Positions 1 through 64,000 of a DNA stretch of 64,000 nucleotides are shown one piece after another. The stretch is from assembly GCF_008065115.1 (NCBI RefSeq), contig NZ_CP042913.1, positions 4,443,278 to 4,507,277 of the forward strand, written 5' to 3'. The translations under genes were made by a program, and so were the position numbers. The DNA comes from Bythopirellula goksoeyrii. Lineage in GTDB: Bacteria > Planctomycetota > Planctomycetia > Pirellulales > Lacipirellulaceae. Under the pieces are notes generated by a model that was not told where the DNA came from, did not search any database, and saw only the letters and a list, made by a program, of their open reading frames with translations. The stretch's first letter is position 1, and each line of letters opens with the position of its first letter.

Positions 1-48
1 AGAACGTCTTGCTTCTTTTCGTTTCCTAACTAGTTGGGAGTTCCTATT

Positions 49-1092
49 GTGGACCGTTCACATCGTTCGCTTGGTTTTACACTTGTTGAACTCTTGGTTG
101 TGATTGCCATCATTGGCGTCCTTGTAGGACTGTTGTTGCCGGCCGTTCAAGCGGCGCGTGAGGCAGCGCGCCGCATGCAATGCGTCAACAACTTAAAGCA
201 AATGGGACTTGGGTTCATGAATCATGAATCGACTCACCGAATTCTACCCTGCTCAGGCTGGACTGCCGTATATGTTGGAGATCCACTTATGGGTACCGGA
301 CGTGAGCAACCGGGGGGTTGGATCTACCAGCTTCTACCTTTCGTAGAGCAGCAAGCGATCTATGACATCACCGATGACGGAGATAAGTTGAATATCACTG
401 CTGCGCAACAGCAGCAATCCATTGACTTGCAAGGTAAGGCAATTTCTTTTTTCAATTGTCCTTCTCGTAGGCCTGCGCAAGCACAGCCCTATGCCTTGTC
501 CAATTCATGGACTCCTCGCAATGGGACTCGTGCACCATTCGTGGCCCGCAGCGATTACGCTGCCAATGCTGGCGATGGAGAGGAGGGAATGAAGTTTTGG
601 TTGGAGGACGAACAAAAATATGAAACCAAGTTGGAATGGCTATTTTTTGACTACAAAACTATAGGGAGCAAGCAATGGCCTCCGCTTGAGGGTCAGACAG
701 GAGTAAACTATCAGGGCGCCGAGATTGGTTTCAAAGATATAACTGATGGTTCCTCCAACACCTATGCGGTAGGGGAAAAATACCTTAATCCTGCATATTA
801 TGAGTCCGATGGCACGTTTGACGGCGGGGATAATCACAGCATGTATCAGGGATTTGACTGGGATGTGAATCGCTGGACCAGTGTAAATGATCCTCCACTT
901 CAAGACCGTCTAGGACAAGAATCTTTTGGCAGCTTTGGAAGTGCGCATCCGGGTGGATTCAATATGGCCAATTGTGATGGTTCCGTCCAAATCGTCTCTT
1001 ATGACATTGACCCAGAAGTGCATCGTCGCGCTAGCCATCGAAGTGATGGGGGGGGACTATTACCAGTCCAAACCCCGCCTACTGCTCCCTGA
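49..1092 (+). CDS. DUF1559 pseudopilin-like protein
   Basis: A 347-residue secreted or surface protein of the planctomycete DUF1559 family. The N-terminus has a type IV pilin/type II secretion leader: a short charged stretch, then GFTLVELLVVIAIIGVLVGL and a long hydrophobic helix followed by AAREAARR. Near the C-terminus is the family H-X9-DG motif (HPGGFNMANCDGS). A prepilin peptidase should cut before the F of GFTL. I chose the GTG at 49 because a GGGAG Shine-Dalgarno sits 8 bases upstream; a TTG at 34 lies just after an in-frame stop but has no such site. A lipoprotein gene follows 72 bases downstream, as also seen for the other two DUF1559 genes here. The family's exact role is unknown; assembly into surface fibres is inference. 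Confidence 0.9.
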   Translation: MDRSHRSLGFTLVELLVVIAIIGVLVGLLLPAVQAAREAARRMQCVNNLKQMGLGFMNHESTHRILPCSGWTAVYVGDPLMGTGREQPGGWIYQLLPFVEQQAIYDITDDGDKLNITAAQQQQSIDLQGKAISFFNCPSRRPAQAQPYALSNSWTPRNGTRAPFVARSDYAANAGDGEEGMKFWLEDEQKYETKLEWLFFDYKTIGSKQWPPLEGQTGVNYQGAEIGFKDITDGSSNTYAVGEKYLNPAYYESDGTFDGGDNHSMYQGFDWDVNRWTSVNDPPLQDRLGQESFGSFGSAHPGGFNMANCDGSVQIVSYDIDPEVHRRASHRSDGGGLLPVQTPPTAP

Positions 1093-1164
1093 TCTACGAG
1101 CTATAATAGCGTTTTGTAGGATACTATTACTACGCGTTCAAACTTTCACCCGAGTTCGTTACAT

Positions 1165-1827
1165 ATGAAATTCTCCACTTTCTCGGTGAGTTTTCGAGCT
1201 TGCGAGTTTCGGAGTATTTGGCTTCTAACCTTCTTTGTGGCGTTCACCCTCATTTCGCTGGAAGGTTGTAGTCGTGGCCCCGCTGCCGTCCACGTCCCGG
1301 AAGTGGACCCGGTCGAGTCGAGTAAACAAGCTTTTGAACTCTATGACACAGACAACGATGGCCAATTGTCTGACACCGAGCTTGCCGCATGTCCTGGAAT
1401 TCAGATGCATCTGCAGCTGTACGATAAAGACAGCGATGGGTCCGTTTCACAGCAAGAACTCGAAGAGCAACTTAATTCATTGGTCTCTGGTCAGATAGGT
1501 GTGACGAGCCTGCGCATTCAAGTGCGTTTAGACGGGCGACCCTTGCCTGGAGCCCAAATCAAGCTCGTTCCTGAGATGTATTTGGGGGATGATGTGAATG
1601 TTGCTTATGGAACAACTAACGGACGTGGCACTGCCACTATGGACATCCGCGACGAGGATTCTCCTGCATCGGATCATGGACTCTTGGGTGTCCACTATGG
1701 CACGTACAAAGTGGAAGTAACCCACCCCGAAGCGTCTATTCCAGAAAAATACAACACGCAAACGACGCTTGGATATGAGACCGAGAAGGGAAATCCGAGT
1801 TTTGTCCTTAATCTTAAGAGCCGGTGA
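1165..1827 (+). CDS. EF-hand lipoprotein with TTR-like domain
   Basis: A 220-residue lipoprotein. A hydrophobic signal segment ends in a lipobox (LEGC) at about residues 32-35. Two EF-hand-type calcium loops follow, YDTDNDGQLSDTEL and YDKDSDGSVSQQEL, at about residues 58-95. The C-terminal 110 residues form a probable beta-sandwich resembling the transthyretin/carboxypeptidase-regulatory fold (VRLDGRPLPGAQIKLVPE, then a GTYKVEVTHP strand). The gene follows a DUF1559 gene on the same strand. The lipoproteins beside the other two DUF1559 genes share the C-terminal fold but lack EF-hands, so this is an extended version. It probably sits in the outer or cytoplasmic membrane facing the periplasm. 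Partner binding is unknown. Confidence 0.8.
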   Translation: MKFSTFSVSFRACEFRSIWLLTFFVAFTLISLEGCSRGPAAVHVPEVDPVESSKQAFELYDTDNDGQLSDTELAACPGIQMHLQLYDKDSDGSVSQQELEEQLNSLVSGQIGVTSLRIQVRLDGRPLPGAQIKLVPEMYLGDDVNVAYGTTNGRGTATMDIRDEDSPASDHGLLGVHYGTYKVEVTHPEASIPEKYNTQTTLGYETEKGNPSFVLNLKSR

Positions 1828-1837
1828 CTCGTTACAC

Positions 1838-3622
1838 TTAGGCTATTGGAATCATTGGCCACCTTGAGTTTACTATTATCAACGCAAAGCAAATCATCAC
1901 GGAAACTACATTCGAGGGTTCTGGCAGTTCAATTGTCGCCGCTTTTTGAGAATCTGTGTATTGTCGTTGCCAGTTAAGGAAATCTTCCCCGTCGGAGTCA
2001 CCGTCTTCGTCTGCATCACCCGCACTGGTTTCGCCGTACCCTTGCTGCCAAAGAACCAGGTCGGCACCATCAACGAAGCCGTTATGGTTGGAGTCGCCCG
2101 GAATTGCGGCTGAAGCAAGTGGGTCTATCAGGGATAAATCCAAGCGATACATAATCTGGTTGTAATCATACAGGGGTGTTGCATTAGGATTGCCCGAGAA
2201 AGTCTGAGCATAAGTTCCTTCGAAGTAGATATAACGTCCCCCCTCTTCGCTAAAGTAAGGATGCTGCTTCGGGTTGTAAAAAGTGTAGTTTTCAGTGCTG
2301 CTGTGATGCGTGGCGACTTTTATGGCATTTTCCCACGGTCCTTCGGGGGTAGGAGCTTCAGCAAACCAAACTTCTCCCAAAAAACTATCACCAAACAACT
2401 CGTTTCCAATCATGACCCAATTCTTGCGATACTCGTTCCAGTAGACTGATGCCCGATGCAGTCGGACATTATTTCCTGACTGGATATCTTTAAGCCGAAA
2501 TGGTGACTCTTCGCGCAGGATGAGCCCCTTCTGAGCTAGCTCCTCCATCATATCGGTATTCATCGGCGAAGTGTTTTTCTTCCACCCATACACAGGCTTT
2601 CCTTGTGAATCTAATTCCAACTGGGGGTTTCCTGGATCGTAAAGCGAACCTTCGATCAATGGTGTGTAGGCTTCCCACTGATTTGGATCGTTTACGGCGT
2701 CCCAAGTTTTCTTCACGCGAATATTCGGATACGACTCGGCGAAGTAGATATAGTCTTGCCCACCTAGCGAGTGCTCGAACGAATGCCCAGCCGCAACGAT
2801 GGGGGCGTCGATCGGATAAACTTGATGCCGCTGAAAAACTGCTTGCGAATCATTAAAACGTGCCAGGCCGTGCTCGACTTGTGCACCCAGTGCATTGTTG
2901 GGATCACGCCGAGAATAGTGGGTCAGCATTTGTTCTCGACCGCTGGTGTCTTCGACTGTGAACAGTCCATCGACCCACACCGGTCCAGGTTGTGTCAACG
3001 GCATCATTTGCTTGGAAGACCCCGACGCGTCCACATAGTAAGTTAGATCCACGCCCACGGCTGGATCGAGCCCGCCCTGCCCCGGCAATTGTGATGTTCC
3101 TCCCGAAGTGCGGAGATTTCCGAATCCATCCTCGTAAAGGGTATCGCCCCAAAACCAGTGCAGCTGACCGTTGTAGATCACCGATTGAACGGAATCCTGA
3201 CCCTTCACGTTGGAGTTGAGCAGCGGCTCTTGAATGGGCGCACCATATCCCAAGAGTACGGTCTCTTGGTAAATGCCTTTCCCTGTCACGCGATAAAGTC
3301 GCTCGGCTAACTGCTCGCGCTGGATCGTGAGTTGACTCGCTGTACCGCTCGTGGTGTGCAACTGCCAGTTACCGGTGGCGTAACCATAAGTAGTAAGTGA
3401 AAAAGCAACGTCTTGATCCAATTCCCCTGGTGATCCAAACGCCAGCAAACCATTGCTATCGGTGTAATAATCTTGGCCGTTGGCTCGCAGTTTTACCAGC
3501 GGCACTCCGAGGCCTGACTGCGCGTCAAGCACTTGAATCTCATGGTATACTTGAGCTTTCGTCGACTGACTACTCGACAAGATTAGCAGGCAGCAAAAAA
3601 GCGTCTCAATTCGGTAGTGCAT
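1838..3622 (-). CDS. Secreted beta-propeller-like protein with dockerin
   Basis: A 594-residue secreted protein that I cannot place in a named family. A signal peptide (to about residue 23, ending STKAQ) is followed by a small carboxypeptidase-regulatory-like beta domain (residues 25-95). A long region (about 100-500) is rich in W, D and G blade-like repeats (WFWGDTLYEDG, PVWVDGLF, NQWEAYTPL, GEVWFAEAPTPEGPWENA), suggesting a five-bladed propeller like those of GH43/GH32-type or DUF4185 proteins. Then come two dockerin-like EF repeats (DSNHNGFVDGADLVLWQQGYG and DADEDGDSDGEDFLNWQRQY) and a weak C-terminal PEP tail (LPEPSNVVSVMICF). The start ATG has AAGG 6 bases upstream. The gene is convergent with the EF-hand lipoprotein. 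A glycan-active role is inference. Confidence 0.7.
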   Translation of the reverse strand: MHYRIETLFCCLLILSSSQSTKAQVYHEIQVLDAQSGLGVPLVKLRANGQDYYTDSNGLLAFGSPGELDQDVAFSLTTYGYATGNWQLHTTSGTASQLTIQREQLAERLYRVTGKGIYQETVLLGYGAPIQEPLLNSNVKGQDSVQSVIYNGQLHWFWGDTLYEDGFGNLRTSGGTSQLPGQGGLDPAVGVDLTYYVDASGSSKQMMPLTQPGPVWVDGLFTVEDTSGREQMLTHYSRRDPNNALGAQVEHGLARFNDSQAVFQRHQVYPIDAPIVAAGHSFEHSLGGQDYIYFAESYPNIRVKKTWDAVNDPNQWEAYTPLIEGSLYDPGNPQLELDSQGKPVYGWKKNTSPMNTDMMEELAQKGLILREESPFRLKDIQSGNNVRLHRASVYWNEYRKNWVMIGNELFGDSFLGEVWFAEAPTPEGPWENAIKVATHHSSTENYTFYNPKQHPYFSEEGGRYIYFEGTYAQTFSGNPNATPLYDYNQIMYRLDLSLIDPLASAAIPGDSNHNGFVDGADLVLWQQGYGETSAGDADEDGDSDGEDFLNWQRQYTDSQKAATIELPEPSNVVSVMICFALIIVNSRWPMIPIA

Positions 3623-3934
3623 GAAAAGCCTTGTAGTGCGCAGCGAGAGCCTCTGGATAGAAGTCTGACTTTAAGCCTTCCCACAGTATATCACGTTCTA
3701 GAAACTCAAGCAGTTCGGAGATCTAAATAGCCCAATCCCGCTACTTCAAAATGATGTAACATATAGGACCAAAACAATGAAATAATCACCAAATTTGCTT
3801 GACGCATCTTGAGTACGCATTGATACTAGAGGTTGGCAGCGGATTTGCGCCAAACTTTTCAATTGCCTTGTAAACTCGCTTCGACCCTTTTTGATGTGCT
3901 TCGAAACTACTCAATCTTCTTGGAAGGTGCTCTA
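3623..3934. other. Divergent intergenic region
   Basis: This 312-base gap separates the divergent propeller and PEP-CTERM genes. It holds a candidate plus-strand promoter (3799-3827) and A/T-rich sequence. An open TTG-started extension of the downstream gene (from 3833) crosses it, but it lacks a ribosome-binding site and a secretion signal and is not believed. I see no RNA gene. Confidence 0.6.
3799..3827 (+). promoter_or_regulatory. Candidate sigma70-type promoter
   Basis: TTGACG and GATACT are separated by 17 bases, about 108 bases upstream of the ATG at 3935. The -35 matches the consensus 5/6 and the -10 matches 4/6. This is a by-eye prediction for the tandem PEP-CTERM genes. Confidence 0.3.
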
Positions 3935-4819
3935 ATGAATCTGACATTTGACAATGATCGAACGACCACTGTGGATGACGATACAAAATCGTGTCTTAAC
4001 GAAAAATTGGCGGCCTACTTTGCTGCAGGTGGCGCCATGGCAACGGCTCTCTCTTCTAAAGCGCAGGCTGTTATCGTCGGCTCTACGACTGAACAGCCCT
4101 TCGGCATCAATGGCGATGTGAACATTGATTTCAACAGCGATGGTCAAATTGACTATCAGATCGATCATGATCGCGTTGACTTGGGAAGTGGTAATTCTGT
4201 CGACTATTTGCAAGTAGATAAGAACGACAGTACGAGCGAAACAAATCCACTGGCCATCCCGGGAATCTTTGATACTTTTCCCGCCAATGGAAATCCACTC
4301 AATAGTACCTTTGATGCGAAATACGTCACACCAACTGGCACCCAAGGTGATTATCCTGCAGCCCTCACCGCAGGCACCTCCATTGGGCCGACGTCGAATC
4401 TCGACTTTCAGGAAGGTAGCGGCTTCAACGGATCCCAGATTATTCGTGCCAACCGACTCATCGATGAAGATGCCGGACAAGTCGACATGGTACTCGGAGG
4501 AACCGCTGCTGGTGATATTGCCATTCCTACCAACGGTCCTAATTTTTTGGGTCTGGGTGGTCAGGTTCGTTACCTCGGAGTTCAGATGAAACTGCAAGGG
4601 GATCCAAATCCACTTACCTACGGTTGGATTGGAATCCGTATCGACAATGAAGCAGACGCCACGGGTTCGGTTGTCGGATATGCCTATGAGACCTCAGGTA
4701 ACAGAATCATTGCAGGGCAAATTCCAGAACCTGCGACGATCATGACAGCCGGTTTTGCTGCAGCGGCCCTGTTCGGAGGTCGCCTATTGAGACGAGTTAA
4801 GTGCGGCTGGAACAAGTAG
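3935..4819 (+). CDS. PEP-CTERM surface protein, dockerin-less paralogue
   Basis: A 294-residue exported protein. An amphipathic N-terminal segment (LNEKLAAYFAAGGAMATALSSKAQA) works as the export signal. The body has acidic repeats such as DVNIDFNSDGQIDYQIDHDRVDL and ends with the PEP-CTERM signal IPEPATIMTAG, a hydrophobic helix and RRVK. Such tails are recognised by an exosortase, which is not in this window. The ATG at 3935 has GGAAGG about 7 bases upstream. The next gene is a clear paralogue; the body motifs FQEG(S/T)GF, RANRLIDED and GWIGI(R/Q)IDN are shared. This copy lacks the dockerin-like cassette its neighbour has between body and tail. Function is unknown; a structural or binding role at the surface is inferred. 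Confidence 0.85.
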   Translation: MNLTFDNDRTTTVDDDTKSCLNEKLAAYFAAGGAMATALSSKAQAVIVGSTTEQPFGINGDVNIDFNSDGQIDYQIDHDRVDLGSGNSVDYLQVDKNDSTSETNPLAIPGIFDTFPANGNPLNSTFDAKYVTPTGTQGDYPAALTAGTSIGPTSNLDFQEGSGFNGSQIIRANRLIDEDAGQVDMVLGGTAAGDIAIPTNGPNFLGLGGQVRYLGVQMKLQGDPNPLTYGWIGIRIDNEADATGSVVGYAYETSGNRIIAGQIPEPATIMTAGFAAAALFGGRLLRRVKCGWNK

Positions 4820-4861
4820 TCAGCCCTAATTCTTGTTTTGTAAATGACAGTAGCCTTTTCG

Positions 4862-4895
4862 CTGCGGAACGATCTATGTCGGTTTCGTTCTGCAG
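4862..4895 (+). terminator. Hairpin after PEP-CTERM gene
   Basis: CTGCGGAACGA and TCGTTCTGCAG form an 11-base stem with one mismatch, 43 bases after the stop codon. There is no T-run, so it could be a processing or stability hairpin as easily as a terminator. Confidence 0.35.
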
Positions 4896-4931
4896 TGTTG
4901 TGTAGTCTTAACACATTCGTTTTTCATTCAT

Positions 4932-6059
4932 ATGCGTTTGCGAGAATTCGGCATGGACATTCCCGGATACCACAAAGAGGCGAGCTTACTACAATCAGCT
5001 CTAGATAGGCGGCTGCAGAATTACATGGCAGCAGGTGGCGCAGGGGCTCTCTTGGCTTCGCAAGTCGAAGCAGCTGTGGTATCGAACACTACCCCACAAG
5101 CAATCGGTATTAATCAGGAAGTGGACATCGATTTCAACATGGATGGTCAAGTTGATTTTCAGATAGACCACGACCGAGTCGACTTGAATGGCACCATTCT
5201 TGATTATCTACAGATTGATAAGAACGATGTGTCGAGCGCCGCCAATCCCTTGCCAATCGACAACTTTGCACCTTTTCCCTTAAACGGTACCGTGCAAAAC
5301 GGTGATTCGCAATACTTGGCTTTTACCAATAGCTTTGATGATCTTGGTGGTTACGCAGTGGGATTAAGAGCAGGAGATATGATTGGAGCGACCGGGGCTA
5401 GTTCCGATAGCCTAGTTGCCGGAACGGTTTGGGATTTTCAAGAGGGAACTGGTTTTCTTGGCGGTAGCACTACGATCCGAGCTAATCGGTTGATCGACGA
5501 AGATCAAGGACAGATCGATATCAACGAAGGAACTGCGGTAACCCTGCCATTTGGACAACAACCGGAATTCCCGGATCTTGATGACTTCACTGGCAATAAT
5601 GGTGAAGAACGCTTCGTCGGTGTCCGAGTCGATCTTAACGACGCTACTAGCGGGTTCAATACCATGCCAGATCAATGGTGGTATGGGTGGATTGGAATTC
5701 AAATCGACAATGATGCTGATGCCACCGGTACCGTCACTGGCTGGGCCTACGAAACTACACCGGGTGTCGCTATCGAAGCCGGAGATATTGGTACGCCCAT
5801 TGGCCAACCTGGCGATTTTGATGGCGACAACGATGTCGATGGGGCCGATTTCCTCTTTTGGCAAAGGGGAAACACTACACCTCCCTTGGATCCTGCAGCT
5901 CTCACACAATGGCAATCAAATTACGGCACACCACTTTTAGCCAATGCCACAGCTATTCCTGAACCAGGATCACTCCTGACGGCCGCTGTGGGCGGCTTTT
6001 GCTTGCTGAGCGGATTCGCGGCACGAAGACTATTCCCGGGCAGATGCCCCAAGCAGTAG
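4932..6059 (+). CDS. PEP-CTERM surface protein with dockerin cassette
   Basis: A 375-residue paralogue of the preceding gene. It shares the N-terminal LxxRLQNYMAAGGAG export segment and the acidic body (EVDIDFNMDGQVDFQIDHDRVDL, FQEGTGF, RANRLIDED, WYGWIGIQIDN). It differs by an inserted dockerin-like module at about residues 291-335 (GDFDGDNDVDGADFLFWQRG, then a TQWQSNYG end) directly before the PEP-CTERM tail (IPEPGSLLTAAVGGF, hydrophobic helix, ARRLFPGR). The ATG at 4932 is the first in frame but has no clear Shine-Dalgarno; the ATG at 4953 is an alternative. It is probably co-transcribed with its paralogue. The module implies calcium binding, but no cohesin partner is visible. Confidence 0.85.
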   Translation: MRLREFGMDIPGYHKEASLLQSALDRRLQNYMAAGGAGALLASQVEAAVVSNTTPQAIGINQEVDIDFNMDGQVDFQIDHDRVDLNGTILDYLQIDKNDVSSAANPLPIDNFAPFPLNGTVQNGDSQYLAFTNSFDDLGGYAVGLRAGDMIGATGASSDSLVAGTVWDFQEGTGFLGGSTTIRANRLIDEDQGQIDINEGTAVTLPFGQQPEFPDLDDFTGNNGEERFVGVRVDLNDATSGFNTMPDQWWYGWIGIQIDNDADATGTVTGWAYETTPGVAIEAGDIGTPIGQPGDFDGDNDVDGADFLFWQRGNTTPPLDPAALTQWQSNYGTPLLANATAIPEPGSLLTAAVGGFCLLSGFAARRLFPGRCPKQ

Positions 6060-6134
6060 ACGCCGCACACTGATCCTGAGAACATCTCTTGCGTGGACCT
6101 GCATCAGGAACCAATCCCGAAGGATGAAAAAGCT

Positions 6135-8147
6135 ATGGGCGACGCCACCCGATTGGCTAATCGGTTGTTGCTCATTGGCTGGGATGGCGTTGAGCTGGGG
6201 GCTCTTCGTACACTTTTGGCAGAGGGGCAGCTGCCAAATTTGGGATCCCTGCTCGAAAAGGGAGCATGTCTTGAGCTTACTGTGCCCCGGCCTGCTTTTC
6301 CTGAAGCAGCATGGACATCTCTGGCCACAGGAAAACGTCCTCACCAGCACGGTGTGCTTCACGAGTTTAGTCCATCTGCCAGTGCCAATCAGCTACATCC
6401 CGTCTCACGTCTCAATAGAGAATCAAGTGCTCTGTGGAGCATGCTCCACCGCAAGGGGATGCGGACCCATGTTATCGGTTGGCCGGTTTCGCATCCTGCC
6501 GAATCGCTGGCGGGGATTTTCGTTTCAGATCGGTTTGCTCTTGCTCAACCAGCATCACCGTCATTCTCTCAAGAGGATGGCTCAGCAGTGCTGCCTCCTG
6601 AGGCACAGTCACACATATCTGAACGGCGAGTCAGCTCCATTGATGCCGAAGAGATTGCACTTACGCAGCTGCTTCCTCATCATATCGTAGGACTCCGTGA
6701 ATATTCTCGATTGGAGGCTGTATGTCGAGATATCCTTGCGCAGTCGGCGACACTGTTCCGCTCAATCCGGTGGTGTCTTGATGCGCAGCCCTGGGACTTT
6801 ACCGCTGGTGTTTTTCCCGGGATTCGCCGCGCACATCAACTTGCCGAGTGGCTTCGAAAGATGTCACCAACAACAGGTGAAATATGTGATCGATTAATCA
6901 CGGGCAGTTATGAGCACCATGATCTCTTGCTCGGGCAAATCTTGTCACAGGTTGACGATACGACTCACGTAATAGTGGTCTCTCCGGCTGGGACCCAAGC
7001 TGTAACTCCTTCTACAGCGGGAGTAGCAAGTTTAGAGGTAGCTGGATCTGCGACTCTTGGCACCGGCATGGCCGTGATAAGCGGTCCTGGAGTGCGACAA
7101 CTAGCAAGTCCAGCTCTTGGAAGTGTACTAGATTTGGCTCCCACGATCTTGGCCATGTTTGGATTGCCATTCGGCGAGGATATGGGCGGTCGCCCATTGG
7201 TGAGACTCTTCGAACCTGAAATAGCCAAGACCTCTGTCGAAACTTGGGAAAGCCAATCATCTAGCAAACAGACTTTGGGACAGTCCGATTCAAATGAATT
7301 TCACGAGAAGTTGCCTCCCGAATCTCATGAGACCCGTGAAGTGAATTACCTGACAGAATTGGGGTACGTCGATCCACTTGAGATCGCAGCCCAAGCGTCG
7401 GTGAATCGCTGTCGACTTACGACTGTATTGAATCGGGCAATTTCTCTACTTGACGCTGGATTGATTGATAATGCAATTTCAGTCCTCCAAGACAGTACCA
7501 GATTACATAGCGACTCAAGCAGAGCTCATTTTCTTCTCGCTGAGGCGTTTTATAGATCAAGGCAATTTGGTGCTGCTAGACAGGAAATCAATTCACTGAT
7601 GTGTCAGGGCATTGAGAGCCGTCGGCTATACCTCCTTGCGGCAGCCAATGATTTTGCGGATCGCCGGTATAATACGGCCTTGGAGGAAGTGGCCTGCACG
7701 CGACGTGGCAAAGTAGAATACCCTGGTGCTTACCTCCTGGAAGGGAATATTCAATTGCGAAGACGTGATTTCGCCGCCGCTGAAAAAGCGTACCTGGGAG
7801 CAATTGCAGCGGAAGGACCCTCGGCCCAGGCTCTCGACGGTCTGGCTAGCGTCAAACTTCATCTCGGTCGGTACGAAGAAGCAGCACTTCATGCACTAGA
7901 CGCAATCGACAAGAACAGGCAACAAGGAAAAGCACATTATCACCTGGGAGTTGCCCTGCACTATCTGGACAAGCCGCAAGACGCTTTGGGAGCTCTGCGC
8001 ACTTGGGCAGCAGTCGAACCAAGGGCTGCAGCTCCCTACCGCTGGATGGCGTATGTCTACAAACATCAGCTTAATGATTCGAACCGAGCCGAGTCTTGCA
8101 GGAAACAGGGAAAGGAAGTCATTCGACTTCGGCGACAGTCTCACTAG
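6135..8147 (+). CDS. Alkaline-phosphatase-fold protein with TPR repeats
   Basis: A 670-residue cytoplasmic protein. Residues 1 to about 380 follow the type I phosphodiesterase/nucleotide pyrophosphatase (alkaline phosphatase superfamily) pattern: LLLIGWDGVE with the first metal Asp, PAFPEAAWTSLATGKRP with the usual Thr/Ser nucleophile, GWPVSHPAE, and LDLAPTILAMFGLPFGEDMGGRPL. The usual VSDHG metal motif reads VSPAG, and the following His region is also altered, so two metal sites look lost. From about residue 425 there are five or six tetratricopeptide-like helices (AISVLQDSTRLHSDSSRAHF, ALDGLASVKLHLGRYEEAA, GKAHYHLGVALHYLDKPQDA). The ATG at 6135 follows AAGGAT; an upstream GTG at 6093 is weaker. 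The 3' end overlaps the convergent GNAT gene by 29 bases. It may be a pseudoenzyme scaffold. Confidence 0.8.
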   Translation: MGDATRLANRLLLIGWDGVELGALRTLLAEGQLPNLGSLLEKGACLELTVPRPAFPEAAWTSLATGKRPHQHGVLHEFSPSASANQLHPVSRLNRESSALWSMLHRKGMRTHVIGWPVSHPAESLAGIFVSDRFALAQPASPSFSQEDGSAVLPPEAQSHISERRVSSIDAEEIALTQLLPHHIVGLREYSRLEAVCRDILAQSATLFRSIRWCLDAQPWDFTAGVFPGIRRAHQLAEWLRKMSPTTGEICDRLITGSYEHHDLLLGQILSQVDDTTHVIVVSPAGTQAVTPSTAGVASLEVAGSATLGTGMAVISGPGVRQLASPALGSVLDLAPTILAMFGLPFGEDMGGRPLVRLFEPEIAKTSVETWESQSSSKQTLGQSDSNEFHEKLPPESHETREVNYLTELGYVDPLEIAAQASVNRCRLTTVLNRAISLLDAGLIDNAISVLQDSTRLHSDSSRAHFLLAEAFYRSRQFGAARQEINSLMCQGIESRRLYLLAAANDFADRRYNTALEEVACTRRGKVEYPGAYLLEGNIQLRRRDFAAAEKAYLGAIAAEGPSAQALDGLASVKLHLGRYEEAALHALDAIDKNRQQGKAHYHLGVALHYLDKPQDALGALRTWAAVEPRAAAPYRWMAYVYKHQLNDSNRAESCRKQGKEVIRLRRQSH

Positions 8148-9033
8148 AAGACTTCAGTGGAAGGTACATCAACACCTGTTTTCTCACCGTTTCGCCGCGC
8201 ATCCTCGCTGTGAAACTACGGGTATCAGTATAGTGATCGAACGTGGTAAATACGAACTTCTTGACTCCACGCTCAGCGGCACCTCGCGTTGCTTCAAGCT
8301 TAAGCATGACATTTGCCCATCTTCCGCGAACTTCCGGCGAGATGATATTCGCGTCAACATGAATAATGTCGTGCGATTTGCGATGGGCAAGAATGCATCC
8401 AACTATCCGGTCGTCGAATGTTAAAACGCGAGAATACCACGGCGCAAAAGAACCTGGGACTTCTCCGCTCAGTTTTTTCATGAGTGAAGAGAGATCGCCA
8501 CCAAGTTCTGCAAGGTGCAACTTGGCAACTTCGACAAGATCCGCCTCATACAAATGATGTACTCTAGCAGAGATTGGAATTTTTCCTCGTTGATGCATGC
8601 GATCATATAGCGGAGCGAGTTGTTTCTCGAACTCTTCAAGCGGTAGCTCATGGTACTCAACGGTCTCGCACGCCGAAAACCCAAGTGCTTCCCAAGCCCT
8701 CTTTTCCCAGCTATCAGTAGCCACCTTCTGTGTGGCGTAAACTGCTTCTGCACCTCGCTGCATCGCACGATCAACGAGTCGCTGCAGCAGTGCTTTTCCA
8801 ATCCCACGACTGCGAGCAGATTCGATGACTTGCAGCACTATTCCAGGTCCAACGAGTGGCTTTGGCCGCTCACTCTTGGTCAATCCCCCTGCCGCAACGA
8901 TTCGAGACGGGTTGCCACACACGGCCACCAACTGAGTTTCAAACGCATCATTTGGCGAGGAGAGCAACATCCTGACCGCTTTGGCGTCATCCCTGTCCGC
9001 ATTACGAATTGAAAACTCTGAATGCAGCGACAT
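8119..9033 (-). CDS. Tandem GNAT-type acetyltransferase
   Basis: A 304-residue protein with two GNAT-like halves. The N-terminal half has the acetyl-CoA motif VLQVIESARSRGIGKALL (R/Q-x-x-G-x-G type) and ends EALGFSACETVEYHEL. The C-terminal half repeats the pattern more weakly (VDANIISPEVRGRWANVMLK, AAERGVKKFVFTTF). GNAT enzymes move an acetyl group from acetyl-CoA to an amine; the acceptor here is unknown. I chose the ATG at 9033; a GTG at 9057 is also open. It lies 80 bases downstream of a BadF-family kinase gene on the same strand, so sugar or amino-sugar acetylation is possible but unproven. Its 3' end overlaps the convergent phosphatase-fold gene. Confidence 0.75.
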   Translation of the reverse strand: MSLHSEFSIRNADRDDAKAVRMLLSSPNDAFETQLVAVCGNPSRIVAAGGLTKSERPKPLVGPGIVLQVIESARSRGIGKALLQRLVDRAMQRGAEAVYATQKVATDSWEKRAWEALGFSACETVEYHELPLEEFEKQLAPLYDRMHQRGKIPISARVHHLYEADLVEVAKLHLAELGGDLSSLMKKLSGEVPGSFAPWYSRVLTFDDRIVGCILAHRKSHDIIHVDANIISPEVRGRWANVMLKLEATRGAAERGVKKFVFTTFDHYTDTRSFTARMRGETVRKQVLMYLPLKSSSETVAEVE

Positions 9034-9113
9034 AGCAATTCTCTCGAAATCATCCACCCTGGCGGAACAAGCGATTCTTCCTCAGCGGATCGAGTCAGAA
9101 TGGGCCGTACCAC

Positions 9114-10127
9114 TCAATTGACAGTGCATGCTTCTCTGTTAGCGGAGTACGCTGCCATGAGCCGTTCCGACACGTCCGACTTCATCGAGTTGTTAGTCAA
9201 CTCACTAGCCAGCAGCGCCGCCCCCAATACGGGCGGCAGCAAGGACTCTTTCAGACTAGCTTGAGGCAGCCTGCGCGATAAAGCTTCTGAGAGTGGACTC
9301 ATGAAGACTTCGCCAGCGTTGGTCAAGCCACCAGTCACGACAACCGGAATCTGTGACAAGGACTGCAGATTCACCAGTTTGTTTGCAACTGCTGCCACCA
9401 TCATGGCTAGTTCTTCAGTCCCTCTCCTAATAATGCTGCAGGCAACTTCATCACCCTCAGCCGCCGATGATGTCACTAGCTGTGCCAGCACTGCGATTTC
9501 GGTACGTTTCATTCCTTCTAATTCTACTCGACGGAGTATATGATGCATCGCGGAGAGTCCCAGTGCCTGCACAACGCGCTCTCGCAGGCAAGTTGGTTTC
9601 CCCCGGCCGTCAAAGTCGCGTAAAGCCGCAATCATCGCTTGACGCCCCAGCCAGTAGCTACTGCCTGGATCATCCAGTATTGGTCCCCAGCCACCTGCCT
9701 GCCAACTGTTGCCTTCTTTATCCCGACCGTAGCTCGATGAACCTGTGCCAGCAATCAGAACGATCCCCGGTTCACCTGCTACCCCCCCCATCAGGGCGAC
9801 ACGCAGATCATGATCAACTCCGATTGCACCCTCCGGAACAATCTCCAATTCTTGAACGATCTTTTGGATGTTCTCCTGATCTTCCTTGGTGACGATACTG
9901 CCCAGTCCCAAGAATATAGACTTGGCCTGCCGAGGGACCATTTGCGAATCCGACCAAGCGCAGTTAATAGCCGACTCAATGTTGTGTCGCACTTCATCCA
10001 AGCCGACATCATGATAATTACCTGTCCCCGCTTCCCCGAGTCCAAGCAATTCACCTTCGAGAGAAACCAATGCCGCGCGTAAGCGCGTTCCACCTCCATC
10101 AATACCGATCACTATTTGTTCGCCCAT
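9114..10127 (-). CDS. BadF/BadG-type sugar kinase (GlcNAc kinase-like)
   Basis: A 337-residue cytoplasmic ATPase of the actin/hexokinase fold. The N-terminal phosphate-1 motif VIGIDGGGTRLRAALV and the adenosine-site region VLIAGTGSSSYGRD are clear, as is PVVVTGGL near the C-terminus. The Gly-rich LDDPGSSYWLGRQAM segment is typical of the N-acetylglucosamine kinase branch of the BadF/BadG/BcrA family. It would phosphorylate a monosaccharide, probably an amino sugar or related hexose. It lies 45 bases downstream of a GntR/LacI-type regulator on the same strand and is followed by a GNAT gene, so all three are probably one operon. No Shine-Dalgarno is visible before the ATG. Confidence 0.85.
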   Translation of the reverse strand: MGEQIVIGIDGGGTRLRAALVSLEGELLGLGEAGTGNYHDVGLDEVRHNIESAINCAWSDSQMVPRQAKSIFLGLGSIVTKEDQENIQKIVQELEIVPEGAIGVDHDLRVALMGGVAGEPGIVLIAGTGSSSYGRDKEGNSWQAGGWGPILDDPGSSYWLGRQAMIAALRDFDGRGKPTCLRERVVQALGLSAMHHILRRVELEGMKRTEIAVLAQLVTSSAAEGDEVACSIIRRGTEELAMMVAAVANKLVNLQSLSQIPVVVTGGLTNAGEVFMSPLSEALSRRLPQASLKESLLPPVLGAALLASELTNNSMKSDVSERLMAAYSANREACTVN

Positions 10128-10172
10128 AGGAGGTAGTCCATTTGGTGATGTTTAGCCCGTTGTTGAAAAGAT

Positions 10173-11345
10173 TTACTCTGAAGCGGTTGAATGGGCCAAT
10201 TCAAATGTTTGCTCAGATCTAAAGTCCGTCGAACTGCGAACCACCAGTTCGGTGTCAACGATAATTTGCCTGGCACTCTTATCTGAACCACTCAAGTTGT
10301 CCAACATTGCTTCATACGCGGCTTTAACAAAGGGGCGAATCGGAAGCCGAATAGTGGTCAGCGTTACCGGCAACAATTCCGCTATCGGATCATCATCAAA
10401 GCCTGCCATTTTCACATCCTGACCGATCTGCAGCCCTTGTTCGATCAAATGACGTCCGATCAAAGCTGCAAACCGATCCATCTTGCTAATGATAGCGTCT
10501 GGCTTGGCACTTTGCATTAGGTCTTCGCAGAACGAGCGTGTTAGCTCGTATTCATCGACCATATGCACCAGTTCACTATCCACACTCATATCGTGCATCC
10601 GATGTGCTTCAAAGTAACCTGCTAGTCGATCAGCCACAGCCGTTGATATTTCGGGTATTCCTACGAAAGCTATTCGGTGGCAGCCTCTTCGAATTAGATG
10701 CTCTGTAAGAATCACGCCAGCCCGACGATTATCGTATCCAATTCGCGTGAATTCACTACGATTCGGGAATGAAGCGATGTCTCGGTCAATCAGGATCACG
10801 CTTATGCCAGCTTCAGCCAACATATCCACGACGACTCGGTTCAACTGCATTTGGTCGCCAGGCAATTCAGCCGGGTAGTAGAAAACTCCATCAACTCTTA
10901 AATCGATCAAGGACCTCGTTGTGTTCAAAACACGTTCTTTGAATGACCCATCACCTGACAGGCATTTGAGCAACAGCGTTGAATGCCGGCGAGAGGCCAA
11001 GTCAGCTAGTCCCTGATGAATCAATCCTTCCACGTAGGGCAATGCTACTCCCGACTCCATCCAAGGCATGAAAAAAGCTAAGTCATACTGCTCAACTGCA
11101 TCTGCCATTTCTTTCACATAGGTGCCTGATCCTCGCCTACGACGGATGAACCCTTGCAGCTCCAGATCCCGCAAAGCACGCGAGATGGTAGTCCGTGAGA
11201 CATTGAAATGCTGCATCAACTCCAGCTCTGTCGGAAGCTTGGCTCCTGAAGCGAGCTGCCCCCCCTCGATACGCTCACGAATGGCTTCATATACCTGTTT
11301 TGAGCGAGGCTTCTTAGGATCGATACCGTCGAGCCAGGTGATCAT
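10173..11345 (-). CDS. GntR-type regulator with LacI-like sensor domain
   Basis: A 390-residue transcription factor with an AraR-like architecture. Residues 13-82 are a GntR winged helix-turn-helix (KQVYEAIRERIEGGQLASGAKLP, FNVSRTTISRALRDLELQGFIRRRRGSGTYV). The remaining 300 residues match the periplasmic-binding-protein-like sugar sensor of LacI regulators (GVFYYPAELPG, IGYDNRRAGVILTEHLIRRG, HRIAFVGIPE, DDDPIAELLPVTLTTIRLP). It likely binds a sugar or sugar acid and represses its own operon and the divergent uronate operon. A sigma70-like promoter and an ATGTA/TACAT inverted repeat lie directly upstream. Confidence 0.9.
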   Translation of the reverse strand: MITWLDGIDPKKPRSKQVYEAIRERIEGGQLASGAKLPTELELMQHFNVSRTTISRALRDLELQGFIRRRRGSGTYVKEMADAVEQYDLAFFMPWMESGVALPYVEGLIHQGLADLASRRHSTLLLKCLSGDGSFKERVLNTTRSLIDLRVDGVFYYPAELPGDQMQLNRVVVDMLAEAGISVILIDRDIASFPNRSEFTRIGYDNRRAGVILTEHLIRRGCHRIAFVGIPEISTAVADRLAGYFEAHRMHDMSVDSELVHMVDEYELTRSFCEDLMQSAKPDAIISKMDRFAALIGRHLIEQGLQIGQDVKMAGFDDDPIAELLPVTLTTIRLPIRPFVKAAYEAMLDNLSGSDKSARQIIVDTELVVRSSTDFRSEQTFELAHSTASE

Positions 11346-11378
11346 GGGCGTTTACTCAACTAAGAGCCGGGAAGAGAA

Positions 11379-11391
11379 ATGTATTTTACAT
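11379..11391. promoter_or_regulatory. Candidate operator ATGTATTTTACAT
   Basis: A perfect 5-3-5 inverted repeat 34 bases upstream of the GntR/LacI-type regulator, just downstream of its predicted -10. A shorter version, ATGTTTTACAT, occurs at 40092-40102 between GH55-like and GH30 genes. Binding is inferred from position only. Confidence 0.4.
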
Positions 11392-11410
11392 GATGAGTCA
11401 CAGGTTCTCC

Positions 11411-11439
11411 ATCATACAATAAGCACCATCATTTTGCAA
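11411..11439 (-). promoter_or_regulatory. Promoter for the GntR-type regulator operon
   Basis: On the minus strand, TTGCAA (4/6 match) and TATGAT (5/6) are 17 bases apart. This places the start of transcription near 11404, ahead of the ATGTA/TACAT repeat and the ATG at 11345. Confidence 0.4.
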
Positions 11440-11577
11440 CTCAATTTTCATTGATTGGACTCTTCTTACAATGCTAAATGTATTGAGTTTGGGCCATGAA
11501 TTGGTATCTTAGAGATTGCCTATTCTGGCAGTGGATGTTCCACAAGGCGTGGACAAAAAGAAAGATAATTAGCCAAC

Positions 11578-13389
11578 GTGATACACTCCTCGGAAAGAAC
11601 GAAAAAGACTGGCTCGTTTCGCAAGACCGAGCAGATTCTTTCTCCCTCAAACCCAAGCAATGGCTTGGCGGAAACCTATCGACTATTCCCGGATTTTTCC
11701 TTGGAAGGTGGTTGCGTGGGATTCGGCTTTGAATCTCTAGCTGACCTATTGACTACTTACAGTCAGATTCGCATTGACGGCTTTGTTGGAATATTCTGGG
11801 AATCATTTCGAGAACAACTCCAAGCGACTTTTGCCTCGAGGAATATTCAGACAATCTGGATTGATGTATCACAAGCTATGAAGCCACCTTCGATGGTTGA
11901 AGCGCTGGTCAAACCCTATCTTGGTGGCGACGACCCGCTATTCGGCAAGAGGTTTCCAGGCTCTCTTCAGGACTACTTTGATCCAGACCAACTGAAATCC
12001 CTTCAGCCGGATCCAGACTGTTCACTTTCGATTCTGTACGGTTGCGGGGCTTTTCTTGCCCAATGGAAAGGTCCTCTGCTCTACGTGGATCTACCCAAGA
12101 ATGAGCTTCAGTATCGATCCCGTGCTGGAAGGGTGCGAAATCTTGGATCGCCGAGCCCCCTCACTCCTAAAGAGCAATATAAGCAGTTCTACTTTGTAGA
12201 TTGGCAAGTACTCAATCGTCACAAGCAGACTATCCTCGACAGAGTAGATTGGTTTGTTGACGGCCAACGCCCCACGGAACCCACCTTTGTTGCCGGGGCA
12301 GTACTTCGAGATGCATTCAATCGAATGAGTCAGAATGTCTTTCGAGCAAGACCGTGGTTCGAAGCTGGACCATGGGGTGGGCAGCGACTCAAGGAAATCG
12401 TTCCGCAGCTACCCCAGCACGAACCAAACTATGCATGGTCATTCGAGTTGATCACGCCTGAAAATGGACTGGCATTTACTGATGGAGAGTATTCGCTTGA
12501 AGTCTCTTTTGATTGGTTCATGTACCACAACCATCGCGAAATCCTTGGCAGAAGTGCTGATCAGTTTGGCTATGAATTTCCCATTCGGTTCGATTTTCTG
12601 GATACATTCGACGGAGGTAATCTCTCACTGCAGTGTCATCCCAGCCCAGAATACATCAAGGAGCATTTTGGCGAGCCTTTCACTCAAGATGAGACCTACT
12701 ACATTCTTGATTGCAAACCAGGTGCTGAAGTCTACCTGGGTTTCCAACAGACCATCGACCCTAAAACATTTCGGACTCAACTAGATAGCAGTTTCACAAA
12801 TTCTACTCCCGTGGATGTGAAACAATTCGTCAACACCGTGTCGGCCCGTCAGCATGACCTTCTCTTGATACCTCACGGTACCATTCACTGTTCGGGAGAA
12901 AACGTTCTGGTGCTAGAGATAAGTGCAACACCATATATTTTCACCTTTAAAATGTATGATTGGTTGAGATTGGGCCTCGACGGAGTTGCCCGACCTCTTA
13001 ATATTGCGCGAGCATTCGAAAACCTGGATTTCGATCGTAGAGGCGAAGAAGCAAGGCGGCAATTGATAAGCCAACCCCATATCATCGACCAGGGACAGGA
13101 CTGGCGTATTGTTCACTTGCCAACACATTCTGACCACTTTTATGACGTTCATCGCTATGAATTTGAATCAGAGGTTATGGGCCACACAGATGGTTCTCCT
13201 CATGTACTTATGTTAGTAGAAGGCTCTTCTCTAGAAATTTTGACTCACCAAGGCATGGTCGAACAGTTCTACTATGCTGAAACCTTCGTCGTTCCTGCTG
13301 CTGCCAAATCATACAAACTCGTCAATCTCGGTCAGCGTCCTGCTAAGGTTATCAAGGCGTTCATCAAAAGCTCCCTAGAAAGTAAATGA
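11578..13389 (+). CDS. Class I mannose-6-phosphate isomerase-like protein
   Basis: A 603-residue protein. The C-terminal half is a ManA-type cupin isomerase: metal ligands appear as LQCHP (Gln and His, about residues 350-353), the Glu of FTQDETYYIL (about 370) and the His of IPHGTIHCSGE (about 434). The first 240 residues are not part of the usual 300-400-residue ManA and I do not recognise them; IDGFVGIFW could be a degenerate nucleotide loop. The GTG at 11578 is the first possible start and has no strong ribosome-binding site, so a later start is possible. It is first in a five-gene operon; the next gene begins 3 bases after its stop. It would interconvert an aldose and ketose (phosphate), but the substrate is uncertain. 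Confidence 0.75.
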   Translation: MIHSSERTKKTGSFRKTEQILSPSNPSNGLAETYRLFPDFSLEGGCVGFGFESLADLLTTYSQIRIDGFVGIFWESFREQLQATFASRNIQTIWIDVSQAMKPPSMVEALVKPYLGGDDPLFGKRFPGSLQDYFDPDQLKSLQPDPDCSLSILYGCGAFLAQWKGPLLYVDLPKNELQYRSRAGRVRNLGSPSPLTPKEQYKQFYFVDWQVLNRHKQTILDRVDWFVDGQRPTEPTFVAGAVLRDAFNRMSQNVFRARPWFEAGPWGGQRLKEIVPQLPQHEPNYAWSFELITPENGLAFTDGEYSLEVSFDWFMYHNHREILGRSADQFGYEFPIRFDFLDTFDGGNLSLQCHPSPEYIKEHFGEPFTQDETYYILDCKPGAEVYLGFQQTIDPKTFRTQLDSSFTNSTPVDVKQFVNTVSARQHDLLLIPHGTIHCSGENVLVLEISATPYIFTFKMYDWLRLGLDGVARPLNIARAFENLDFDRRGEEARRQLISQPHIIDQGQDWRIVHLPTHSDHFYDVHRYEFESEVMGHTDGSPHVLMLVEGSSLEILTHQGMVEQFYYAETFVVPAAAKSYKLVNLGQRPAKVIKAFIKSSLESK

Positions 13390-13392
13390 CCT

Positions 13393-15612
13393 ATGACTCT
13401 TATCAATCCCCATCATAGAATGCTCTATCGGTTGATGCTGATTTCGTCAATCGCTTTGGTCACCCAAATGGACTCTCGCTTGCCGGCTGAATCTACTAAC
13501 AACCAATCAGCAGTTCCGAGCATTGACGAAATGGCCAGCGAATGGCTTGAAGTGGACCAAATCGCCCACATGCCTTCACTGCACAACTTTCATGACATGG
13601 CCGCATGCGCGCCGGACCTCGTGGGTGTGAATTACAATCCTGACGGACAACTATTTGATTGGCCAACGGGTCCTCGCTGGTTTCGCTATTTGACTTTGCC
13701 TCTCTTGAAGTTAAAGGTCAATGGCATTGAGTACGACTCTACGACGTGCCGATGGTATCCCCATCAGGCTGTTAGGAGACACAGCATCGAGGGTCTCGAT
13801 CTGAAAACCACGGTTCGCATGCAGTTTGAAGGAGCTGGGCTATTTTATAAATTAAAGGTGTCGAATAGCTCGAACGAAGATCAGTCGGTAGAACTTCTAT
13901 TGGAGGTCCCTGGGATCAAGCTCTCTGACACTGAGGAACCGATCGTCGCGTATGAGTCAGACGACCAGAAACTTGAAACTGCCCACGCTTTTGGCGATTC
14001 CACTCCAGAACCTGAAAGCGCGAAGTCAAGACTAGAAATGGTCCACGCTTTCGCCGACCAGCCTGATCAGATTGAAGGATTGCCAGGTGCAGTTAGAGCG
14101 AGATGGATTCGAGAGCTGAAACCCGGCGAGACTGCAACAGTACGGCTTGTGATGTCTCATGGTCAAAATACCGAGAAGTTTCCATCACAAGAAACAGTCA
14201 ATAAGGCAACTGCCTGGGCTTCCAACTTTGAGGAAACCTGGAACACAGTGAAGTCACGTTGGCAGGATCGTTGGAACGATGTATTTGATCCTGAGAATGA
14301 CCACTTTTCGGGTTGGTTGCCAACCCTCGTCACTTCAAACGAAAAACTAAGCGACATCTATTATCGCAGCATTCTCACGCTCTTAGTTCTTCACCGAACT
14401 AATATGGCCATGTGCGACCGTGTGTTTGTCACTAGCGGAGAGCGAGACAAAGGTGTCGTATTCTTCTGGGACACTTCCATGTGGTCCAAGGTTTTTGCTC
14501 TGCTTGAACCCGAAGGCATGAAGGAGCACGTTAAGTTATTTCTCTCCTGTGACCCTCACAAAGGCCCTGTCTTCGGAATGGATGATGGTCGTCAATGGGA
14601 GGGTTGGTACGCAGCAAACGATTCCACAATCTTCACATTTGTAACTGAGTATCTCAATGTGACGGGCGATATGGCTTTTCTTGACGAAAAGGTTGGCGTC
14701 AAGACCGTCCTAGAGCATCTTGATTCTTTGGCTACCAATTGGCAAAAGTTGCAACGCGACAAGAGCGTGATGCTCGCCGATTATGGCGAAAATCGAAATC
14801 TATTGGAATGCGCACCGGCCTATATTCATCGTGTTCCCTCATTTAACGCGGCCAATGTGTGGATGATGCGTGCCACAGCTGACTTCTACGAACAACATGG
14901 GAACATGAAGCGAGCGGATCAACTTCGAGATTGGGCAAACGAGTTCGCACTGTCGGTGCTTGACCTGTATAAACCAGGCGAAGGTGTCTGGTACGCCTTG
15001 CACCGAAATGGAGACCGCGTGGAACTTCGGCACTGTTACGATTTTGTCTGTATCGGCCGTTTCATGCCTGTGGATCTGACACCTCGGATGAAAGAAGAAA
15101 TGGTCGATTTTGTCGAACGCGAACTTTTGACAGATCACTGGATGCGTGCCATGTCTCCGAAGGACAAAGCGGCTGCCGAGTCGGATCGCCCCGACCATGG
15201 ACCGATGGGAGCTTATGACGCATGGCCAGCGCTAACTGCTGAATCGATGTGCATCCTGGGTGCCTGGAAACCCGCCTTCGAATTTCTCTGCGACACGCAA
15301 GATGTGTTGTATGAAGGTGTGTATGGTCAGTCACGAGAGTTCTACGGCGAAGATCGCGGCGATCGCGATGCACCGGTCCGTATTGCCATGCGTGGGGCCT
15401 GCATGCGTGAGAGTGTAGGCGGAGGGGCTTTTGCTGAGATGATAATAGGTACCCTTTTCGGCTTCCGACCCCAAGCAGACCAACAATTGAAACTCTACGA
15501 AGCGGACATCGACCGTGGTTTTAAAGGAAAGCTCTTAAATGTTCGCTTTGACAATCGATTGCTTGATATTTCCAGCAATGCCGACGGGGTAAGTTTTACC
15601 TATCAGGAATAG
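13393..15612 (+). CDS. Six-hairpin (alpha/alpha)6 glycosidase-like protein
   Basis: A 739-residue protein with an N-terminal hydrophobic segment (LYRLMLISSIALVTQM) that could be a signal peptide. Residues 60-300 look like an N-terminal beta-sandwich. The rest has the helical pattern of six-hairpin glycosidases: VVFFWDTSMWSKVFALLEPEG, DDGRQWEGWYAANDSTIFTF, ADYGENRNLLECAPAYIHRVPS and GPMGAYDAWPALTAESM. GH63/GH37-like families have comparable layouts, but I cannot assign a number. It starts 3 bases after the isomerase gene and ends 4 bases before an SDR gene, so it is translated within the operon. A hydrolase acting on a uronic-acid-containing oligosaccharide fits the context but is inference. 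Confidence 0.65.
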   Translation: MTLINPHHRMLYRLMLISSIALVTQMDSRLPAESTNNQSAVPSIDEMASEWLEVDQIAHMPSLHNFHDMAACAPDLVGVNYNPDGQLFDWPTGPRWFRYLTLPLLKLKVNGIEYDSTTCRWYPHQAVRRHSIEGLDLKTTVRMQFEGAGLFYKLKVSNSSNEDQSVELLLEVPGIKLSDTEEPIVAYESDDQKLETAHAFGDSTPEPESAKSRLEMVHAFADQPDQIEGLPGAVRARWIRELKPGETATVRLVMSHGQNTEKFPSQETVNKATAWASNFEETWNTVKSRWQDRWNDVFDPENDHFSGWLPTLVTSNEKLSDIYYRSILTLLVLHRTNMAMCDRVFVTSGERDKGVVFFWDTSMWSKVFALLEPEGMKEHVKLFLSCDPHKGPVFGMDDGRQWEGWYAANDSTIFTFVTEYLNVTGDMAFLDEKVGVKTVLEHLDSLATNWQKLQRDKSVMLADYGENRNLLECAPAYIHRVPSFNAANVWMMRATADFYEQHGNMKRADQLRDWANEFALSVLDLYKPGEGVWYALHRNGDRVELRHCYDFVCIGRFMPVDLTPRMKEEMVDFVERELLTDHWMRAMSPKDKAAAESDRPDHGPMGAYDAWPALTAESMCILGAWKPAFEFLCDTQDVLYEGVYGQSREFYGEDRGDRDAPVRIAMRGACMRESVGGGAFAEMIIGTLFGFRPQADQQLKLYEADIDRGFKGKLLNVRFDNRLLDISSNADGVSFTYQE

Positions 15613-15616
15613 CAAC

Positions 15617-16405
15617 ATGGCAAGCCAAACCTATCCCGGACTTCAAGGCAGAACTGCCATCGTAACAGGAGGTGCGAAAGGAATAGGAGCAGCGTGTGTT
15701 CAGATTCTCGCAGAGCAAGGAGCCAAAGTCGCAATCTTAGATCTCGACTACGAGTTGGGAAATTCATTGGCTCACGAGGCAGGGTCAGAATGTATTGCCT
15801 ATGAATTGGACGTCAGTAATTCTTCATTGATACGTGAGGCAATCAGAAAGATTACAGAGCAACTTGGCCTGCCAACTTTGCTTGTCAACAATGCAGGCAT
15901 TGGCCACTATGGAACTGTAGTTGAAACGACCGATGAGCAATTGGATCGCGTGCTGGACGTTAATCTAAAATCCTATTTTTTTTGTGCACGTGAAGTTGTC
16001 CCCCACATGCTTACCGCGGGAATGGGTTCGATTGTTAACGTCGCAAGCGTGCAGAGTTTTATGAGCCAAAAACGCGTCGCTGCTTATTGCGCTAGTAAAG
16101 CGGGCATTATCGGTCTCACCAGGGCAATCGCTGTCGACCATGCTCCCTCGATCCGATGCAACGCAGTTTGTCCGGGCACAGTCGATACTCCCATGTTGGC
16201 CGATGCGATTTCAGAACTACCCGACCAAGAAGCCATTCTGCAGGAATGTCGCGATATGTATCTCACGAAAAGAATTGCCGAGCCAATGGAGATCGCCCAG
16301 TTAGTTACCTACTTGCTGAGTGACCTCTCTTCGTTTATCACTGGCCAGGCCATACGGATTGATGGAGGCATAGGCCTGGAAATCGGTGGAAGTGTTCAAG
16401 ATTAA
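15617..16405 (+). CDS. Short-chain dehydrogenase/reductase (SDR)
   Basis: A 262-residue NAD(P)-dependent oxidoreductase of the classical SDR family. The cofactor motif TGGAKGIGAA, the NNAG motif (LLVNNAGIG), the catalytic Ser region (VNVASVQSF) and YCASK (Tyr-x-x-x-Lys) are all present; the C-terminus has ITGQAIRIDGG. Asp in DLDYE after the second beta-strand suggests NAD(H) preference. It lies between the six-hairpin glycosidase and mannonate dehydratase genes with very short spacers. A role as a sugar-acid or uronate (fructuronate to mannonate) oxidoreductase is likely from context, but its substrate cannot be read from sequence. Confidence 0.85.
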   Translation: MASQTYPGLQGRTAIVTGGAKGIGAACVQILAEQGAKVAILDLDYELGNSLAHEAGSECIAYELDVSNSSLIREAIRKITEQLGLPTLLVNNAGIGHYGTVVETTDEQLDRVLDVNLKSYFFCAREVVPHMLTAGMGSIVNVASVQSFMSQKRVAAYCASKAGIIGLTRAIAVDHAPSIRCNAVCPGTVDTPMLADAISELPDQEAILQECRDMYLTKRIAEPMEIAQLVTYLLSDLSSFITGQAIRIDGGIGLEIGGSVQD

Positions 16406-16432
16406 TATCACGCGTACGTTGGAAAACAGAAT

Positions 16433-17410
16433 ATGCAAGTTGCCGGCGTGGCCAAACAGTTTAACGAAACAAACCTAAAGCTCATCAAACAGCTCGGCGT
16501 CGATGACTTTGTGTACTACAGTATGCAGGGCATGCCCGATACTCTCGAAGAGCTCTCGGCTGTCAAAGAGTTAGTTCAAAAAAATGGACTTCGTCTTTCA
16601 GTAATCGAGGGGGGACCGGTAATCGATCAAATTGTATTGGCCAAGGACAGGCGCAATCAACAGATCGAAGAGTACATCCAGTCGATAAGAAATATGGGGC
16701 GATTGGGAATTCGTGTGTTGTGTTATAACTTTATGCCCCAAGTCACAAGTGCTGCGATGGTCGTGCGTACTTCAACAGTGTTTGAGGAGCGTGGCGGTGC
16801 TTATACGAGTCAGTATCGAGAAGCCGATCTACGAGATGAGGACATCGTTCACGATGAGCAGCCCACAACCGATGAAGAGATGTGGGATAACTTAGAATAC
16901 TTCTTAAAACGCATTGTACCTGTCGCCGAACAAGAAGAAGTCCTGCTGGCGATGCATCCAGACGACCCTCCCCTATCGCCTCTCTGCAATCTGTCACGCA
17001 TCATGAGAAATGTGGCAAACTTTGATCGTCTGTTGAGTATCGTCGATTCCCCGGTGAATGGATTGACATTGTGTCAAGGCTGCTTCGCTGAAATGGGGTG
17101 CGACCTTGTCGAAACCATTCGACATTTCAAAGATCGCATTCATTTCGCGCATTTTCGTGATATCTTTGGTACGCCTACTGATTTTCATGAAACTTTTCCT
17201 GACAATGGTGCCAACGACATGCTGAAGGTCATCAAGACCTATCGAGAAATCGGTTATGGGGGATTCATCCGAGTAGATCATGTTCCCCTTCTCGCGACGG
17301 AGTCTGGTGACTACGACGGATACGGAATGATCGGACACAGCTTTGCGATTGGCTATCTGAAGGGCTTGATGGAATCCGTTTATGGCAAATCAGCATCACA
17401 AAGCCGTTGA
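16433..17410 (+). CDS. uxuA: D-mannonate dehydratase (UxuA family)
   Basis: A 325-residue enzyme that dehydrates D-mannonate to 2-keto-3-deoxy-D-gluconate in glucuronate breakdown. Family signatures are clear: LAMHPDDPP, GLTLCQGCFAEMG, HFAHFRDIFG, FHETFPDNG and RVDHVP. These contain the Cys, His and Asp metal and catalytic residues of the TIM-barrel UxuA group. It is shorter than the E. coli enzyme (about 394 residues), mainly at the N-terminus and in loops. Flanking SDR genes could supply the fructuronate reductase step that UxuB performs elsewhere. No glucuronate isomerase (UxaC) or KDG kinase is in the window. Confidence 0.9.
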   Translation: MQVAGVAKQFNETNLKLIKQLGVDDFVYYSMQGMPDTLEELSAVKELVQKNGLRLSVIEGGPVIDQIVLAKDRRNQQIEEYIQSIRNMGRLGIRVLCYNFMPQVTSAAMVVRTSTVFEERGGAYTSQYREADLRDEDIVHDEQPTTDEEMWDNLEYFLKRIVPVAEQEEVLLAMHPDDPPLSPLCNLSRIMRNVANFDRLLSIVDSPVNGLTLCQGCFAEMGCDLVETIRHFKDRIHFAHFRDIFGTPTDFHETFPDNGANDMLKVIKTYREIGYGGFIRVDHVPLLATESGDYDGYGMIGHSFAIGYLKGLMESVYGKSASQSR

Positions 17411-17436
17411 ATAAAAAACGCAAATTGAGGCCCCAA

Positions 17437-18177
17437 ATGAACCGACTCGATGGAAAAAAAGCCTTTATCACAGCGGCCGGCCAGGGAATTGGCAAAGCTA
17501 CTGCCTTGGCCTTTCATCGCGAAGGGGCTTGCGTGGTGGCGACTGATATCAGTTTGGAACTACTTGATGCCCTGAGACAAAAAGCGCCAAGTTTAGATTG
17601 TCGTCAACTAGACGTACGAGACAAGGATGCCATCACAGCAATCGCTGCCCAAGTAGAAGCTGTCGATATCCTGTTCAACTGCGTAGGATATGTCCACGAA
17701 GGGACTATTCTCCAATGCACCGAGGAAGATTGGACCAAGTCGTTCGACATCAATGTAACCTCTTTTTATCGCACTATCAAAAGCTTCTTACCATTAATGC
17801 TCTCGGCCGGCCAAGGGAACATCATTAATGTTTCCAGTGTAGCATCCAGCACAAAAGGCTTTCCCAATCGATTCGCTTATGGTGCCAGCAAGGCAGCCGT
17901 AATCGGACTTACCAAATCGATTGCCATCGATTTTGTAAAACTAGGCATTCGCTGCAATGCGATTTGCCCAGGAACAATTCACAGTCCATCACTCACAGAG
18001 CGCATCGCAAATCATGGCAACTTCGAAGAGACTTTTGCCGCGTTCGTCGAGCGACAACCTATGGGCCGACTCGGAAAACCAGAAGAAGTAGCAGAATTGG
18101 CCGTTTACCTCGCCTCAGATGAGTCGACATTTACTACAGGCGGAGTCCATATAATTGACGGTGGCTGTTGCATCTAG
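17437..18177 (+). CDS. SDR oxidoreductase (DHRS6/KDF dehydrogenase-like)
   Basis: A 246-residue SDR. It shows the TAAGQGIGKA cofactor motif, NVSSVAS, the catalytic YGASK and TGGVHIIDGG. The opening MNRLDGKKAFITAAGQGIG and the D-I-S strand end closely resemble DHRS6/BDH2 and 2-keto-3-deoxy-L-fuconate dehydrogenase, NAD-dependent enzymes that oxidise hydroxy or sugar acids. I chose the ATG at 17437 because TTGAGG lies about 6 bases upstream; an upstream TTG at 17407 would overlap the uxuA stop. It is the last gene of the operon. Oxidation of a deoxy-sugar acid, or reduction of fructuronate, is inference. Confidence 0.85.
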   Translation: MNRLDGKKAFITAAGQGIGKATALAFHREGACVVATDISLELLDALRQKAPSLDCRQLDVRDKDAITAIAAQVEAVDILFNCVGYVHEGTILQCTEEDWTKSFDINVTSFYRTIKSFLPLMLSAGQGNIINVSSVASSTKGFPNRFAYGASKAAVIGLTKSIAIDFVKLGIRCNAICPGTIHSPSLTERIANHGNFEETFAAFVERQPMGRLGKPEEVAELAVYLASDESTFTTGGVHIIDGGCCI

Positions 18178-18243
18178 CGACCTCGATAGAGAAGAGTGCT
18201 AGGCTGCACAGCGTTTTGTAAAAACAGCGGGCCAATTCAAACC

Positions 18244-19110
18244 TCACACAAATTCCCCTGACTTGTTTATGATAGGGTAATTCAAAGGACAACCAGGAAT
18301 TTCAACATCTAGTTGAGCCAGATGCCAGCGAGAAAGACTGGCAACAACCATCGTCTGAAGTTGTTCGCCTATATAGGTCACATTAGTAGGCGATGAAAGT
18401 GTGGTACTCTCCCAATCCTCAGCGAAAACGGTGAGTTTACCCTCACGTGAAAAGCGATAGATAATATCTGGGGTGTAACAGGCAATATAAAGATTACACT
18501 CAGCATCGAACGCTAAACCATCGGGAATGATACGAGGCATCTCGACTACCATCTCAGGAGCACCTAGTTTTCCATCGGGGAGAAAATCCGCCTTCGCGAC
18601 ACTGGGCACGTTGGACAAGGCTACATACAATTCCTTTGAGTCAGGGCTGATGGCCAGTCCATTGGGAAACTCTGCAAAGTCGCTACTTGCGATTTCGGTC
18701 ACTCCACCTGGTCGAATGCAATAAATGCACCCATCACTCTCATGCCAACTTCCCGAATCGGCCACATACAAATTGCCCGCCGTATCAAAGACGGGGTAAT
18801 TCGGAGTGATCATTTTCCGAGCGTCGGACCCATTTGAGTAGACTTCAACGGTGCCCTCGGGATCTATTCTCATGACGGCTTTATTCTTAATGTCGCACGC
18901 GTAGACATTACATTCCGCGTCAAGACAAAGTCCCAAAATGAAACCGCCGGTGTTGGCGATCATTTCCACGGTTCCGCCAGGTTGAATCCGATAGATCTGG
19001 CCCGCTTCCCCACCCGCGTAAACTAAGCCATTGGGACCACGCGAGACGCCTTCCGGATGGTCTAGGCCGTCGGCGTGAATTTTAAAAGATGTAACGGGAA
19101 TTTCCGCCAT
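18244..19110 (-). CDS. SMP-30/gluconolactonase family protein
   Basis: A 288-residue six-bladed beta-propeller of the SMP-30/gluconolaconase/LRE-like family. Repeated blade motifs are HPEGVSRGPNGLVYAGGEAG, GFILGLCLDAECNVYACD, FPNGLAISPDSKELYVA, and IPDGLAFDAECNLYIA, with the expected Glu, Asn and Asp metal ligands (HPEG, NGLA, DGLA). Family members hydrolyse sugar lactones to aldonic acids. No signal peptide is present. I chose the ATG at 19110, which has AAGGA 7 bases upstream; the ORF opens at 19140. It is convergent with the uronate operon and is probably part of the same sugar-acid metabolism. Confidence 0.85.
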   Translation of the reverse strand: MAEIPVTSFKIHADGLDHPEGVSRGPNGLVYAGGEAGQIYRIQPGGTVEMIANTGGFILGLCLDAECNVYACDIKNKAVMRIDPEGTVEVYSNGSDARKMITPNYPVFDTAGNLYVADSGSWHESDGCIYCIRPGGVTEIASSDFAEFPNGLAISPDSKELYVALSNVPSVAKADFLPDGKLGAPEMVVEMPRIIPDGLAFDAECNLYIACYTPDIIYRFSREGKLTVFAEDWESTTLSSPTNVTYIGEQLQTMVVASLSRWHLAQLDVEIPGCPLNYPIINKSGEFV

Positions 19111-19226
19111 GATTGATTCCTTTGTTGAAAAAGGTGTCATGAGTCAGGAAGCTATCTCGATCGAAGCATAACTCAACCAAGTTACATATCGCTGTAATCA
19201 ACAATAGCAAATGTACAGTCATGGTC

Positions 19227-19672
19227 TCATGGACTGAGATCCCAAAGTCCATTTGCTTCACCAATAACCAATGTCACGTACTCCGCCGCAACCATGCAGG
19301 CAATCATGACACCAACAAGAATCAGAGCATACACAATCGTCTGAAAGCCGCGAATGCCACGTGTCCGAATAATATATAGACTAGAAAGCCAACAAGAAAC
19401 ACGAGCACAAGGGCAAGCTGCGTCAGTCACCCGATACGATTCCCGCATTCCGCTGCAACAACATAGCACCACATTATCCCCAATATCAGTAGTGGCAATC
19501 CCAAGATGAAATCGAGCAACGTATCCTCTTCAGGAAGAAAGCAGGATCTGATGCCTAGTATCGCAGAGTACACAAGAAGTATGAAGTAGGAACGACGCTT
19601 ATTGGCAACGTAGTTGCATGCATGCTTATCATCGTCGCCTGCGATCAATTCCACTGAATCGTCGTTCATCAC
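19227..19672 (-). pseudogene. Frame-broken small membrane-protein gene
   Basis: Two overlapping reading frames each encode half of one small membrane protein. The first (19672 to 19427) has two hydrophobic segments (SYFILLVYSAILGI, LGLPLLILGIMWCY) and ends at a TGA. Past that TGA the same frame continues as a third hydrophobic helix (LALVLVFLVGFLVYI). At a TATATA stretch (about 19371-19379) the sense passes to another frame, giving YIIRTRGIRGF, a fourth helix and the GEANGLWDLSP ending at 19227. Removing two bases in the TA repeat restores V-Y-I-I-R-T-R-G. So one stop and one dinucleotide slip inactivate an otherwise coherent four-helix protein of unknown function. Confidence 0.7.
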
Positions 19673-19880
19673 GACATGTTACACTTGGTAACAGGTAAAC
19701 GGCTAGACCACATACCCTTGTAATCTTCAGGAATAACCAATCGAGTATCAGCTTGCACGGGATCGACCGGAAGATAGCAAGATAGACCTAAAGTAATTCA
19801 GTACGCTCCGTAGGCAAACTCTTCGATTCAGAAATTGCGATCGCAAAGGGATGCTCCTCAGCAGTGACTTGCCAGCGGCG

Positions 19881-22800
19881 TTAAAGTTTGGTTTCCAGAT
19901 CGTTGCCCCAGACATCGTCCCACGTTGTATCGGAGGTCGAATCATCGCTCTCCTGTACGATAGGGCTGGCGACTTCTGCCAACTGATTTGAAGAGAGATT
20001 CGGGGCGTAGAGTTGCTCCAGAGCGTGCTCGACAGCTTCTATTTGGTCACTTCTCTCGTCTGGAGTCGTACTTGGCGATTCGAAGCCAGTCACGCTGGCA
20101 CCGTTCAAACTTGCGGGTATCCCCTCACTGGCCAAATTTGCAATTACCGCAGGGCTCAAGCTGTCGGAACAGCCACTCAGCGGATCGGTTGCCATGGCTG
20201 CAGGTAACATATCGACCACACTAGTGCTCAGCGGGCCGGATCCATAAGCACTCTGCCAGATGCCCAAGTCATTCCCTTCCACGATACGACTGCGATCTCC
20301 GTCGGCAGAGAGATCACTCGTCGAACCGAACGATCGTTGCCACTGCAGAAAATCTCGGCCATCAACGTCTCCGTCATAGTCGTAGTCACCGGGTTGCTGC
20401 GCCACATATCGCACGCGGAAGACTCGTGCCCCTGCCTCGATTGGGGTGGCCGCGTCAAGATCTTTGTAGAGCTCGGTGAAGTAGAGGCCATCAGGGCCCG
20501 CGATGAGCCCGACGACAGTTGCACGTCCGTTGCCCGTGTATCCAACAAGCGTTGTTGGGCCATCGATCAGATTGCCATCGGTATCAACATTGAATTCGAC
20601 AATTCGTTTGCCCCGCGTTTGCGGTCCCAGTGCATAGGTCGGCCCTGACTCACTGACATATGCACGATCTCGCATGTCAGGTGGGAATTGGCTGCCGCCG
20701 AAAGTCTCGTTCTGAACAAAAGTGATGTTCACCGGTGCATGAGCAGGAACCCAGGTATAGATGGCATTGATAGACATGGAAGCGTCGGACCCATTCCAGC
20801 CATAACTTTGACCACGAAGAATTCTGGCAAAGCGGTCAGTGCTAGGTCCGTTTTCGACTTCGTAGTGCTCGCCGTCGGCGGCTCGCCAGGCGCCTCCAAA
20901 TGGATTGCGAACCCCATAGGCATAGACGTAGTCTCGCGCGTTGATTCCATTGCCAGCATTGTAGAAAGGATTGTCGGTTGGTGCCGTTCCATCGAGATTC
21001 ATCCGCAAGATTTTCCCACGATAGGAATCGAGATTCAGAGCAGTACCCGCATCGAATCCATCCCCGTTGTGAACGTAGAGCAATCCGTCATCAGGACCAA
21101 TCGTCAAGTTCGAAATTTGATGGGACTGCCCTTGGCTTTCGCCGATCATATCGCGAATGACAGTGCTACTCGAAGCAGTTAGGCCCCCGTCACTGCTAGT
21201 AAAACGTACGACCTGTGGATGATGGGCACCATTAGGGTCGGCGGGGTTCGTGGCCGTGACACGTGACACAAAGACATCTTCTGAGACAGGATCAACAACA
21301 ATCCCAGTGAGCCCTTGTTCGCCGGAGCCGGGAAAGGAACCTGTCGGATTGAAGTTTAGTAGATTCGTGGCGTAATCGCTCACACTAAAGTCGCGGGTCA
21401 CTACTTTGATCGTGCCATACAATTCTGTGACGTAGAAATAAGGATCACCAGGATTCGGCCCGGGATTGGGAACGAAGGCGATATTCGTCGGAAGCTGAAG
21501 CCCCCCTGCAACCTCCTCCACCACATAACCGGGCTGAAACGCAGTAAAGGGAACTTCAACTGACGTCTCACTTGCACGAGCCAGATTGGAAAAATCAGGG
21601 GACGTTTGCCCAGCTGAGCCGTAGTACGTAGATCCATCACTGGAAACCCAGAGATCGAGTCGGTGGTTGGCAGTCAAATTAATCTCCGGCAGGAAGATCG
21701 TATGGGGGCCCCCGTGATCATCACTGAAATCAAGATTGGAACTTTCGAGCATCAGGCCATTCGAACCGGCCACTATGGCTACACGAACATTGACATGCTC
21801 GCTTAACTCCGCTGGGTTAATCATGGTGTTCGAGATGCCGTTGTTCCCCATAAACTTCAAAAGCAACTCACCTGCCTGGGATTCGACACGTAGTTCGGAT
21901 TGATTAGGACTTGCGGCAGGGAGGATTACTGACACAGGCGTGTCAGCATCCGACCAAGAGGGCACGGGGCTATTCGCCACATCTGCCAGTTCCAGAGGAA
22001 ATGTTGCAGATGCCGAACCAGTCTGAAAATTGCGCATAGCATAACTGCTCACCGAACCATCATCATCCCGAAACCGAACGCGAAGTTCAAAATTCGCGTT
22101 CGGCAGCAAATCCGTTCTTCCTGCATGAGAATTAATGAATACTCCGTCCCCAAGATGCGTGTGCAAACGCTCAACTCCTTGGATGCCCAATGTCTGCCAG
22201 ACAATCTGCGGGGAGACGTCGGTTTGCCAGATTTCCCAGTCGGATGATTTATGCAAGTTGCCGTCCACATCGAAGAACCCAACCGATTCCATGTGAACAT
22301 CGGTCGGGTTGAGAACTTGCCCAGGCACCCCAGGTTCGGTAATTGATGGGACTGAAGGCGAGGAGTTGGGGCCACTGGGAAGTCCGACGATGTGGACAAA
22401 ATTTATGCGAGTAGCCTTCTCGGCTGCAGATCCTTGATCGATCGTGAGCCGGCCATCGGCGATTGTTATTTGCTGAATTTGCTCGCGAAAATCATTCATT
22501 CCAAGAGCCAAATTGCTCCAGAAATTCACCCCCTCCACATTGAGCGTGTACGAACTAGCGAATTCAGGGTCCCCAACAGAAACGGTGACTTCGTAGGTTC
22601 CATTAGGTAGCCCAAACTCCCATTTTTGATTTTGGTGAAAATGGATCAGGGTATCTAGCCTCTGATCTGCATTGATGCCTCGATCACGTGAGACGTCGGT
22701 ATGATCGCTTGACCAACCGTAGGTCAGTCCTCCTCCCTGATTACTGTAAACGGCTCCCACATCCCGGATGTACCGAGTGGGTGTGAGAACTTCATCAAAC

Positions 22801-22901
22801 TGGAAGTTGACGAGATAGGTATCTCCAGCCAACAGACAGCGTGGTTCGAGAGACTCCATTTGTAAGCGACGGCAATAGAGTGACATTGTTTTGCGATTCA
22901 T
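19881..22901 (-). CDS. LEPR-XLL surface glucose/sorbosone dehydrogenase-like protein
   Basis: A 1006-residue exported protein. The N-terminus carries the planctomycete LEPR-XLL motif (MESLEPRCLLAG, about residues 15-26). Residues 28-170 are a malectin-like/CBM-type beta-sandwich (VNFQFDE, GWSSDHTDVSRDRG, FGLPNGTYEVTVSVGDPEF). After a linker region, residues about 465-825 form a six-bladed glucose/sorbosone dehydrogenase propeller (LPTNIAFVP, GEQGLTGIVVDP, HQISNLTIGPDDGLLYVHNGDG, YRGKILRMNLDG, YAYGVRNPFGGAW). A dockerin-like module follows (GDYDYDGDVDGRDFLQWQRSFG), then an acidic tail with no PEP-CTERM signal. The family usually oxidises sugars with PQQ; I cannot confirm cofactor residues here. 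It stands alone between short gaps. Confidence 0.8.
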   Translation of the reverse strand: MNRKTMSLYCRRLQMESLEPRCLLAGDTYLVNFQFDEVLTPTRYIRDVGAVYSNQGGGLTYGWSSDHTDVSRDRGINADQRLDTLIHFHQNQKWEFGLPNGTYEVTVSVGDPEFASSYTLNVEGVNFWSNLALGMNDFREQIQQITIADGRLTIDQGSAAEKATRINFVHIVGLPSGPNSSPSVPSITEPGVPGQVLNPTDVHMESVGFFDVDGNLHKSSDWEIWQTDVSPQIVWQTLGIQGVERLHTHLGDGVFINSHAGRTDLLPNANFELRVRFRDDDGSVSSYAMRNFQTGSASATFPLELADVANSPVPSWSDADTPVSVILPAASPNQSELRVESQAGELLLKFMGNNGISNTMINPAELSEHVNVRVAIVAGSNGLMLESSNLDFSDDHGGPHTIFLPEINLTANHRLDLWVSSDGSTYYGSAGQTSPDFSNLARASETSVEVPFTAFQPGYVVEEVAGGLQLPTNIAFVPNPGPNPGDPYFYVTELYGTIKVVTRDFSVSDYATNLLNFNPTGSFPGSGEQGLTGIVVDPVSEDVFVSRVTATNPADPNGAHHPQVVRFTSSDGGLTASSSTVIRDMIGESQGQSHQISNLTIGPDDGLLYVHNGDGFDAGTALNLDSYRGKILRMNLDGTAPTDNPFYNAGNGINARDYVYAYGVRNPFGGAWRAADGEHYEVENGPSTDRFARILRGQSYGWNGSDASMSINAIYTWVPAHAPVNITFVQNETFGGSQFPPDMRDRAYVSESGPTYALGPQTRGKRIVEFNVDTDGNLIDGPTTLVGYTGNGRATVVGLIAGPDGLYFTELYKDLDAATPIEAGARVFRVRYVAQQPGDYDYDGDVDGRDFLQWQRSFGSTSDLSADGDRSRIVEGNDLGIWQSAYGSGPLSTSVVDMLPAAMATDPLSGCSDSLSPAVIANLASEGIPASLNGASVTGFESPSTTPDERSDQIEAVEHALEQLYAPNLSSNQLAEVASPIVQESDDSTSDTTWDDVWGNDLETKL

Positions 22902-23065
22902 TTTCTGCGCTGCACTAATGATTCTAACTGATCACGCAGCCAAACCCCTGCACAAAGTTTCGACCAATGGCAAGAACAGGACAAACCACCGAATGGAATT
23001 CCCCCAGGCTTTTGGATTCACAACGAGATGATGAACCTAACACGGCCAAGAATGCACATACTTTC

Positions 23066-23914
23066 TCAAGATGAAGCTCTATTCAAATTGCGACATAGCA
23101 AAGAGTAAACTCCTAGACTCAGCAGGCAAAATGCACTTGGTTCGGGTATCGCGGCTAAGTTGGCGGCTATGGGAGGGGACTGCATATCATAGTTCAATTG
23201 CCAATTGGCAAGGTCTGTAGCATTTAAAGCGGGGGTCGTCTCCCCGCGTTGCCATTTGAGTAAGTCTGCTCCATCCACGTCTCCATCCGTGTCAAAATCC
23301 CCCAGTAGGCCGCCCGATGTCACAGGGGAGAGGTTAACGTCGTCTACGTACAGGCCGTTGGCGATGCCCCCGACGGCACCCGGAGAGAGTTGGATGCGAA
23401 GCAGAAATGAGTCGGCGCCGCTTGGGACATCCATATCAATTAGCCCGAACGACTGATAACTCGTATTGATTCCGGCGGGGATCAGTTGGGTCAGCGTCTC
23501 ACCTTTGACACCACCGCCATCACTAACATCCTGGTCAAGCCATAGGATCTGGTAAAACATATCAAACCCATCGAAATTGAGCGAGTCAACTTTGGCAGAG
23601 AACGAAAGATTGTAATTCAGACCATTGTCAATACTTCCCACAGGTTGAATCTGCTCGATGGCGTAGGGGGTGGGGGCTGCAGGATTGTTGATATGGTCCG
23701 CCATCATATAGGCGGAGAAACTGCCCGAATTGGGCATGGCGTTACTTCGGGTCGTGCTGCCGCTCGGTCCGGCAACTTCAAGCCAGTCGTCCGCGTCGTC
23801 GCCAGTCCCAATTTCAAATCCGGGATTCAAAAGGATGTTGGCCGAAGCGTTTTCGACAAAGACTGGCATCATCGCCAAGATGGACAGAACCTGAAAATCA
23901 CGTAGAAGCTTCAT
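23066..23914 (-). CDS. PEP-CTERM protein with CBM-like sandwich and dockerin
   Basis: A 282-residue secreted protein. A signal peptide (MKLLRDFQVLSILAMMPVFVENASA) precedes a CBM4/9-like jelly-roll (ILLNPGFEIGTGDDADDWLE, YNLSFSAKVDSLNFDGFD, SFLLRIQLSPG, LYVDDVNLSPV) at residues 27-200. A dockerin-like module (GDFDTDGDVDGADLLKWQRGE, ANWQLNYD) and a PEP-CTERM tail (IPEPSAFCLLSLGVYSLLCR) end the protein. It follows a GH16 gene on the same strand across 141 bases. A non-catalytic glycan-binding role at the cell surface is the best reading. Confidence 0.85.
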   Translation of the reverse strand: MKLLRDFQVLSILAMMPVFVENASANILLNPGFEIGTGDDADDWLEVAGPSGSTTRSNAMPNSGSFSAYMMADHINNPAAPTPYAIEQIQPVGSIDNGLNYNLSFSAKVDSLNFDGFDMFYQILWLDQDVSDGGGVKGETLTQLIPAGINTSYQSFGLIDMDVPSGADSFLLRIQLSPGAVGGIANGLYVDDVNLSPVTSGGLLGDFDTDGDVDGADLLKWQRGETTPALNATDLANWQLNYDMQSPPIAANLAAIPEPSAFCLLSLGVYSLLCRNLNRASS

Positions 23915-24055
23915 GAGTTGTATTTCTTGCTGGACGGTTTGAAATCAAGGTTGATGCATTATTACTAATGTTATAAACAGCGGTCCTTGAGTCGCAATCC
24001 CGATTTTGAGGGGGGGGAGCACTTCGCGTAGTTCGAAAAAAGCTGAATATGGATT

Positions 24056-25750
24056 CTAAAGTTCGCAAACTTCGAGAGTTGCAGATTTCTGTGATTTCAT
24101 CCGCGATGCTGCAAAATACAAGTATACTACCACCATGAGAACCACCGAACTCGGTTCAGGAACCGCCGTGGCGGCAACATCGAGAGGAACGCCATACTGG
24201 GAATTCCAGACGTCCAAGTCGGCAGCGTCTACCATGCCATCGAAGTTGAAATCTCCTTCCCCAATGGACGTTGCGCCGGTTGTGCCGAACCCTCGTTGCC
24301 AGGACAAAAAATCAGCACCATCCACATCTCCATCGCTGTCGGCATCGGCGCTGGGGGCAAGGCTCAAGTTCACAAAACTCACATCATCTATGTGAACGGC
24401 ACCACCCTGATTGTTGGGTTGAATAAACACTAAGGAGAGACGGGCTTCTACCGCTTGGGAGGGGACTGTATCCGTAAGCACGTGCTCCAGCCAGGCATTG
24501 TTCGTCGTGGAACCATCGGCAATGATAATCGACTTCGAACTGAGATACTCACCACTGCCATACTTCGCATGAAACGACTTGTAGTAGTCGAATTTCATTT
24601 CTAGTTGATTTGCCGATCCTGCGATACTATCAGTTGAGCTGATATAAGCGTCAAGAGAAGCGGAGATCGAATCACCTGGCGAAACCGAAATGCCCTGAGT
24701 GACTCCAGAGTAGTTTGTCTGATTGTTGAACTGGCCAAACAATTTCAAAGCCGCTATGCCTTCGTCGACTGCTTCGTCGTGAATTTGAACGTTGGGATTG
24801 GGTTGCAATTCATTGCCAAACGTACTCCAGCCAGCTAATGAGCCACCATTCTCCTCGAATCCGCCGTTCTTGAAGAGAATGTTCTGCGTCGTTTGGCTCT
24901 TCTCATAAACCCGCACATAATCGACCAGCATCTGTTGCGGCCAGACACTTGAACCGTTGGGTTGAGCACCCCCCAGGAAGTCGCCACCAACGGCTACATT
25001 GAGATTAACCTCCATTGGAGCTTGATTGCTGATGTACCCACCAACATCCTGATCATAGAGCGTATAATAGTTTACATCATCCACAAAAAAGCGGATCTTG
25101 GCGCTATCCCACTCGACAGCATAGGTATGAAACTCGTCGTGGTAGTTATCCAGTTGACCAAGCTTGGAGGTAATCTGTTCATTGTATCGGAATTGATTCT
25201 GTGGCCATTGATTTCCGTAGTGAAATGCACTGCTCGTGAGATTCGGCTGATTTCCGCGATTCTCCAAGATGTCGATTTCACCCTGGGTAGGCCAAGGGTA
25301 AGTATTCGTATCGGGCAATAACCAAATGGCTGGCCAAGTGCCTTGCGTGCCGGGCAATTTCGCCCGAATTTCCCAGCGGCCATACTGATTGGCTATCTTA
25401 CTTTCGACTTTTCCGGAGGTGTAGTCTTTCCCGCCGTTATTAGCATGGTCGGCGGTCAGCACGAGATTGCCACCCGAGACAGTCGCTCGATCGGGTCGAT
25501 AGGCTTGCTGCTCATTATTATGGGGCGTGTTCCAGTAAATCGGATCCCACTTGGAGATATCGAGCGACGTGCCATCGAATTCATCGCTCCAAGTAAGGTC
25601 CCAACCTGCAGGATCAGCGTGGACTGTCAACGAGCTTGCTGACACTAGTGACGTAATGAGCAAGAGTCGCAAGAAGTCGACGCGAGAGGCTCGCAGAGAA
25701 AAACCGTCGCATAAAGTCATCAAATGCCTCATATAGATTCGTTTGTTCAT
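24056..25750 (-). CDS. GH16 endo-beta-glucanase with CBM-like, dockerin and PEP tail
   Basis: A 564-residue secreted endo-glucanase, probably a laminarinase-type GH16. After a signal peptide ending SSLTVHA, the catalytic jelly-roll has WDLTWSDEFDG, GRWEIRAKLP, and the catalytic ExDxxE motif in QGEIDILE (about residues 155-160), then DYVRVYEK. A second CBM4/9-like sandwich follows (FKNGGFEENGGSLAGWSTFG, HIDDVSF). Two dockerin-like repeats (DSDGDVDGADFLSWQRGFG, DFNFDGMVDAADLDVWNSQYG) and a PEP tail (VPEPSSVVLMVVVYLY) complete it. The open frame reaches back to 25975 but that overlaps the lipoprotein gene; ATGs at 25750 or 25732 put the signal peptide near the N-terminus. The likely substrate is beta-1,3-glucan. 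Confidence 0.85.
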   Translation of the reverse strand: MNKRIYMRHLMTLCDGFSLRASRVDFLRLLLITSLVSASSLTVHADPAGWDLTWSDEFDGTSLDISKWDPIYWNTPHNNEQQAYRPDRATVSGGNLVLTADHANNGGKDYTSGKVESKIANQYGRWEIRAKLPGTQGTWPAIWLLPDTNTYPWPTQGEIDILENRGNQPNLTSSAFHYGNQWPQNQFRYNEQITSKLGQLDNYHDEFHTYAVEWDSAKIRFFVDDVNYYTLYDQDVGGYISNQAPMEVNLNVAVGGDFLGGAQPNGSSVWPQQMLVDYVRVYEKSQTTQNILFKNGGFEENGGSLAGWSTFGNELQPNPNVQIHDEAVDEGIAALKLFGQFNNQTNYSGVTQGISVSPGDSISASLDAYISSTDSIAGSANQLEMKFDYYKSFHAKYGSGEYLSSKSIIIADGSTTNNAWLEHVLTDTVPSQAVEARLSLVFIQPNNQGGAVHIDDVSFVNLSLAPSADADSDGDVDGADFLSWQRGFGTTGATSIGEGDFNFDGMVDAADLDVWNSQYGVPLDVAATAVPEPSSVVLMVVVYLYFAASRMKSQKSATLEVCEL

Positions 25751-25787
25751 CGAAGCGTCAGAGCACAATACTACGACCACTTTACTC

Positions 25788-26252
25788 TTAACGTTTTCGA
25801 TTTGTCGTACCTGCGTTATCCAATCCTTCAGATGAGAGTTCGATATCAATCGTGTTGCTTCCCTTTTCCACTTTGAATTGCAACCCCGAGGTACTAGAGA
25901 TTGCATAGCGTCTGGGTGTGATGTAGGGGCCCGGCATCGGCGGTCCTCCCTGGGCAGGCACGGTCCCGGGTTCACGCGAGGAAACAGTCGTCAAGTAATC
26001 ACCCGTTTCCAGGCCGGAATCTCGATTGGTACTGAGTACATAACTACCATCACTTTGGATCATTCCCGCAGCACGCATCCCACCATTCACAGGCGCGAAA
26101 CCTACCACTCCACGCTCCAGGGGTTTGCCATCCAAAGTCACTGTGCCCGATACACTGGCCGGTTTACCTCCACACCCAACTAGCAGCAGAGCGCCAATGA
26201 CACAAAGAACTACGCTTAGACTTCGTTCGCAAGATCTGAAAATCTTTTTCAT
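25788..26252 (-). CDS. Small lipoprotein with TTR-like beta domain
   Basis: A 154-residue lipoprotein. The signal ends at a lipobox (LLVGC, about residue 26). The mature part is a transthyretin/carboxypeptidase-regulatory-like sandwich: VSGTVTLDGKPLERGVVGF, SDGSYVLST, GLETGDYLTTVS and a final NTIDIEL strand. The ATG at 26252 has GGAG 11 bases upstream; an ATG at 26270 is also possible. It follows a DUF1559 gene, as do the lipoproteins at 1165 and 48703, and is followed by GH16. Closely similar to the 48703 protein in its VTLDG(K/N)P(L/I) and G(S)NTI(D/N)IEL blocks. Its role is unknown, but constant pairing with DUF1559 suggests a working partnership. Confidence 0.8.
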   Translation of the reverse strand: MKKIFRSCERSLSVVLCVIGALLLVGCGGKPASVSGTVTLDGKPLERGVVGFAPVNGGMRAAGMIQSDGSYVLSTNRDSGLETGDYLTTVSSREPGTVPAQGGPPMPGPYITPRRYAISSTSGLQFKVEKGSNTIDIELSSEGLDNAGTTNRKR

Positions 26253-26359
26253 AACTACTGATTCTCCCATAGATAGGCCTGCCGAAAAGACGCCACACTT
26301 CTGGATTCACAAACCAAAGCGGCAAGTCCTGATTATGAGACAAATCTAGGAATAATCAA

Positions 26360-27400
26360 TCAGTTGTTAAGGCCTGTGGATTCACCGCCATCCTTGGTAG
26401 ACAACGCACGATAAACGTTATGATCGATTCCTTCGTTCACAAAATGGACTGAGGAGTCTGCCATTGCAAAATGTACACCACCAGGATGAAGACTGCGAAA
26501 ACCGCGGACGTCGAACCAATTGTCCCGAACTAGTTCCGGCGGGGAAAAGTAGTTCAATTGCATGTTGCAAGCAGCCCAGTCGCCATCGGAGAAATAGGCA
26601 GCTCCGTGCAAGTCCTGCTCGGCTACTGCTTCGCCGATCATCAACGTATTGCTGAGTCCATCGCTGATGCGTTTAAAAGGGATGGGATCGTAGTAGCTCA
26701 TCTTCCAGAAAAGCCCATTGCAGCCCAAAGTCTCAAAACAATCGGGAACACTACCCCATTGGGCATTGCTCCACAAACCATCTGCACCAAAGACATTACC
26801 AAGTGCCGTATCGCCAGCCACACCTTTATAGCTAGTGACTGCGGTCAGCGCAGGTTCCCAGTGATAGTTACCCTCCCTAGGGGTTGCTGAGGGATCTGAA
26901 GGACACGTCAACACGGGCAATTGCCGCTCCATATACTGACGAATTTCAGGTCGACCCATCCCGCGACCATTGGTCGCTGTGACGATAAATCGATTGTCGG
27001 GATTCGACGGATCGAATCCGGGCTTCATGCCGTCGTACATGGCCTGTTGCTCAAGCTGCGGGAGCACATCCACGATCCACCCTTTGCCGTTCGTATTCTT
27101 ACCTGCCACGTACTTCGATACCGCAGCAGGTGAATCTCCAGAAGCAGTCCGATAAACCTCGCGCCCGAAGTTCGTGTTGTAGTTGATACCAAAGGGAAGG
27201 TGCTTTCGAGAATCATGAAAATTATGGATTGCCAAGGCCACGTTTTTCACGTTATTCGCACAAGACATCCGCCGTGCGGCCTCGCGTGCCGCCTGCACCG
27301 CTGGCAGCAACAATGCCACCAACACGCCAATGATGGCAATAACCACCAAAAGCTCTACCAAGGTGAAGCCACGCTGGCGGCCAGCAGTAATCCTGGACAT
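26360..27400 (-). CDS. DUF1559 pseudopilin-like protein
   Basis: A 346-residue member of the DUF1559 family with the pilin-type leader GFTLVELLVVIAIIGVLVALLLP and AAREAARRMSC after it. The C-terminal H-X9-D motif is HPGGVHFAMADSS, with Ser in place of the usual Gly. The start has GGAG 7 bases upstream. It lies between a PEP-CTERM gene (44 bases upstream) and the small lipoprotein gene (107 bases downstream), matching the order at 46-49 kb. A ISDGLSNTLMIGE block is typical of the family. It would be processed by a prepilin peptidase and held at the cell envelope. Confidence 0.9.
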   Translation of the reverse strand: MSRITAGRQRGFTLVELLVVIAIIGVLVALLLPAVQAAREAARRMSCANNVKNVALAIHNFHDSRKHLPFGINYNTNFGREVYRTASGDSPAAVSKYVAGKNTNGKGWIVDVLPQLEQQAMYDGMKPGFDPSNPDNRFIVTATNGRGMGRPEIRQYMERQLPVLTCPSDPSATPREGNYHWEPALTAVTSYKGVAGDTALGNVFGADGLWSNAQWGSVPDCFETLGCNGLFWKMSYYDPIPFKRISDGLSNTLMIGEAVAEQDLHGAAYFSDGDWAACNMQLNYFSPPELVRDNWFDVRGFRSLHPGGVHFAMADSSVHFVNEGIDHNVYRALSTKDGGESTGLNN

Positions 27401-27444
27401 GACAAAACTCCATCTGAAAAGCTTGAATGAACGGGTGAAACTTT

Positions 27445-28338
27445 TTAGCAGTATCCACGATGCTGACGTCGTAGGCTGGTTGCGCCAACGGCCACTAGCA
27501 AGGCCAAAACGCAGCTACTAGGTTCCGGTACACCCACTACGGCGCTAACAGGTGGCGGTGTAAAGCCATAGTTATCCTGCCAGTCAGTCAGACTGCCCAC
27601 GGCGGTATCCCTTTGCCACACAAGAAAGTCATTGCCATCCACGTCACCGTCGTCATCGAAGTCCCCGGCTGTCCCTGGAGGGGTTCCGAAAGCTTCAACA
27701 ACAACCGTGCCTAAGGCAGGTGCGTCAGTAACCCAGACATTGGGTCCAGTCGTGGCAAAACCATATTGCACATGACGACCAAGTCCTGGATCGGTAAACA
27801 GCGAAATACTAAAGGCACCCGTATCACCTACGTCGATAATTTCTTCTGTAACATTGAAGCTGGAGTAGTCTGGGGCAAAGTCCTTGATAAATATTTTAGT
27901 CAAATAGTCACCAAAGAGATCTGAGAGCGAGTTCGAAAGTACGTTGCCTTCGAAGGTCACGACTTGACCAGCGAGAGTGTCAGTCTTTTCGACATACATA
28001 TTGGCTTCCATGATCTTGTTGCCCAGAGCGCCGGGACTTCCGCAATTTGGGGCACTACCACTGCCCGTGCATTGGTACCAATACTCGTTGGGGTCATCGA
28101 TCGTATTGGGAGAGAGAGTCAATGTGGAAGGAGAAGTAGAGAACTCTGCGACCAAGTCGGCAGTTCCCCAGGCACTGCCCCATAGAAATGCACCACCATT
28201 CGCCGGCAATTCCGACACATTCATGTAACCCAACCACTCTTCACCCATATCTACGCCAACTGTAACTTGTGCATGAACCAGGTTTGATGTGGCCCAAACA
28301 GCACAACCGACCATCAAGATTATCAGTGTATGTTTCAT
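27445..28338 (-). CDS. PEP-CTERM protein with dockerin (WYQCTGSG family)
   Basis: A 297-residue exported protein with signal peptide (TLIILMVGCAVWATSNLVHA). The body (residues 24-205) shares a 34-residue identical block with the neighbouring gene at 28692, running from DPNEYWYQCTGSG to KIMEANMY and containing two Cys, plus NVW(V/I)TD and GRHVQYGF. A dockerin-like module (GDFDDDGDVDGNDFLVWQR, TDWQDNYG) sits between body and PEP-CTERM tail (VPEPSSCVLALLVAVG, RRQHR). The function is unknown. The start has GGGAA about 8 bases upstream. It lies directly before DUF1559, giving the module order PEP-CTERM, DUF1559, lipoprotein, GH16. Confidence 0.85.
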   Translation of the reverse strand: MKHTLIILMVGCAVWATSNLVHAQVTVGVDMGEEWLGYMNVSELPANGGAFLWGSAWGTADLVAEFSTSPSTLTLSPNTIDDPNEYWYQCTGSGSAPNCGSPGALGNKIMEANMYVEKTDTLAGQVVTFEGNVLSNSLSDLFGDYLTKIFIKDFAPDYSSFNVTEEIIDVGDTGAFSISLFTDPGLGRHVQYGFATTGPNVWVTDAPALGTVVVEAFGTPPGTAGDFDDDGDVDGNDFLVWQRDTAVGSLTDWQDNYGFTPPPVSAVVGVPEPSSCVLALLVAVGATSLRRQHRGYC

Positions 28339-28691
28339 TGTTCGTTTCCCAATTATTAAAGGTATTTGTCAGATGCTGATTGACTGGCAACATCAGGACC
28401 AGATTGCAAATGATAAATAGGGCTAGCTGCCCCGGCAGTGAACTCGTCAGGCATCTGCCAACAGAATGAAGAAGCCAATGAATCTCAAAAGCATCTCGCC
28501 TATTGAAGCGTGACGAACTTCGCAACCGTCTAGCCCATTCAAAGTAGTGAGAGATTGTTTCTCAAAGAAGTAATTGTGTTTTGTTTTCAGTAACATTGAT
28601 GGCCGCTGCTGCAGGACATTCCACTGAAGCAAGCCATCCCAGGTAAATCGGCGATTGCCCGCCCAAGGGGCGGGCAATCGCACTTCTTCAA
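28339..28691. other. Intergenic gap with hairpin
   Basis: This 353-base gap between two same-strand PEP-CTERM genes holds the strong hairpin at 28651-28681 and otherwise A/T-rich non-coding sequence. A 125-residue open frame on the minus strand crosses it but runs into the upstream gene in another frame and has no supporting features. Confidence 0.6.
28651..28681 (-). terminator. 14-base-stem hairpin after PEP-CTERM gene
   Basis: GCGATTGCCCGCCC and GGGCGGGCAATCGC are perfect complements around a 3-base loop, 11 bases past the stop of the gene ending at 28692. The stem is GC-rich, but no T-run follows, so it may terminate weakly or protect the transcript end. Confidence 0.6.
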
Positions 28692-29420
28692 TTATACCAA
28701 CTTCCGATTGCGGCGACGCATTCCAACGAACGCCAAGCCACACATTCCGACGAGTGACAGTGAGGCAGGCTCGGGAACCGTGCCAACCATCAGATTGCCA
28801 AATGGAGCGATATCGGTAATCCAAACATTCACACCCTTGACCTGGAAGCCATACTGCACATGCCGCCCAGCTGCTGCATCGGTTGCCAAGCTGATGCTGG
28901 ACGCTCCAGGGGTAAGCGGAGCAGAATAGACATCGTTAGAGCTTGAATAGTCAGGGGCAAAGTCGCGAATGAAGGCAATCGCGGTATGAGCAGACGTGAA
29001 CGTATTAGCCAAAATATTGTATTCAAAGGTCACGGTTTGGCCATTAAGGACGTCGGTCTCCTCAATGTACATATTGGCTTCCATAATCTTGTTGCCCAGG
29101 GCGCCAGGACTTCCGCAATTTGGGGCACTACCGCTGCCAGTGCATTGGTACCAATACTCATTGGGATCGTTGATTGAATTGGGGAAGAATGTGAGTTTCG
29201 AGTTCGCGTCGTCAAACGACACGGGAAGATCTGGAACTGCCCATCCACTCCCAAATTGATAAGCACCGTCACCATCCGGTGCCGGTAGGTTGCTGACATT
29301 CATGAAACCCAACCAAGGTGCCGTAGATTGTCCAACTTTGACCGTTGTTGCCTGTGCCTGCATTCCTAGAGCAGCTACAGCTGCAATGGCACAACAGGCG
29401 AGTGATTTAAATCGATTCAT
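28692..29420 (-). CDS. PEP-CTERM protein, dockerin-less (WYQCTGSG family)
   Basis: A 242-residue paralogue of the gene at 27445. Signal peptide: MNRFKSLACCAIAAVAALGMQAQA. The body has the same WLGFMNVSNLPA, WYQCTGSG, KIMEANMY, FIRDFAPDYSS and GRHVQYGF segments. It ends in a PEP-CTERM tail (VPEPASLSLVGMCGLAFVGMRRRNRK) with no dockerin module. The ATG at 29420 has GAGGGA 8 bases upstream; the frame opens at 29492. A strong promoter with LacI-type half-sites lies 212-240 bases upstream. Function is unknown; its promoter suggests control by the adjacent LacI regulator. Confidence 0.85.
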   Translation of the reverse strand: MNRFKSLACCAIAAVAALGMQAQATTVKVGQSTAPWLGFMNVSNLPAPDGDGAYQFGSGWAVPDLPVSFDDANSKLTFFPNSINDPNEYWYQCTGSGSAPNCGSPGALGNKIMEANMYIEETDVLNGQTVTFEYNILANTFTSAHTAIAFIRDFAPDYSSSNDVYSAPLTPGASSISLATDAAAGRHVQYGFQVKGVNVWITDIAPFGNLMVGTVPEPASLSLVGMCGLAFVGMRRRNRKLV

Positions 29421-29608
29421 GAGCAATTCCCTCAAAAAAAAAGAACGGACAAGGCCCCCCACACTCGAGGGGATACCAAAAAACAAGAACACGCTATCTG
29501 AATCTGAAAAGAGTTATGAGCAACCGCCGGTTCGACTGTCTCTATTCTACAGAGCGAATGCGAATAGGACCAAAAAGTAAACCTGCCCCCAAACCTAACC
29601 CGTTGCAT

Positions 29609-29631
29609 GTAACTGTTTCAGGTACAGTTTC
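29609..29631. promoter_or_regulatory. Paired candidate operators for adjacent LacI protein
   Basis: Plus strand GTAACTGTTTC (29609-29619) and GGTACAGTTTC (29621-29631) differ by one and two bases from the perfect palindrome GAAACTGTTTC, or its complement, at 30790. Both lie just after the -10 of the PEP-CTERM promoter, where a repressor would block the start. Confidence 0.4.
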
Positions 29632-29659
29632 AGTATAATCGTTGCGACCGACATGTCAA
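29632..29659 (-). promoter_or_regulatory. Promoter for PEP-CTERM/GH16 run
   Basis: Minus strand TTGACA (perfect) and TATACT (5/6) with a 16-base spacer, between the LacI gene's stop and the PEP-CTERM gene. The 5' leader would be about 200 bases. Confidence 0.5.
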
Positions 29660-29711
29660 GCAAAATCGGAAATTTTTTTCTGGCCTATTTCGATACGGAT
29701 ATTTGCCTCTT

Positions 29712-30764
29712 TCAGGCTGAATCCAATCGAATTCTAGTTCCGTCGGGCAGGACTCTTACCTGCTCTTCGGGAATTCGGCCCGTAGTTCCATTGATTTCAA
29801 ACCAACTCGTCTCGATACGATCATCGGGCCGCTGGCTCATGCCGTTGTCCACCATCTTGGCGAGCTGCAGAAATGCGACTGAGCCGAGCTTATTGGCATC
29901 CTGACAAACGGAGGTCATTTTTGGATAGACGAAGTCACGCATATCTCGATCGTCAAAACCGACCACTGACAACTCGCGAGGAATATTTAGCCGCATACTG
30001 TGTGCTTCATTTAACAGCCCTACGGCTACCGAGGGATCCGTGATGTACACTGCCGTAGGAGGATTCGGCACACTCATCAAGCTACGAAGCAGTTGGGCTC
30101 CATCGGGACGATGGGCGGGAATTCGAAAAACAAGGCTATTTTCCAGTGGAATTCCGTTCCTGTCTAATACTTCAACGTAAGCCCGATAGCGATCGACGTG
30201 GTCACCATCGTCGAACTCATTGGCAGCAAATGCGATCTTTCGATGACCTAAAGATATCAAGTGCTCAATCGCTTGCTTGCTGGTCGTAAAGGAATCTGCG
30301 TAGACGAAATTCAGCGTGGGGTGGTCAAAATGGTCGCCAACGACAATAGCGGGGAAATTTTCCTCGGCAATTTGCTTGCAGACTTTACGCCCTTCGACAG
30401 TCGACCGTAGGATGACCCCGCGAATACCTTTGCGGAGAAAGTACTGAGTATAGGTCTCGTCTGAACCTCTATCCCGGGTAGGGTCGAGGATTACTAAGTC
30501 TAATTCGACCCCAGTCATGGCTTGGCCCATTCCCTCGACCAAAGACATGTCGTAGGTGGAACCCAACGCGAAAGGACCCGTGTAAATCAGACCAAGAAAC
30601 GAAGTGCTCCGACGAGATACATTTGGAACGTAACCACAGCGGTTTACAGCCTCTAAGACCTTGGTGCGAATCTCCTGAGTTACAGAAGAACTATTGTTAA
30701 TTACCCGAGAAACAGTCGCAATTGACACATTTGCGTGCTCAGCAACTTGTCGAATAGTGGGCAT
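29712..30764 (-). CDS. LacI-family transcriptional regulator
   Basis: A 350-residue sugar-responsive repressor. The N-terminal LacI helix-turn-helix reads MPTIRQVAEHANVSIATVSRVINNSSSVTQE, with the hinge LEAVNRCGYVPN. The rest is a periplasmic-binding-like sensor (GVILRSTVEG, HLISLGHRKIAFAANE, AVYITDPSVAVGLLNEA, LSVVGFDDRDMRDFVYPKMTSV). It is divergent from a GPH symporter gene and upstream of the PEP-CTERM/DUF1559/GH16 run. A candidate operator matching sites near the downstream promoter sits in its own leader, so it probably represses itself, the run, and perhaps the symporter. Confidence 0.9.
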   Translation of the reverse strand: MPTIRQVAEHANVSIATVSRVINNSSSVTQEIRTKVLEAVNRCGYVPNVSRRSTSFLGLIYTGPFALGSTYDMSLVEGMGQAMTGVELDLVILDPTRDRGSDETYTQYFLRKGIRGVILRSTVEGRKVCKQIAEENFPAIVVGDHFDHPTLNFVYADSFTTSKQAIEHLISLGHRKIAFAANEFDDGDHVDRYRAYVEVLDRNGIPLENSLVFRIPAHRPDGAQLLRSLMSVPNPPTAVYITDPSVAVGLLNEAHSMRLNIPRELSVVGFDDRDMRDFVYPKMTSVCQDANKLGSVAFLQLAKMVDNGMSQRPDDRIETSWFEINGTTGRIPEEQVRVLPDGTRIRLDSA

Positions 30765-30789
30765 TGTAGTAGTATCCTGTAACGATTCA

Positions 30790-30800
30790 GAAACTGTTTC
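30790..30800. promoter_or_regulatory. Candidate LacI operator GAAACTGTTTC
   Basis: A perfect 11-base palindrome (odd centre) 26 bases upstream of the LacI start codon and about 13 bases after its predicted -10. It extends by one base on each side as AGAAACTGTTTCT. Related half-sites occur at 29609-29631. Confidence 0.5.
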
Positions 30801-30812
30801 TTGGTAATGGCC

Positions 30813-30840
30813 ATCATAATCGACCTTTCCATCTTGTCAA
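30813..30840 (-). promoter_or_regulatory. Promoter for LacI regulator
   Basis: Minus strand TTGACA (perfect) and TATGAT (5/6) with a 16-base spacer, giving a start near 30806, just upstream of the GAAACTGTTTC palindrome. Confidence 0.5.
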
Positions 30841-30942
30841 ATCAGCTGTTCCCAGGAACACGACACCGGAGCTTGAGAATTTCGCCCTATTAAGAGAGCA
30901 AGTCTTACAGGTTCTAAACTGTGGAAATATCTGAGGTATTTT

Positions 30943-32418
30943 GTGGGACAGACTGAACATCACCAGACACCGCCTGAGGATCGGATTTCTCTGATCCAAA
31001 AATCTGCCTATTCAGTCGGCATGCTAGTCAACAATTTACAGGCGGCTGCGCTCCCCGCGATGGTTGTCATTCTCAATCTGGGGCTCGGCATGAGCCCGGT
31101 TCTGGTAGGCATCATCGGCTTTGCTCCCCGCATCTTCGATGCCCTCTCTGATCCGATGATGGGATACATCTCCGACAATACAAAGTCCCGCTGGGGCAGA
31201 CGCAGGCCCTACATCTTTGCCGGCGCTATTCTTGCCGGGATTGTCTTCGCTGCGATGTGGCAACTTCCGCCGGGCCACTCGGAGAGTTTTTACTTCTGGA
31301 CATTTCTGACCGCTTCGATCCTCTATTTCCTCACCTATACCATCTATGCAACTCCTTTCGTTGCCTTCGGCTTCGAGATGACGCCCGACTATCATGAGCG
31401 AACTCGCCTACAAGCCTTTGCCAATACCGTCGGTCAACTCGCTTGGTTGGGGGTTCCATGGTTCTATGCGATCATGGCGAGCGAATTGTTTGACAATACG
31501 GTGCATGGTGCCCGCGTGTTGGCACTTTGGGTGGGAGGGGCCATCTGTCTGCTGGGGGTTTTTCCAGCTATCTTCTGCCGAGAGAAGATCGTTCCGCTGC
31601 CGGCACAAACTCTCTCAAATAAAGAGGACAACGTCAAAGGCTTCTGGGGCCATTCGAAGGATTTTTTTCAGGGCATCGGCACGGCGCTCTCGTGTCGCCC
31701 CTTCGCAAAACTTTGCTCCTCAACGTTTCTTGTATTCAATGGCTACCAATTGGGAGCGTCCTTTTCGCTCTACGTTATTATTTACTACGTATTCTTTGGA
31801 GATGACAAACAAGCCGGTAGCTTGTTTGGTTGGTTTGGAACCCTCACCGCCGTCAGCACCTTGGTAGTCATTCCCTTGACCGCCTGGATTTCGACCAAAA
31901 TTGGCAAACGCGAAACGTTTTTGATTACGATATCTCTCTCACTAGTCGGTTATGCATTGAAGTGGGTCGGCTACAATCCGGAACATCCGTATTGGCTGTT
32001 GGCTTCCTGCCCTTTTGTGGCCTTCGGCACCGGCTCACTGTTCACGCTCATGGGTTCGATGGTGGCCGACGTATGCGACTACGACGAACTCGAGAGCTAT
32101 CAGCGTCGTGAAGGGGTTTTCGGGGCCATCTATTGGTGGATGGTCAAGGTAGGGATGGCGCTGGCAGGACTCCTGACTGGAGTCATGTTGGAAGCATCAG
32201 GTTTTGATGTTGCACTAGAGTCTTCTCAATCAGAACGCACCTTATGGTTGCTGAGAGTATTTGACGTTGGCGTTCCTCTGATAAGCTCTGCCGTCGCGAT
32301 ATGGATCATATCAACGTACGAAATCACAGAAGCTCGGGCCTACGAGATACGTGCAGAACTAGAACGTCGTCGAGGGAAACCGGAAGAACTTCTCGTTGCA
32401 GAGGGAGACTCCGTCTGA
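30943..32418 (+). CDS. GPH-family glycoside/hexuronide:cation symporter
   Basis: A 491-residue inner-membrane transporter with about 12 hydrophobic helices. The GPH signature after helix 2 is SDPMMGYISDNTKSRWGRRRPYI, and the D-x-DELESYQRREG-like loop (DVCDYDELESYQRREGVFG) is typical of the group around helix 10. Members import glycosides, pentosides or hexuronides with Na+ or H+. The GTG at 30943 has GAGGT 7 bases upstream. It is divergent from the LacI gene and next to the GH94-like gene, so import of a glucan-derived oligosaccharide is plausible. An antisense 119-residue frame is a shadow. Confidence 0.85.
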   Translation: MGQTEHHQTPPEDRISLIQKSAYSVGMLVNNLQAAALPAMVVILNLGLGMSPVLVGIIGFAPRIFDALSDPMMGYISDNTKSRWGRRRPYIFAGAILAGIVFAAMWQLPPGHSESFYFWTFLTASILYFLTYTIYATPFVAFGFEMTPDYHERTRLQAFANTVGQLAWLGVPWFYAIMASELFDNTVHGARVLALWVGGAICLLGVFPAIFCREKIVPLPAQTLSNKEDNVKGFWGHSKDFFQGIGTALSCRPFAKLCSSTFLVFNGYQLGASFSLYVIIYYVFFGDDKQAGSLFGWFGTLTAVSTLVVIPLTAWISTKIGKRETFLITISLSLVGYALKWVGYNPEHPYWLLASCPFVAFGTGSLFTLMGSMVADVCDYDELESYQRREGVFGAIYWWMVKVGMALAGLLTGVMLEASGFDVALESSQSERTLWLLRVFDVGVPLISSAVAIWIISTYEITEARAYEIRAELERRRGKPEELLVAEGDSV

Positions 32419-32433
32419 CGGATTTGCAGTTTC

Positions 32434-35400
32434 TCAGGCACGAAGCACAGCTTGCTCAGGAATACGCACCTCGATCCGAGTAATTTCACCTGTTCGTTCG
32501 AATAGCTTTAAGCTCAGGTGAGCATCGAGATAAGCCTGTTCAAAGGATACCTTGCTGCCATTTGCAAAGTGCACATCCATCGAGAAGTCCTCGTCGGAGA
32601 GATAATACACAATTGGAACCTGGCAGACAGTAAATGCCAGTGCAATGGGACCAAGCTGGAGTAACTGTGCTTCGCCCGTAAGGTTGAAGTAGTGAAACTC
32701 ATGTGAATTCTCTTCGAACTCGCGGCGACGCAGGAGGACTGGATCAAAATGGAGTCGGCCCTCGAGAATTCGAATTCCCAGTTCGCCCTGTCGGGTAAGT
32801 ATTTCTTCTTTAACCTGTCCGGTCATGCCAGGCTGCTGGGCACCGCTGTGCTTGGGTGAATGGGAATAGGGGTCCGTGGGGAACGCACCGTATTGGCTAG
32901 GTGTCTTATCTGAACTAAGTCCCGCCCGAACCAAATAGTAGGCATCAGCCAGGGCATCGATGACATTCTTGGAGGCTTGTCGGTCAATAGCACTAAAGAC
33001 ATTCTCTTGAACCGCTAAAAGAAGCTTCGAAACCATATGCCAATAAATGCACCCCAAACCTTCATAGCCATACATCGTCCCTGATCGACCTGTATAGGTT
33101 TTATGGGAAAACACTTCTTCAAAGACTTCTATCACTTCCCTGCGATCACGAGCCACCAATTCAGACCAGTGCGAGTCATGGCCCAGCTTATCAAGCTGTT
33201 CATTCAACTCAGCTTGCCTCTGAATTGCAGCGGCAAAATGATATTCGCCAAAAACATCTTGAACAATAATCGATCTGTTATGGGACTTCACCATTTCGCG
33301 TAACAACGAAACCGAGGATAACCGCTCCTCGGGAATCCTGTTGCGGAGTAAGAAACCGTCCAGGCTGCGATCAGGGTAGAGCATGAAGCTACTCTGATCT
33401 TGACGGAATAGTTTGCTCTCAAACATCGCATCAATCAGTTCCACCGCTTGGGCAGCATCAAGCAGGCCGCTACTGAGTGCCGACACCTGTCCTTCGAGCA
33501 TTTCGTAAAGTGGATTGACACTCGCAGAGTGGTCAGTTGAATTCAGGTCTAGCAAGTTGTAAGCATGATATAAACAGTCCGCACGACGATTGGCTCGAAT
33601 TGAATGATCCAAGTATTCGACGGCCAGGCGGAAAAACTCTACCAGCTCGGTACTGCCAATAGTGTGCTTACCCGAGAATCCTTCATCATAGACTTTCAGT
33701 CGATAGTCAGAGAATGCCTGTCCCGCAACTTGCAATATCCGAAACACTGCTTTCTCAGTGATGGTCGTCTCATGGAGCAGATGACGATTTTCTTGCAGCA
33801 GGCTGCGGATACTACGGAACCATTGTTCGACCTCGATGGAGATAGAAAGCCGCCGGTCGCCGATTTCACGGATCAATCCGATTAGTAAGTTCAAATGGCG
33901 GCGTAGATAGCCGACAGTGACCATCGACAGGCCAGAGCCAACTAGCGCATTGTTGGCATCGTTCCATTCAGGCCGTTGAGTGTTGAGCCAAATCCCTCCA
34001 TCCAAGGCAAAATTCGAGAGCTTAGTCAGCACGGGAACTAGGAGTTTTTCAATCAAGTTTACATAGTAAATGTCGCCTTGGGCATCGAGCACCAGTTTTC
34101 CGTCGGCACCTAAATCTTCGACGCGCCGTGCAATTTCTTGAGCAGTAAATCGATCATAGTCGATCGTTTCGCTGCTATTCTCAACGATGTCCTCATAGGG
34201 ACGAATGCGATAAGGAACATTAGCGTAACAGAATATTTGATCTTCAAGAAGTCCCTCTATTTGGCCTGGAAAAGAGTGCTGCAGTGACTCCAAGAGCCTT
34301 GTCAAATAGATGATCTGATGGTCGCCCCAGTAGCCGATGTTGCTCCAGGGATCCTCTGGATCGGGTGCTTCCCAGTCGATTCCATCACGTGAAATGCGGT
34401 AAGGGTTGAACCCATCGATTGTAGACGCATTCACAAACTTGGCGATCATATTCGGCAAGAAAGCAGGAAAGCTATTCGCCAAAGCCTCCCAGTTTTGAAA
34501 AATATCTCGCCAGTTGCCTTGATAGTTGTAAATACATGAGCCATCCTCGTTGCGAACGTGAATCTCGAAGACGTTCCACGGACGACTGGGATCCCCATGA
34601 CGCCGGCCAAATGTAAGAGGCAGGTACTCCAACACAATTCGCACCAGATCAGTATTTCGCTGCTCTCGAGCGAGTTTCAACAATTCTTTAGAATCGATCC
34701 GCTCGGGGAGTGAACGCAAAAAAGTCTGCATTACATCTTTTGTGCGAAGATTGCGCGAAGCGACAAACGCGATGAAATCATGTGATTCAATCGTATAGTT
34801 CGACCTGAAAACTCCGCCACGCATATTGTTAAACAGCACATTGGCAAAGTGATGTGCAGTGGCAAGCTGACTGCCTGTCGATTGCAGGCCATCCGCACTG
34901 GCAACATTTCGAAGCAATTCTTTATGGTCGTCGTGAATTGCCTGTTCTAATGATTCGTCAAGTAAAGCTTCGTCGCCGAGCCTCCGGCGTATTTCTGCAA
35001 CTTGCTGGTGATCACGCCCCACATCTGCGACCAGATACCATGAATGGGACTGGCCTGGAGCCAACTTCAATGTCGTGTAGGTGAAAAAATTTCCGCGTTG
35101 ACCAGTACAAAGCGATTCCGGTTCAGGTGTTTCTCCTGCACAAAAAGAATTGAGCCCTTTTGAAGAAAGAAAAACGTGGTCATTGGATAAGCCTCGACAC
35201 CAGACTGTCGTGGCCCGCAGAACCTCGGCTGCTTCTGCCCGATCCAAAATCTGAGAAGTCAGACTGTAGATCCCAAGCCCTGACGCAGCATCATATTCGT
35301 TGTGCTTATAGGCATCCACCAAGCAACTTGCTCGCTGATACGTGGTCAGCGGTACGCCGCTTGGAGTCAAGTTTTGCAATCCATCAATCAACTCGATCTC

Positions 35401-35901
35401 TATTTCTTCGGAACCCGTGTTTTCCAATGTCGCTGTCCGAATAAATCCAAACTTCGTTGAGGTTCTCCAACTCGAGGAAAAGGCAAGTCCTAAACGTTCA
35501 TTCGTCTCCTGGAAGATTAGCTGATCCCCTGCGACATGTTTCAGAAGTTTTCGAGAACCCCGACAACCTGTGGTAAGACTCTCTTCAAAGGGTTGCCAGA
35601 ATGAATACTGCCCTCCGGTCTCCTGATGTCGCACCAAGGTGAGTGGTCCAGTATGAGAGTGACAGTCATGCAACAAATCGACCGTCAAATAGGGAAACAA
35701 ACAGTTCTCGGCACTCACTCTCCCAGCAGTGAGCCCACCAGTGGAAGATACGTACATCCACTGGTCACCTACACTGACCAAACTTATGAGAAACGGAGGC
35801 ATCTTGTCGTAGTTCTCGATTTGATAGAAATCTTGTCCATTGATTTGAATGAACTTACCGACGACTGAACCCGACCGAATTGGATTGGCTATTTCAGGCA
35901 C
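32434..35901 (-). CDS. Large GH94-like (cellobiose-phosphorylase-like) protein
   Basis: A 1155-residue cytoplasmic protein with no signal peptide. The N-terminal half looks like a beta-supersandwich (YVSSTGGLTAGR, GFIRTATLENTGSEEIEIELIDG, LAPGQSHSWYLVADVG). The central and C-terminal parts look like an (alpha/alpha)6 barrel. The block RPEWNDANNALVGSGLS (about residues 644-661) resembles the WND motif that holds the catalytic Asp of GH94 phosphorylases. It is larger than characterised GH94 enzymes (about 800 residues). I chose the GTG at 35901, which has AGGA 9 bases upstream; a TTG at 35922 is open. It follows GH17 on the same strand, so phosphorolysis of laminari-oligosaccharides is a fair hypothesis, not established. 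Confidence 0.6.
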   Translation of the reverse strand: MPEIANPIRSGSVVGKFIQINGQDFYQIENYDKMPPFLISLVSVGDQWMYVSSTGGLTAGRVSAENCLFPYLTVDLLHDCHSHTGPLTLVRHQETGGQYSFWQPFEESLTTGCRGSRKLLKHVAGDQLIFQETNERLGLAFSSSWRTSTKFGFIRTATLENTGSEEIEIELIDGLQNLTPSGVPLTTYQRASCLVDAYKHNEYDAASGLGIYSLTSQILDRAEAAEVLRATTVWCRGLSNDHVFLSSKGLNSFCAGETPEPESLCTGQRGNFFTYTTLKLAPGQSHSWYLVADVGRDHQQVAEIRRRLGDEALLDESLEQAIHDDHKELLRNVASADGLQSTGSQLATAHHFANVLFNNMRGGVFRSNYTIESHDFIAFVASRNLRTKDVMQTFLRSLPERIDSKELLKLAREQRNTDLVRIVLEYLPLTFGRRHGDPSRPWNVFEIHVRNEDGSCIYNYQGNWRDIFQNWEALANSFPAFLPNMIAKFVNASTIDGFNPYRISRDGIDWEAPDPEDPWSNIGYWGDHQIIYLTRLLESLQHSFPGQIEGLLEDQIFCYANVPYRIRPYEDIVENSSETIDYDRFTAQEIARRVEDLGADGKLVLDAQGDIYYVNLIEKLLVPVLTKLSNFALDGGIWLNTQRPEWNDANNALVGSGLSMVTVGYLRRHLNLLIGLIREIGDRRLSISIEVEQWFRSIRSLLQENRHLLHETTITEKAVFRILQVAGQAFSDYRLKVYDEGFSGKHTIGSTELVEFFRLAVEYLDHSIRANRRADCLYHAYNLLDLNSTDHSASVNPLYEMLEGQVSALSSGLLDAAQAVELIDAMFESKLFRQDQSSFMLYPDRSLDGFLLRNRIPEERLSSVSLLREMVKSHNRSIIVQDVFGEYHFAAAIQRQAELNEQLDKLGHDSHWSELVARDRREVIEVFEEVFSHKTYTGRSGTMYGYEGLGCIYWHMVSKLLLAVQENVFSAIDRQASKNVIDALADAYYLVRAGLSSDKTPSQYGAFPTDPYSHSPKHSGAQQPGMTGQVKEEILTRQGELGIRILEGRLHFDPVLLRRREFEENSHEFHYFNLTGEAQLLQLGPIALAFTVCQVPIVYYLSDEDFSMDVHFANGSKVSFEQAYLDAHLSLKLFERTGEITRIEVRIPEQAVLRA

Positions 35902-35966
35902 GCTACTATTTCCTAAGTTCAAATTATTAGATGTGTGACGGCCTTCGGAGAGCTATCAAGTCAATA

Positions 35967-37019
35967 CTATTCTTCGGAACCGGCCAGAGCCTTCTTGGGA
36001 GTACGATCAACTCGATAAAGCCCCCAGTGTTTCTCTACTTCGTTCGGATGAGGGCCACCTTTCCAGGGTTCGTCAAACGCCTCAAAGTAGAATGTACAAA
36101 TCTTGTGTTCTCGAGCCCATTCGGTAAATTGCTCGTAGTACTGACGTTGCTCCGACTCACCTACTTCTCCTTTGATGAGTTTTGCTTGCTCTCCTTCGTT
36201 GTGAACTTGAGTGGCCCAACCTGCCTCACCAATGACTACCATTTTATCGGGATATTCTTTTTTTACCTCACCATAGATTTTTTCGGTCCACTCCATCGCC
36301 TTTGACAATTCCAGCCCTGCCCACAAGGCGTGGATATGCGTAACGATGAAGTCGATTTCATCGGCGATCTGTTTACTCTCGGGTTTATTCCAAAAATTGA
36401 AGTCGTCTGCGGTCGTTACAGGCACGTTCGTCGCAGAGCGGACTTCTCGAATGTGACGAATCAGTTCTTCCGGAGGAGTGCGGTGATCTGACCAAAACAC
36501 CTGAGTTTCATTGCCCACACTCACGGCAATGACCTCTTCGGGAAACGCATTTGCCAAACGGATAGCCGTAGCAATTTCCATTCTATTTGCTTCTTTTGCC
36601 AGTAAGGGATTGGCAGAACTCTCCTCGGGTACAATCCAAGCTCCTAGCATCATCTTGAACGGGAGACGCTTCTCGTGAATAATCTTGAGAACTTCCTCGG
36701 CTGATTCGCCCGCCCCATACATCCGGAGCAAATTCCAATGTTGAGAAAGCAAATTCAAATCTTCGGTTAGTTTCTCGCGCGTTGGCTGAAGGCCGCCCGG
36801 TGACTCTTCCTCACGATAAGGGCCGTAGGATATGCCTTGGCCAATCCACTTGTCTTTGAGGACAGGAGTGAACTCTCGCAAGACGAACTCATGCTCAGCA
36901 GAATCGACACTTGCTCCCTCAGGAACTACATGTTCATCAGCAAGTACTGGTCTATTAGTTAGAGACCAAACCCATACGACCCACAGCACTATCGCAAACC
37001 TTGAGAGACGAGTAGCCAT
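35967..37019 (-). CDS. GH17-like beta-1,3-glucanase
   Basis: A 350-residue secreted glycoside hydrolase. The signal peptide (LSRFAIVLWVVWVWSLTNRPVLA) is followed by a TIM-barrel of the GH17 type: GISYGPYR, WNLLRMYGAG, the acid/base Glu in VSVGNETQVFW (about residue 168) and the nucleophile Glu in VVIGEAGW (about 264), then FYFEAFDEPWKGG. The ATG at 37019 places the signal at the N-terminus; the frame opens at 37121. Family members cleave beta-1,3-glucans. It is 65 bases upstream of the GH94-like gene and would feed that enzyme if its products are imported. Confidence 0.85.
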   Translation of the reverse strand: MATRLSRFAIVLWVVWVWSLTNRPVLADEHVVPEGASVDSAEHEFVLREFTPVLKDKWIGQGISYGPYREEESPGGLQPTREKLTEDLNLLSQHWNLLRMYGAGESAEEVLKIIHEKRLPFKMMLGAWIVPEESSANPLLAKEANRMEIATAIRLANAFPEEVIAVSVGNETQVFWSDHRTPPEELIRHIREVRSATNVPVTTADDFNFWNKPESKQIADEIDFIVTHIHALWAGLELSKAMEWTEKIYGEVKKEYPDKMVVIGEAGWATQVHNEGEQAKLIKGEVGESEQRQYYEQFTEWAREHKICTFYFEAFDEPWKGGPHPNEVEKHWGLYRVDRTPKKALAGSEE

Positions 37020-37409
37020 AATCACACCAATCCTATTACTCGATAGAGGGGAAGCAGCAAGAAGTTTGAGATTAAGAGATCTGAAGCGAGTTAGAATCTT
37101 CACTATGGTCATTGTGATCACTTCTGATGGGTCTTACAACGGGTTACAAGAAGGAAAGCAATCAGGCCAAGAGTCAGTAACGTGACGATAATTCAAAATG
37201 TAAATTTGTTTCAAGGACCATTGTTCGACTTGAAGGCGATTTTTTGAGTCTTCGAATTCAAGCCGGAGTTCATTTCGATTTTTGAAGAACTTCGAAAGGC
37301 GTACCCGTTGGATATAATGCATACGGGGGAACTGTGGCCTATCAAGCAAACTTAATGGATGGCCAATCGGAACTTACACTTTGAAAGTTGGTCGACGTGG
37401 GTGATTTCG

Positions 37410-38219
37410 ATGAATGATTGTCTCACTCTGTTCCGTTTACTCGGGGTATGTGTTCTCTTTTTTTTTCGGTTCGCGGCAGCAGATAACGCTCTTAGTCACG
37501 AAGGCCGAATATTTTCGATCGAAGTCGTCAACGGTAAACTCCAGGTCCAAGGCATTAATACGGGCGAGCCGGACGGAGCTCCCACGACAAGGCCCTATGT
37601 GAACTCTATGCATGATCATTGGAAGAACTCTACGATACCAGAATTGGGCCCTATCGCGAATTCCTTCTTGCCAGACTACGAGATCCAAATCGGCACTGCA
37701 TTCGTTATTTTGAAGGATCATGAAGTTACTTTGGAACTCCTCAGTGCATCGCAGTGGGTCAATCCGCCGATGATGCCACTGCCGGGAACGATTCCTCACC
37801 TCCGGCCGCTCGACCCGGGGGAAGTGATCCGCATTGAAGCGGGTACCACCGTCACTACCGACTCGCTTGGCACTTTACTGCTTAGCTCCTCAGTCCCTCA
37901 GACGGGCATCGCAGATATCTTGGTGAATTACTCGATCGATGGCCATCCGACGAACGAAATCCACGTCCTTGAGTTCCGCCTCTCTGCGTCTCCTACAGAT
38001 CTCAATCAGCCCAGCATGATAAGAGACAGCGATCCCATCTATGTGCTGCTATCGCCAGATGGTGCCAATCCCATGGAAAAACTGCATTACGCGTCGCTGT
38101 ATTTAGAGCAGTACCTGGCAACAGTTCCAGAACCTAATTCTATCACATTGGTATGCTTGGCAACCGCTCTGTTGTGTACCAGGCCTTGCACCATAAACTC
38201 ACTAGGCTCAAACCTCTAA
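37410..38219 (+). CDS. PEP-CTERM secreted protein of unknown function
   Basis: A 269-residue protein. A signal peptide (LTLFRLLGVCVLFFFRFAAA) precedes a mostly beta body without a family I recognise (HEGRIFSIEVVNGKLQVQG, PYVNSMHDHWKNSTIPE, DYEIQIGTAFVILKDHEVTLEL). The C-terminus is a PEP-CTERM-type tail, VPEPNSITLVCLATALLC, ending with a short polar segment that lacks the usual Arg cluster. The ATG at 37410 is closest to the signal; the frame opens at 37359. It is convergent with the GH55-like gene and lies alone on its strand. Confidence 0.7.
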   Translation: MNDCLTLFRLLGVCVLFFFRFAAADNALSHEGRIFSIEVVNGKLQVQGINTGEPDGAPTTRPYVNSMHDHWKNSTIPELGPIANSFLPDYEIQIGTAFVILKDHEVTLELLSASQWVNPPMMPLPGTIPHLRPLDPGEVIRIEAGTTVTTDSLGTLLLSSSVPQTGIADILVNYSIDGHPTNEIHVLEFRLSASPTDLNQPSMIRDSDPIYVLLSPDGANPMEKLHYASLYLEQYLATVPEPNSITLVCLATALLCTRPCTINSLGSNL

Positions 38220-38230
38220 CGACTCTCTTC

Positions 38231-39997
38231 CTACTTCACGGTTGCCTTTTGCCGAGTGACGACTTCGCCTCCTTGTCCGTTGATCACGTTGAGAATCCCA
38301 CTTCCCGGCTGACCTCCCGAGAGGCGATGCGTCAACGCATGGTGAACGACGACGCCCTGGGAAATGGGCGTTTCGATTGCGTTCTCAGCAATCACAACTG
38401 CATCTTTGAACACATGGTAAACTCCCAGACCCCATGCCTCGTGGCTCACCACCTTTTCACCGACCTTGTACGACGCATACCCTTCGCCAGTGTCGCTCCG
38501 CCAAGCTTCCTGCGAAGGGGGATCGTAGGGCATTTCGCTCTGATAGAAAAAGACACGCCCTCCATTGCCATTCCAAACCGTCTGGTGCTTCTGTGTATGC
38601 TCGACAAACAGGGCATAAATCGTTACATCATCTCCCTCGACCCGCAGCCCCGTGTCACAAGTGTTTTCATCCCAGCCCACGTTGTTGCCATGGTCAGCGC
38701 GCCACAGCCATAGATTGTCGCCAACCACATGGTTGTCATAGATCGTCACCATCTGCTTCGCCTTACCCTCGCCATTGCCTCCCACGCGGCAAAAAATGTC
38801 GTGCAAACAAGTCGGATTCTCCTCATGACCTACGTTTCGATTTGGAAGTCCAATTTGCACCAGCGTTTCCACTTCTTTCGGGCTGGCGTCGAAAAGAATT
38901 CCGCTAATGATGACTCCCTCGCCGGCTTCCACGCGTAAGGTTGGCTTGCCGGAGGAGGAAGTTAGGCTTGGTAAACCCAGGCCAAAAATTACTGTGTCAG
39001 GTCGAGTAACAACAATCGTATCATCGAATGAATAAACCCCTGGGGTGAAGAGCAGATGCTTTCCAGATTGTAGAGCATTGTTTACGCTCTCGGCTGTATC
39101 GCGATCAGGCCGCGCAATGTGAAATCTCTCCAGCGGCAGCAGTTCCCCTCGTGATTCCTCATCATTCCACGTAATCCCAGTCGTCCCCTTGCGGCGGAGC
39201 GGCGGGACCAGCACGAACCATTGCCCGTCGTCCTTGGCTACAAGGTACGGTTTCTCGCGGACGACATGTGTCTGGTCAACCACGGTAAACGGCACATCAG
39301 GCCATTCGCCTTCAGGCGCATCGTTGCACCCCACGAAGACCATATTCCAAGCACCACCATTCCACTCTCGCCACTCACAATTTCTCGAGAACCACTGTTG
39401 CTGTGTACCGGGCTGGACACTCCCATCCACATTGCAGTCCGCCATGAACCCACCGCTCGACCAGCCTCCAGAGGACAGCTTGAGTTCCCCTTGAATATGT
39501 GTACGCCGCAAGGGCGCTGCCTGCGAAATTGCCCAAATGTTCACCCCATCCGGTGGCGCTACAGTGAGATTCTCGACTGCCCTCCAGAAATTGCATGTAG
39601 CGTTTCGATTCATCCATGCTGCGTCCGTCCAAACGTGGCCCGCGATCGTCACATCACTGGGCGATTCGCCCAGCCCTGCCACATGGGTATAAAAACCAAC
39701 CGGTACTTCAAGCTCATAGTTCCCCGGCTTGAAGAGCAGCGCAAATCGACCCTTACCGAATTGCGCCCGCTCCTGCTGAGCGAAAACTGTGTCGATCTGA
39801 TGTTGTGCCTCGCCTTGCCCTGGTTCGAATACGAAAACATTTGGCCCAAGGTCAGGTGCAGGCGGAACCGCATCTACGTTAAGTGCTGGCGACGGCTCCT
39901 TGGCAGCAAGATTCGATGAACCTATTAGCGAATCGTGACCAAGTATCCAGGCGATTAGAAACAATGAGACGATTGATCCGAGGTTTCCGGGAGCCAT
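38231..39997 (-). CDS. GH55-like twin right-handed beta-helix protein
   Basis: A 588-residue exported protein. A hydrophobic leader (GSIVSLFLIAWILGHDSLIG) precedes two stacked pectate-lyase-like beta-helix repeats: the first from FVFEPGQGEAQHQIDTVFAQQ through LLFKPGNYELEVPVGFYTHVAG, the second from DTAESVNNALQSGKHLLFTPGVYSFDDT. This twin-helix layout recalls GH55 beta-1,3-glucanases; I also recall similar proteins in Streptomyces misannotated as adenylyl cyclase. Conserved blocks are NFWRAVENL, AISQAAPLRRTH, WRADHGNNVGW and GNGGRVFFYQSE. Start choice is uncertain: ATGs at 39997, 40054 and 40087 are open. Substrate assignment to beta-1,3-glucan is inference from fold and neighbours. Confidence 0.65.
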   Translation of the reverse strand: MAPGNLGSIVSLFLIAWILGHDSLIGSSNLAAKEPSPALNVDAVPPAPDLGPNVFVFEPGQGEAQHQIDTVFAQQERAQFGKGRFALLFKPGNYELEVPVGFYTHVAGLGESPSDVTIAGHVWTDAAWMNRNATCNFWRAVENLTVAPPDGVNIWAISQAAPLRRTHIQGELKLSSGGWSSGGFMADCNVDGSVQPGTQQQWFSRNCEWREWNGGAWNMVFVGCNDAPEGEWPDVPFTVVDQTHVVREKPYLVAKDDGQWFVLVPPLRRKGTTGITWNDEESRGELLPLERFHIARPDRDTAESVNNALQSGKHLLFTPGVYSFDDTIVVTRPDTVIFGLGLPSLTSSSGKPTLRVEAGEGVIISGILFDASPKEVETLVQIGLPNRNVGHEENPTCLHDIFCRVGGNGEGKAKQMVTIYDNHVVGDNLWLWRADHGNNVGWDENTCDTGLRVEGDDVTIYALFVEHTQKHQTVWNGNGGRVFFYQSEMPYDPPSQEAWRSDTGEGYASYKVGEKVVSHEAWGLGVYHVFKDAVVIAENAIETPISQGVVVHHALTHRLSGGQPGSGILNVINGQGGEVVTRQKATVK

Positions 39998-40091
39998 CTT
40001 CGCGTCTTTGATGCGATGAGAGGTTCTTTTCAGCAATGTCACAAAATGAATCATTGAAGACTTCGTGTATATTAAGGACATGGACATGAAA

Positions 40092-40102
40092 ATGTTTTAC
40101 AT
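40092..40102. promoter_or_regulatory. Inverted repeat ATGTTTTACAT
   Basis: A 4-3-4 inverted repeat in the divergent region between the GH55-like and GH30 genes. It resembles the ATGTA/TACAT repeat upstream of the GntR/LacI-type regulator at 11379, with one base less per arm. Chance occurrence cannot be excluded. Confidence 0.25.
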
Positions 40103-40254
40103 GGGAATTCGCTTCACAAGATAGGACTACAACTTCAAATCTTTATGTAAGCCATTTCGAATCGGCTGGTGTCGCTAATTGAAAATTGACTTGTCGATAG
40201 TTACAATCCTGAAACTTTGCAGCTTATCCGTCAATCACAACAAGTAGCACTTCT

Positions 40255-41763
40255 ATGTCTATTTCATCCTTCTGGCTTTGTATAGTCACCATCTTGGTAG
40301 GTCATCAAGCAAATTTGGCGCCTTGTCATGCGAAGGATTCCTTGCAGATCAAGATTTTTGAGACCTCACGTGCAGGCGCAAAGCTCATGGAACGAACCCA
40401 CGAACATCTGTCTAGTGCTAATGACTCAGAGCTTCCCACTATCCGAATTCAGAAAGAGCAACGTTTTCAAAAAATCTTCGGCTTCGGGGGTGCTTTCACC
40501 GAATCCACCGCGTATGTATTGAATCAGCTAGATAGTGAGAAGAGAAAGGAAGTCATCAACTCCTACTTCAGCCCTGCAGGTGCAAACTATTCCTTGACTC
40601 GGACGCACATTAATAGTTGCGATTTCTCACTCGATACCTATGCCTATGCCAATACGGCGAGCGATATCAATCTCGTAGATTTTAGTGTCGAGCCCGACCT
40701 CGATGATCTCGTTCCCCTCATCCAGGACGCCTTGGCAGTTCCACATGCCGAGTTCAAGATCATTGCCTCTCCCTGGACCGCTCCCCCCTGGATGAAAGAT
40801 AATAACCTCTGGTATGGCGGTTCCCTCAAGTCAGAATTCTATCCAACATGGGCACTCTATTTCTCGAAGTATATTCAGGAATATGAAAAGCTGGGCATCC
40901 CCATTTGGTCGGTCACTGTCGAGAACGAACCGCTTGGAAATGGTGCCCAATGGGAGAGCATGATATACACCCCTGCCACGATGGCTGACTTCATCAAGAA
41001 TCACCTTGGCCCTCGCTTCCAAGAGGATGGAATCGATACCAAGATACTCATTTACGACCAAAATCGAGACCATCTGAAGCAGTGGGTTACCGAAGTCTTT
41101 AGCGACCCCGAAGTAGCCAAGTTCGTGTACGGGACAGCCGTCCATTGGTACAGCAGTACGGTCGAATGGTATCCCGAAGTTCTTACCGAAGTGCATGAAG
41201 CATTTCCTGACAAGCCGCTAATCGAAACCGAAGGTTGCATCGACGCAGAGATACCACATTGGCAAGATGACGATTGGTACTGGAGTAAAGAAGCGACGGA
41301 TTGGGGGTATGACTGGGCACCCGAAGAGGACAAACACCTTCACCCGAAATACGTGCCCGTCTACCGATATGCCCGAGATATAATCGGAGGACTCAACTCT
41401 TGGCTCAGCGGTTGGGTCGACTGGAATCTCGTGCTAGACGACAAGGGAGGTCCCAACCATGCGAAGAACTGGTGTATCGCGCCTGTCCTGGTGAAACCTG
41501 AAACCAAGGAAGTCTATTACACTCCGCTCTACTATGTGATGGCGCACTTCAGCAAATTCATTCGACCTGGTGCGATCCGACTAGGAATCGATTGTGAAGC
41601 GAAAGATCTCATGGTCACTGCCTGCAGCAATCCCAATGGCAGCATCGCCGTGGTCGCGCTCAACCAAACAGAAAAAGCAGTAAGCTACAAACTCGTATGT
41701 GACAACCTTCACACGACACTTACTATACCAGCTGAAGCGATTCAAACAATTGTGCTAGATTAG
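40255..41763 (+). CDS. GH30 glucosylceramidase-type glycosidase
   Basis: A 502-residue secreted glycosidase of family GH30. The leader (SSFWLCIVTILVGHQANLAPCHA) is followed by the typical GFGGAFTESTAYVLNQL and LTRTHINSCDFSLDTYAY, PWTAPPWMKDN, the acid/base Glu in VTVENEPLG (about residue 225), the nucleophile Glu in IETEGC (about 326), and SWLSGWVDWNLVLDDKGGPNHAKNWC. Such enzymes cleave beta-linked glucosides; bacterial members include beta-1,6-glucanases. Placed beside GH16, GH17 and GH55-like genes, removal of beta-1,6 branches from laminarin is a likely role. It starts with an ATG at 40255. Confidence 0.9.
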   Translation: MSISSFWLCIVTILVGHQANLAPCHAKDSLQIKIFETSRAGAKLMERTHEHLSSANDSELPTIRIQKEQRFQKIFGFGGAFTESTAYVLNQLDSEKRKEVINSYFSPAGANYSLTRTHINSCDFSLDTYAYANTASDINLVDFSVEPDLDDLVPLIQDALAVPHAEFKIIASPWTAPPWMKDNNLWYGGSLKSEFYPTWALYFSKYIQEYEKLGIPIWSVTVENEPLGNGAQWESMIYTPATMADFIKNHLGPRFQEDGIDTKILIYDQNRDHLKQWVTEVFSDPEVAKFVYGTAVHWYSSTVEWYPEVLTEVHEAFPDKPLIETEGCIDAEIPHWQDDDWYWSKEATDWGYDWAPEEDKHLHPKYVPVYRYARDIIGGLNSWLSGWVDWNLVLDDKGGPNHAKNWCIAPVLVKPETKEVYYTPLYYVMAHFSKFIRPGAIRLGIDCEAKDLMVTACSNPNGSIAVVALNQTEKAVSYKLVCDNLHTTLTIPAEAIQTIVLD

Positions 41764-41775
41764 CACTGGTATTAA

Positions 41776-41907
41776 ATGGATATGCGGGATCGAGTGCATC
41801 AAGAACTCGACAAGCACAATCCTAAACAGGTGAGATTGCTTCTTGGTCCCCTGCCCCAAACAGAATTGGCCTCCTCACCAGAATGTGTGGGTGAATTCTG
41901 GTGTTGA
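41776..41907 (+). CDS. Small hypothetical ORF
   Basis: A 43-residue frame (MDMRDRVHQELDKHNPKQ, ending GEFWC) directly after GH30. It has a polar, coding-like composition but no ribosome-binding site and no recognised family. It could be a short tail remnant of a decayed gene. Confidence 0.2.
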   Translation: MDMRDRVHQELDKHNPKQVRLLLGPLPQTELASSPECVGEFWC

Positions 41908-41911
41908 ATCA

Positions 41912-42106
41912 ATGATATCCGTCCATAGAGCAAGTTGGATCAAGCTTGCTTTACTACTGATTGCGACAACACTCGGAGCCTTGCCGCTTGTCGCTGCAGA
42001 AACAGAACTCCAAACGCCAAACGATGGCAAAGTAAGTTGGCCGACGGCCACGCAAACTTCACGGCCATGGACTCGATGGTGGTGGCACGGCGCACTCTTC
42101 GGGTAG
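41912..42106 (+). pseudogene. Truncated secreted glycosidase remnant (GH106-like start)
   Basis: A 64-residue frame with a complete signal peptide (SWIKLALLLIATTLGALPLVAA), then ETELQTPNDGKVSWPTA and RPWTRWWWHGALFG before a TAG. The PWTRWWW block near the start of the mature protein matches the N-terminus of large secreted glycosidases of the GH106/GH2-like type, normally 900 residues or more. Nothing downstream continues it in any frame that I can recognise. It looks like the 5' stub of a deleted gene. Confidence 0.6.
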
Positions 42107-42440
42107 TTGCTCTGCCGGGGCTGAAATCGATATTGGCGTCTGACCTACCACATCAGGCTTGAATAGTACCGTATGTTCACTCGGAAGGCTCAGCATTGCC
42201 GCCCCTTAAGAAGCCACTCCTGTGAGCCTCGAAGGTTTGTTTCACCAGCGAGAAAATACTCCGCGTCATCGGCCAATGGTGTTGAGCTACTAAAATATCT
42301 TTGATGCTTTGGGGATAAGAAACCTCACGACATAAGTTGATCAGACATGCGCTGCCTGATGGAGGACGCTCGCAGAAGTCCGCGCCGCAAGGCGCTTAAT
42401 AGAGCAATATACCTTTGGGGGTCGAAGCGATAGACGGCGT
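42107..42440. other. Decayed region between remnant and GH10 gene
   Basis: These 334 bases carry no intact gene. On the minus strand, short coding-like stretches occur in different frames (for example ADDAEYFLAGETNLRG, and LPSEHTVLFKPDVVG), consistent with a frameshifted remnant, though I do not recognise the family. A CGCGCCGCAAGGCGC partial inverted repeat lies near 42380-42395. Confidence 0.3.
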
Positions 42441-44528
42441 TCATGCAGGTTGAAGACACCTATTACGGAGGAAATAGCTGCCTTGAACAAGAACAAGTAT
42501 TAGCATCAAGCCCCATGAAGTCGGTTCTGGTACAACTGCGACCGGCAGACTTGGCGAACTGCCAAATTGTCTTTGCCATAGCAAGAAATCCCTGCCGTCG
42601 ACAATTCCGTCACCATTCGCATCGCCCGACGACTGCACTGCACCAGAGGAAGTTCCATACCATGTTGACCACACCGTGAGGTCCTTTCCATCAACGTTAC
42701 CGTCCCCATCAAAGTCTGCACTAAGGGTTGGAAGCGCGACATCAAGAATCAGTCCGCCGTCGGTCAGACTTGCGGTAACAACTTGAACTGCCCCGTTGTG
42801 CGTCACGGTGATCTCATAGTCGCCTTTGAATCCTCTGAGATCGATAGAACCGGCGAGTTCTGAAGTCAGTTCCTCATCCGTCCACCAATCGGAGTAGACC
42901 AAATCAAGATAGGCTTGACCATTCGGCTTCATCGTCCAATCACTGCTGAACATCGCCGCTTCTGGTCGCCAATGAGCGTCTTCCCAGAAGCCCCACATCA
43001 GGAAGTCATCAATGTCTTCATGAGCGAACACCGCCGTCAGAAAATCACGAGTATATTCAGCTTGGAGTTGCTCATCTGAAGTGCCGAAGTCGAATTCTGT
43101 GATTTGCATATCAAGTCCAAGCTGAGCAAAACGATCAAATATCGTCCACAGATCCTCAGGACCCGTCAAATCTCCTTGTGAAAAATGTCCTTGAAAACCG
43201 ATGCCGTCAATCGGGGCATTGTTGTTTACGAGGAATTCCACCGTGTCGAAGTATTCTTGTTGGTTGAAAGTGTTCGTCCCGCCACCCGAAGAGAGAATGC
43301 CAAAATTATTGATATATCGCTTCGCTGTCGGGTCAGCAGCCAAGGCAGCATTGAACCAATCGACCATGGCCAGGTCTCCCTCCGAGAGATTATCCATGAC
43401 ATCATGATTGGTGCGAGTCTCATTAATCACATCCCAGGCTGATAGTTGACCAGCAAACGTACCAGCGATGTCGGCTATGTGATCAGCGATAGCAGTGCGC
43501 AGCTGTTGTTGCTGTGCCCCGTTGAGTGGCGCATTGTCGAGCAAATTCTTAATCGGTGTCGGCAAGTTGCTGTAACCTGGCCAAACAAGCGTGTGACCGC
43601 GGACGCTGATGTCTTGCCCAGCAAGCCAATTCACAGCATTCTGAGCACCAGACTGAGTAAAATTGCTGCCCCACTCACCTTCCCAAGGTGGCCACTTCAG
43701 ATTGTTTTCGATGGTGGCCAGATTGAACAGTTCAGAGACTTTCTGCTTGTACGCGTCATGAACTGGGTTGCTATCTCGTAGTCTGCTGGCGACAACTGCC
43801 GATCCAAACCCGAATTCATGTTCTGTCATCTGCACGGAGACCTCCGCGCCAGAAACTGCATTGCCGAGAGAGTCTGTGACATTGATTTGAATATCGGCTT
43901 TGCGATTGGCTTCGATACGCGCTGCGGCTTCAGTCCGCCACAGAGCATCTGGCTCAGCACCTGGGTAGGCCGGTGGGGCGGGAACGGTATCAGAGATCGC
44001 CACCCTATCGAAGCTCAAATCGAATGGGGAAGGCGAACTGAAAGTACCAAGTACTTGCCAAGTGGTGATATCGCTGAGATCTAAATTGGCAAAGTCGCCG
44101 ACGCCATGCGTCGGATTGGCGAGGGTAGTCGCGGAAACCAATGTACTGGGAACGCCGATATCAAGACTTGAAACACCAAACGTCCATTTACCTGTTCTAC
44201 CAGAGGAGTCAATCAGTTCGAGATCAAACTTGTCTACTCCATTGCCAGCGTTTGGAAACAAATCGACCACGAAACGGCTATCGGCGTGAGAAGCGAGGTC
44301 AAGCGAAAGGCCAATACCAGCACCACCCGAATCATCCACCGGGTCATGGATGCGAACTGAGTTCACTCCAGTAGACTGATTAAAGCCGCCAAACGTATAG
44401 TCAAAGCCTGTGCCGTTAAAATCCGACAAGACGAGATCTGCAGCAACAGCTGGCCGTAGAACGAGAATGCTGAGTAGAGAAAATACTAGCCACTTCCAGC
44501 GACAAGGGCCTTTAAGCCAGTGATTCAT
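42441..44528 (-). CDS. GH10 endo-xylanase with dockerin and PEP-CTERM
   Basis: A 695-residue secreted xylanase. After a signal peptide (WLVFSLLSILVLRPAVAA), residues 30-180 are a CBM-like sandwich (LVLSDFNGTGFDYTFGGF, STGVNSVRIHDPVDDSGG). The GH10 barrel holds VRGHTLVWPGYSNLP, the acid/base Glu in WDVINETRTNHD (about residue 368) and the nucleophile Glu in ITEFDFGT (about 477). A dockerin-like pair (ADFDGDGNVDGKDLTVWSTWYG, GDANGDGIVDGRDFLLWQRQFG) and a PEP tail (VPEPTSWGLMLILVLVQG) follow. The ATG at 44528 places the signal at the N-terminus; the frame opens at 44717. The promoter overlaps a LacI-type operator, so expression is probably xylan-inducible. Confidence 0.9.
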   Translation of the reverse strand: MNHWLKGPCRWKWLVFSLLSILVLRPAVAADLVLSDFNGTGFDYTFGGFNQSTGVNSVRIHDPVDDSGGAGIGLSLDLASHADSRFVVDLFPNAGNGVDKFDLELIDSSGRTGKWTFGVSSLDIGVPSTLVSATTLANPTHGVGDFANLDLSDITTWQVLGTFSSPSPFDLSFDRVAISDTVPAPPAYPGAEPDALWRTEAAARIEANRKADIQINVTDSLGNAVSGAEVSVQMTEHEFGFGSAVVASRLRDSNPVHDAYKQKVSELFNLATIENNLKWPPWEGEWGSNFTQSGAQNAVNWLAGQDISVRGHTLVWPGYSNLPTPIKNLLDNAPLNGAQQQQLRTAIADHIADIAGTFAGQLSAWDVINETRTNHDVMDNLSEGDLAMVDWFNAALAADPTAKRYINNFGILSSGGGTNTFNQQEYFDTVEFLVNNNAPIDGIGFQGHFSQGDLTGPEDLWTIFDRFAQLGLDMQITEFDFGTSDEQLQAEYTRDFLTAVFAHEDIDDFLMWGFWEDAHWRPEAAMFSSDWTMKPNGQAYLDLVYSDWWTDEELTSELAGSIDLRGFKGDYEITVTHNGAVQVVTASLTDGGLILDVALPTLSADFDGDGNVDGKDLTVWSTWYGTSSGAVQSSGDANGDGIVDGRDFLLWQRQFGSSPSLPVAVVPEPTSWGLMLILVLVQGSYFLRNRCLQPA

Positions 44529-44776
44529 TCGAAGGTGTTGGCAATCTCTATATTCAAGTAAGTTTCCATCCATTACAATCACCAGCCTCAGAAAAGAAAA
44601 AGTTCCAAGAGACGTTACTTGACACCGGTCGACGATTGCCGTCATCCATTCTAGGTCGCACATCTCAAGAAGAGTCGTTTCACTCTTCCTTCGATGGCAA
44701 GCCTGCAGCATTCCCAACGCAGGAACGCGCTCAGAAATAAGCGCGGATTCCGGCTAATTCAACATCTACAAGCAGG

Positions 44777-44805
44777 ATTTTCTCATGTAGTGACAGCGCT
44801 GTCAA
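44777..44805 (-). promoter_or_regulatory. Promoter for GH10 xylanase
   Basis: Minus strand TTGACA (perfect) and GAAAAT (4/6) with a 17-base spacer. The -35 and spacer lie inside the palindromic operator at 44791-44804, so repressor binding would exclude RNA polymerase. Confidence 0.5.
44791..44804. promoter_or_regulatory. Perfect LacI-type operator TGACAGCGCTGTCA
   Basis: A perfect 14-base palindrome with the central CGCG-type core (GCGC) of LacI operators. It overlaps the GH10 promoter. A one-mismatch copy lies 95 bases away, centre to centre, beside the LacI gene. Confidence 0.7.
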
Positions 44806-44824
44806 ATATTTTCCAAATTTTTAA

Positions 44825-44853
44825 TTGACTTTCTCAAAAAATAGGATTAGCAT
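44825..44853 (+). promoter_or_regulatory. Candidate promoter for LacI gene
   Basis: TTGACT (5/6) and TAGCAT (4/6), 17 bases apart, lie between the two operators. A start near 44860 would place the second operator at about +26. Confidence 0.35.
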
Positions 44854-44885
44854 CAAAATCACGCTGTGAAATGGTGGTTTCTATT

Positions 44886-44899
44886 TGACAGCGCTATCA
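44886..44899. promoter_or_regulatory. LacI-type operator TGACAGCGCTATCA
   Basis: One base different from the palindrome at 44791. The 95-base spacing is close to nine turns of DNA, so a tetrameric LacI protein could bind both on one face and form a loop. Confidence 0.65.
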
Positions 44900-45039
44900 C
44901 ATAAGACTTTTTGCTCATCTGCATTTACTACTTAGTTACTTTCGCGCCTTTGGAAAGCACCTCTCGTCGAGAGATTCAATGGTACACGCCCACCAGCGAT
45001 CTACCAAGAATTTGTTGACGGGAATCGGAGTAGAACATC

Positions 45040-46044
45040 TTGCCAGTTTCAATCAATGATATTGCCCGAAAAGCTGGAGTCTCGCACTCGACGGTCGCGC
45101 GCGTCCTGAGGGGCGACGTGAAAGGCGCCCAGAAACGTAGTGCTGAGAAATCTGCGGAAATTCTCCGCCTGTCAGCAGAACTCGGATATCAACCCGATTG
45201 GCGAGCACGGGCCCTATCTCGTCGCAAAACACAGACGATTGGCCTGCTCTATTCAAATCCAAGTTGGATTTTTGAGGATCCTATGAATGAAATTGCAGTC
45301 TCATTTACTGAGTCACTGCAACAACATAACTATGATTTGCGCTTGATTCCCGCCAACTCGCAGGAACATTGGAAGGAACTCATCTACGGAGGTGCCGTCG
45401 ACGGGCTGGCAATGCTGCTACATATCCCCGAAGGCACCGAGGATGCTATTTGGAAAAGCGGGCTACCTACGATCTTATTAGGAGATAAGCTCGGCGACGA
45501 AGTGCCTCATGTGGTTCCGGATGATGTGGGGGGCGCCTATTCGGCTACTCGCCACTTGATCGGACTCGGGCATAAATCCATCGCCTTCTATATCGATGAA
45601 TCAATTCGCTTCCATGTGAGCGTGGATGAAAGACGGCAAGGTTTCAACCGAGCTATTGAAGAGGCAGGCGACTGTGTGCGAGGAGAAACCTGGCAGATCG
45701 GGTCCGATGAAGCAATCGACCGTTTGCTGACCCATGACCGACCGACCGCGCTACTTGGGTATTGCCACGTAGAAGCCTTGAAAATCACTCACGCAGCATG
45801 GGCTCACGGACTGTCGATTCCAACAGACTTAAGCCTTATTGCCTTTAACGACATTATGATGACACGACACATGACTCCACCTCTTTCTGTTGTCGGATAC
45901 GACATGAAAGAGATGGGGCATCGTGGAGCTGAAATGCTGGTGCGCTGTATCGAAAAGCCAGCCTCGAAAAAACTGCAAAACGTAGTATTACGTCAGAAAC
46001 TTATTATTCGTGGCACGACGGCTCCACCAGCGTCAAGGATCTAA
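45040..46044 (+). CDS. LacI-family transcriptional regulator
   Basis: A 334-residue repressor. The N-terminal domain (INDIARKAGVSHSTVARVLRG, LSAELGYQPDWRARALSRRKTQTIG) is a LacI helix-turn-helix and hinge; the sensor has GLAMLLHIPEG, HLIGLGHKSIAFYIDE, ALLGYCHVEALKITHAAWAHG, and LSLIAFNDIMMTRHMTPPLSVV. The TTG at 45040 is the likely start, with GGAG 11 bases upstream. It is divergent from GH10 across two matching palindromes and faces the PEP-CTERM/DUF1559/lipoprotein/GPH/GH10/GH3 run. It probably represses both directions in the absence of xylo-oligosaccharides. Confidence 0.9.
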   Translation: MPVSINDIARKAGVSHSTVARVLRGDVKGAQKRSAEKSAEILRLSAELGYQPDWRARALSRRKTQTIGLLYSNPSWIFEDPMNEIAVSFTESLQQHNYDLRLIPANSQEHWKELIYGGAVDGLAMLLHIPEGTEDAIWKSGLPTILLGDKLGDEVPHVVPDDVGGAYSATRHLIGLGHKSIAFYIDESIRFHVSVDERRQGFNRAIEEAGDCVRGETWQIGSDEAIDRLLTHDRPTALLGYCHVEALKITHAAWAHGLSIPTDLSLIAFNDIMMTRHMTPPLSVVGYDMKEMGHRGAEMLVRCIEKPASKKLQNVVLRQKLIIRGTTAPPASRI

Positions 46045-46124
46045 TGGAGGTGCAATTGCTAGACGTTTAAGTTGTCTTTTTAACCGAGATTCTCTTCACG
46101 TACTCGTCACTAGGAGGTTTGATC

Positions 46125-47480
46125 ATGTTTAAATCTTATGCCAAGAAAACCAGTGTAATCGTTGCGTTCATATTCATTCTTACTTCTGCCCGTGTCGAGG
46201 GTGCTGTTTTTGCTAATTTCGACGCGGCTCAATTCGATGCCAACGGGTTTGCGTTCGCCGACTTTGACGACTTCTTTGCCGTCGATACCTCGGGTGGCTC
46301 AATCAGTATCGACATCAATAGCGACATCGATGGACAAAACGGTCTTTTCGGTGGAATGGGATCAGACATTGTAGCCGACTTCACTGCAGCAACGACCCAG
46401 CTAGAGATCACGCTGACGGTCGACCCCCTTAACGTCGCCAGCAACTTCCGCATCGTACTTGTCGACAACGACGGAGTCGACACGGGCGAGGAATACCAAT
46501 TCTACATTGATCTCGCCAGTCTAACCCCTGGTCAACCGACACTCATTACCCAATCGTTGATCAACCCAGGTCCGGTCTATCGCCAAGCTGCCAATGGGCA
46601 AACGGATGGAGATATGGTTCAAAACTACGGACTGCGGCAGATGCAGATTCAAAGTGAATTCGGTGGTACAAACCGCTTGAAGATTGATGTTGAGAGCATC
46701 AAGTTGGTTGACCCAGACGATCCCTTGCTTATCGAATTCAACACAACAACCTATGAGGCCCAAACCCAAACTTTTACGTTTGGCACTTTTAGCGAGGCCG
46801 GAGTGCTGGATGCGTCGGGCTCAACCTTCTTAATCAACGCGGATCCAGCCGGAACTGGTGGGCCCAGTGGTGGTTTTGGCTTTAACGGCTTGAACGTAGA
46901 TTTCGATGCCACTCAATACCAAATAGAGATCGAGGCCAAATTACTCCCCAACAACACCGCCGACCAGTTTAATCTGGTCTTAGGTGACAATGACGGAGAC
47001 GACAGTGGCCCTGGCTTGGGAAGTGATGACTACAATTTCTTCGTGGACACTTCCAACTTCAATACGTCTGATTTCAGCACCTTTACTATTCCCTTGGGAA
47101 CCGGATCTGAAACCGACTTCGTTACTACTTTCGGATTTACTAATGGCGGTGACGGACTGCAGAATTTCGGACTCAGCCAGATGCAGATCCAATCGAGTGG
47201 TGATGACCCGGGTGTGCTGGGCATTGAAGTACTGCGTTTTTCAATTGTCGAGCGACCCGATGGTATTGCCGGGGACTTCGACGATGATGGTGATGTGGAC
47301 GGAAACGATTTCCTCGTCTGGCAACGAAATCCTGCCGTCGGGAACTTGTCCGATTGGCAGGCCAACTATGGAGCGCCGCCGCTTGCTGCCTCAGCGAGCG
47401 TCCCTGAACCAGCCACCTGGATGCTCCTGCTGTGTGCTGCTGGCGCGTTGCCCATTCGCCGAATAACAGAGAGGTCCTGA
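46125..47480 (+). CDS. PEP-CTERM protein with dockerin, two repeated domains
   Basis: A 451-residue exported protein. The signal (TSVIVAFIFILTSARVEG) is followed by two copies of a beta domain of about 180 residues; shared blocks include VADFTAATTQLEITL / DFDATQYQIEIEAKL, FRIVLVDNDGVDTGEEYQF / FNLVLGDNDGDDSGPG, and NYGLRQMQIQSEFGG / NFGLSQMQIQSSGDD. A dockerin-like module (GDFDDDGDVDGNDFLVWQR, SDWQANYG) and PEP tail (VPEPATWMLLLCAAGAL) end it. The ATG at 46125 has AGGAGG 7 bases upstream, one of the best ribosome sites here. It heads the DUF1559/lipoprotein/GPH/GH10/GH3 run. A glycan-binding role is inference. Confidence 0.85.
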   Translation: MFKSYAKKTSVIVAFIFILTSARVEGAVFANFDAAQFDANGFAFADFDDFFAVDTSGGSISIDINSDIDGQNGLFGGMGSDIVADFTAATTQLEITLTVDPLNVASNFRIVLVDNDGVDTGEEYQFYIDLASLTPGQPTLITQSLINPGPVYRQAANGQTDGDMVQNYGLRQMQIQSEFGGTNRLKIDVESIKLVDPDDPLLIEFNTTTYEAQTQTFTFGTFSEAGVLDASGSTFLINADPAGTGGPSGGFGFNGLNVDFDATQYQIEIEAKLLPNNTADQFNLVLGDNDGDDSGPGLGSDDYNFFVDTSNFNTSDFSTFTIPLGTGSETDFVTTFGFTNGGDGLQNFGLSQMQIQSSGDDPGVLGIEVLRFSIVERPDGIAGDFDDDGDVDGNDFLVWQRNPAVGNLSDWQANYGAPPLAASASVPEPATWMLLLCAAGALPIRRITERS

Positions 47481-47493
47481 TTGAAGTCATGGC

Positions 47494-47519
47494 GCCGGTG
47501 GGTTGGGCAGCCCATCGGC
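47494..47519 (+). terminator. Hairpin after PEP-CTERM gene
   Basis: GCCGGTGGG and CCCATCGGC pair over 9 bases with one G-U, around an 8-base loop, 13 bases after the stop. No T-run follows, so it may only reduce read-through into DUF1559. Confidence 0.4.
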
Positions 47520-47590
47520 TCCGTTAATATCTTGCTCTCTGGCTAAGATATATATGCCAGAGCTTTTCAACTAAATTGGGAACGGAAGTC

Positions 47591-48670
47591 ATGACAAGTC
47601 CTACTACTCGTCGCGGATTTACGTTGGTCGAATTGCTGGTCGTAATCGCCATCATAGGTGTTCTTGTCGCATTGCTGCTACCGGCAGTTCAAGCCGCGCG
47701 TGAGGCAGCCCGCCGCACCAGTTGCGTCAACAATTTGAAGAACATAGCTCTGGCGGCAATCAACCACCACGACCAGCAAGGTGCATTTCCAATCGACGAA
47801 GACTATTACGACGGGAATTCCGTTCAAGAAGTTGATATAGATTCGCTCACCTATACCTGGCAACCGCGCAGTAGATTCGGTACTCCGAAAGAAGGCCTTG
47901 ACGGTGGTGGTTGGATAGTGCGTGTCTTGCCATACATGGAACAACAAGCACTCTACGACCGATTTAACATTCCTGGACATGGACTGAACGGTGATTGGAA
48001 TGACAGGCAGAATTTGGGAATGAACTATACACTAGATCCTAATTTCCGCGCAGCGGTTGAAACTCAGCCCGAGGTACTGGTCTGTCCTTCGGACGAATTC
48101 GGCGGATTGCAATTGAACCAGTTTCCATATTCCGACAATAGCGTACCCTTCGGCAGGGAACTTACCGTTGCGACAACATGTTATAAGGGTAATGCTGGCG
48201 ATGCGCACTTCGAGTTCCTACCCAGCTTCGCCCCACAACCTCCCGGCCTATATACATATGACCCGCTGTTCCAATGCTACAGTGGCGACGACTGCGTGGG
48301 AATGTTCTGGAGAACTACCTATATCCGCGGGGGTGTAGAATTGCGGCAAGTAACTGACGGCGCCAGCAACACGTTTCTTATTGGAGAGACTTCCCCAGTC
48401 GATGGCAACAGCCCCGCGTGGTCCAGCGATGGAGACTGGGCGATCACGGCGATCAAACTCAATTGGGATCCAAATACTTCAGGAGCCTGTACAAATCCGG
48501 GTGCAAGAGAATGCTGGACACAGTACCGGGGTTTCCGAAGCAAACATCCAGGAGGCGCTAATTTTGCGATGACCGATGGTTCGGTATCATTCGTGCAAGA
48601 CGGAATTAATCCCCTGATCTATCGTGCGCTTTCGACCCGTAACCGTGGCGAGACCTCCACTAAAGAGTGA
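47591..48670 (+). CDS. DUF1559 pseudopilin-like protein
   Basis: A 359-residue DUF1559 member. The leader RRGFTLVELLVVIAIIGVLVALL and AAREAARRTSC match the copies at 49 and 26360. The C-terminal H-X9-DG motif is HPGGANFAMTDGS, and VTDGASNTFLIGE is present. The ATG at 47591 has GGAAG 2 bases upstream and GGGAAC a little further; the TTG at 47576 is less likely. It lies between the PEP-CTERM gene (110 bases upstream) and a small lipoprotein gene (32 bases downstream). The same three-gene order occurs at 25788-28338. Confidence 0.9.
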   Translation: MTSPTTRRGFTLVELLVVIAIIGVLVALLLPAVQAAREAARRTSCVNNLKNIALAAINHHDQQGAFPIDEDYYDGNSVQEVDIDSLTYTWQPRSRFGTPKEGLDGGGWIVRVLPYMEQQALYDRFNIPGHGLNGDWNDRQNLGMNYTLDPNFRAAVETQPEVLVCPSDEFGGLQLNQFPYSDNSVPFGRELTVATTCYKGNAGDAHFEFLPSFAPQPPGLYTYDPLFQCYSGDDCVGMFWRTTYIRGGVELRQVTDGASNTFLIGETSPVDGNSPAWSSDGDWAITAIKLNWDPNTSGACTNPGARECWTQYRGFRSKHPGGANFAMTDGSVSFVQDGINPLIYRALSTRNRGETSTKE

Positions 48671-48702
48671 ATGTATTGCAGCAGGATTTAGGAGCGAAAT
48701 GA

Positions 48703-49149
48703 ATGCAAACCTACCTTGTTAGTTACCCGCCCAGCAGCAATTCTGCTTGGTTGTGCACGGCCGCAACTTTTTTTATTGCCTCGCTCGCTGGGTGCGGTAG
48801 CGAATATGGTTCAACGGCGATCGGAGTCGTAACGCTCGATGGAAATCCAATTACTCCTGGCCTCGTAACCTTTGTACCTGAAGATCCCACCGCTGTTCCC
48901 TCGGTGAGCAATCTCGATTCAAACGGCGGCTACGAACTCAAGACGAACAAGTTGCCCGGGCTATCACCTGGGAAATACCGAGCTTCGGTACAAGCATTCC
49001 GCCCACCAGATGTGCCGGAAGGTCAACGCAGTTTCGAGCCTTCAGAGCCACTGGTTCCAGAAAAATACTTGCAAGTAACTACATCTGGCCTGGAATACAA
49101 TGTCGAACTTGGCAGCAATACGATCAACATTGAGTTAATCACAGATTAG
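48703..49149 (+). CDS. Small lipoprotein with TTR-like beta domain
   Basis: A 148-residue lipoprotein paralogous to that at 25788. The signal (CTAATFFIASLAGCG) includes the lipobox LAGC. The beta domain has GVVTLDGNPITPGLVTFVPED, GGYELKTNKLPGLSPGKYRASV, VPEKYLQVTTSGLEYNVEL and a final NTINIEL strand. The ATG has AGGAG about 8 bases upstream. It sits between DUF1559 and a GPH symporter gene. Role unknown; the repeated pairing is the strongest clue. Confidence 0.8.
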   Translation: MQTYLVSYPPSSNSAWLCTAATFFIASLAGCGSEYGSTAIGVVTLDGNPITPGLVTFVPEDPTAVPSVSNLDSNGGYELKTNKLPGLSPGKYRASVQAFRPPDVPEGQRSFEPSEPLVPEKYLQVTTSGLEYNVELGSNTINIELITD

Positions 49150-49248
49150 GCCGCGATTCTAGGTCTTGCGGATATCTCTCCACTCCAATGCGAGTGTGTT
49201 ACTCTGAAGAACCACACGTCGATCAGAGGCCGATCCTAAAGGGTGTCG

Positions 49249-50646
49249 ATGCAACAAGGCTCACAAGAACTCTCCGTTCTGGAGAAAACCGGTTACAGTC
49301 TGGGTGATTGCGCCGCCAATTTTGTGTTCCAAACACAGATCATGTTCTTGATGGGCTTCTATACTGATGTGTTTGGAATTGCCGCCTCAACTGCAGGCTA
49401 CATTTTCCTACTTTCTCGATTATGGGATGCTTTCAACGACCCCTTGATGGGAGCACTCGCTGATCGAACGGATACAAGATGGGGAAAGTTCCGACCTTGG
49501 ATTCTGATAACTGCCGTACCTTTCGCGATACTTTTTGTCCTGTGTTACACTGTCCCCGATCTTAGTTTGACCGGAAAGATCGTGTGGGCTGTCATTACCT
49601 ACAATCTGCTGATGATGATCTACACGGCCAACAACATCCCCTATTCGGCACTGACCGGGGTGATGACAGGTGACCGTGCAGAGCGTGGCAGTTTGGTAAC
49701 TTGGCGCTTTGTCTTCGCGATGATCGCCCAGTTTGTAGTTCAGACGTACACGCTCAGTATCGTGGCAGCTTTCGGCGGGCAAGCAGACCCTGCTGGGGCA
49801 TGGCAGAAGACGATTGCATTGTGGGCACTCATTGCCGTGGTGTTTTTTTTCATTACCTTTGCCACTACAAGAGAGAGAGTAAAGCCTGATCCACAGTTCA
49901 AGAGTTCACTTCGCGGAGACTTGGCTGACTTGTTAGGCAATCGCAACTGGGTGGCGCTGGCTGTGGCTACTGTGTTTATCTTTATTTGCCTCTCCATGCG
50001 TGGCGGGAGTACTTATTACTACTTCCAATACTACATTCGGGAAGGTGAGGTTTTTGGGAGAACTCCTTCCTGGCAGGATCTCTTCGGGTGGTTTAATGGA
50101 TTGGGAACCCTGACCACAATCGCCGGTGTATTGCTTTCCAAGCCACTAGCAATGCGATTCGGTAACAGGGATGTCTTCCGAGTAAGTCTGTTTCTCACTG
50201 CCGTCTGCATGGCAGCTTTCTATTTTCTGCCACCCACTGCAGTGCAAGCGATCTTACTGTTGCAGATGCTACTGCAATTTATCTACGGGACCACGATCCC
50301 TTTGCTCTGGGCCATGATGGCAGACGTGGCCGACTTTACCGAGTGGAAGACGGGTCGCAGAGCGACCGCCATGACTTTTGCTTTGACCGTATTCGCATTG
50401 AAGCTGGGTCTGAGCTTGGGAGGTGCCTTCCAAGGTTGGCTGCTTGACTACTACCAGTATGCTCCCAATGCAGCACAATCAGAGCATACCCTCGAGGGAA
50501 TCCGATTGCTAATGAGCATATTCCCAGCGATCTCGTTCTTTCTGGGAGTAGGAGCGTTGCTATACTACAAAATTGATAAGCCAACTGAACTGCAAATGCA
50601 CGAAGAGCTCACGCAGCGTCGCAGACGACAACAAGCAAGCTACTAG
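49249..50646 (+). CDS. GPH-family glycoside:cation symporter
   Basis: A 465-residue inner-membrane transporter with about 12 helices. It shows FNDPLMGALADRTDTRWGKFRPWI (GPH signature), NIPYSALTGVMTGDRAERGSL, and MADVADFTEWKTGRRATAMTFAL. These match the xyloside/glucuronide/melibiose symporter group (XynB/XylP-like). It should import xylo-oligosaccharides or related glycosides with Na+ or H+. The ATG at 49249 has AAGGG 6 bases upstream. GH10 follows after 8 bases and GH3 after that, so transport, secreted xylanase and cytoplasmic glycosidase form one operon. Confidence 0.9.
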   Translation: MQQGSQELSVLEKTGYSLGDCAANFVFQTQIMFLMGFYTDVFGIAASTAGYIFLLSRLWDAFNDPLMGALADRTDTRWGKFRPWILITAVPFAILFVLCYTVPDLSLTGKIVWAVITYNLLMMIYTANNIPYSALTGVMTGDRAERGSLVTWRFVFAMIAQFVVQTYTLSIVAAFGGQADPAGAWQKTIALWALIAVVFFFITFATTRERVKPDPQFKSSLRGDLADLLGNRNWVALAVATVFIFICLSMRGGSTYYYFQYYIREGEVFGRTPSWQDLFGWFNGLGTLTTIAGVLLSKPLAMRFGNRDVFRVSLFLTAVCMAAFYFLPPTAVQAILLLQMLLQFIYGTTIPLLWAMMADVADFTEWKTGRRATAMTFALTVFALKLGLSLGGAFQGWLLDYYQYAPNAAQSEHTLEGIRLLMSIFPAISFFLGVGALLYYKIDKPTELQMHEELTQRRRRQQASY

Positions 50647-50654
50647 GTGACAGA

Positions 50655-51836
50655 ATGAGGTTCCATTCCAAAGTGGATCTGATTATGAATAAACCCATCT
50701 CCCAAATTCTAATTCAACTTGTGATTTGCAGCATTTGCCTGCAGGTACGTATCGCGTTGGCCCAGCAAGCGACATTGAAAGAGGCCTTCGACAAGGACTT
50801 TCTTGTCGGAACTGCTTTGAGTACTGCACAAGTACTTGGCGATACACCAGCCGCTTTGGAGTTAGCCGCCCGACAGTTCAACTCAATCACTGCTGAGAAT
50901 CTGCTTAAGTGGGAAAGTGTTCATCCAGAGCCAGATAGATACGATTTCGAAGCCGCGGATAAATTCGTGGATTTCGGTGAGAACCACGACATGTTTGTCG
51001 TGGGCCACACATTGGTGTGGCACAGCCAAACGCCACAATGGGTCTTCGAGGACGACCAAGGAAATCCCCTCGAACGAGATGCTTTACTTGATCGTATGCG
51101 GGACCATATCCATACCGTTGTTGGTCGCTACAAGGGCAGAATCCATGGATGGGACGTTGTGAATGAGGCCATCGTCACCGATCCAAATGACGAGAGCAGA
51201 GGCTCCTGGCGCGAAACACCTTGGTATAGAATCATTGGCCCAGACTACATCGAGAAGGCTTTTCAATTTGCCCATGAGGCGGACCCCGAGGCTGAGCTGT
51301 ATTACAACGACTTCGACGAATGGAAGCTCGGCAAACGTGACTATTTTGGAAAAATCGTCTCTGATCTCAGAAACAAAAACATTCGCATCGACGGAATCGG
51401 CCTCCAAGGACATTGGGGACTCGACTATCCAACGGTTACCGAAATCGAGTCGATGCTCACCGGTCTAAGTCAACTTGGCGTGAAGTTAATGATTACGGAA
51501 CTGGATATGAATGTGCTGCCTAGTCCGTCTAGTAATACCGGTGCCGACGTGACGATGCGCATACAGGACCAACCAGAGTTTAATCCGTATCCCACGGGGC
51601 TGCCCGATGACATTCAAAAACAATTGTCTGATCGGTACGAAGAGATCTTTAGAATGTTTCACGACCATCGAGACACTATCGGCAGAGTAACCTTTTGGGG
51701 CGTCGACGACGGACAATCATGGCGCAACTATTGGCCGATTTCTGGCAGAACAAACTATCCGTTGCTATTTGATCGCAAATACCAGCCCAAACCTGCTTTT
51801 TATTCGGTATTACAGGTAGTCGGTGACGAAAAGTAG
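50655..51836 (+). CDS. GH10 endo-1,4-beta-xylanase
   Basis: A 393-residue secreted xylanase without dockerin or PEP tail. The signal peptide ends LQVRIALAQQ. The barrel has FNSITAENLLKWESVHPE, VGHTLVWHSQTPQW, the acid/base Glu in WDVVNEAI (about residue 171) and the nucleophile Glu in ITELDMNVLP (about 281), then VTFWGVDDGQSW. The ATG at 50655 has AGGTGA 4 bases upstream; an ATG at 50685 is a possible alternative. Unlike the GH10 at 42441 it would be freely secreted or periplasmic. It starts 8 bases after the symporter gene. Confidence 0.95.
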   Translation: MRFHSKVDLIMNKPISQILIQLVICSICLQVRIALAQQATLKEAFDKDFLVGTALSTAQVLGDTPAALELAARQFNSITAENLLKWESVHPEPDRYDFEAADKFVDFGENHDMFVVGHTLVWHSQTPQWVFEDDQGNPLERDALLDRMRDHIHTVVGRYKGRIHGWDVVNEAIVTDPNDESRGSWRETPWYRIIGPDYIEKAFQFAHEADPEAELYYNDFDEWKLGKRDYFGKIVSDLRNKNIRIDGIGLQGHWGLDYPTVTEIESMLTGLSQLGVKLMITELDMNVLPSPSSNTGADVTMRIQDQPEFNPYPTGLPDDIQKQLSDRYEEIFRMFHDHRDTIGRVTFWGVDDGQSWRNYWPISGRTNYPLLFDRKYQPKPAFYSVLQVVGDEK

Positions 51837-51918
51837 CCTCCAGCCAGTGTACCTGACCTACTAACCTTGGTTAGCATTGTTTCCACATTTCAGAACGTTA
51901 GTCTTAGGAGATTCTTTT

Positions 51919-54252
51919 TTGTCTACTGACTCCAGTACCGTTGCTACATCTATTTACCAATGTGCAGATAAGCCGATTGACGAGCGGGTTGCCGACCTAT
52001 TGTCGCAGATGACGCTCGAAGAAAAAGCGGCACAGATGGTTTGCGTGTGGAACGAGAAGAACGATAAGCTGCTCAACGAGCAAGCAGGCTTTGATCCGGT
52101 GCGTGCCAAGAGTCATTTTGGCCATGGGAATGGTTTAGGACAAATAGGACGCTTGAGTGATGCGGGAAGCAAAGCGGGAAAGAACTTTGCGTTGGGAAGA
52201 AACGCTCGCCAAATGGCCGAGCTTACGAACACAATTCAACGCTGGTTTCTCGAGAACAGCCGGCTAGGTATCCCCGTGGTCTTTCACGAAGAGTGCCTGC
52301 ACGGACTCATGGCGGTAGACGCAACTAGCTTTCCTCAGCCGATTGGCTTAGGAGCGACGTTCGATCCTGACCTGCTTCGCAATGTTCACCGCGTTATCGC
52401 CGCTGAGACACGGTGCCGTGGTGGACACCATGCATTATCACCCGTTGTGGACGTTGCCCGCGATCCGCGTTGGGGACGTGTGGAGGAAACCTATGGTGAA
52501 GATCCCTATCTAGTCGCCACAATGGGGACCGCTGCTGTCGAAGGGCTCCAGGGAGATCGGACCTTTACGGATGGCCAAAGTGTTGTTGCGACATTGAAAC
52601 ACTTCGCCGCTCATGGCCAGCCAGAATCAGGTACGAATTGTGCCCCCGTAAATGTTTCAATGCGCGTGTTACGCGAAGTATTTCTCGACCCATTCAAGAA
52701 AGCTATCCAACAAGGCAAGTCCTTGGCGGTAATGGCCTCTTACAATGAAATAGACGGTGTTCCCTCCCACGCCAATCGCTGGCTCTTGCGCGATGTGTTG
52801 CGAAACGAATGGGGATTCGACGGCGTCGTCGTATCAGACTATTACGCAATTCGTGAACTCAACGAGAGGCCCGATCTCTATGGTCATCATTTGGCCGTTG
52901 ACGGCAAACAGGCGGGCGAACTCGCAGTGCGAGCAGGTGTCAACATGGAGCTACCTGAACCGGATTGCTATCTAACGTTGGTCGAAAGCATTCAAGATGG
53001 ACAACTCTCGGAAGTTGAACTCGATGAGATGGTGCGTCCGCTATTAAAACAGAAATTTCAGCTCGGGCTGTTTGACAACCCCTATGTCGATCCAGAACTC
53101 GCCGAGCATCTTTCTGGGAGCGAGGCGCATCGTTCCATTGCTTTGCGAGCAGCTCATAAGACCATCACTCTGTTGAAGAACCATAATAAGACGTTGCCAA
53201 TCAATAGAGACAACATAAACACGATTGCAGTGATTGGCCCCAACGCCGATAGAAGCCTCCTGGGCGGCTATAGTGGTCTTCCGCGTTTCCAAACGACCGT
53301 ACTGCAGGGAATTCGAGACCACTTAGACAACTCGGCTCAAGTGGTCTACCACGAAGGATGCAAGATTACCAAGGGAGGGTCATGGTTCGAAGACGAGGTC
53401 GTACCGTATGACGCAGAGGAAGACCGTCGAAGTATTGTAGATGCCGTCGAAGCTGCCCGGGCTGCCGATCTGATTGTACTCGCTCTTGGCGGCAATGAGC
53501 AGACTTCTCGGGAAGCCTGGATGAGCAATCACCTAGGCGATCGCGCAAGCCTAGAGCTCTTTGGCAAGCAGGACGCTCTGGTAAATGCTCTGGCCGAGCT
53601 GGGAAAACCGATGGTTGCTTTTCTATTCAACGGTCGGCCATTGGCTTTTAGTAATCTGGCGGAAAAAGTGGACGGTCTCTTCGAGTGCTGGTATCTTGGA
53701 CAAGAGACTGGCAGAGCAATTGCTGACGTACTGTTCGGCGATGTGAATCCAGGTGGAAAACTGCCCATCTCAATCCCGCGATCAGTTGGGCATATTCCCT
53801 GCTTCTACAATCACAAGCCTTCTGCCAGACGCGGATACTTATTTGACGAAGTCACACCCCTATTTCCCTTCGGTTTCGGCCTGAGCTATACGCAATTCGA
53901 AATTGGACCACCCAAACTGCTTCGGTCACAGATCGCGGTAGGGGAATCGACGATTGTTCAAGTCGAACTAATGAATACTGGCAAGCTGCCTGGCGATGAG
54001 GTGGTGCAAATGTATATTCGCGATTGTGTCAGTTCGGTAACACGCCCTGTCAAAGAACTCAAAGGATTTCAACGCGTGACCTTAGAAGCTGGGGAAAAAC
54101 GCACGGTCTCTTTGGAAATAACACCAGAAAGCTTGGCGTTCTATGACATTGACATGAACCATGTTGTCGAACCCGGTGAATTCAAGATCATGGTCGGCAA
54201 CTCATCTAAAGACTCAGATCTTCAATGCACAATGCTGGAAGTCGTAGTCTAA
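51919..54252 (+). CDS. GH3 beta-glycosidase (xylosidase-type)
   Basis: A 777-residue cytoplasmic enzyme. The N-terminal barrel has LGIPVVFHEECLHGL, DVARDPRWGRVEETYGEDPYL, VATLKHFAAHG and the nucleophile Asp in VVVSDYYAIREL (about residue 306). The C-terminal sandwich (TITLLKNHNKTLPI, IAVIGPNADRSLLGGYSG) and a fibronectin III-like end (VVQMYIRDCVSSVTRPVKELKGFQ) complete the three-domain GH3 layout. There is no signal peptide. I chose the TTG at 51919, which has TAGGAG about 8 bases upstream; the frame opens at 51877. It probably releases xylose from imported xylo-oligosaccharides. Confidence 0.9.
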   Translation: MSTDSSTVATSIYQCADKPIDERVADLLSQMTLEEKAAQMVCVWNEKNDKLLNEQAGFDPVRAKSHFGHGNGLGQIGRLSDAGSKAGKNFALGRNARQMAELTNTIQRWFLENSRLGIPVVFHEECLHGLMAVDATSFPQPIGLGATFDPDLLRNVHRVIAAETRCRGGHHALSPVVDVARDPRWGRVEETYGEDPYLVATMGTAAVEGLQGDRTFTDGQSVVATLKHFAAHGQPESGTNCAPVNVSMRVLREVFLDPFKKAIQQGKSLAVMASYNEIDGVPSHANRWLLRDVLRNEWGFDGVVVSDYYAIRELNERPDLYGHHLAVDGKQAGELAVRAGVNMELPEPDCYLTLVESIQDGQLSEVELDEMVRPLLKQKFQLGLFDNPYVDPELAEHLSGSEAHRSIALRAAHKTITLLKNHNKTLPINRDNINTIAVIGPNADRSLLGGYSGLPRFQTTVLQGIRDHLDNSAQVVYHEGCKITKGGSWFEDEVVPYDAEEDRRSIVDAVEAARAADLIVLALGGNEQTSREAWMSNHLGDRASLELFGKQDALVNALAELGKPMVAFLFNGRPLAFSNLAEKVDGLFECWYLGQETGRAIADVLFGDVNPGGKLPISIPRSVGHIPCFYNHKPSARRGYLFDEVTPLFPFGFGLSYTQFEIGPPKLLRSQIAVGESTIVQVELMNTGKLPGDEVVQMYIRDCVSSVTRPVKELKGFQRVTLEAGEKRTVSLEITPESLAFYDIDMNHVVEPGEFKIMVGNSSKDSDLQCTMLEVVV

Positions 54253-54602
54253 TGCTGAGTACTTGATGGATTCATCCAAGAACTCAAATAGTACTGACAT
54301 TCGCAGCCATTCTCCAGAACGGCGAACTTTGGTCAAAGTCCGCGGCAGGGCACTCGAATGTAAGGGACATGAATATGATGAAGAATGCTTAGTATAAGTA
54401 GTTTGAGGCCAATTCTTAATGTGAAAAAGGAATTCTGGTCAGTTTCAGCGCATATTCTCTAGTGAAATCATTCCCGCAAATCAGCAGCTCTCCATATGAT
54501 GATCCGCACTTTTTTGCAAAAAAGACTCGCTGAAATTCGCTTGTAGAGCCAGTAGAATTGAGTGTTGGTTCCATTCACACTCCAATTCGCAAGGATTCCC
54601 TT
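54253..54602. other. Intergenic gap before GH28
   Basis: A 350-base gap between GH3 and GH28. It holds the 16-base palindrome at 54509-54524 and no gene I can support. The GH28 gene probably has its own promoter here. Confidence 0.55.
54509..54524. promoter_or_regulatory. 16-base palindrome CTTTTTTGCAAAAAAG
   Basis: A perfect palindrome 79 bases upstream of the GH28 start. It could be an operator or a weak hairpin; A/T-runs make it easy to arise by chance. Confidence 0.3.
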
Positions 54603-56009
54603 TTGAAATCATTCCTGTGGCAAACCGTCAGCTCAATTCTATTCCTTACGGCGTTTTCAACTACAGCCACGGCAGTCGTGGTAGCTGAGCTGAAAGACCC
54701 CAGTTGGGAATCTGTTTCCAATATAATTGCTCAGATTGATCCTCCAGTATTTCCAGAACGAGATTTTCTCGTAACGGATTTTGGTGGCATTGGAGACGGC
54801 AGCACAGATTGCCTTGCCGCATTTCAGGCAGCGATTGCCGAATGTGCAAAAGCAGGTGGCGGCCGGGTTGTAGCACCTGCTGGTCGGTGGCTTGTTAAGG
54901 GGCCAATTCACTTGGAGAGTAATGTTAACCTCCATCTAGAGAAAGATTCCACCATCGCATTTAGCACCAATCCACAGGACTACTTGCCGGTAGTACTTAC
55001 ACGCTTCGAGGGAACGGAGCTGATGAATTACTCGCCGCTCATCTATGCTTTCGAGAAAGAGAATATCGCCGTTACGGGCGAAGGAGTACTCGACGGGCAG
55101 GCGGGCGAAAGTCGGTGGTGGAATTGGAAGGGACATTGGGGCGGTGCCGACGAAACGGGTTGGAAAAGGGGTGATTCTGACCAGATCGAAGATGTTGCGA
55201 AGCTTTGCAAGCTTGCCGACGACGGAGTACCTCCAAGAGAGCGAATCTTTGGCGCGGACCACTACCTTCGCTCAAGCTTCATTCAACCGTATCGCTCGAA
55301 GAGAGTTTTGATTGAAGGAGTAAAGATTGTTAACTCACCCATGTGGGTCATCAATCCGGTACTATCCTCGAATGTGACAATTCGTGGCGTAACGGTCGAC
55401 AGTCACGGACCCAACAACGATGGCTGCGATCCCGAATCCTGCCGAAACGTCTTGATTGAGAATTGCATTTTCAACACCGGCGACGACTGTATCGCCATCA
55501 AATCGGGACGCAACGTGGATGGCAGACGTCTAGCCACACCGAGTGAGAACATCATTGTCCGGGGTTGCACTATGAAAGATGGGCATGGCGGTGTGGTTTT
55601 GGGAAGTGAAATGAGCGGTGGTATTCGGAATATCTTTGTTGAAGATTGCCAGATGGATAGCCCCAACCTGGAGCGAGCGATTCGCTTGAAATCCAATTCG
55701 CTCCGTGGCGGTTATCTGGAAAATCTTTTCGTCCGCAATATCGATGTGGGCGAAGTGAGCGAAGCAATCGTCAGTATCAACCTGCAATATTGGGGCGAAA
55801 GTGGCGAATTCTTCCCGACGGTACGAAATATTTTTATTGAAAACGTTACTTCGCAGAAAAGTAAATACCCCCTGTATTTAGTTGGGCTTCCGGAAGAACC
55901 GATTGATTTTGTCTACTTGAAGAATTGCAAATTCTATAACGCGGCGCAGCCAAGCATTATCGAGCATGTTGACCACATGTACTTCCAAGATGTGAGTCAG
56001 CCTCGTTAA
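54603..56009 (+). CDS. GH28 polygalacturonase-type glycosidase
   Basis: A 468-residue secreted beta-helix enzyme of family GH28. The signal peptide (FLWQTVSSILFLTAFSTTATA) is followed by FLVTDFGGIGDGSTDCLAAFQAA and the catalytic blocks NNDGCD (about residue 270), GDDCIAIKSG (about 293), GHGGVVLGSE (about 326) and RLKS (about 361), so all three Asp and the His and Lys are present. The family hydrolyses pectic polygalacturonan and related linkages. The TTG at 54603 has AAGGA 7 bases upstream; an upstream TTG at 54558 lacks one. It is convergent with the CE8-CE12 gene, 31 bases apart, forming the pectin block. Confidence 0.9.
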   Translation: MKSFLWQTVSSILFLTAFSTTATAVVVAELKDPSWESVSNIIAQIDPPVFPERDFLVTDFGGIGDGSTDCLAAFQAAIAECAKAGGGRVVAPAGRWLVKGPIHLESNVNLHLEKDSTIAFSTNPQDYLPVVLTRFEGTELMNYSPLIYAFEKENIAVTGEGVLDGQAGESRWWNWKGHWGGADETGWKRGDSDQIEDVAKLCKLADDGVPPRERIFGADHYLRSSFIQPYRSKRVLIEGVKIVNSPMWVINPVLSSNVTIRGVTVDSHGPNNDGCDPESCRNVLIENCIFNTGDDCIAIKSGRNVDGRRLATPSENIIVRGCTMKDGHGGVVLGSEMSGGIRNIFVEDCQMDSPNLERAIRLKSNSLRGGYLENLFVRNIDVGEVSEAIVSINLQYWGESGEFFPTVRNIFIENVTSQKSKYPLYLVGLPEEPIDFVYLKNCKFYNAAQPSIIEHVDHMYFQDVSQPR

Positions 56010-56040
56010 GCACATCATGTTGAATCTGACTCATTCATCT

Positions 56041-57993
56041 TCAAGGTGATACCAGAGCATCAGGGCGCATGTAGATCTTGAGTGACGGGGCCGCTTCTAC
56101 CAATTCGCTAGCCAGTGTAGCAGCAATGCGTTTTGCACCTGGCGGTGTAAAATGCGTTAAATCTCCCACTGGCTGGATCCAATCGCTCGACTGCTGGCCA
56201 AGTCGCTCGAATAACTCTCTCGTGAGCCGATTCAAATCAACCACGGGGCATTCGAGTTCCTGGGCAACGGCGAGAACGGCCTCCGCATATGGCAGATTCC
56301 CTTCGGTTGGATTAATTATGGCGCCCTCAACAAATACGCGCCGAGTCGGTGGGCTTACGAGAATAGGTTCTGCGCCCGCCGCGCGCGATTCTTCAACATA
56401 GTGGGCGAGATTCTTGCGGAAGTCACCTCCTGGCGTTGGATCGGTTTCTCGCTCAGGGCCTTTGCCTGGATTGTCGTTATGGCCAAATTGGATAAGCACA
56501 TAGTCTGCCTGGTGGCCAATCGCCCGATCCCAGTGGCCCTCAGTGCGAAAACTCTTAGAGCTCCTCCCTCCTCGCGCCTCGTTGACTACTTCCACCCGAT
56601 CATCAAATAACCGGTCAAGAGCCCATCCCCAGCCCTGGTAAGGGTGGTTTGCATCGTAGGTGGCAACCGTCGAGTCTCCCACCAGAACAATCTTAACTTG
56701 CTTGCGTGGCGAAGCTTTCGGAAGAGTCTGTGAATTAATCCTTCTCGGCGCAAGAGAGGCAACGGTTCCCAGGATCTCATCACCTTTGGTTTCCAGCCGA
56801 ACTGGCATCGAATCAGCATTGCCACCCATAAACACGAGCCAGTCCGCTCCGTCTCCTTTTTTCAGGGTGGCAATAGAACCATCTTCTCGAAAGATTTCAG
56901 CCAACTCGGCTCCAGATACGCATTCACTGAAATGAAGATAAACCTCGTTCCCCTTGTACTCGTTCTCAACAACTATCGGAGCAGTTGAAGATTCAGGGTC
57001 CCAACGACAATCAAAGGTCCATGCGGGAGTGATCTCATCCGGCGTGGGACTCCCAGCAGCCGTCTCAAGATTGTCCGAGTGCCACGCGTAGTCACCCCCT
57101 TCACGGTGGCAGTCAGCATAGTATCTTCGCTCATAAACTTCAGGATTTGCGACTCCACTCAAATCCTTTACAACTCCTATCGGCTTGTCAGCAAGGTTCT
57201 CCGAAAACTGACAGCCGAGCAAATAGAATTGTGATGGATAGTGATTGCGACCAAGCCAAAATTCAGGTGGACCATCAAAGGTACAGTTCCGCAATATGAA
57301 CTTCATATCGAGGTCCATATGACCATCCTGCCACAAGGCAGCACTTTGGCTAGCGGACTCGAAGTGACAGTCGCGTACAAAACACCATCCCCGTGGACAG
57401 ACAAAATCGACCCCCCCTTTGAATCGACAATTGCGGTGGTAATACATGCCGTAAGACGTATTCCACAGCGAAAGAGTATCGCCACCGACACCCAGTACGT
57501 CACAATCATCAAGAATAAACCGTTGTGGTTGACCATAGATCGCAAAAGCATGCTCCGGAGTTTGCTGGGTGTTTTCGATGGTCATATTGCGAACCATGTT
57601 GTCTGATCCGAAAACATTCAATACCGCAGGCCCAATTCGGTCGTAACGGCGGTCGTATTCGCTGCGTGGAGCGTTGAATTGTAGTCGCACCCCGTCGCGA
57701 CTCTCTCCAATAATCGAGACACGCTTCTGCCGCAACAAGACTTTTTCTTCGTAGATTCCGTTGCGAACAAAGATAGTGATGCGCTCAATGTTGTTGGCCG
57801 GAATCGTTTCGATGGCGGCTTGCAATGTCGTGAAATCACCGCTACCGTCGCTCGCTACGATCAAATCGGCAGCAATCCGATCAGAGGTCAGAACAGATAA
57901 ATCGCCTGCCATTGCACCAGAAGTCGCAAAAAATGCCCCGAATGCGAGCACGGCTTGAGAGTGGATTCTAGCTCCAATAAATCGCTTCAGCAT
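56041..57993 (-). CDS. CE8 pectinesterase fused to CE12 SGNH esterase
   Basis: A 650-residue secreted double esterase. After a signal peptide (SQAVLAFGAFFATSGAMAG), residues 45-330 are a CE8 pectin methylesterase helix: ASDGSGDFTTLQAAIETIP, NGIYEEKV, VDF (about 195) with the Asp and LGR (about 247) with the Arg. The usual QDT reads GDT and the QAVAL block is EHAFAI, so the two Gln of the oxyanion hole are changed. Residues about 430-630 are a CE12 rhamnogalacturonan acetylesterase-like SGNH domain: GDSTVATY, GGRSSKS, GHND and DLTHFTPPG. It would remove methyl and acetyl groups from pectin. The ATG at 57993 fits the signal peptide. Confidence 0.85.
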   Translation of the reverse strand: MLKRFIGARIHSQAVLAFGAFFATSGAMAGDLSVLTSDRIAADLIVASDGSGDFTTLQAAIETIPANNIERITIFVRNGIYEEKVLLRQKRVSIIGESRDGVRLQFNAPRSEYDRRYDRIGPAVLNVFGSDNMVRNMTIENTQQTPEHAFAIYGQPQRFILDDCDVLGVGGDTLSLWNTSYGMYYHRNCRFKGGVDFVCPRGWCFVRDCHFESASQSAALWQDGHMDLDMKFILRNCTFDGPPEFWLGRNHYPSQFYLLGCQFSENLADKPIGVVKDLSGVANPEVYERRYYADCHREGGDYAWHSDNLETAAGSPTPDEITPAWTFDCRWDPESSTAPIVVENEYKGNEVYLHFSECVSGAELAEIFREDGSIATLKKGDGADWLVFMGGNADSMPVRLETKGDEILGTVASLAPRRINSQTLPKASPRKQVKIVLVGDSTVATYDANHPYQGWGWALDRLFDDRVEVVNEARGGRSSKSFRTEGHWDRAIGHQADYVLIQFGHNDNPGKGPERETDPTPGGDFRKNLAHYVEESRAAGAEPILVSPPTRRVFVEGAIINPTEGNLPYAEAVLAVAQELECPVVDLNRLTRELFERLGQQSSDWIQPVGDLTHFTPPGAKRIAATLASELVEAAPSLKIYMRPDALVSP

Positions 57994-58200
57994 GGTAGAA
58001 AACCTGAATGTCGCACGATAAGGAAAGTAATTTGTGAGAAGGTAACAAATCATACGAGTTCGGTCAGAAAGATACAGGTAGTGATTATTTGCAAATATAT
58101 CTCAATCTAAACCAGGATGACTTGATAACCTGCCGGGCTACGATAGATAATGACAGTCCACGCAGTAGTTTGCGAATACTCTCTTTTGCGAGGTGTTTGA

Positions 58201-59232
58201 ATGTCAGAAAATCGATTCTGGTTGTGGGGTCTGCTGGTAGTCTCAATTGGTGCTGCTTTGTGGTATCGCAGTCAAATCTTGCCAGCAACAGCTGACGATC
58301 AACCTCAGACGACGCGAGTTGTCTTTATTACGGGGGGAGATAACGATTTTTGGCAACTCGCTGCCAAAGGTGCCAAAGCTGCTGCACTTGAGCACAATGC
58401 CAAATTGAAAACGGAGATGGTCTCCCGTGAGGGTGGCCTGGAAGAGCAGACCCAGATTCTCCTCGGCCTAAACGAGGATGAAATCGATGGCTGTGCCGTG
58501 AGCCCCCTGGATGCTCAAGGTCAGACATTGCTGATCAATCGGTTGGCCAGGAAGATGAATGTAGTGACCTACGATTCTGACGCGCCCATCTCTGAACGCC
58601 AATACTACATAGGAACTAGTAATTACCTCGCGGGCAAGATTAGCCACGAATTAGTTCGCGAAGCGATCCCAGAAGGAGGCAAAATTGCCGTCTTTCTTTC
58701 TAACATTACCAAGAACAACATGTTGGAGCGCAAATCAGGCTACGAAGAGAGTGAGAAGAAACTCCAGTCCGATAATCCACCACAGGATGCATCTGCTCCT
58801 GTTTGGCAAACCGTTGCATACTTGACAGACGAAGGGGATACAGCGAAATCCCAAGCAAATATTACCAAGGCATTGGAAAATCACGACGATCTCGCCTGCC
58901 TGGTGGGCATGAATGCCTATCAGGGCCCGCTTCTCTTAGAAGCTTTGACCAAGGCAGGGAAAATTGGGGAAATCAAGCTCGTCGTGTTTGACGAACTCGA
59001 TGACACACTCGAGGGCATAGAAACTGGGAGCATCTACGCCACGGTCGCTCAAGACCCTTATAAGTACGGCTATGAAGCCGTTCGTATGCTGACTTTATTG
59101 CACAACGGCAAGTCACGAGAATTGCCGATCGTGGGGGGCGGAGCAATCAATGTTAATTGTCAGGCTATCCGCAAGGCCGACGTCGAAGCTTTCAGGAAAC
59201 GGCTCAAGGATCGATTGGAAGAATCTAAGTAA
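58201..59232 (+). CDS. Membrane-anchored sugar-binding protein (RbsB-like)
   Basis: A 343-residue protein of the periplasmic sugar-binding type (Peripla_BP_4). An N-terminal helix (FWLWGLLVVSIGAALWY) without lipobox anchors it to the membrane. The body has VVFITGGDNDFWQLAAKGAKAAA, DGCAVSPLDAQGQTLLINRLA, VVTYDSDAPISERQYYIGTSNY, LVGMNAYQGPLLLEAL and LVVFDELDDTLEGIETGSIYATVAQDPYKYG. The ATG has GAGGTG about 6 bases upstream. No ABC permease or ATPase gene is nearby, so it is an orphan; it may serve a distant transporter or a signalling receptor. It sits between the CE8-CE12 and pectate lyase genes. Confidence 0.85.
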   Translation: MSENRFWLWGLLVVSIGAALWYRSQILPATADDQPQTTRVVFITGGDNDFWQLAAKGAKAAALEHNAKLKTEMVSREGGLEEQTQILLGLNEDEIDGCAVSPLDAQGQTLLINRLARKMNVVTYDSDAPISERQYYIGTSNYLAGKISHELVREAIPEGGKIAVFLSNITKNNMLERKSGYEESEKKLQSDNPPQDASAPVWQTVAYLTDEGDTAKSQANITKALENHDDLACLVGMNAYQGPLLLEALTKAGKIGEIKLVVFDELDDTLEGIETGSIYATVAQDPYKYGYEAVRMLTLLHNGKSRELPIVGGGAINVNCQAIRKADVEAFRKRLKDRLEESK

Positions 59233-59263
59233 GTTTCGTTATTGATTCGACGGGACCCAATAC

Positions 59264-61558
59264 TCACACATGCCAGCTCGTACTTCTAGTTTTTAACCAG
59301 ACCAATAAGTTGATCACCATGAGAGTCATCCCAGTGGGTTCCGGTACTACCTGGGCTGCGACCCCCAAGTTAGTAGGGCCGTACTGATCTTGCCAGACCC
59401 CTAAATCGATAGCATCCACATTGCCATCACCATTGGCATCTCCTGTGGACGGTGAACCGACGCTGCCGGCGCCCCGTTGCCAAATGAGAAAATCGCGACC
59501 GTCTACGTCACCATCTCCATCGAAGTCGGCATTTTCTACAACAGTCGGCGTTGCCAGAGTGGCATCCAGAATGAGTCGAGGTGCCAACAGTGCATCGCCT
59601 TCGTGAGAAAAGAACGTGGCGTCGTTCGTTCCCGTGGCGTTCGTCTGCTCCAGGATTAGTGTAACCAAGCCTGCGTGCGGTGATCCCTCATAGTAAGCAG
59701 CTAAGTTCAACATCACCGCTAAATTCAAACCCTCGAAAGAAGCCGTTTCTCCTGCGACTAGGGAATCAATCGAAAATTCGCCCAGCGAATAGACCCCCGG
59801 TGTGTCTAACGGAAAGTTGTCCTTTTCAGATGGTTCGCCGTCGGCAGTATAGCGAGGATCGATACCGAGTGTGCGGCTGTTGCCATCGAATGCCAGACCA
59901 GGTGCATCAGCAAAATCTACAGTTGACTCATCCCAGTCCCAGTCGTCACCATCATGCTCCAGTCCGTACACTTTAAATGTGTGTGTGCCGACGACAGCCT
60001 CGGCTGCAGTCAATTCCAGCACAGCTTCTTTTACTGTGCCGGGAGCGATTTCTGAGAGGTCAAATTTCAGTAAAATCGCCTGATTCTTCGAACCACTAGC
60101 ACCGTCCCAAAGTGCATTGAGCGCGTTTCCTGTTCCATCACCACTGCTTATGGCGCTCGTGCCCCCATTCTCGTTCACCTGAGCGTCGCCACCCAATCCA
60201 TATCCTGTTGTAATAGTGTGAGATTGAGTGTTTGTAGGCATGTAGGCATAAGGTGTGAGCGAGTGAATGTACTCCTCCAAGTAGGTGTAGCCAGACGATG
60301 CGTAAGTCGTGTTTAGTGGCGTTGAGGCATCGCCATAGGCGGACAATGCCCAGGTATCCGGGACACCGTCGTTGTTGGTGTCGGCAGCAGGTGTACCTGT
60401 CGGCAGCGAAGGCAGCGATCCCCACTCGCTCTCGGAGCTGATCTGTCCTGGCTGTTGATTTATGACGTCGCGAATCATATCGCGATCGTGCGCATCGCGG
60501 AAGTTTGTTGCCCCAGCACGACTGAGAACCTGTACGTAAGCCTGTTGAGCAGACGTTACGTTGGCTTCCGGTATGGGAACTCGCGAGCCCAAAAGTGTGT
60601 AGTCAGCGCCGGTGCGGAACATTGCCGCCTCGTGACTACCACCTTCGAGAACGGGAACAACCCCATTGATCATTCCATCGGTGTTGTTATCCATCAAGTT
60701 GCCTTCGACAAAGAAGCTCGATTCCATGTCGGTATCTCTGGCAAAGGCATGATTTGTATCTCCTGTTTCAGGACCGCGAATACCATAGTTTCCCACCCAG
60801 TTCACCGAGTATTCATCGCCACCGTACGCGAACCGGTCACCTGGGTTGTAAATCACGTTGTTGACGAAATCCAGTTCCATAATCATGTCTTGGCTTTGTT
60901 GCAGTCGCGGGTTTCGACTTCTGTTGTGGGCGTAGAGGTTGTGCGCGTATGTGTAAGTGCCACCGTTGAGAAGCGAACCATAGCTGTGACTAAGCAGTCC
61001 CTGCGTCATTGTCGACCATTGAACGGTCACGTTATCCGAATCGTGAGTCACGGATATACTCTCGTCGACAGACCAGGAAGTAGTTACGTGATCGACAATC
61101 ACATCGTCGGCCGTCTGCACCCAAACTCCGTCAGCGTTATCAGCAGCTTCACTCGGTCTCACTCGAAGGAATTGCACTACCACATTACTTATTGGGTCAA
61201 CGATGCTATTACCGTTGAACAACGGGTTGATCCGAAGTCGATTTCCCGACAGCGTGATGCCACCTCCTGGCGCCGTTTGCCCAGCGATCGTTATGTTATC
61301 CTTGCCATTGAAGTCGAGACTGCTTGCCAAATTGATCGTACCTGCGACATCGAATACAATCGTCCGGCCAGAGGCAGGCGCATTCTGGATACCATAGCGT
61401 AAACTTCCCGCGCCAGCATCGTTGAGATTGGTCACCTTATACACATCCCCGCCCCGTCCGCCGGTGATGTTCTTCGCAACTCCTTCCGCTCCTGGAAATG
61501 CGGGCAGTTGGGCCTGCGATAAGCACTGAATACAGAGTGGCATCACGAAAGAAAACAA
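59264..61558 (-). CDS. Pectate lyase with DNRLRE-like domain, dockerin, PEP tail
   Basis: A 764-residue secreted pectate lyase of the PL1 type. The mature protein opens PAFPGAEGVAKNITGGRGGDVYKV, then VTNLNDAGAGSLRYG, IVFDVAGTINL, IAGQTAPGGGITLSG, VIVDHVTTSWSVDE and LYAHNRSRNPRLQQ. A DNRLRE-like sandwich (about residues 455-650; LLKFDLSEIAPGTVKEAVLELTA, DDWDWDESTVDFADAPG) follows. Two dockerin-like repeats (DFDGDGDVDGRDFLIWQRGAG, DANGDGNVDAIDLGVWQDQYG) and a PEP tail (VPEPTGMTLMVINLLVWL) end it. The TTG at 61558, GTG at 61546 and ATG at 61543 are possible starts. It cleaves polygalacturonan by elimination. Confidence 0.85.
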   Translation of the reverse strand: MFSFVMPLCIQCLSQAQLPAFPGAEGVAKNITGGRGGDVYKVTNLNDAGAGSLRYGIQNAPASGRTIVFDVAGTINLASSLDFNGKDNITIAGQTAPGGGITLSGNRLRINPLFNGNSIVDPISNVVVQFLRVRPSEAADNADGVWVQTADDVIVDHVTTSWSVDESISVTHDSDNVTVQWSTMTQGLLSHSYGSLLNGGTYTYAHNLYAHNRSRNPRLQQSQDMIMELDFVNNVIYNPGDRFAYGGDEYSVNWVGNYGIRGPETGDTNHAFARDTDMESSFFVEGNLMDNNTDGMINGVVPVLEGGSHEAAMFRTGADYTLLGSRVPIPEANVTSAQQAYVQVLSRAGATNFRDAHDRDMIRDVINQQPGQISSESEWGSLPSLPTGTPAADTNNDGVPDTWALSAYGDASTPLNTTYASSGYTYLEEYIHSLTPYAYMPTNTQSHTITTGYGLGGDAQVNENGGTSAISSGDGTGNALNALWDGASGSKNQAILLKFDLSEIAPGTVKEAVLELTAAEAVVGTHTFKVYGLEHDGDDWDWDESTVDFADAPGLAFDGNSRTLGIDPRYTADGEPSEKDNFPLDTPGVYSLGEFSIDSLVAGETASFEGLNLAVMLNLAAYYEGSPHAGLVTLILEQTNATGTNDATFFSHEGDALLAPRLILDATLATPTVVENADFDGDGDVDGRDFLIWQRGAGSVGSPSTGDANGDGNVDAIDLGVWQDQYGPTNLGVAAQVVPEPTGMTLMVINLLVWLKTRSTSWHV

Positions 61559-61627
61559 AACATAAGAAACGCATCAAGTACCTCGATTGTCAGATGAAAT
61601 ACGAATCAGAAGATGATGAAAATACGA

Positions 61628-64000
61628 TCAGCAACTTCGATCGGATCTTAGTTGGAAAAACGCTCCCAAAGCGCAGAGCAGCAACGTCAACCCAACTGGT
61701 TCAGGCACGGCGTGAGCAGAGGCTAGAGCTACCGATGTGCCGTACTGATTCTGCCAGATCCCCAAATCAATGGCGTCGACGCTCCCATCGTTGTTGGCAT
61801 CCCCCGTGGCTAGCGAGCCGGCACTGCCGAACCCACGCTGCCAGATGAGAAAATCTCGTCCATCGACCTCTCCATCCTCATCGAAGTCAGCGTTCTCGAC
61901 CACTGACGCAACGACCGAGAGGACACCGCTAGTGAGCAGATTGGAATCATCCCAAGCCAGTCCACTAGTAAGTCCTGGTAGATCGAGGACAAAAGCGCCG
62001 ATTGAATTTGAGAAATCGAACAGATCAAAAGAGTTACCCGCTTCGGGAGTAAAACTCAAGAGGTCGATATCCAGAGTTCCTCCCGCCATCAGCGTCCCGC
62101 CGATGATGAGTTTGTCAAAGCTGGAAGTCGACGCGATTTCCATCTTGAGCGTGCCGCCAGCGTTTTGAACGAAATTGCCTGAGAGATCCATTGTGCCTGG
62201 CGAAGCACCGGGCGAGACAAGACCTTCATTGAGGACATTGCCGATGATCTCTCCGCTGCCGCTAAGCTCACCCATCGCTCCAACCGAGACCATCGGAGCA
62301 AACAAAGTCCCCGAAGCACCCATCACTAGGGTACCCTCACCCATGGCGGAGCCGACCTCGACCCTCTCGGCTGCGTTGAGCCATCCACTGTTAATGCTCA
62401 AGGTTGCGTTATTGCCCGCATTGGGAGCCACCAGCAGCATTCCGGCGTGTTGGCCGACGGCATCCACCACGACCGAGCCCGTCTCGATTACGGCCAAGTC
62501 GTACTTAGAAGGCTGCCAATTGGAACCGGCAGTAATGCCGCCGTCATCAGTTTTCCAGTTCATGATATGGGCGTAGCGATTATTGAACCCGCCGTTAAAC
62601 ACGATCGGTGCGGGAGCAGGAAACTCTCCCTTCTCGTTAATGAACTCGATGAGGTTAATGTATCCATCGTTGTCGAAGTCGGCGTTCCATACCAGATTTC
62701 CACCGTGCAGAGTCTCCCATGCATCAGCCATGCCATCGTTGTCGGCGTCGTAACCAACGGGGTGCGAAGTCATCGGGGCCGCGAGCAGTCCATTGAGTTC
62801 ACTTGCATTAGGGGCCGCAGCCCCCAGAGGAACTCCCGTGAAATTGGTCACATTTCCAATCACACGACTATCAATCGCATCACGAGCCCACCACCAATTC
62901 CCCACGTAGTCGACGATTTGATGATAAGCATCTGTAGCCGTTTGAGTTGCAACGGGCGGTGTTGCAAAAGGGGACCCCATAAACTCAAGTGTCTGGTCGG
63001 TCTGATTATTAATCACAAACATCGCCATGCCCGTGTTGGACCCATCAAGCACTGCGTCCTTATCGGGATCGATAAAATTGCCCGATTGATAGACTCGCGT
63101 ATCGACATTCTTATCGACGCTGAAAGCAACATTCGGATTACCTTGCGTGCCAGGTCCTGCCACGATGTAGTTGCCGACATAGTTGATATCAGATTTCTCT
63201 TGATCTGATTCGCTGCTGCCACCGGTATAGCTGGCTCGATCGCGAAAGTTGTAGACGACATTATTGCGGAAGTCCGCCGTCAAGGTCTCCCCGTTATAAG
63301 TTCCGAACCGCGCCTGCCGACTGGCGTTGTGGGCATACAGATTATGATGAAAAGTAACTTGTGAGCTGATCCGAGGACGTATCAGCGAACCATAAGCATG
63401 ATTACTCACCAACGCATCATGAATCGTTGAATACTGGACGGTAACATTGGTATTGTTGTTCGCCACTGAAAGAATCTCATCTTCCGACCAAGATGCGGAC
63501 ACGTGATCAAGAATCATGTTGGTTCCCAATCCACTTCCTGCAAATGTGATGGAATCTGAATTATCACCTGTTCCCTTGCGAAATGACATGTAACGCAATA
63601 TAACATTGCGGTTTTCCTTACCTCCGCTATGTGTCAATTGCACCATATCCCCATAGACAGTTACGGGCCCAGGCGCAGTTTGGCCGGCGATGTAATAGTT
63701 GGAAAGATTTTTGATATCGAGGTTATCTGAGGTTAGGTTAATCGTGCCTGCGACATCGAAAATGATAATCTTGTTCGTACTATTCTCTTGAAATGCACCG
63801 CGCAATGAACCTGCACCACTGTCATTCAAGTTGGTCACACGATACACAGTGGCATTAGAAAACCAGCCAGCCGCTGGTGCGGTGCCTGAAAAAGAACCAC
63901 CGTAACCTTCAGCACCAGGAAAAAAAGGCAGTTGGGCCCAGCTGACTGACACCGAACTAACTAGCAAGAAAGTAACGCCCAGCGAACAACGCCCATAAGA
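61628..64000 (-). CDS. Pectate lyase (5'-truncated by window) with repeats, dockerin
   Basis: The frame is open to the edge, so the true start lies at or beyond 64000; 790 residues are visible. A signal peptide (SLGVTFLLVSSVSVSWAQ) precedes the PL1-type helix: PFFPGAEGYGGSFSG, VTNLNDSGAGSLRGAFQ, YIAGQTAPGPVTVYG, MILDHVSASWSEDE, HHNLYAHNASRQARFG. Calcium-type repeats (DADNDGMADAWE, ADFDNDGYINLIEF) and an autotransporter-like beta-helix array (AERVEVGSAMGEGTLVMGASG, GEIIGNVLNEGLVSPGASPG) follow. Dockerin-like repeats (DFDEDGEVDGRDFLIWQRGFG, DANNDGSVDAIDLGIWQNQYG) and a PEP tail (VPEPVGLTLLLCALGAFF) end it. It is a tandem paralogue of the preceding gene, 69 bases away. Confidence 0.85.
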   Translation of the reverse strand, partial: SYGRCSLGVTFLLVSSVSVSWAQLPFFPGAEGYGGSFSGTAPAAGWFSNATVYRVTNLNDSGAGSLRGAFQENSTNKIIIFDVAGTINLTSDNLDIKNLSNYYIAGQTAPGPVTVYGDMVQLTHSGGKENRNVILRYMSFRKGTGDNSDSITFAGSGLGTNMILDHVSASWSEDEILSVANNNTNVTVQYSTIHDALVSNHAYGSLIRPRISSQVTFHHNLYAHNASRQARFGTYNGETLTADFRNNVVYNFRDRASYTGGSSESDQEKSDINYVGNYIVAGPGTQGNPNVAFSVDKNVDTRVYQSGNFIDPDKDAVLDGSNTGMAMFVINNQTDQTLEFMGSPFATPPVATQTATDAYHQIVDYVGNWWWARDAIDSRVIGNVTNFTGVPLGAAAPNASELNGLLAAPMTSHPVGYDADNDGMADAWETLHGGNLVWNADFDNDGYINLIEFINEKGEFPAPAPIVFNGGFNNRYAHIMNWKTDDGGITAGSNWQPSKYDLAVIETGSVVVDAVGQHAGMLLVAPNAGNNATLSINSGWLNAAERVEVGSAMGEGTLVMGASGTLFAPMVSVGAMGELSGSGEIIGNVLNEGLVSPGASPGTMDLSGNFVQNAGGTLKMEIASTSSFDKLIIGGTLMAGGTLDIDLLSFTPEAGNSFDLFDFSNSIGAFVLDLPGLTSGLAWDDSNLLTSGVLSVVASVVENADFDEDGEVDGRDFLIWQRGFGSAGSLATGDANNDGSVDAIDLGIWQNQYGTSVALASAHAVPEPVGLTLLLCALGAFFQLRSDRSC

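Follow-up and report, generated by a model that had tools for sequence, protein, structure and literature searches.

A seven-gene locus at 45040-54252 of the window, the whole 64,000-nucleotide stretch of the Bythopirellula goksoeyrii genome analysed here, places a PEP-CTERM protein, a DUF1559 pseudopilin and a small lipoprotein between a LacI-family regulator and the genes for a sugar symporter, a GH10 xylanase and a GH3 beta-glycosidase. We put the chance at about even (roughly 0.5) that the whole is best explained as a LacI-controlled xylan-utilisation locus with a co-produced envelope module that holds xylan at the surface. It was confirmed that DUF1559 recurs with lipoprotein and PEP-CTERM genes far above chance genome-wide.

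The xylan locus and its proposed control

The Pfam scan and gene calls show the seven genes on the forward strand, in the order LacI, PEP-CTERM protein, DUF1559, lipoprotein, MFS_2, GH10 and GH3, with intergenic gaps of 26-110 bases (Table 1). A GH28 gene lies at 54603, 350 bases past the GH3 end. Glycosidases (GH10, GH3) and a dedicated regulator (LacI) are co-located, as in PUL of the SusC/SusD type. All the genes that the first-pass annotation had named were found where it had placed them, and its remark that SusC/SusD genes are absent agrees with the Pfam scan (E up to 0.001), which reported no SusC, SusD or TonB-receptor family in any of the 42 called genes of the window.

Table 1. Features of the xylan locus and of the other DUF1559 loci in the window
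Feature	Position	Strand	Evidence
PEP-CTERM GH10, divergent from LacI, carrying an N-terminal module and a dockerin-like repeat	42441-44573	-	PF00331 E 8.5e-45, Dockerin_1
Perfect 14-base palindrome TGACAGCGCTGTCA, candidate LacI operator	44791-44804		between LacI and divergent GH10 gene
Second near-palindrome TGACAGCGCTATCA, 95 bases on	44886-44899		between LacI and divergent GH10 gene
LacI-family regulator	45040-46044	+	PF00356 E 3.7e-9, Peripla_BP_3
PEP-CTERM protein, two tandem modules	46125-47480	+	VPEP end; halves alike
DUF1559 (PF07596), prepilin N-terminus, H-X9-DG motif	47591-48670	+	PF07596 E 1.5e-43, N_methyl
Small lipoprotein, putative transthyretin/CarboxypepD_reg-like domain	48703-49149	+	lipobox, VTLDGxP motif (here VTLDGNP)
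MFS_2 (GPH-type) sugar symporter	49249-50646	+	PF13347 E 7.3e-91
GH10 xylanase	50673-51836	+	PF00331 E 5.2e-99
GH3 beta-glycosidase	51919-54252	+	PF00933, PF01915, PF14310; E 2.3e-71
GH16 enzyme, PEP-CTERM end, second cassette	24056-25720	-	PF00722 E 4.2e-24; directly downstream of lipoprotein
TTR-like lipoprotein, second cassette	25788-26252	-	VTLDGKP motif
DUF1559 pseudopilin, second cassette	26360-27400	-	PF07596 E 2.9e-47
PEP-CTERM protein with dockerin-like repeat, second cassette	27445-28314	-	translation; resembles 28692-29420 protein
Another PEP-CTERM protein, second cassette	28692-29420	-	PF07589 22.5 bits
LacI-family regulator, second cassette	29712-30764	-	PF00356 E 1.2e-16
MFS_2 symporter, divergent from second-cassette LacI	30943-32418	+	PF13347 E 3.1e-62
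Third DUF1559 gene	49-1092	+	PF07596 E 1.3e-49
EF-hand protein with LDGRPL stretch, partner of third DUF1559	1165-1827	+	EF-hand matches; lipoprotein profile weak, E 3.4e-4

The gene order of the xylan locus is kept in two other genomes, at L098 (72-92% identity, with two additional called ORFs of 234 and 103 aa in between) and at L101 (38-63%, another genus), and in both an orthologue of the PEP-CTERM GH10 stands at the equivalent place. At L121 the regulator and cassette genes precede a protein with 27% identity to the PEP-CTERM GH10 of the window, and at L128 they precede GH3, the PEP-CTERM GH10 being divergent; L099 has a symporter-GH10-GH3 cluster without the cassette upstream. Relatives of the second cassette were found at L112, L114 and L116. 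For a comparison by regulator, genomes other than the window's gave 35 LacI rows, of which 34 were kept after G027, below the curated cut-off, was dropped, and 48 TetR rows, of which 30 were used, from genomes also carrying LacI; with at least 6 kb of flank required of each anchor, 25 LacI and 26 TetR remained. The PEP-CTERM-DUF1559-lipoprotein order was seen at 7 of the 25 LacI anchors and at none of the 26 TetR anchors (p 0.004, the genomes being related), and a DUF1559 gene within 5 kb at 9/25 as against 5/26, which is not significant (p 0.22).

Operators of LacI-family regulators are palindromic, with a central CG, and lie at the regulated promoter. The palindromes at 44791 and 44886 have this central CG and promoter position, and are candidate sites for the LacI at 45040, one of five LacI matches genome-wide. 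The first is identical in L098 (2744) and has one mismatch in L101 (4023), and the second has a counterpart with two mismatches in L098 (2841), so that the placement is conserved for both palindromes in L098 and for one in L101. With up to one mismatch, the operator-like sequence occurs at two further places in 1.34 Mb of the B. goksoeyrii genome.

The two halves of the PEP-CTERM protein at 46125 are 35% identical over 118 aa (E 3e-14). Its C-terminus reads VPEPATWMLLL...RRITERS and has a PEP-CTERM score of 17.1 bits (cut-off 20.7); the L101 counterpart scores 25.9. An hhalign comparison of 11 module sequences (10 after filtering) with 4 enzyme sequences gave a remote match between the modules and the N-terminal module of the neighbouring PEP-CTERM GH10 (probability 91-94). 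In a plain HMM search with the module the enzymes matched weakly, the best being the L101 enzyme (i-E 0.003), and the window's GH10 enzyme was not significant; in direct BLAST the best match to the PEP-CTERM GH10 fell in the common dockerin/PEP end. No CBM match to the protein was found in Pfam (E up to 5), nor any match in a PDB sequence search, and its AlphaFold model was poor (pLDDT 39, 2 sequences). The likeness to the xylanase module gives moderate support to glycan binding by the PEP-CTERM protein, and substrate capture is suggested because the tandem modules remotely resemble that module.

The cassette across the genome

The DUF1559 protein of the locus scores 150.2 bits on PF07596 (cut-off 23.3) and covers positions 1-267 of the 268 of the profile. 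A prepilin cleavage/methylation motif lies at its N-terminus (PF07963 31.1 bits, cut-off 21.2; TIGR02532 31.8, cut-off 16.3), and its AlphaFold model was poor (pLDDT 33, 7 sequences). PF07596 has 80 matches in the B. goksoeyrii genome, and excerpts of earlier papers report 68-91 members in three other planctomycetes (PMC2754498, PMC10632474, PMC8567305).

The partner lipoproteins have a lipobox with a nearly invariant Gly-Cys column across 30 aligned rows. Their family profile matches PDB 6xi3 at 1.9e-6, NOMO2 at 1.4e-4 and a TTR-like protein at 0.76, and the two copies in the window have no Pfam match at E up to 5. Within the B. goksoeyrii genome this family is found only beside DUF1559 genes: all 37 profile matches lie within 1.5 kb of one (1.7 expected; reached by 0/2000 position shifts), a count that is partly circular as the profile was built from DUF1559 neighbours, its non-circular part being that no match away from DUF1559 genes came out of the genome-wide search. 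A lipoprotein gene on the same strand and at most two genes away accompanies 36 of the 80 DUF1559 genes, and the other 44 have none within two genes. Sequence distances of DUF1559 and lipoprotein are correlated, with r 0.40 for the 36 pairs, 0.52 for the 30 that remain when six are dropped (lipoprotein shared, upstream or non-adjacent) and 0.49 for 26 when four EF-hand pairs are also removed; nearest neighbours are concordant in just 9 of the 36.

Observed counts near the 80 DUF1559 genes were compared with 2000 position shifts. PEP-CTERM sites, counted from 150 of 316 candidates scored, lie within 3 kb in 40 of 99 cases (7.8 expected), and all six FecR genes (0.7 expected) and four of the five LacI genes (0.6 expected) lie within 5 kb; none of the 2000 shifts reaches any of these counts. 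For MFS_2 the count is 3/4 (0.5 expected; 4/2000 shifts), one of the three being a weak match, and for kinases 1/39 (4.8 expected). Sulfatases are not enriched within 5 kb (7/34, 4.1 expected), and GH10 genes are not significant (2/3; 127/2000 shifts). It follows that PEP-CTERM, DUF1559 and lipoprotein genes make up an envelope cassette that is used repeatedly and is linked to regulated operons, because the order is kept, the lipoprotein is always by DUF1559, and LacI and FecR genes are near in these proportions.

The Pfam families of neighbouring genes of at least 200 aa were tallied for four sets: 55 genes lying downstream of a lipoprotein-linked DUF1559 gene and 56 lying upstream of one, 97 next to DUF1559 genes without that link, and 109 controls; each tally lists its first 25 families. 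The controls came from 11 stretches of 20 kb, chosen non-randomly at round-number positions that avoid DUF1559 genes. The genes downstream of cassettes are mixed, with molybdopterin dehydrogenases, beta-propellers, an Na:alanine symporter and a TRAP binding protein among the families listed, and an ECF sigma/FecR pair lies near six DUF1559 loci. The lack of sulfatase enrichment, and one copy that stands ahead of molybdopterin-dehydrogenase genes, show that the cassette is not purely polysaccharide-linked.

Function of the cassette and known systems

If the xylan reading is right, xylo-oligosaccharides would release LacI from the two palindromes; the sites are seen and conserved, and it is the inducer and the binding that we infer. 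Release would switch on the divergent GH10 gene together with the operon that runs from LacI to GH3. The three genes after LacI would be made as one envelope module, in which the DUF1559 pseudopilin is presumably processed by prepilin peptidase, with the TTR-like lipoprotein as its partner, and the tandem modules of the PEP-CTERM protein may hold substrate at the cell surface. Xylan would in this way be concentrated near the envelope, GH10 and GH3 would cut it and the symporter would import the products. The cassette is reused at other loci, some of which are not for polysaccharides; there its PEP-CTERM heads and enzymes are different ones, and the regulator is LacI or an ECF sigma/FecR pair. 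The first-pass annotation had suggested a surface apparatus that captures polysaccharide and passes it on to enzymes and transporters. The part of this that stands is a recurring unit joined to a regulated xylan operon, a join kept in another genus, and the PEP-CTERM modules fit glycan binding; a purely polysaccharide role is not borne out, given the mixed downstream genes, the sulfatases and L099.

A possible but doubtful alternative makes DUF1559 a pseudopilin dedicated to a machine of the type II secretion kind, with a cassette that exports or sorts the PEP-CTERM proteins and enzymes encoded beside it and does not bind glycan. GspG, GspH and pilin models do pick up DUF1559 N-termini, with scores under their curated cut-offs, and PEP-CTERM and dockerin-like proteins are abundant in cassettes. 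But a family of 80 paralogues, of which 36 have a lipoprotein partner nearby, has more the look of many substrate-specific parts than of components of a single export machine, and transport or dehydrogenase genes come after some cassettes. The conservation of order and of the same enzymes across genera, the presence of related PEP-CTERM heads at L121 and L128, themselves related loci, and the strong tie of LacI and FecR to DUF1559 in its own genome make it improbable that DUF1559 and lipoprotein are an expanded generic envelope module, nutrient-controlled in many operons and with no role for the local substrate. This would suit the mixed downstream genes and the lack of sulfatase enrichment, as well as the 68 paralogues, two of them essential, reported for Planctopirus limnophila in the consulted part of PMC10632474. 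A role of DUF1559 proteins in binding small solutes such as compatible solutes is suggested by the Pfam name SBP_bac_10 and by nine such genes of Rhodopirellula baltica that rise within an hour of the onset of cold and salt shock (PMC2754498, in excerpt), but the prepilin-type N-terminus and the association with LacI, FecR and PEP-CTERM genes make this highly improbable.

The xylan locus resembles the SusC/SusD PUL of Bacteroidetes in that both bring glycosidases together with a regulator, a transporter and a surface module. ECF sigma/FecR-type pairs control Bacteroidetes polysaccharide loci, and the pairs near six DUF1559 loci are a further likeness. The difference is that no SusC, SusD or TonB receptor was found in the window; here the putative surface module is pseudopilin, lipoprotein and PEP-CTERM protein, and import would be through the MFS_2 symporter. 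It is conceivable, though on balance unlikely, that DUF1559, TTR-like lipoprotein and PEP-CTERM head are the planctomycete counterpart of SusC/SusD, that is, interchangeable substrate-specific capture units, each with its own LacI or sigma/FecR sensor, which form polysaccharide-binding fibres or tips and feed macromolecules into an enlarged periplasm.

That pili act as a 'fishing rod' for polysaccharide is a hypothesis already published (PMC5394234, restated in PMC12078418; both in excerpt), and dextran binds pili-like fibres (PMC5394234). Planctomycete pili-like fibres and crateriform structures are alike to our case in that pilin-like proteins are proposed to catch polysaccharide for periplasmic uptake, but the available portions of these two papers name no gene, whereas the xylan locus offers specific candidates. 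The N_methyl/SBP_bac_10 (DUF1559) proteins of Tuwongella immobilis belong to the same family and were found mainly in detergent- and SDS-soluble fractions (PMC8567305); the excerpt of that study makes no tie to CAZymes, LacI, FecR or a single lipoprotein family. CAZymes, regulators and transporters are also co-localised in the CAZyme gene clusters of Planctomycetota, but a text search of that work found no SusC, SusD, pseudopilin or SBP_bac in its main text, nor any DUF1559 (PMC11131199). The locus is a concrete, testable candidate for planctomycete polysaccharide capture without SusC/SusD, and it supplies identified candidate genes from a type strain whose genome is sequenced, together with a matched regulator with visible operator-like sites.

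Other copies in the window

A DUF1559 gene and lipoprotein had also been reported to recur at 49-1827; the DUF1559 gene is present, but its partner is the EF-hand protein with LDGRPL, and there is neither a PEP-CTERM gene directly upstream of this third DUF1559 gene nor a recognised glycosidase adjacent to it. The repeat of the trio reported at 25788-28338 was found in identical order, on the reverse strand, and this second cassette, next to GH16, offers an internal control. Beyond the earlier description, it was also possible to observe that the second cassette has its own LacI, a second PEP-CTERM gene, the GH16 gene downstream and a divergent MFS_2 gene.

Cassettes and their surroundings in the window

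The cassette reported by the first-pass annotation was found as claimed in the window, which spans positions 4443278-4507277 on one contig with a length of 6,473,141 bases, the LacI, PEP-CTERM, DUF1559, lipoprotein, MFS_2, GH10 and GH3 genes following each other on the same strand with gaps of 26-110 bases. The second copy is real and fuller than claimed, it adds a LacI gene, two PEP-CTERM genes in all and a GH16 gene, and an MFS_2 gene is divergent from its own LacI. At the third place, where a DUF1559-lipoprotein pair had been reported, the DUF1559 gene is present, but its partner is an EF-hand protein, and no recognised enzyme was seen beside the pair. The reported absence of SusC/SusD was borne out; neither these nor a TonB receptor were reported in the 42 of 42 called window genes.

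In the second cassette the first PEP-CTERM gene is directly followed by a perfect hairpin of 14 bp, and the RNA fold of window 28640-28700 was -34.5 kcal/mol (z -7.5). The hairpin could stabilise or attenuate the transcript, resulting in unequal levels of PEP-CTERM protein and DUF1559. GH17 and GH30 genes were observed at 32434-41763, near the GH16 cassette, together with two large proteins without Pfam match, possibly unrecognised enzymes.

Coordinates of the features in the window and in other DNA stretches (L-numbers) from the same genome or relatives
Stretch	Position	Strand	Feature
Window	49-1827		third place, DUF1559 and EF-hand protein
Window	1165-1827		EF-hand partner of DUF1559
Window	24056-30764		second cassette
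Window	28651-28681	-	hairpin
Window	32434-35901		large protein
Window	35967-37019		GH17
Window	38231-40054		large protein
Window	40342-41763		GH30
Window	42441-44573	-	divergent GH10 with PEP-CTERM end
Window	45040-46044	+	first cassette, LacI
Window	46125-47480	+	first cassette, PEP-CTERM
Window	47591-48670	+	first cassette, DUF1559
Window	48703-49149	+	first cassette, lipoprotein
Window	to 54252	+	first cassette, MFS_2, GH10, GH3
L048	5275-5874		EF-hand partner of DUF1559
L049	8640-9143		EF-hand partner of DUF1559
L058	8584-9108		EF-hand partner of DUF1559
L059	3457-5936		ECF sigma and FecR-like protein
L140	1704-4198		ECF sigma and FecR-like protein
L177	8977-11864		fifth LacI gene with adjoining MFS_2 gene (genome position near 3317654)

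The xylan locus in relatives and its operator-like palindromes

GH10 was used as query against 39 genomes, B. goksoeyrii included, and was found at 9 places in 8 of them. The gene order is kept at two of the eight places outside B. goksoeyrii. One is L098 (72-92% identity), where two additional called ORFs, 234 and 103 aa long, are interspersed; the other is L101 from another genus (38-63%). The more distant GH10 genes of L102-L105 are without the unit. A lone DUF1559 gene was seen about 5.6 kb away in L104. L099 has the symporter, GH10, a 529-aa protein and GH3; the cassette is absent upstream, and a DUF1559-lipoprotein pair lies three genes past GH3, with one of these intervening genes on the opposite strand. 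L100 has the symporter, GH10 and GH3; its contig ends at the symporter, which leaves the upstream side outside the data.

TGACAGCGCTGTCA and TGACAGCGCTATCA are in the gap between the divergent GH10 gene and LacI, separated by 95 bases. Operators of the LacI family are generally palindromes of this kind, with CG at the centre. The window has two matches at up to two mismatches (shuffle mean 0.29), a count that by itself is weak because 5 of 100 shuffles reach two or more; both copies sit in this one gap. The equivalent gap holds a pair in L098 (0 and 2 mismatches), a single copy in L101 (1 mismatch) and a looser palindrome in L128, and two further sites with at most one mismatch occur in 1.34 Mb of B. 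goksoeyrii DNA. The simplest reading of these sequences would be a single regulon, with the divergent GH10 enzyme on one side and the entire cassette operon on the other. The fifth LacI gene of the genome, which adjoins an MFS_2 gene and has its nearest DUF1559 10.6 kb off, carries such a site, TGACAGCGCTTTCA, directly upstream.

Associations of DUF1559

The genome has 80 PF07596 matches, and 36 of the 80 have a lipoprotein gene on the same strand at most two genes away. The lipoprotein profile matched 0 of 191 control genes; a lipoprotein-alignment search of the whole genome gave 37 matches, and each of the 37 has a DUF1559 gene at most 1.5 kb away, where 1.7 would be expected. Expected counts here and below come from 2000 circular shifts. 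DUF1559 was found within 5 kb of 4 of 5 LacI (0.6 expected), 6 of 6 FecR (0.7) and 3 of 4 MFS_2 genes (0.5), and within 3 kb of 40 of 99 PEP-CTERM sites (7.8). At 5 kb the sulfatases were not significant (7 of 34, 4.1 expected), GH10 (2 of 3) was equalled in 127 of 2000 shifts, and the kinases gave 1 of 39 (4.8 expected). Six ECF sigma/FecR pairs are close to DUF1559 genes, five of them upstream on the opposite strand and one in line; control stretches also hold sigma factors alone (4 of 14 hits). In L059 and L140 an ECF sigma and a FecR-like protein are in line with DUF1559-lipoprotein genes, and the long C-terminal extension of these FecR-like proteins looks lectin-like from its sequence.

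DUF1559 paralogue distances correlate with lipoprotein distances, r being 0.40 (36 pairs), 0.52 (30) and 0.49 (26), reached in 0 of 5000 permutations for each set. Matching nearest neighbours, on the other hand, were seen for only 9 of 36 pairs. A second partner type, with EF-hand repeats and a weak TTR-like profile match, was observed at several loci.

Eleven relatives gave 34 LacI genes, 25 with enough flank, and 30 TetR genes for comparison, 26 of them counted. DUF1559 was within 5 kb of 9/25 LacI and 5/26 TetR genes (p 0.22), and the simple distance test therefore fails to replicate. The order LacI, PEP-CTERM, DUF1559, lipoprotein, on the same strand without an opposite-strand gene between, was found at 7/25 LacI (L098, L112, L116, L121, L128, L129, L133) and 0/26 TetR genes; given the relatedness of these genomes and the orthology of at least two loci, the p of 0.004 is optimistic. 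The PEP-CTERM proteins of L121 and L128 are related to that of the window (39% and 33-34%). In L121 the genes that follow begin with one whose protein shares 27% identity with the PEP-CTERM GH10; in L128 GH3 (41%) follows, and the counterpart of the PEP-CTERM GH10 (60%) is divergent. L112, L114 and L116 carry LacI (66-87%), DUF1559 (69-90%) and lipoprotein (68-73%) genes related to those of the second cassette; of these loci, L114 has an opposite-strand gene between LacI and the remaining cassette genes, and only L112 has GH16 after the lipoprotein.

Possible roles of the unit

The first 25 of 106 families downstream of lipoprotein-linked DUF1559 include GH10, GH3, GH30, GH32, GH127, an arabinofuranosidase domain, GHL10 and chondroitinase B, and also a Na:alanine symporter, a TRAP binding protein, an aminotransferase and molybdopterin dehydrogenases. 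L022 has a DUF1559-lipoprotein pair with divergent LacI followed by molybdopterin dehydrogenase subunits, and L026 a LacI cassette followed by beta-propeller proteins. The first-pass annotation had proposed an apparatus capturing polysaccharide; in view of these mixed downstream genes the unit is described here as an envelope cassette linked to catabolism, with the xylan and GH16 versions as its clearest examples.

Judging from excerpts of the papers, dextran has been shown on pili-like fibres (PMC5394234), a pilin 'fishing rod' hypothesis stated (PMC12078418), solute binding proposed for the DUF1559/SBP_bac_10 family (PMC2754498), and SBP_bac_10/N_methyl genes reported with signal-peptide genes on their flanks (PMC8567305). 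In the excerpted literature on DUF1559 or SBP_bac_10 the family was not found connected with CAZyme operons that include LacI or FecR, and an earlier mention is possible.

The PEP-CTERM protein of the first cassette gave no match to a CBM family or a solved structure. It contains one module twice (copies 35% identical, E 3e-14), and in profile comparison the module matched the N-terminal region of the divergent GH10 with probability 91 (local) and 94 (global), E-values being for a single comparison; a plain HMM search was weak. Most simply, the protein would be a xylan binder having this module in common with the xylanase. The DUF1559 protein has a prepilin N-terminus and an H-X9-DG motif, and the profile of the lipoprotein has matches to a domain in an adhesin and in NOMO2, in agreement with its TTR/CarboxypepD_reg-like label.
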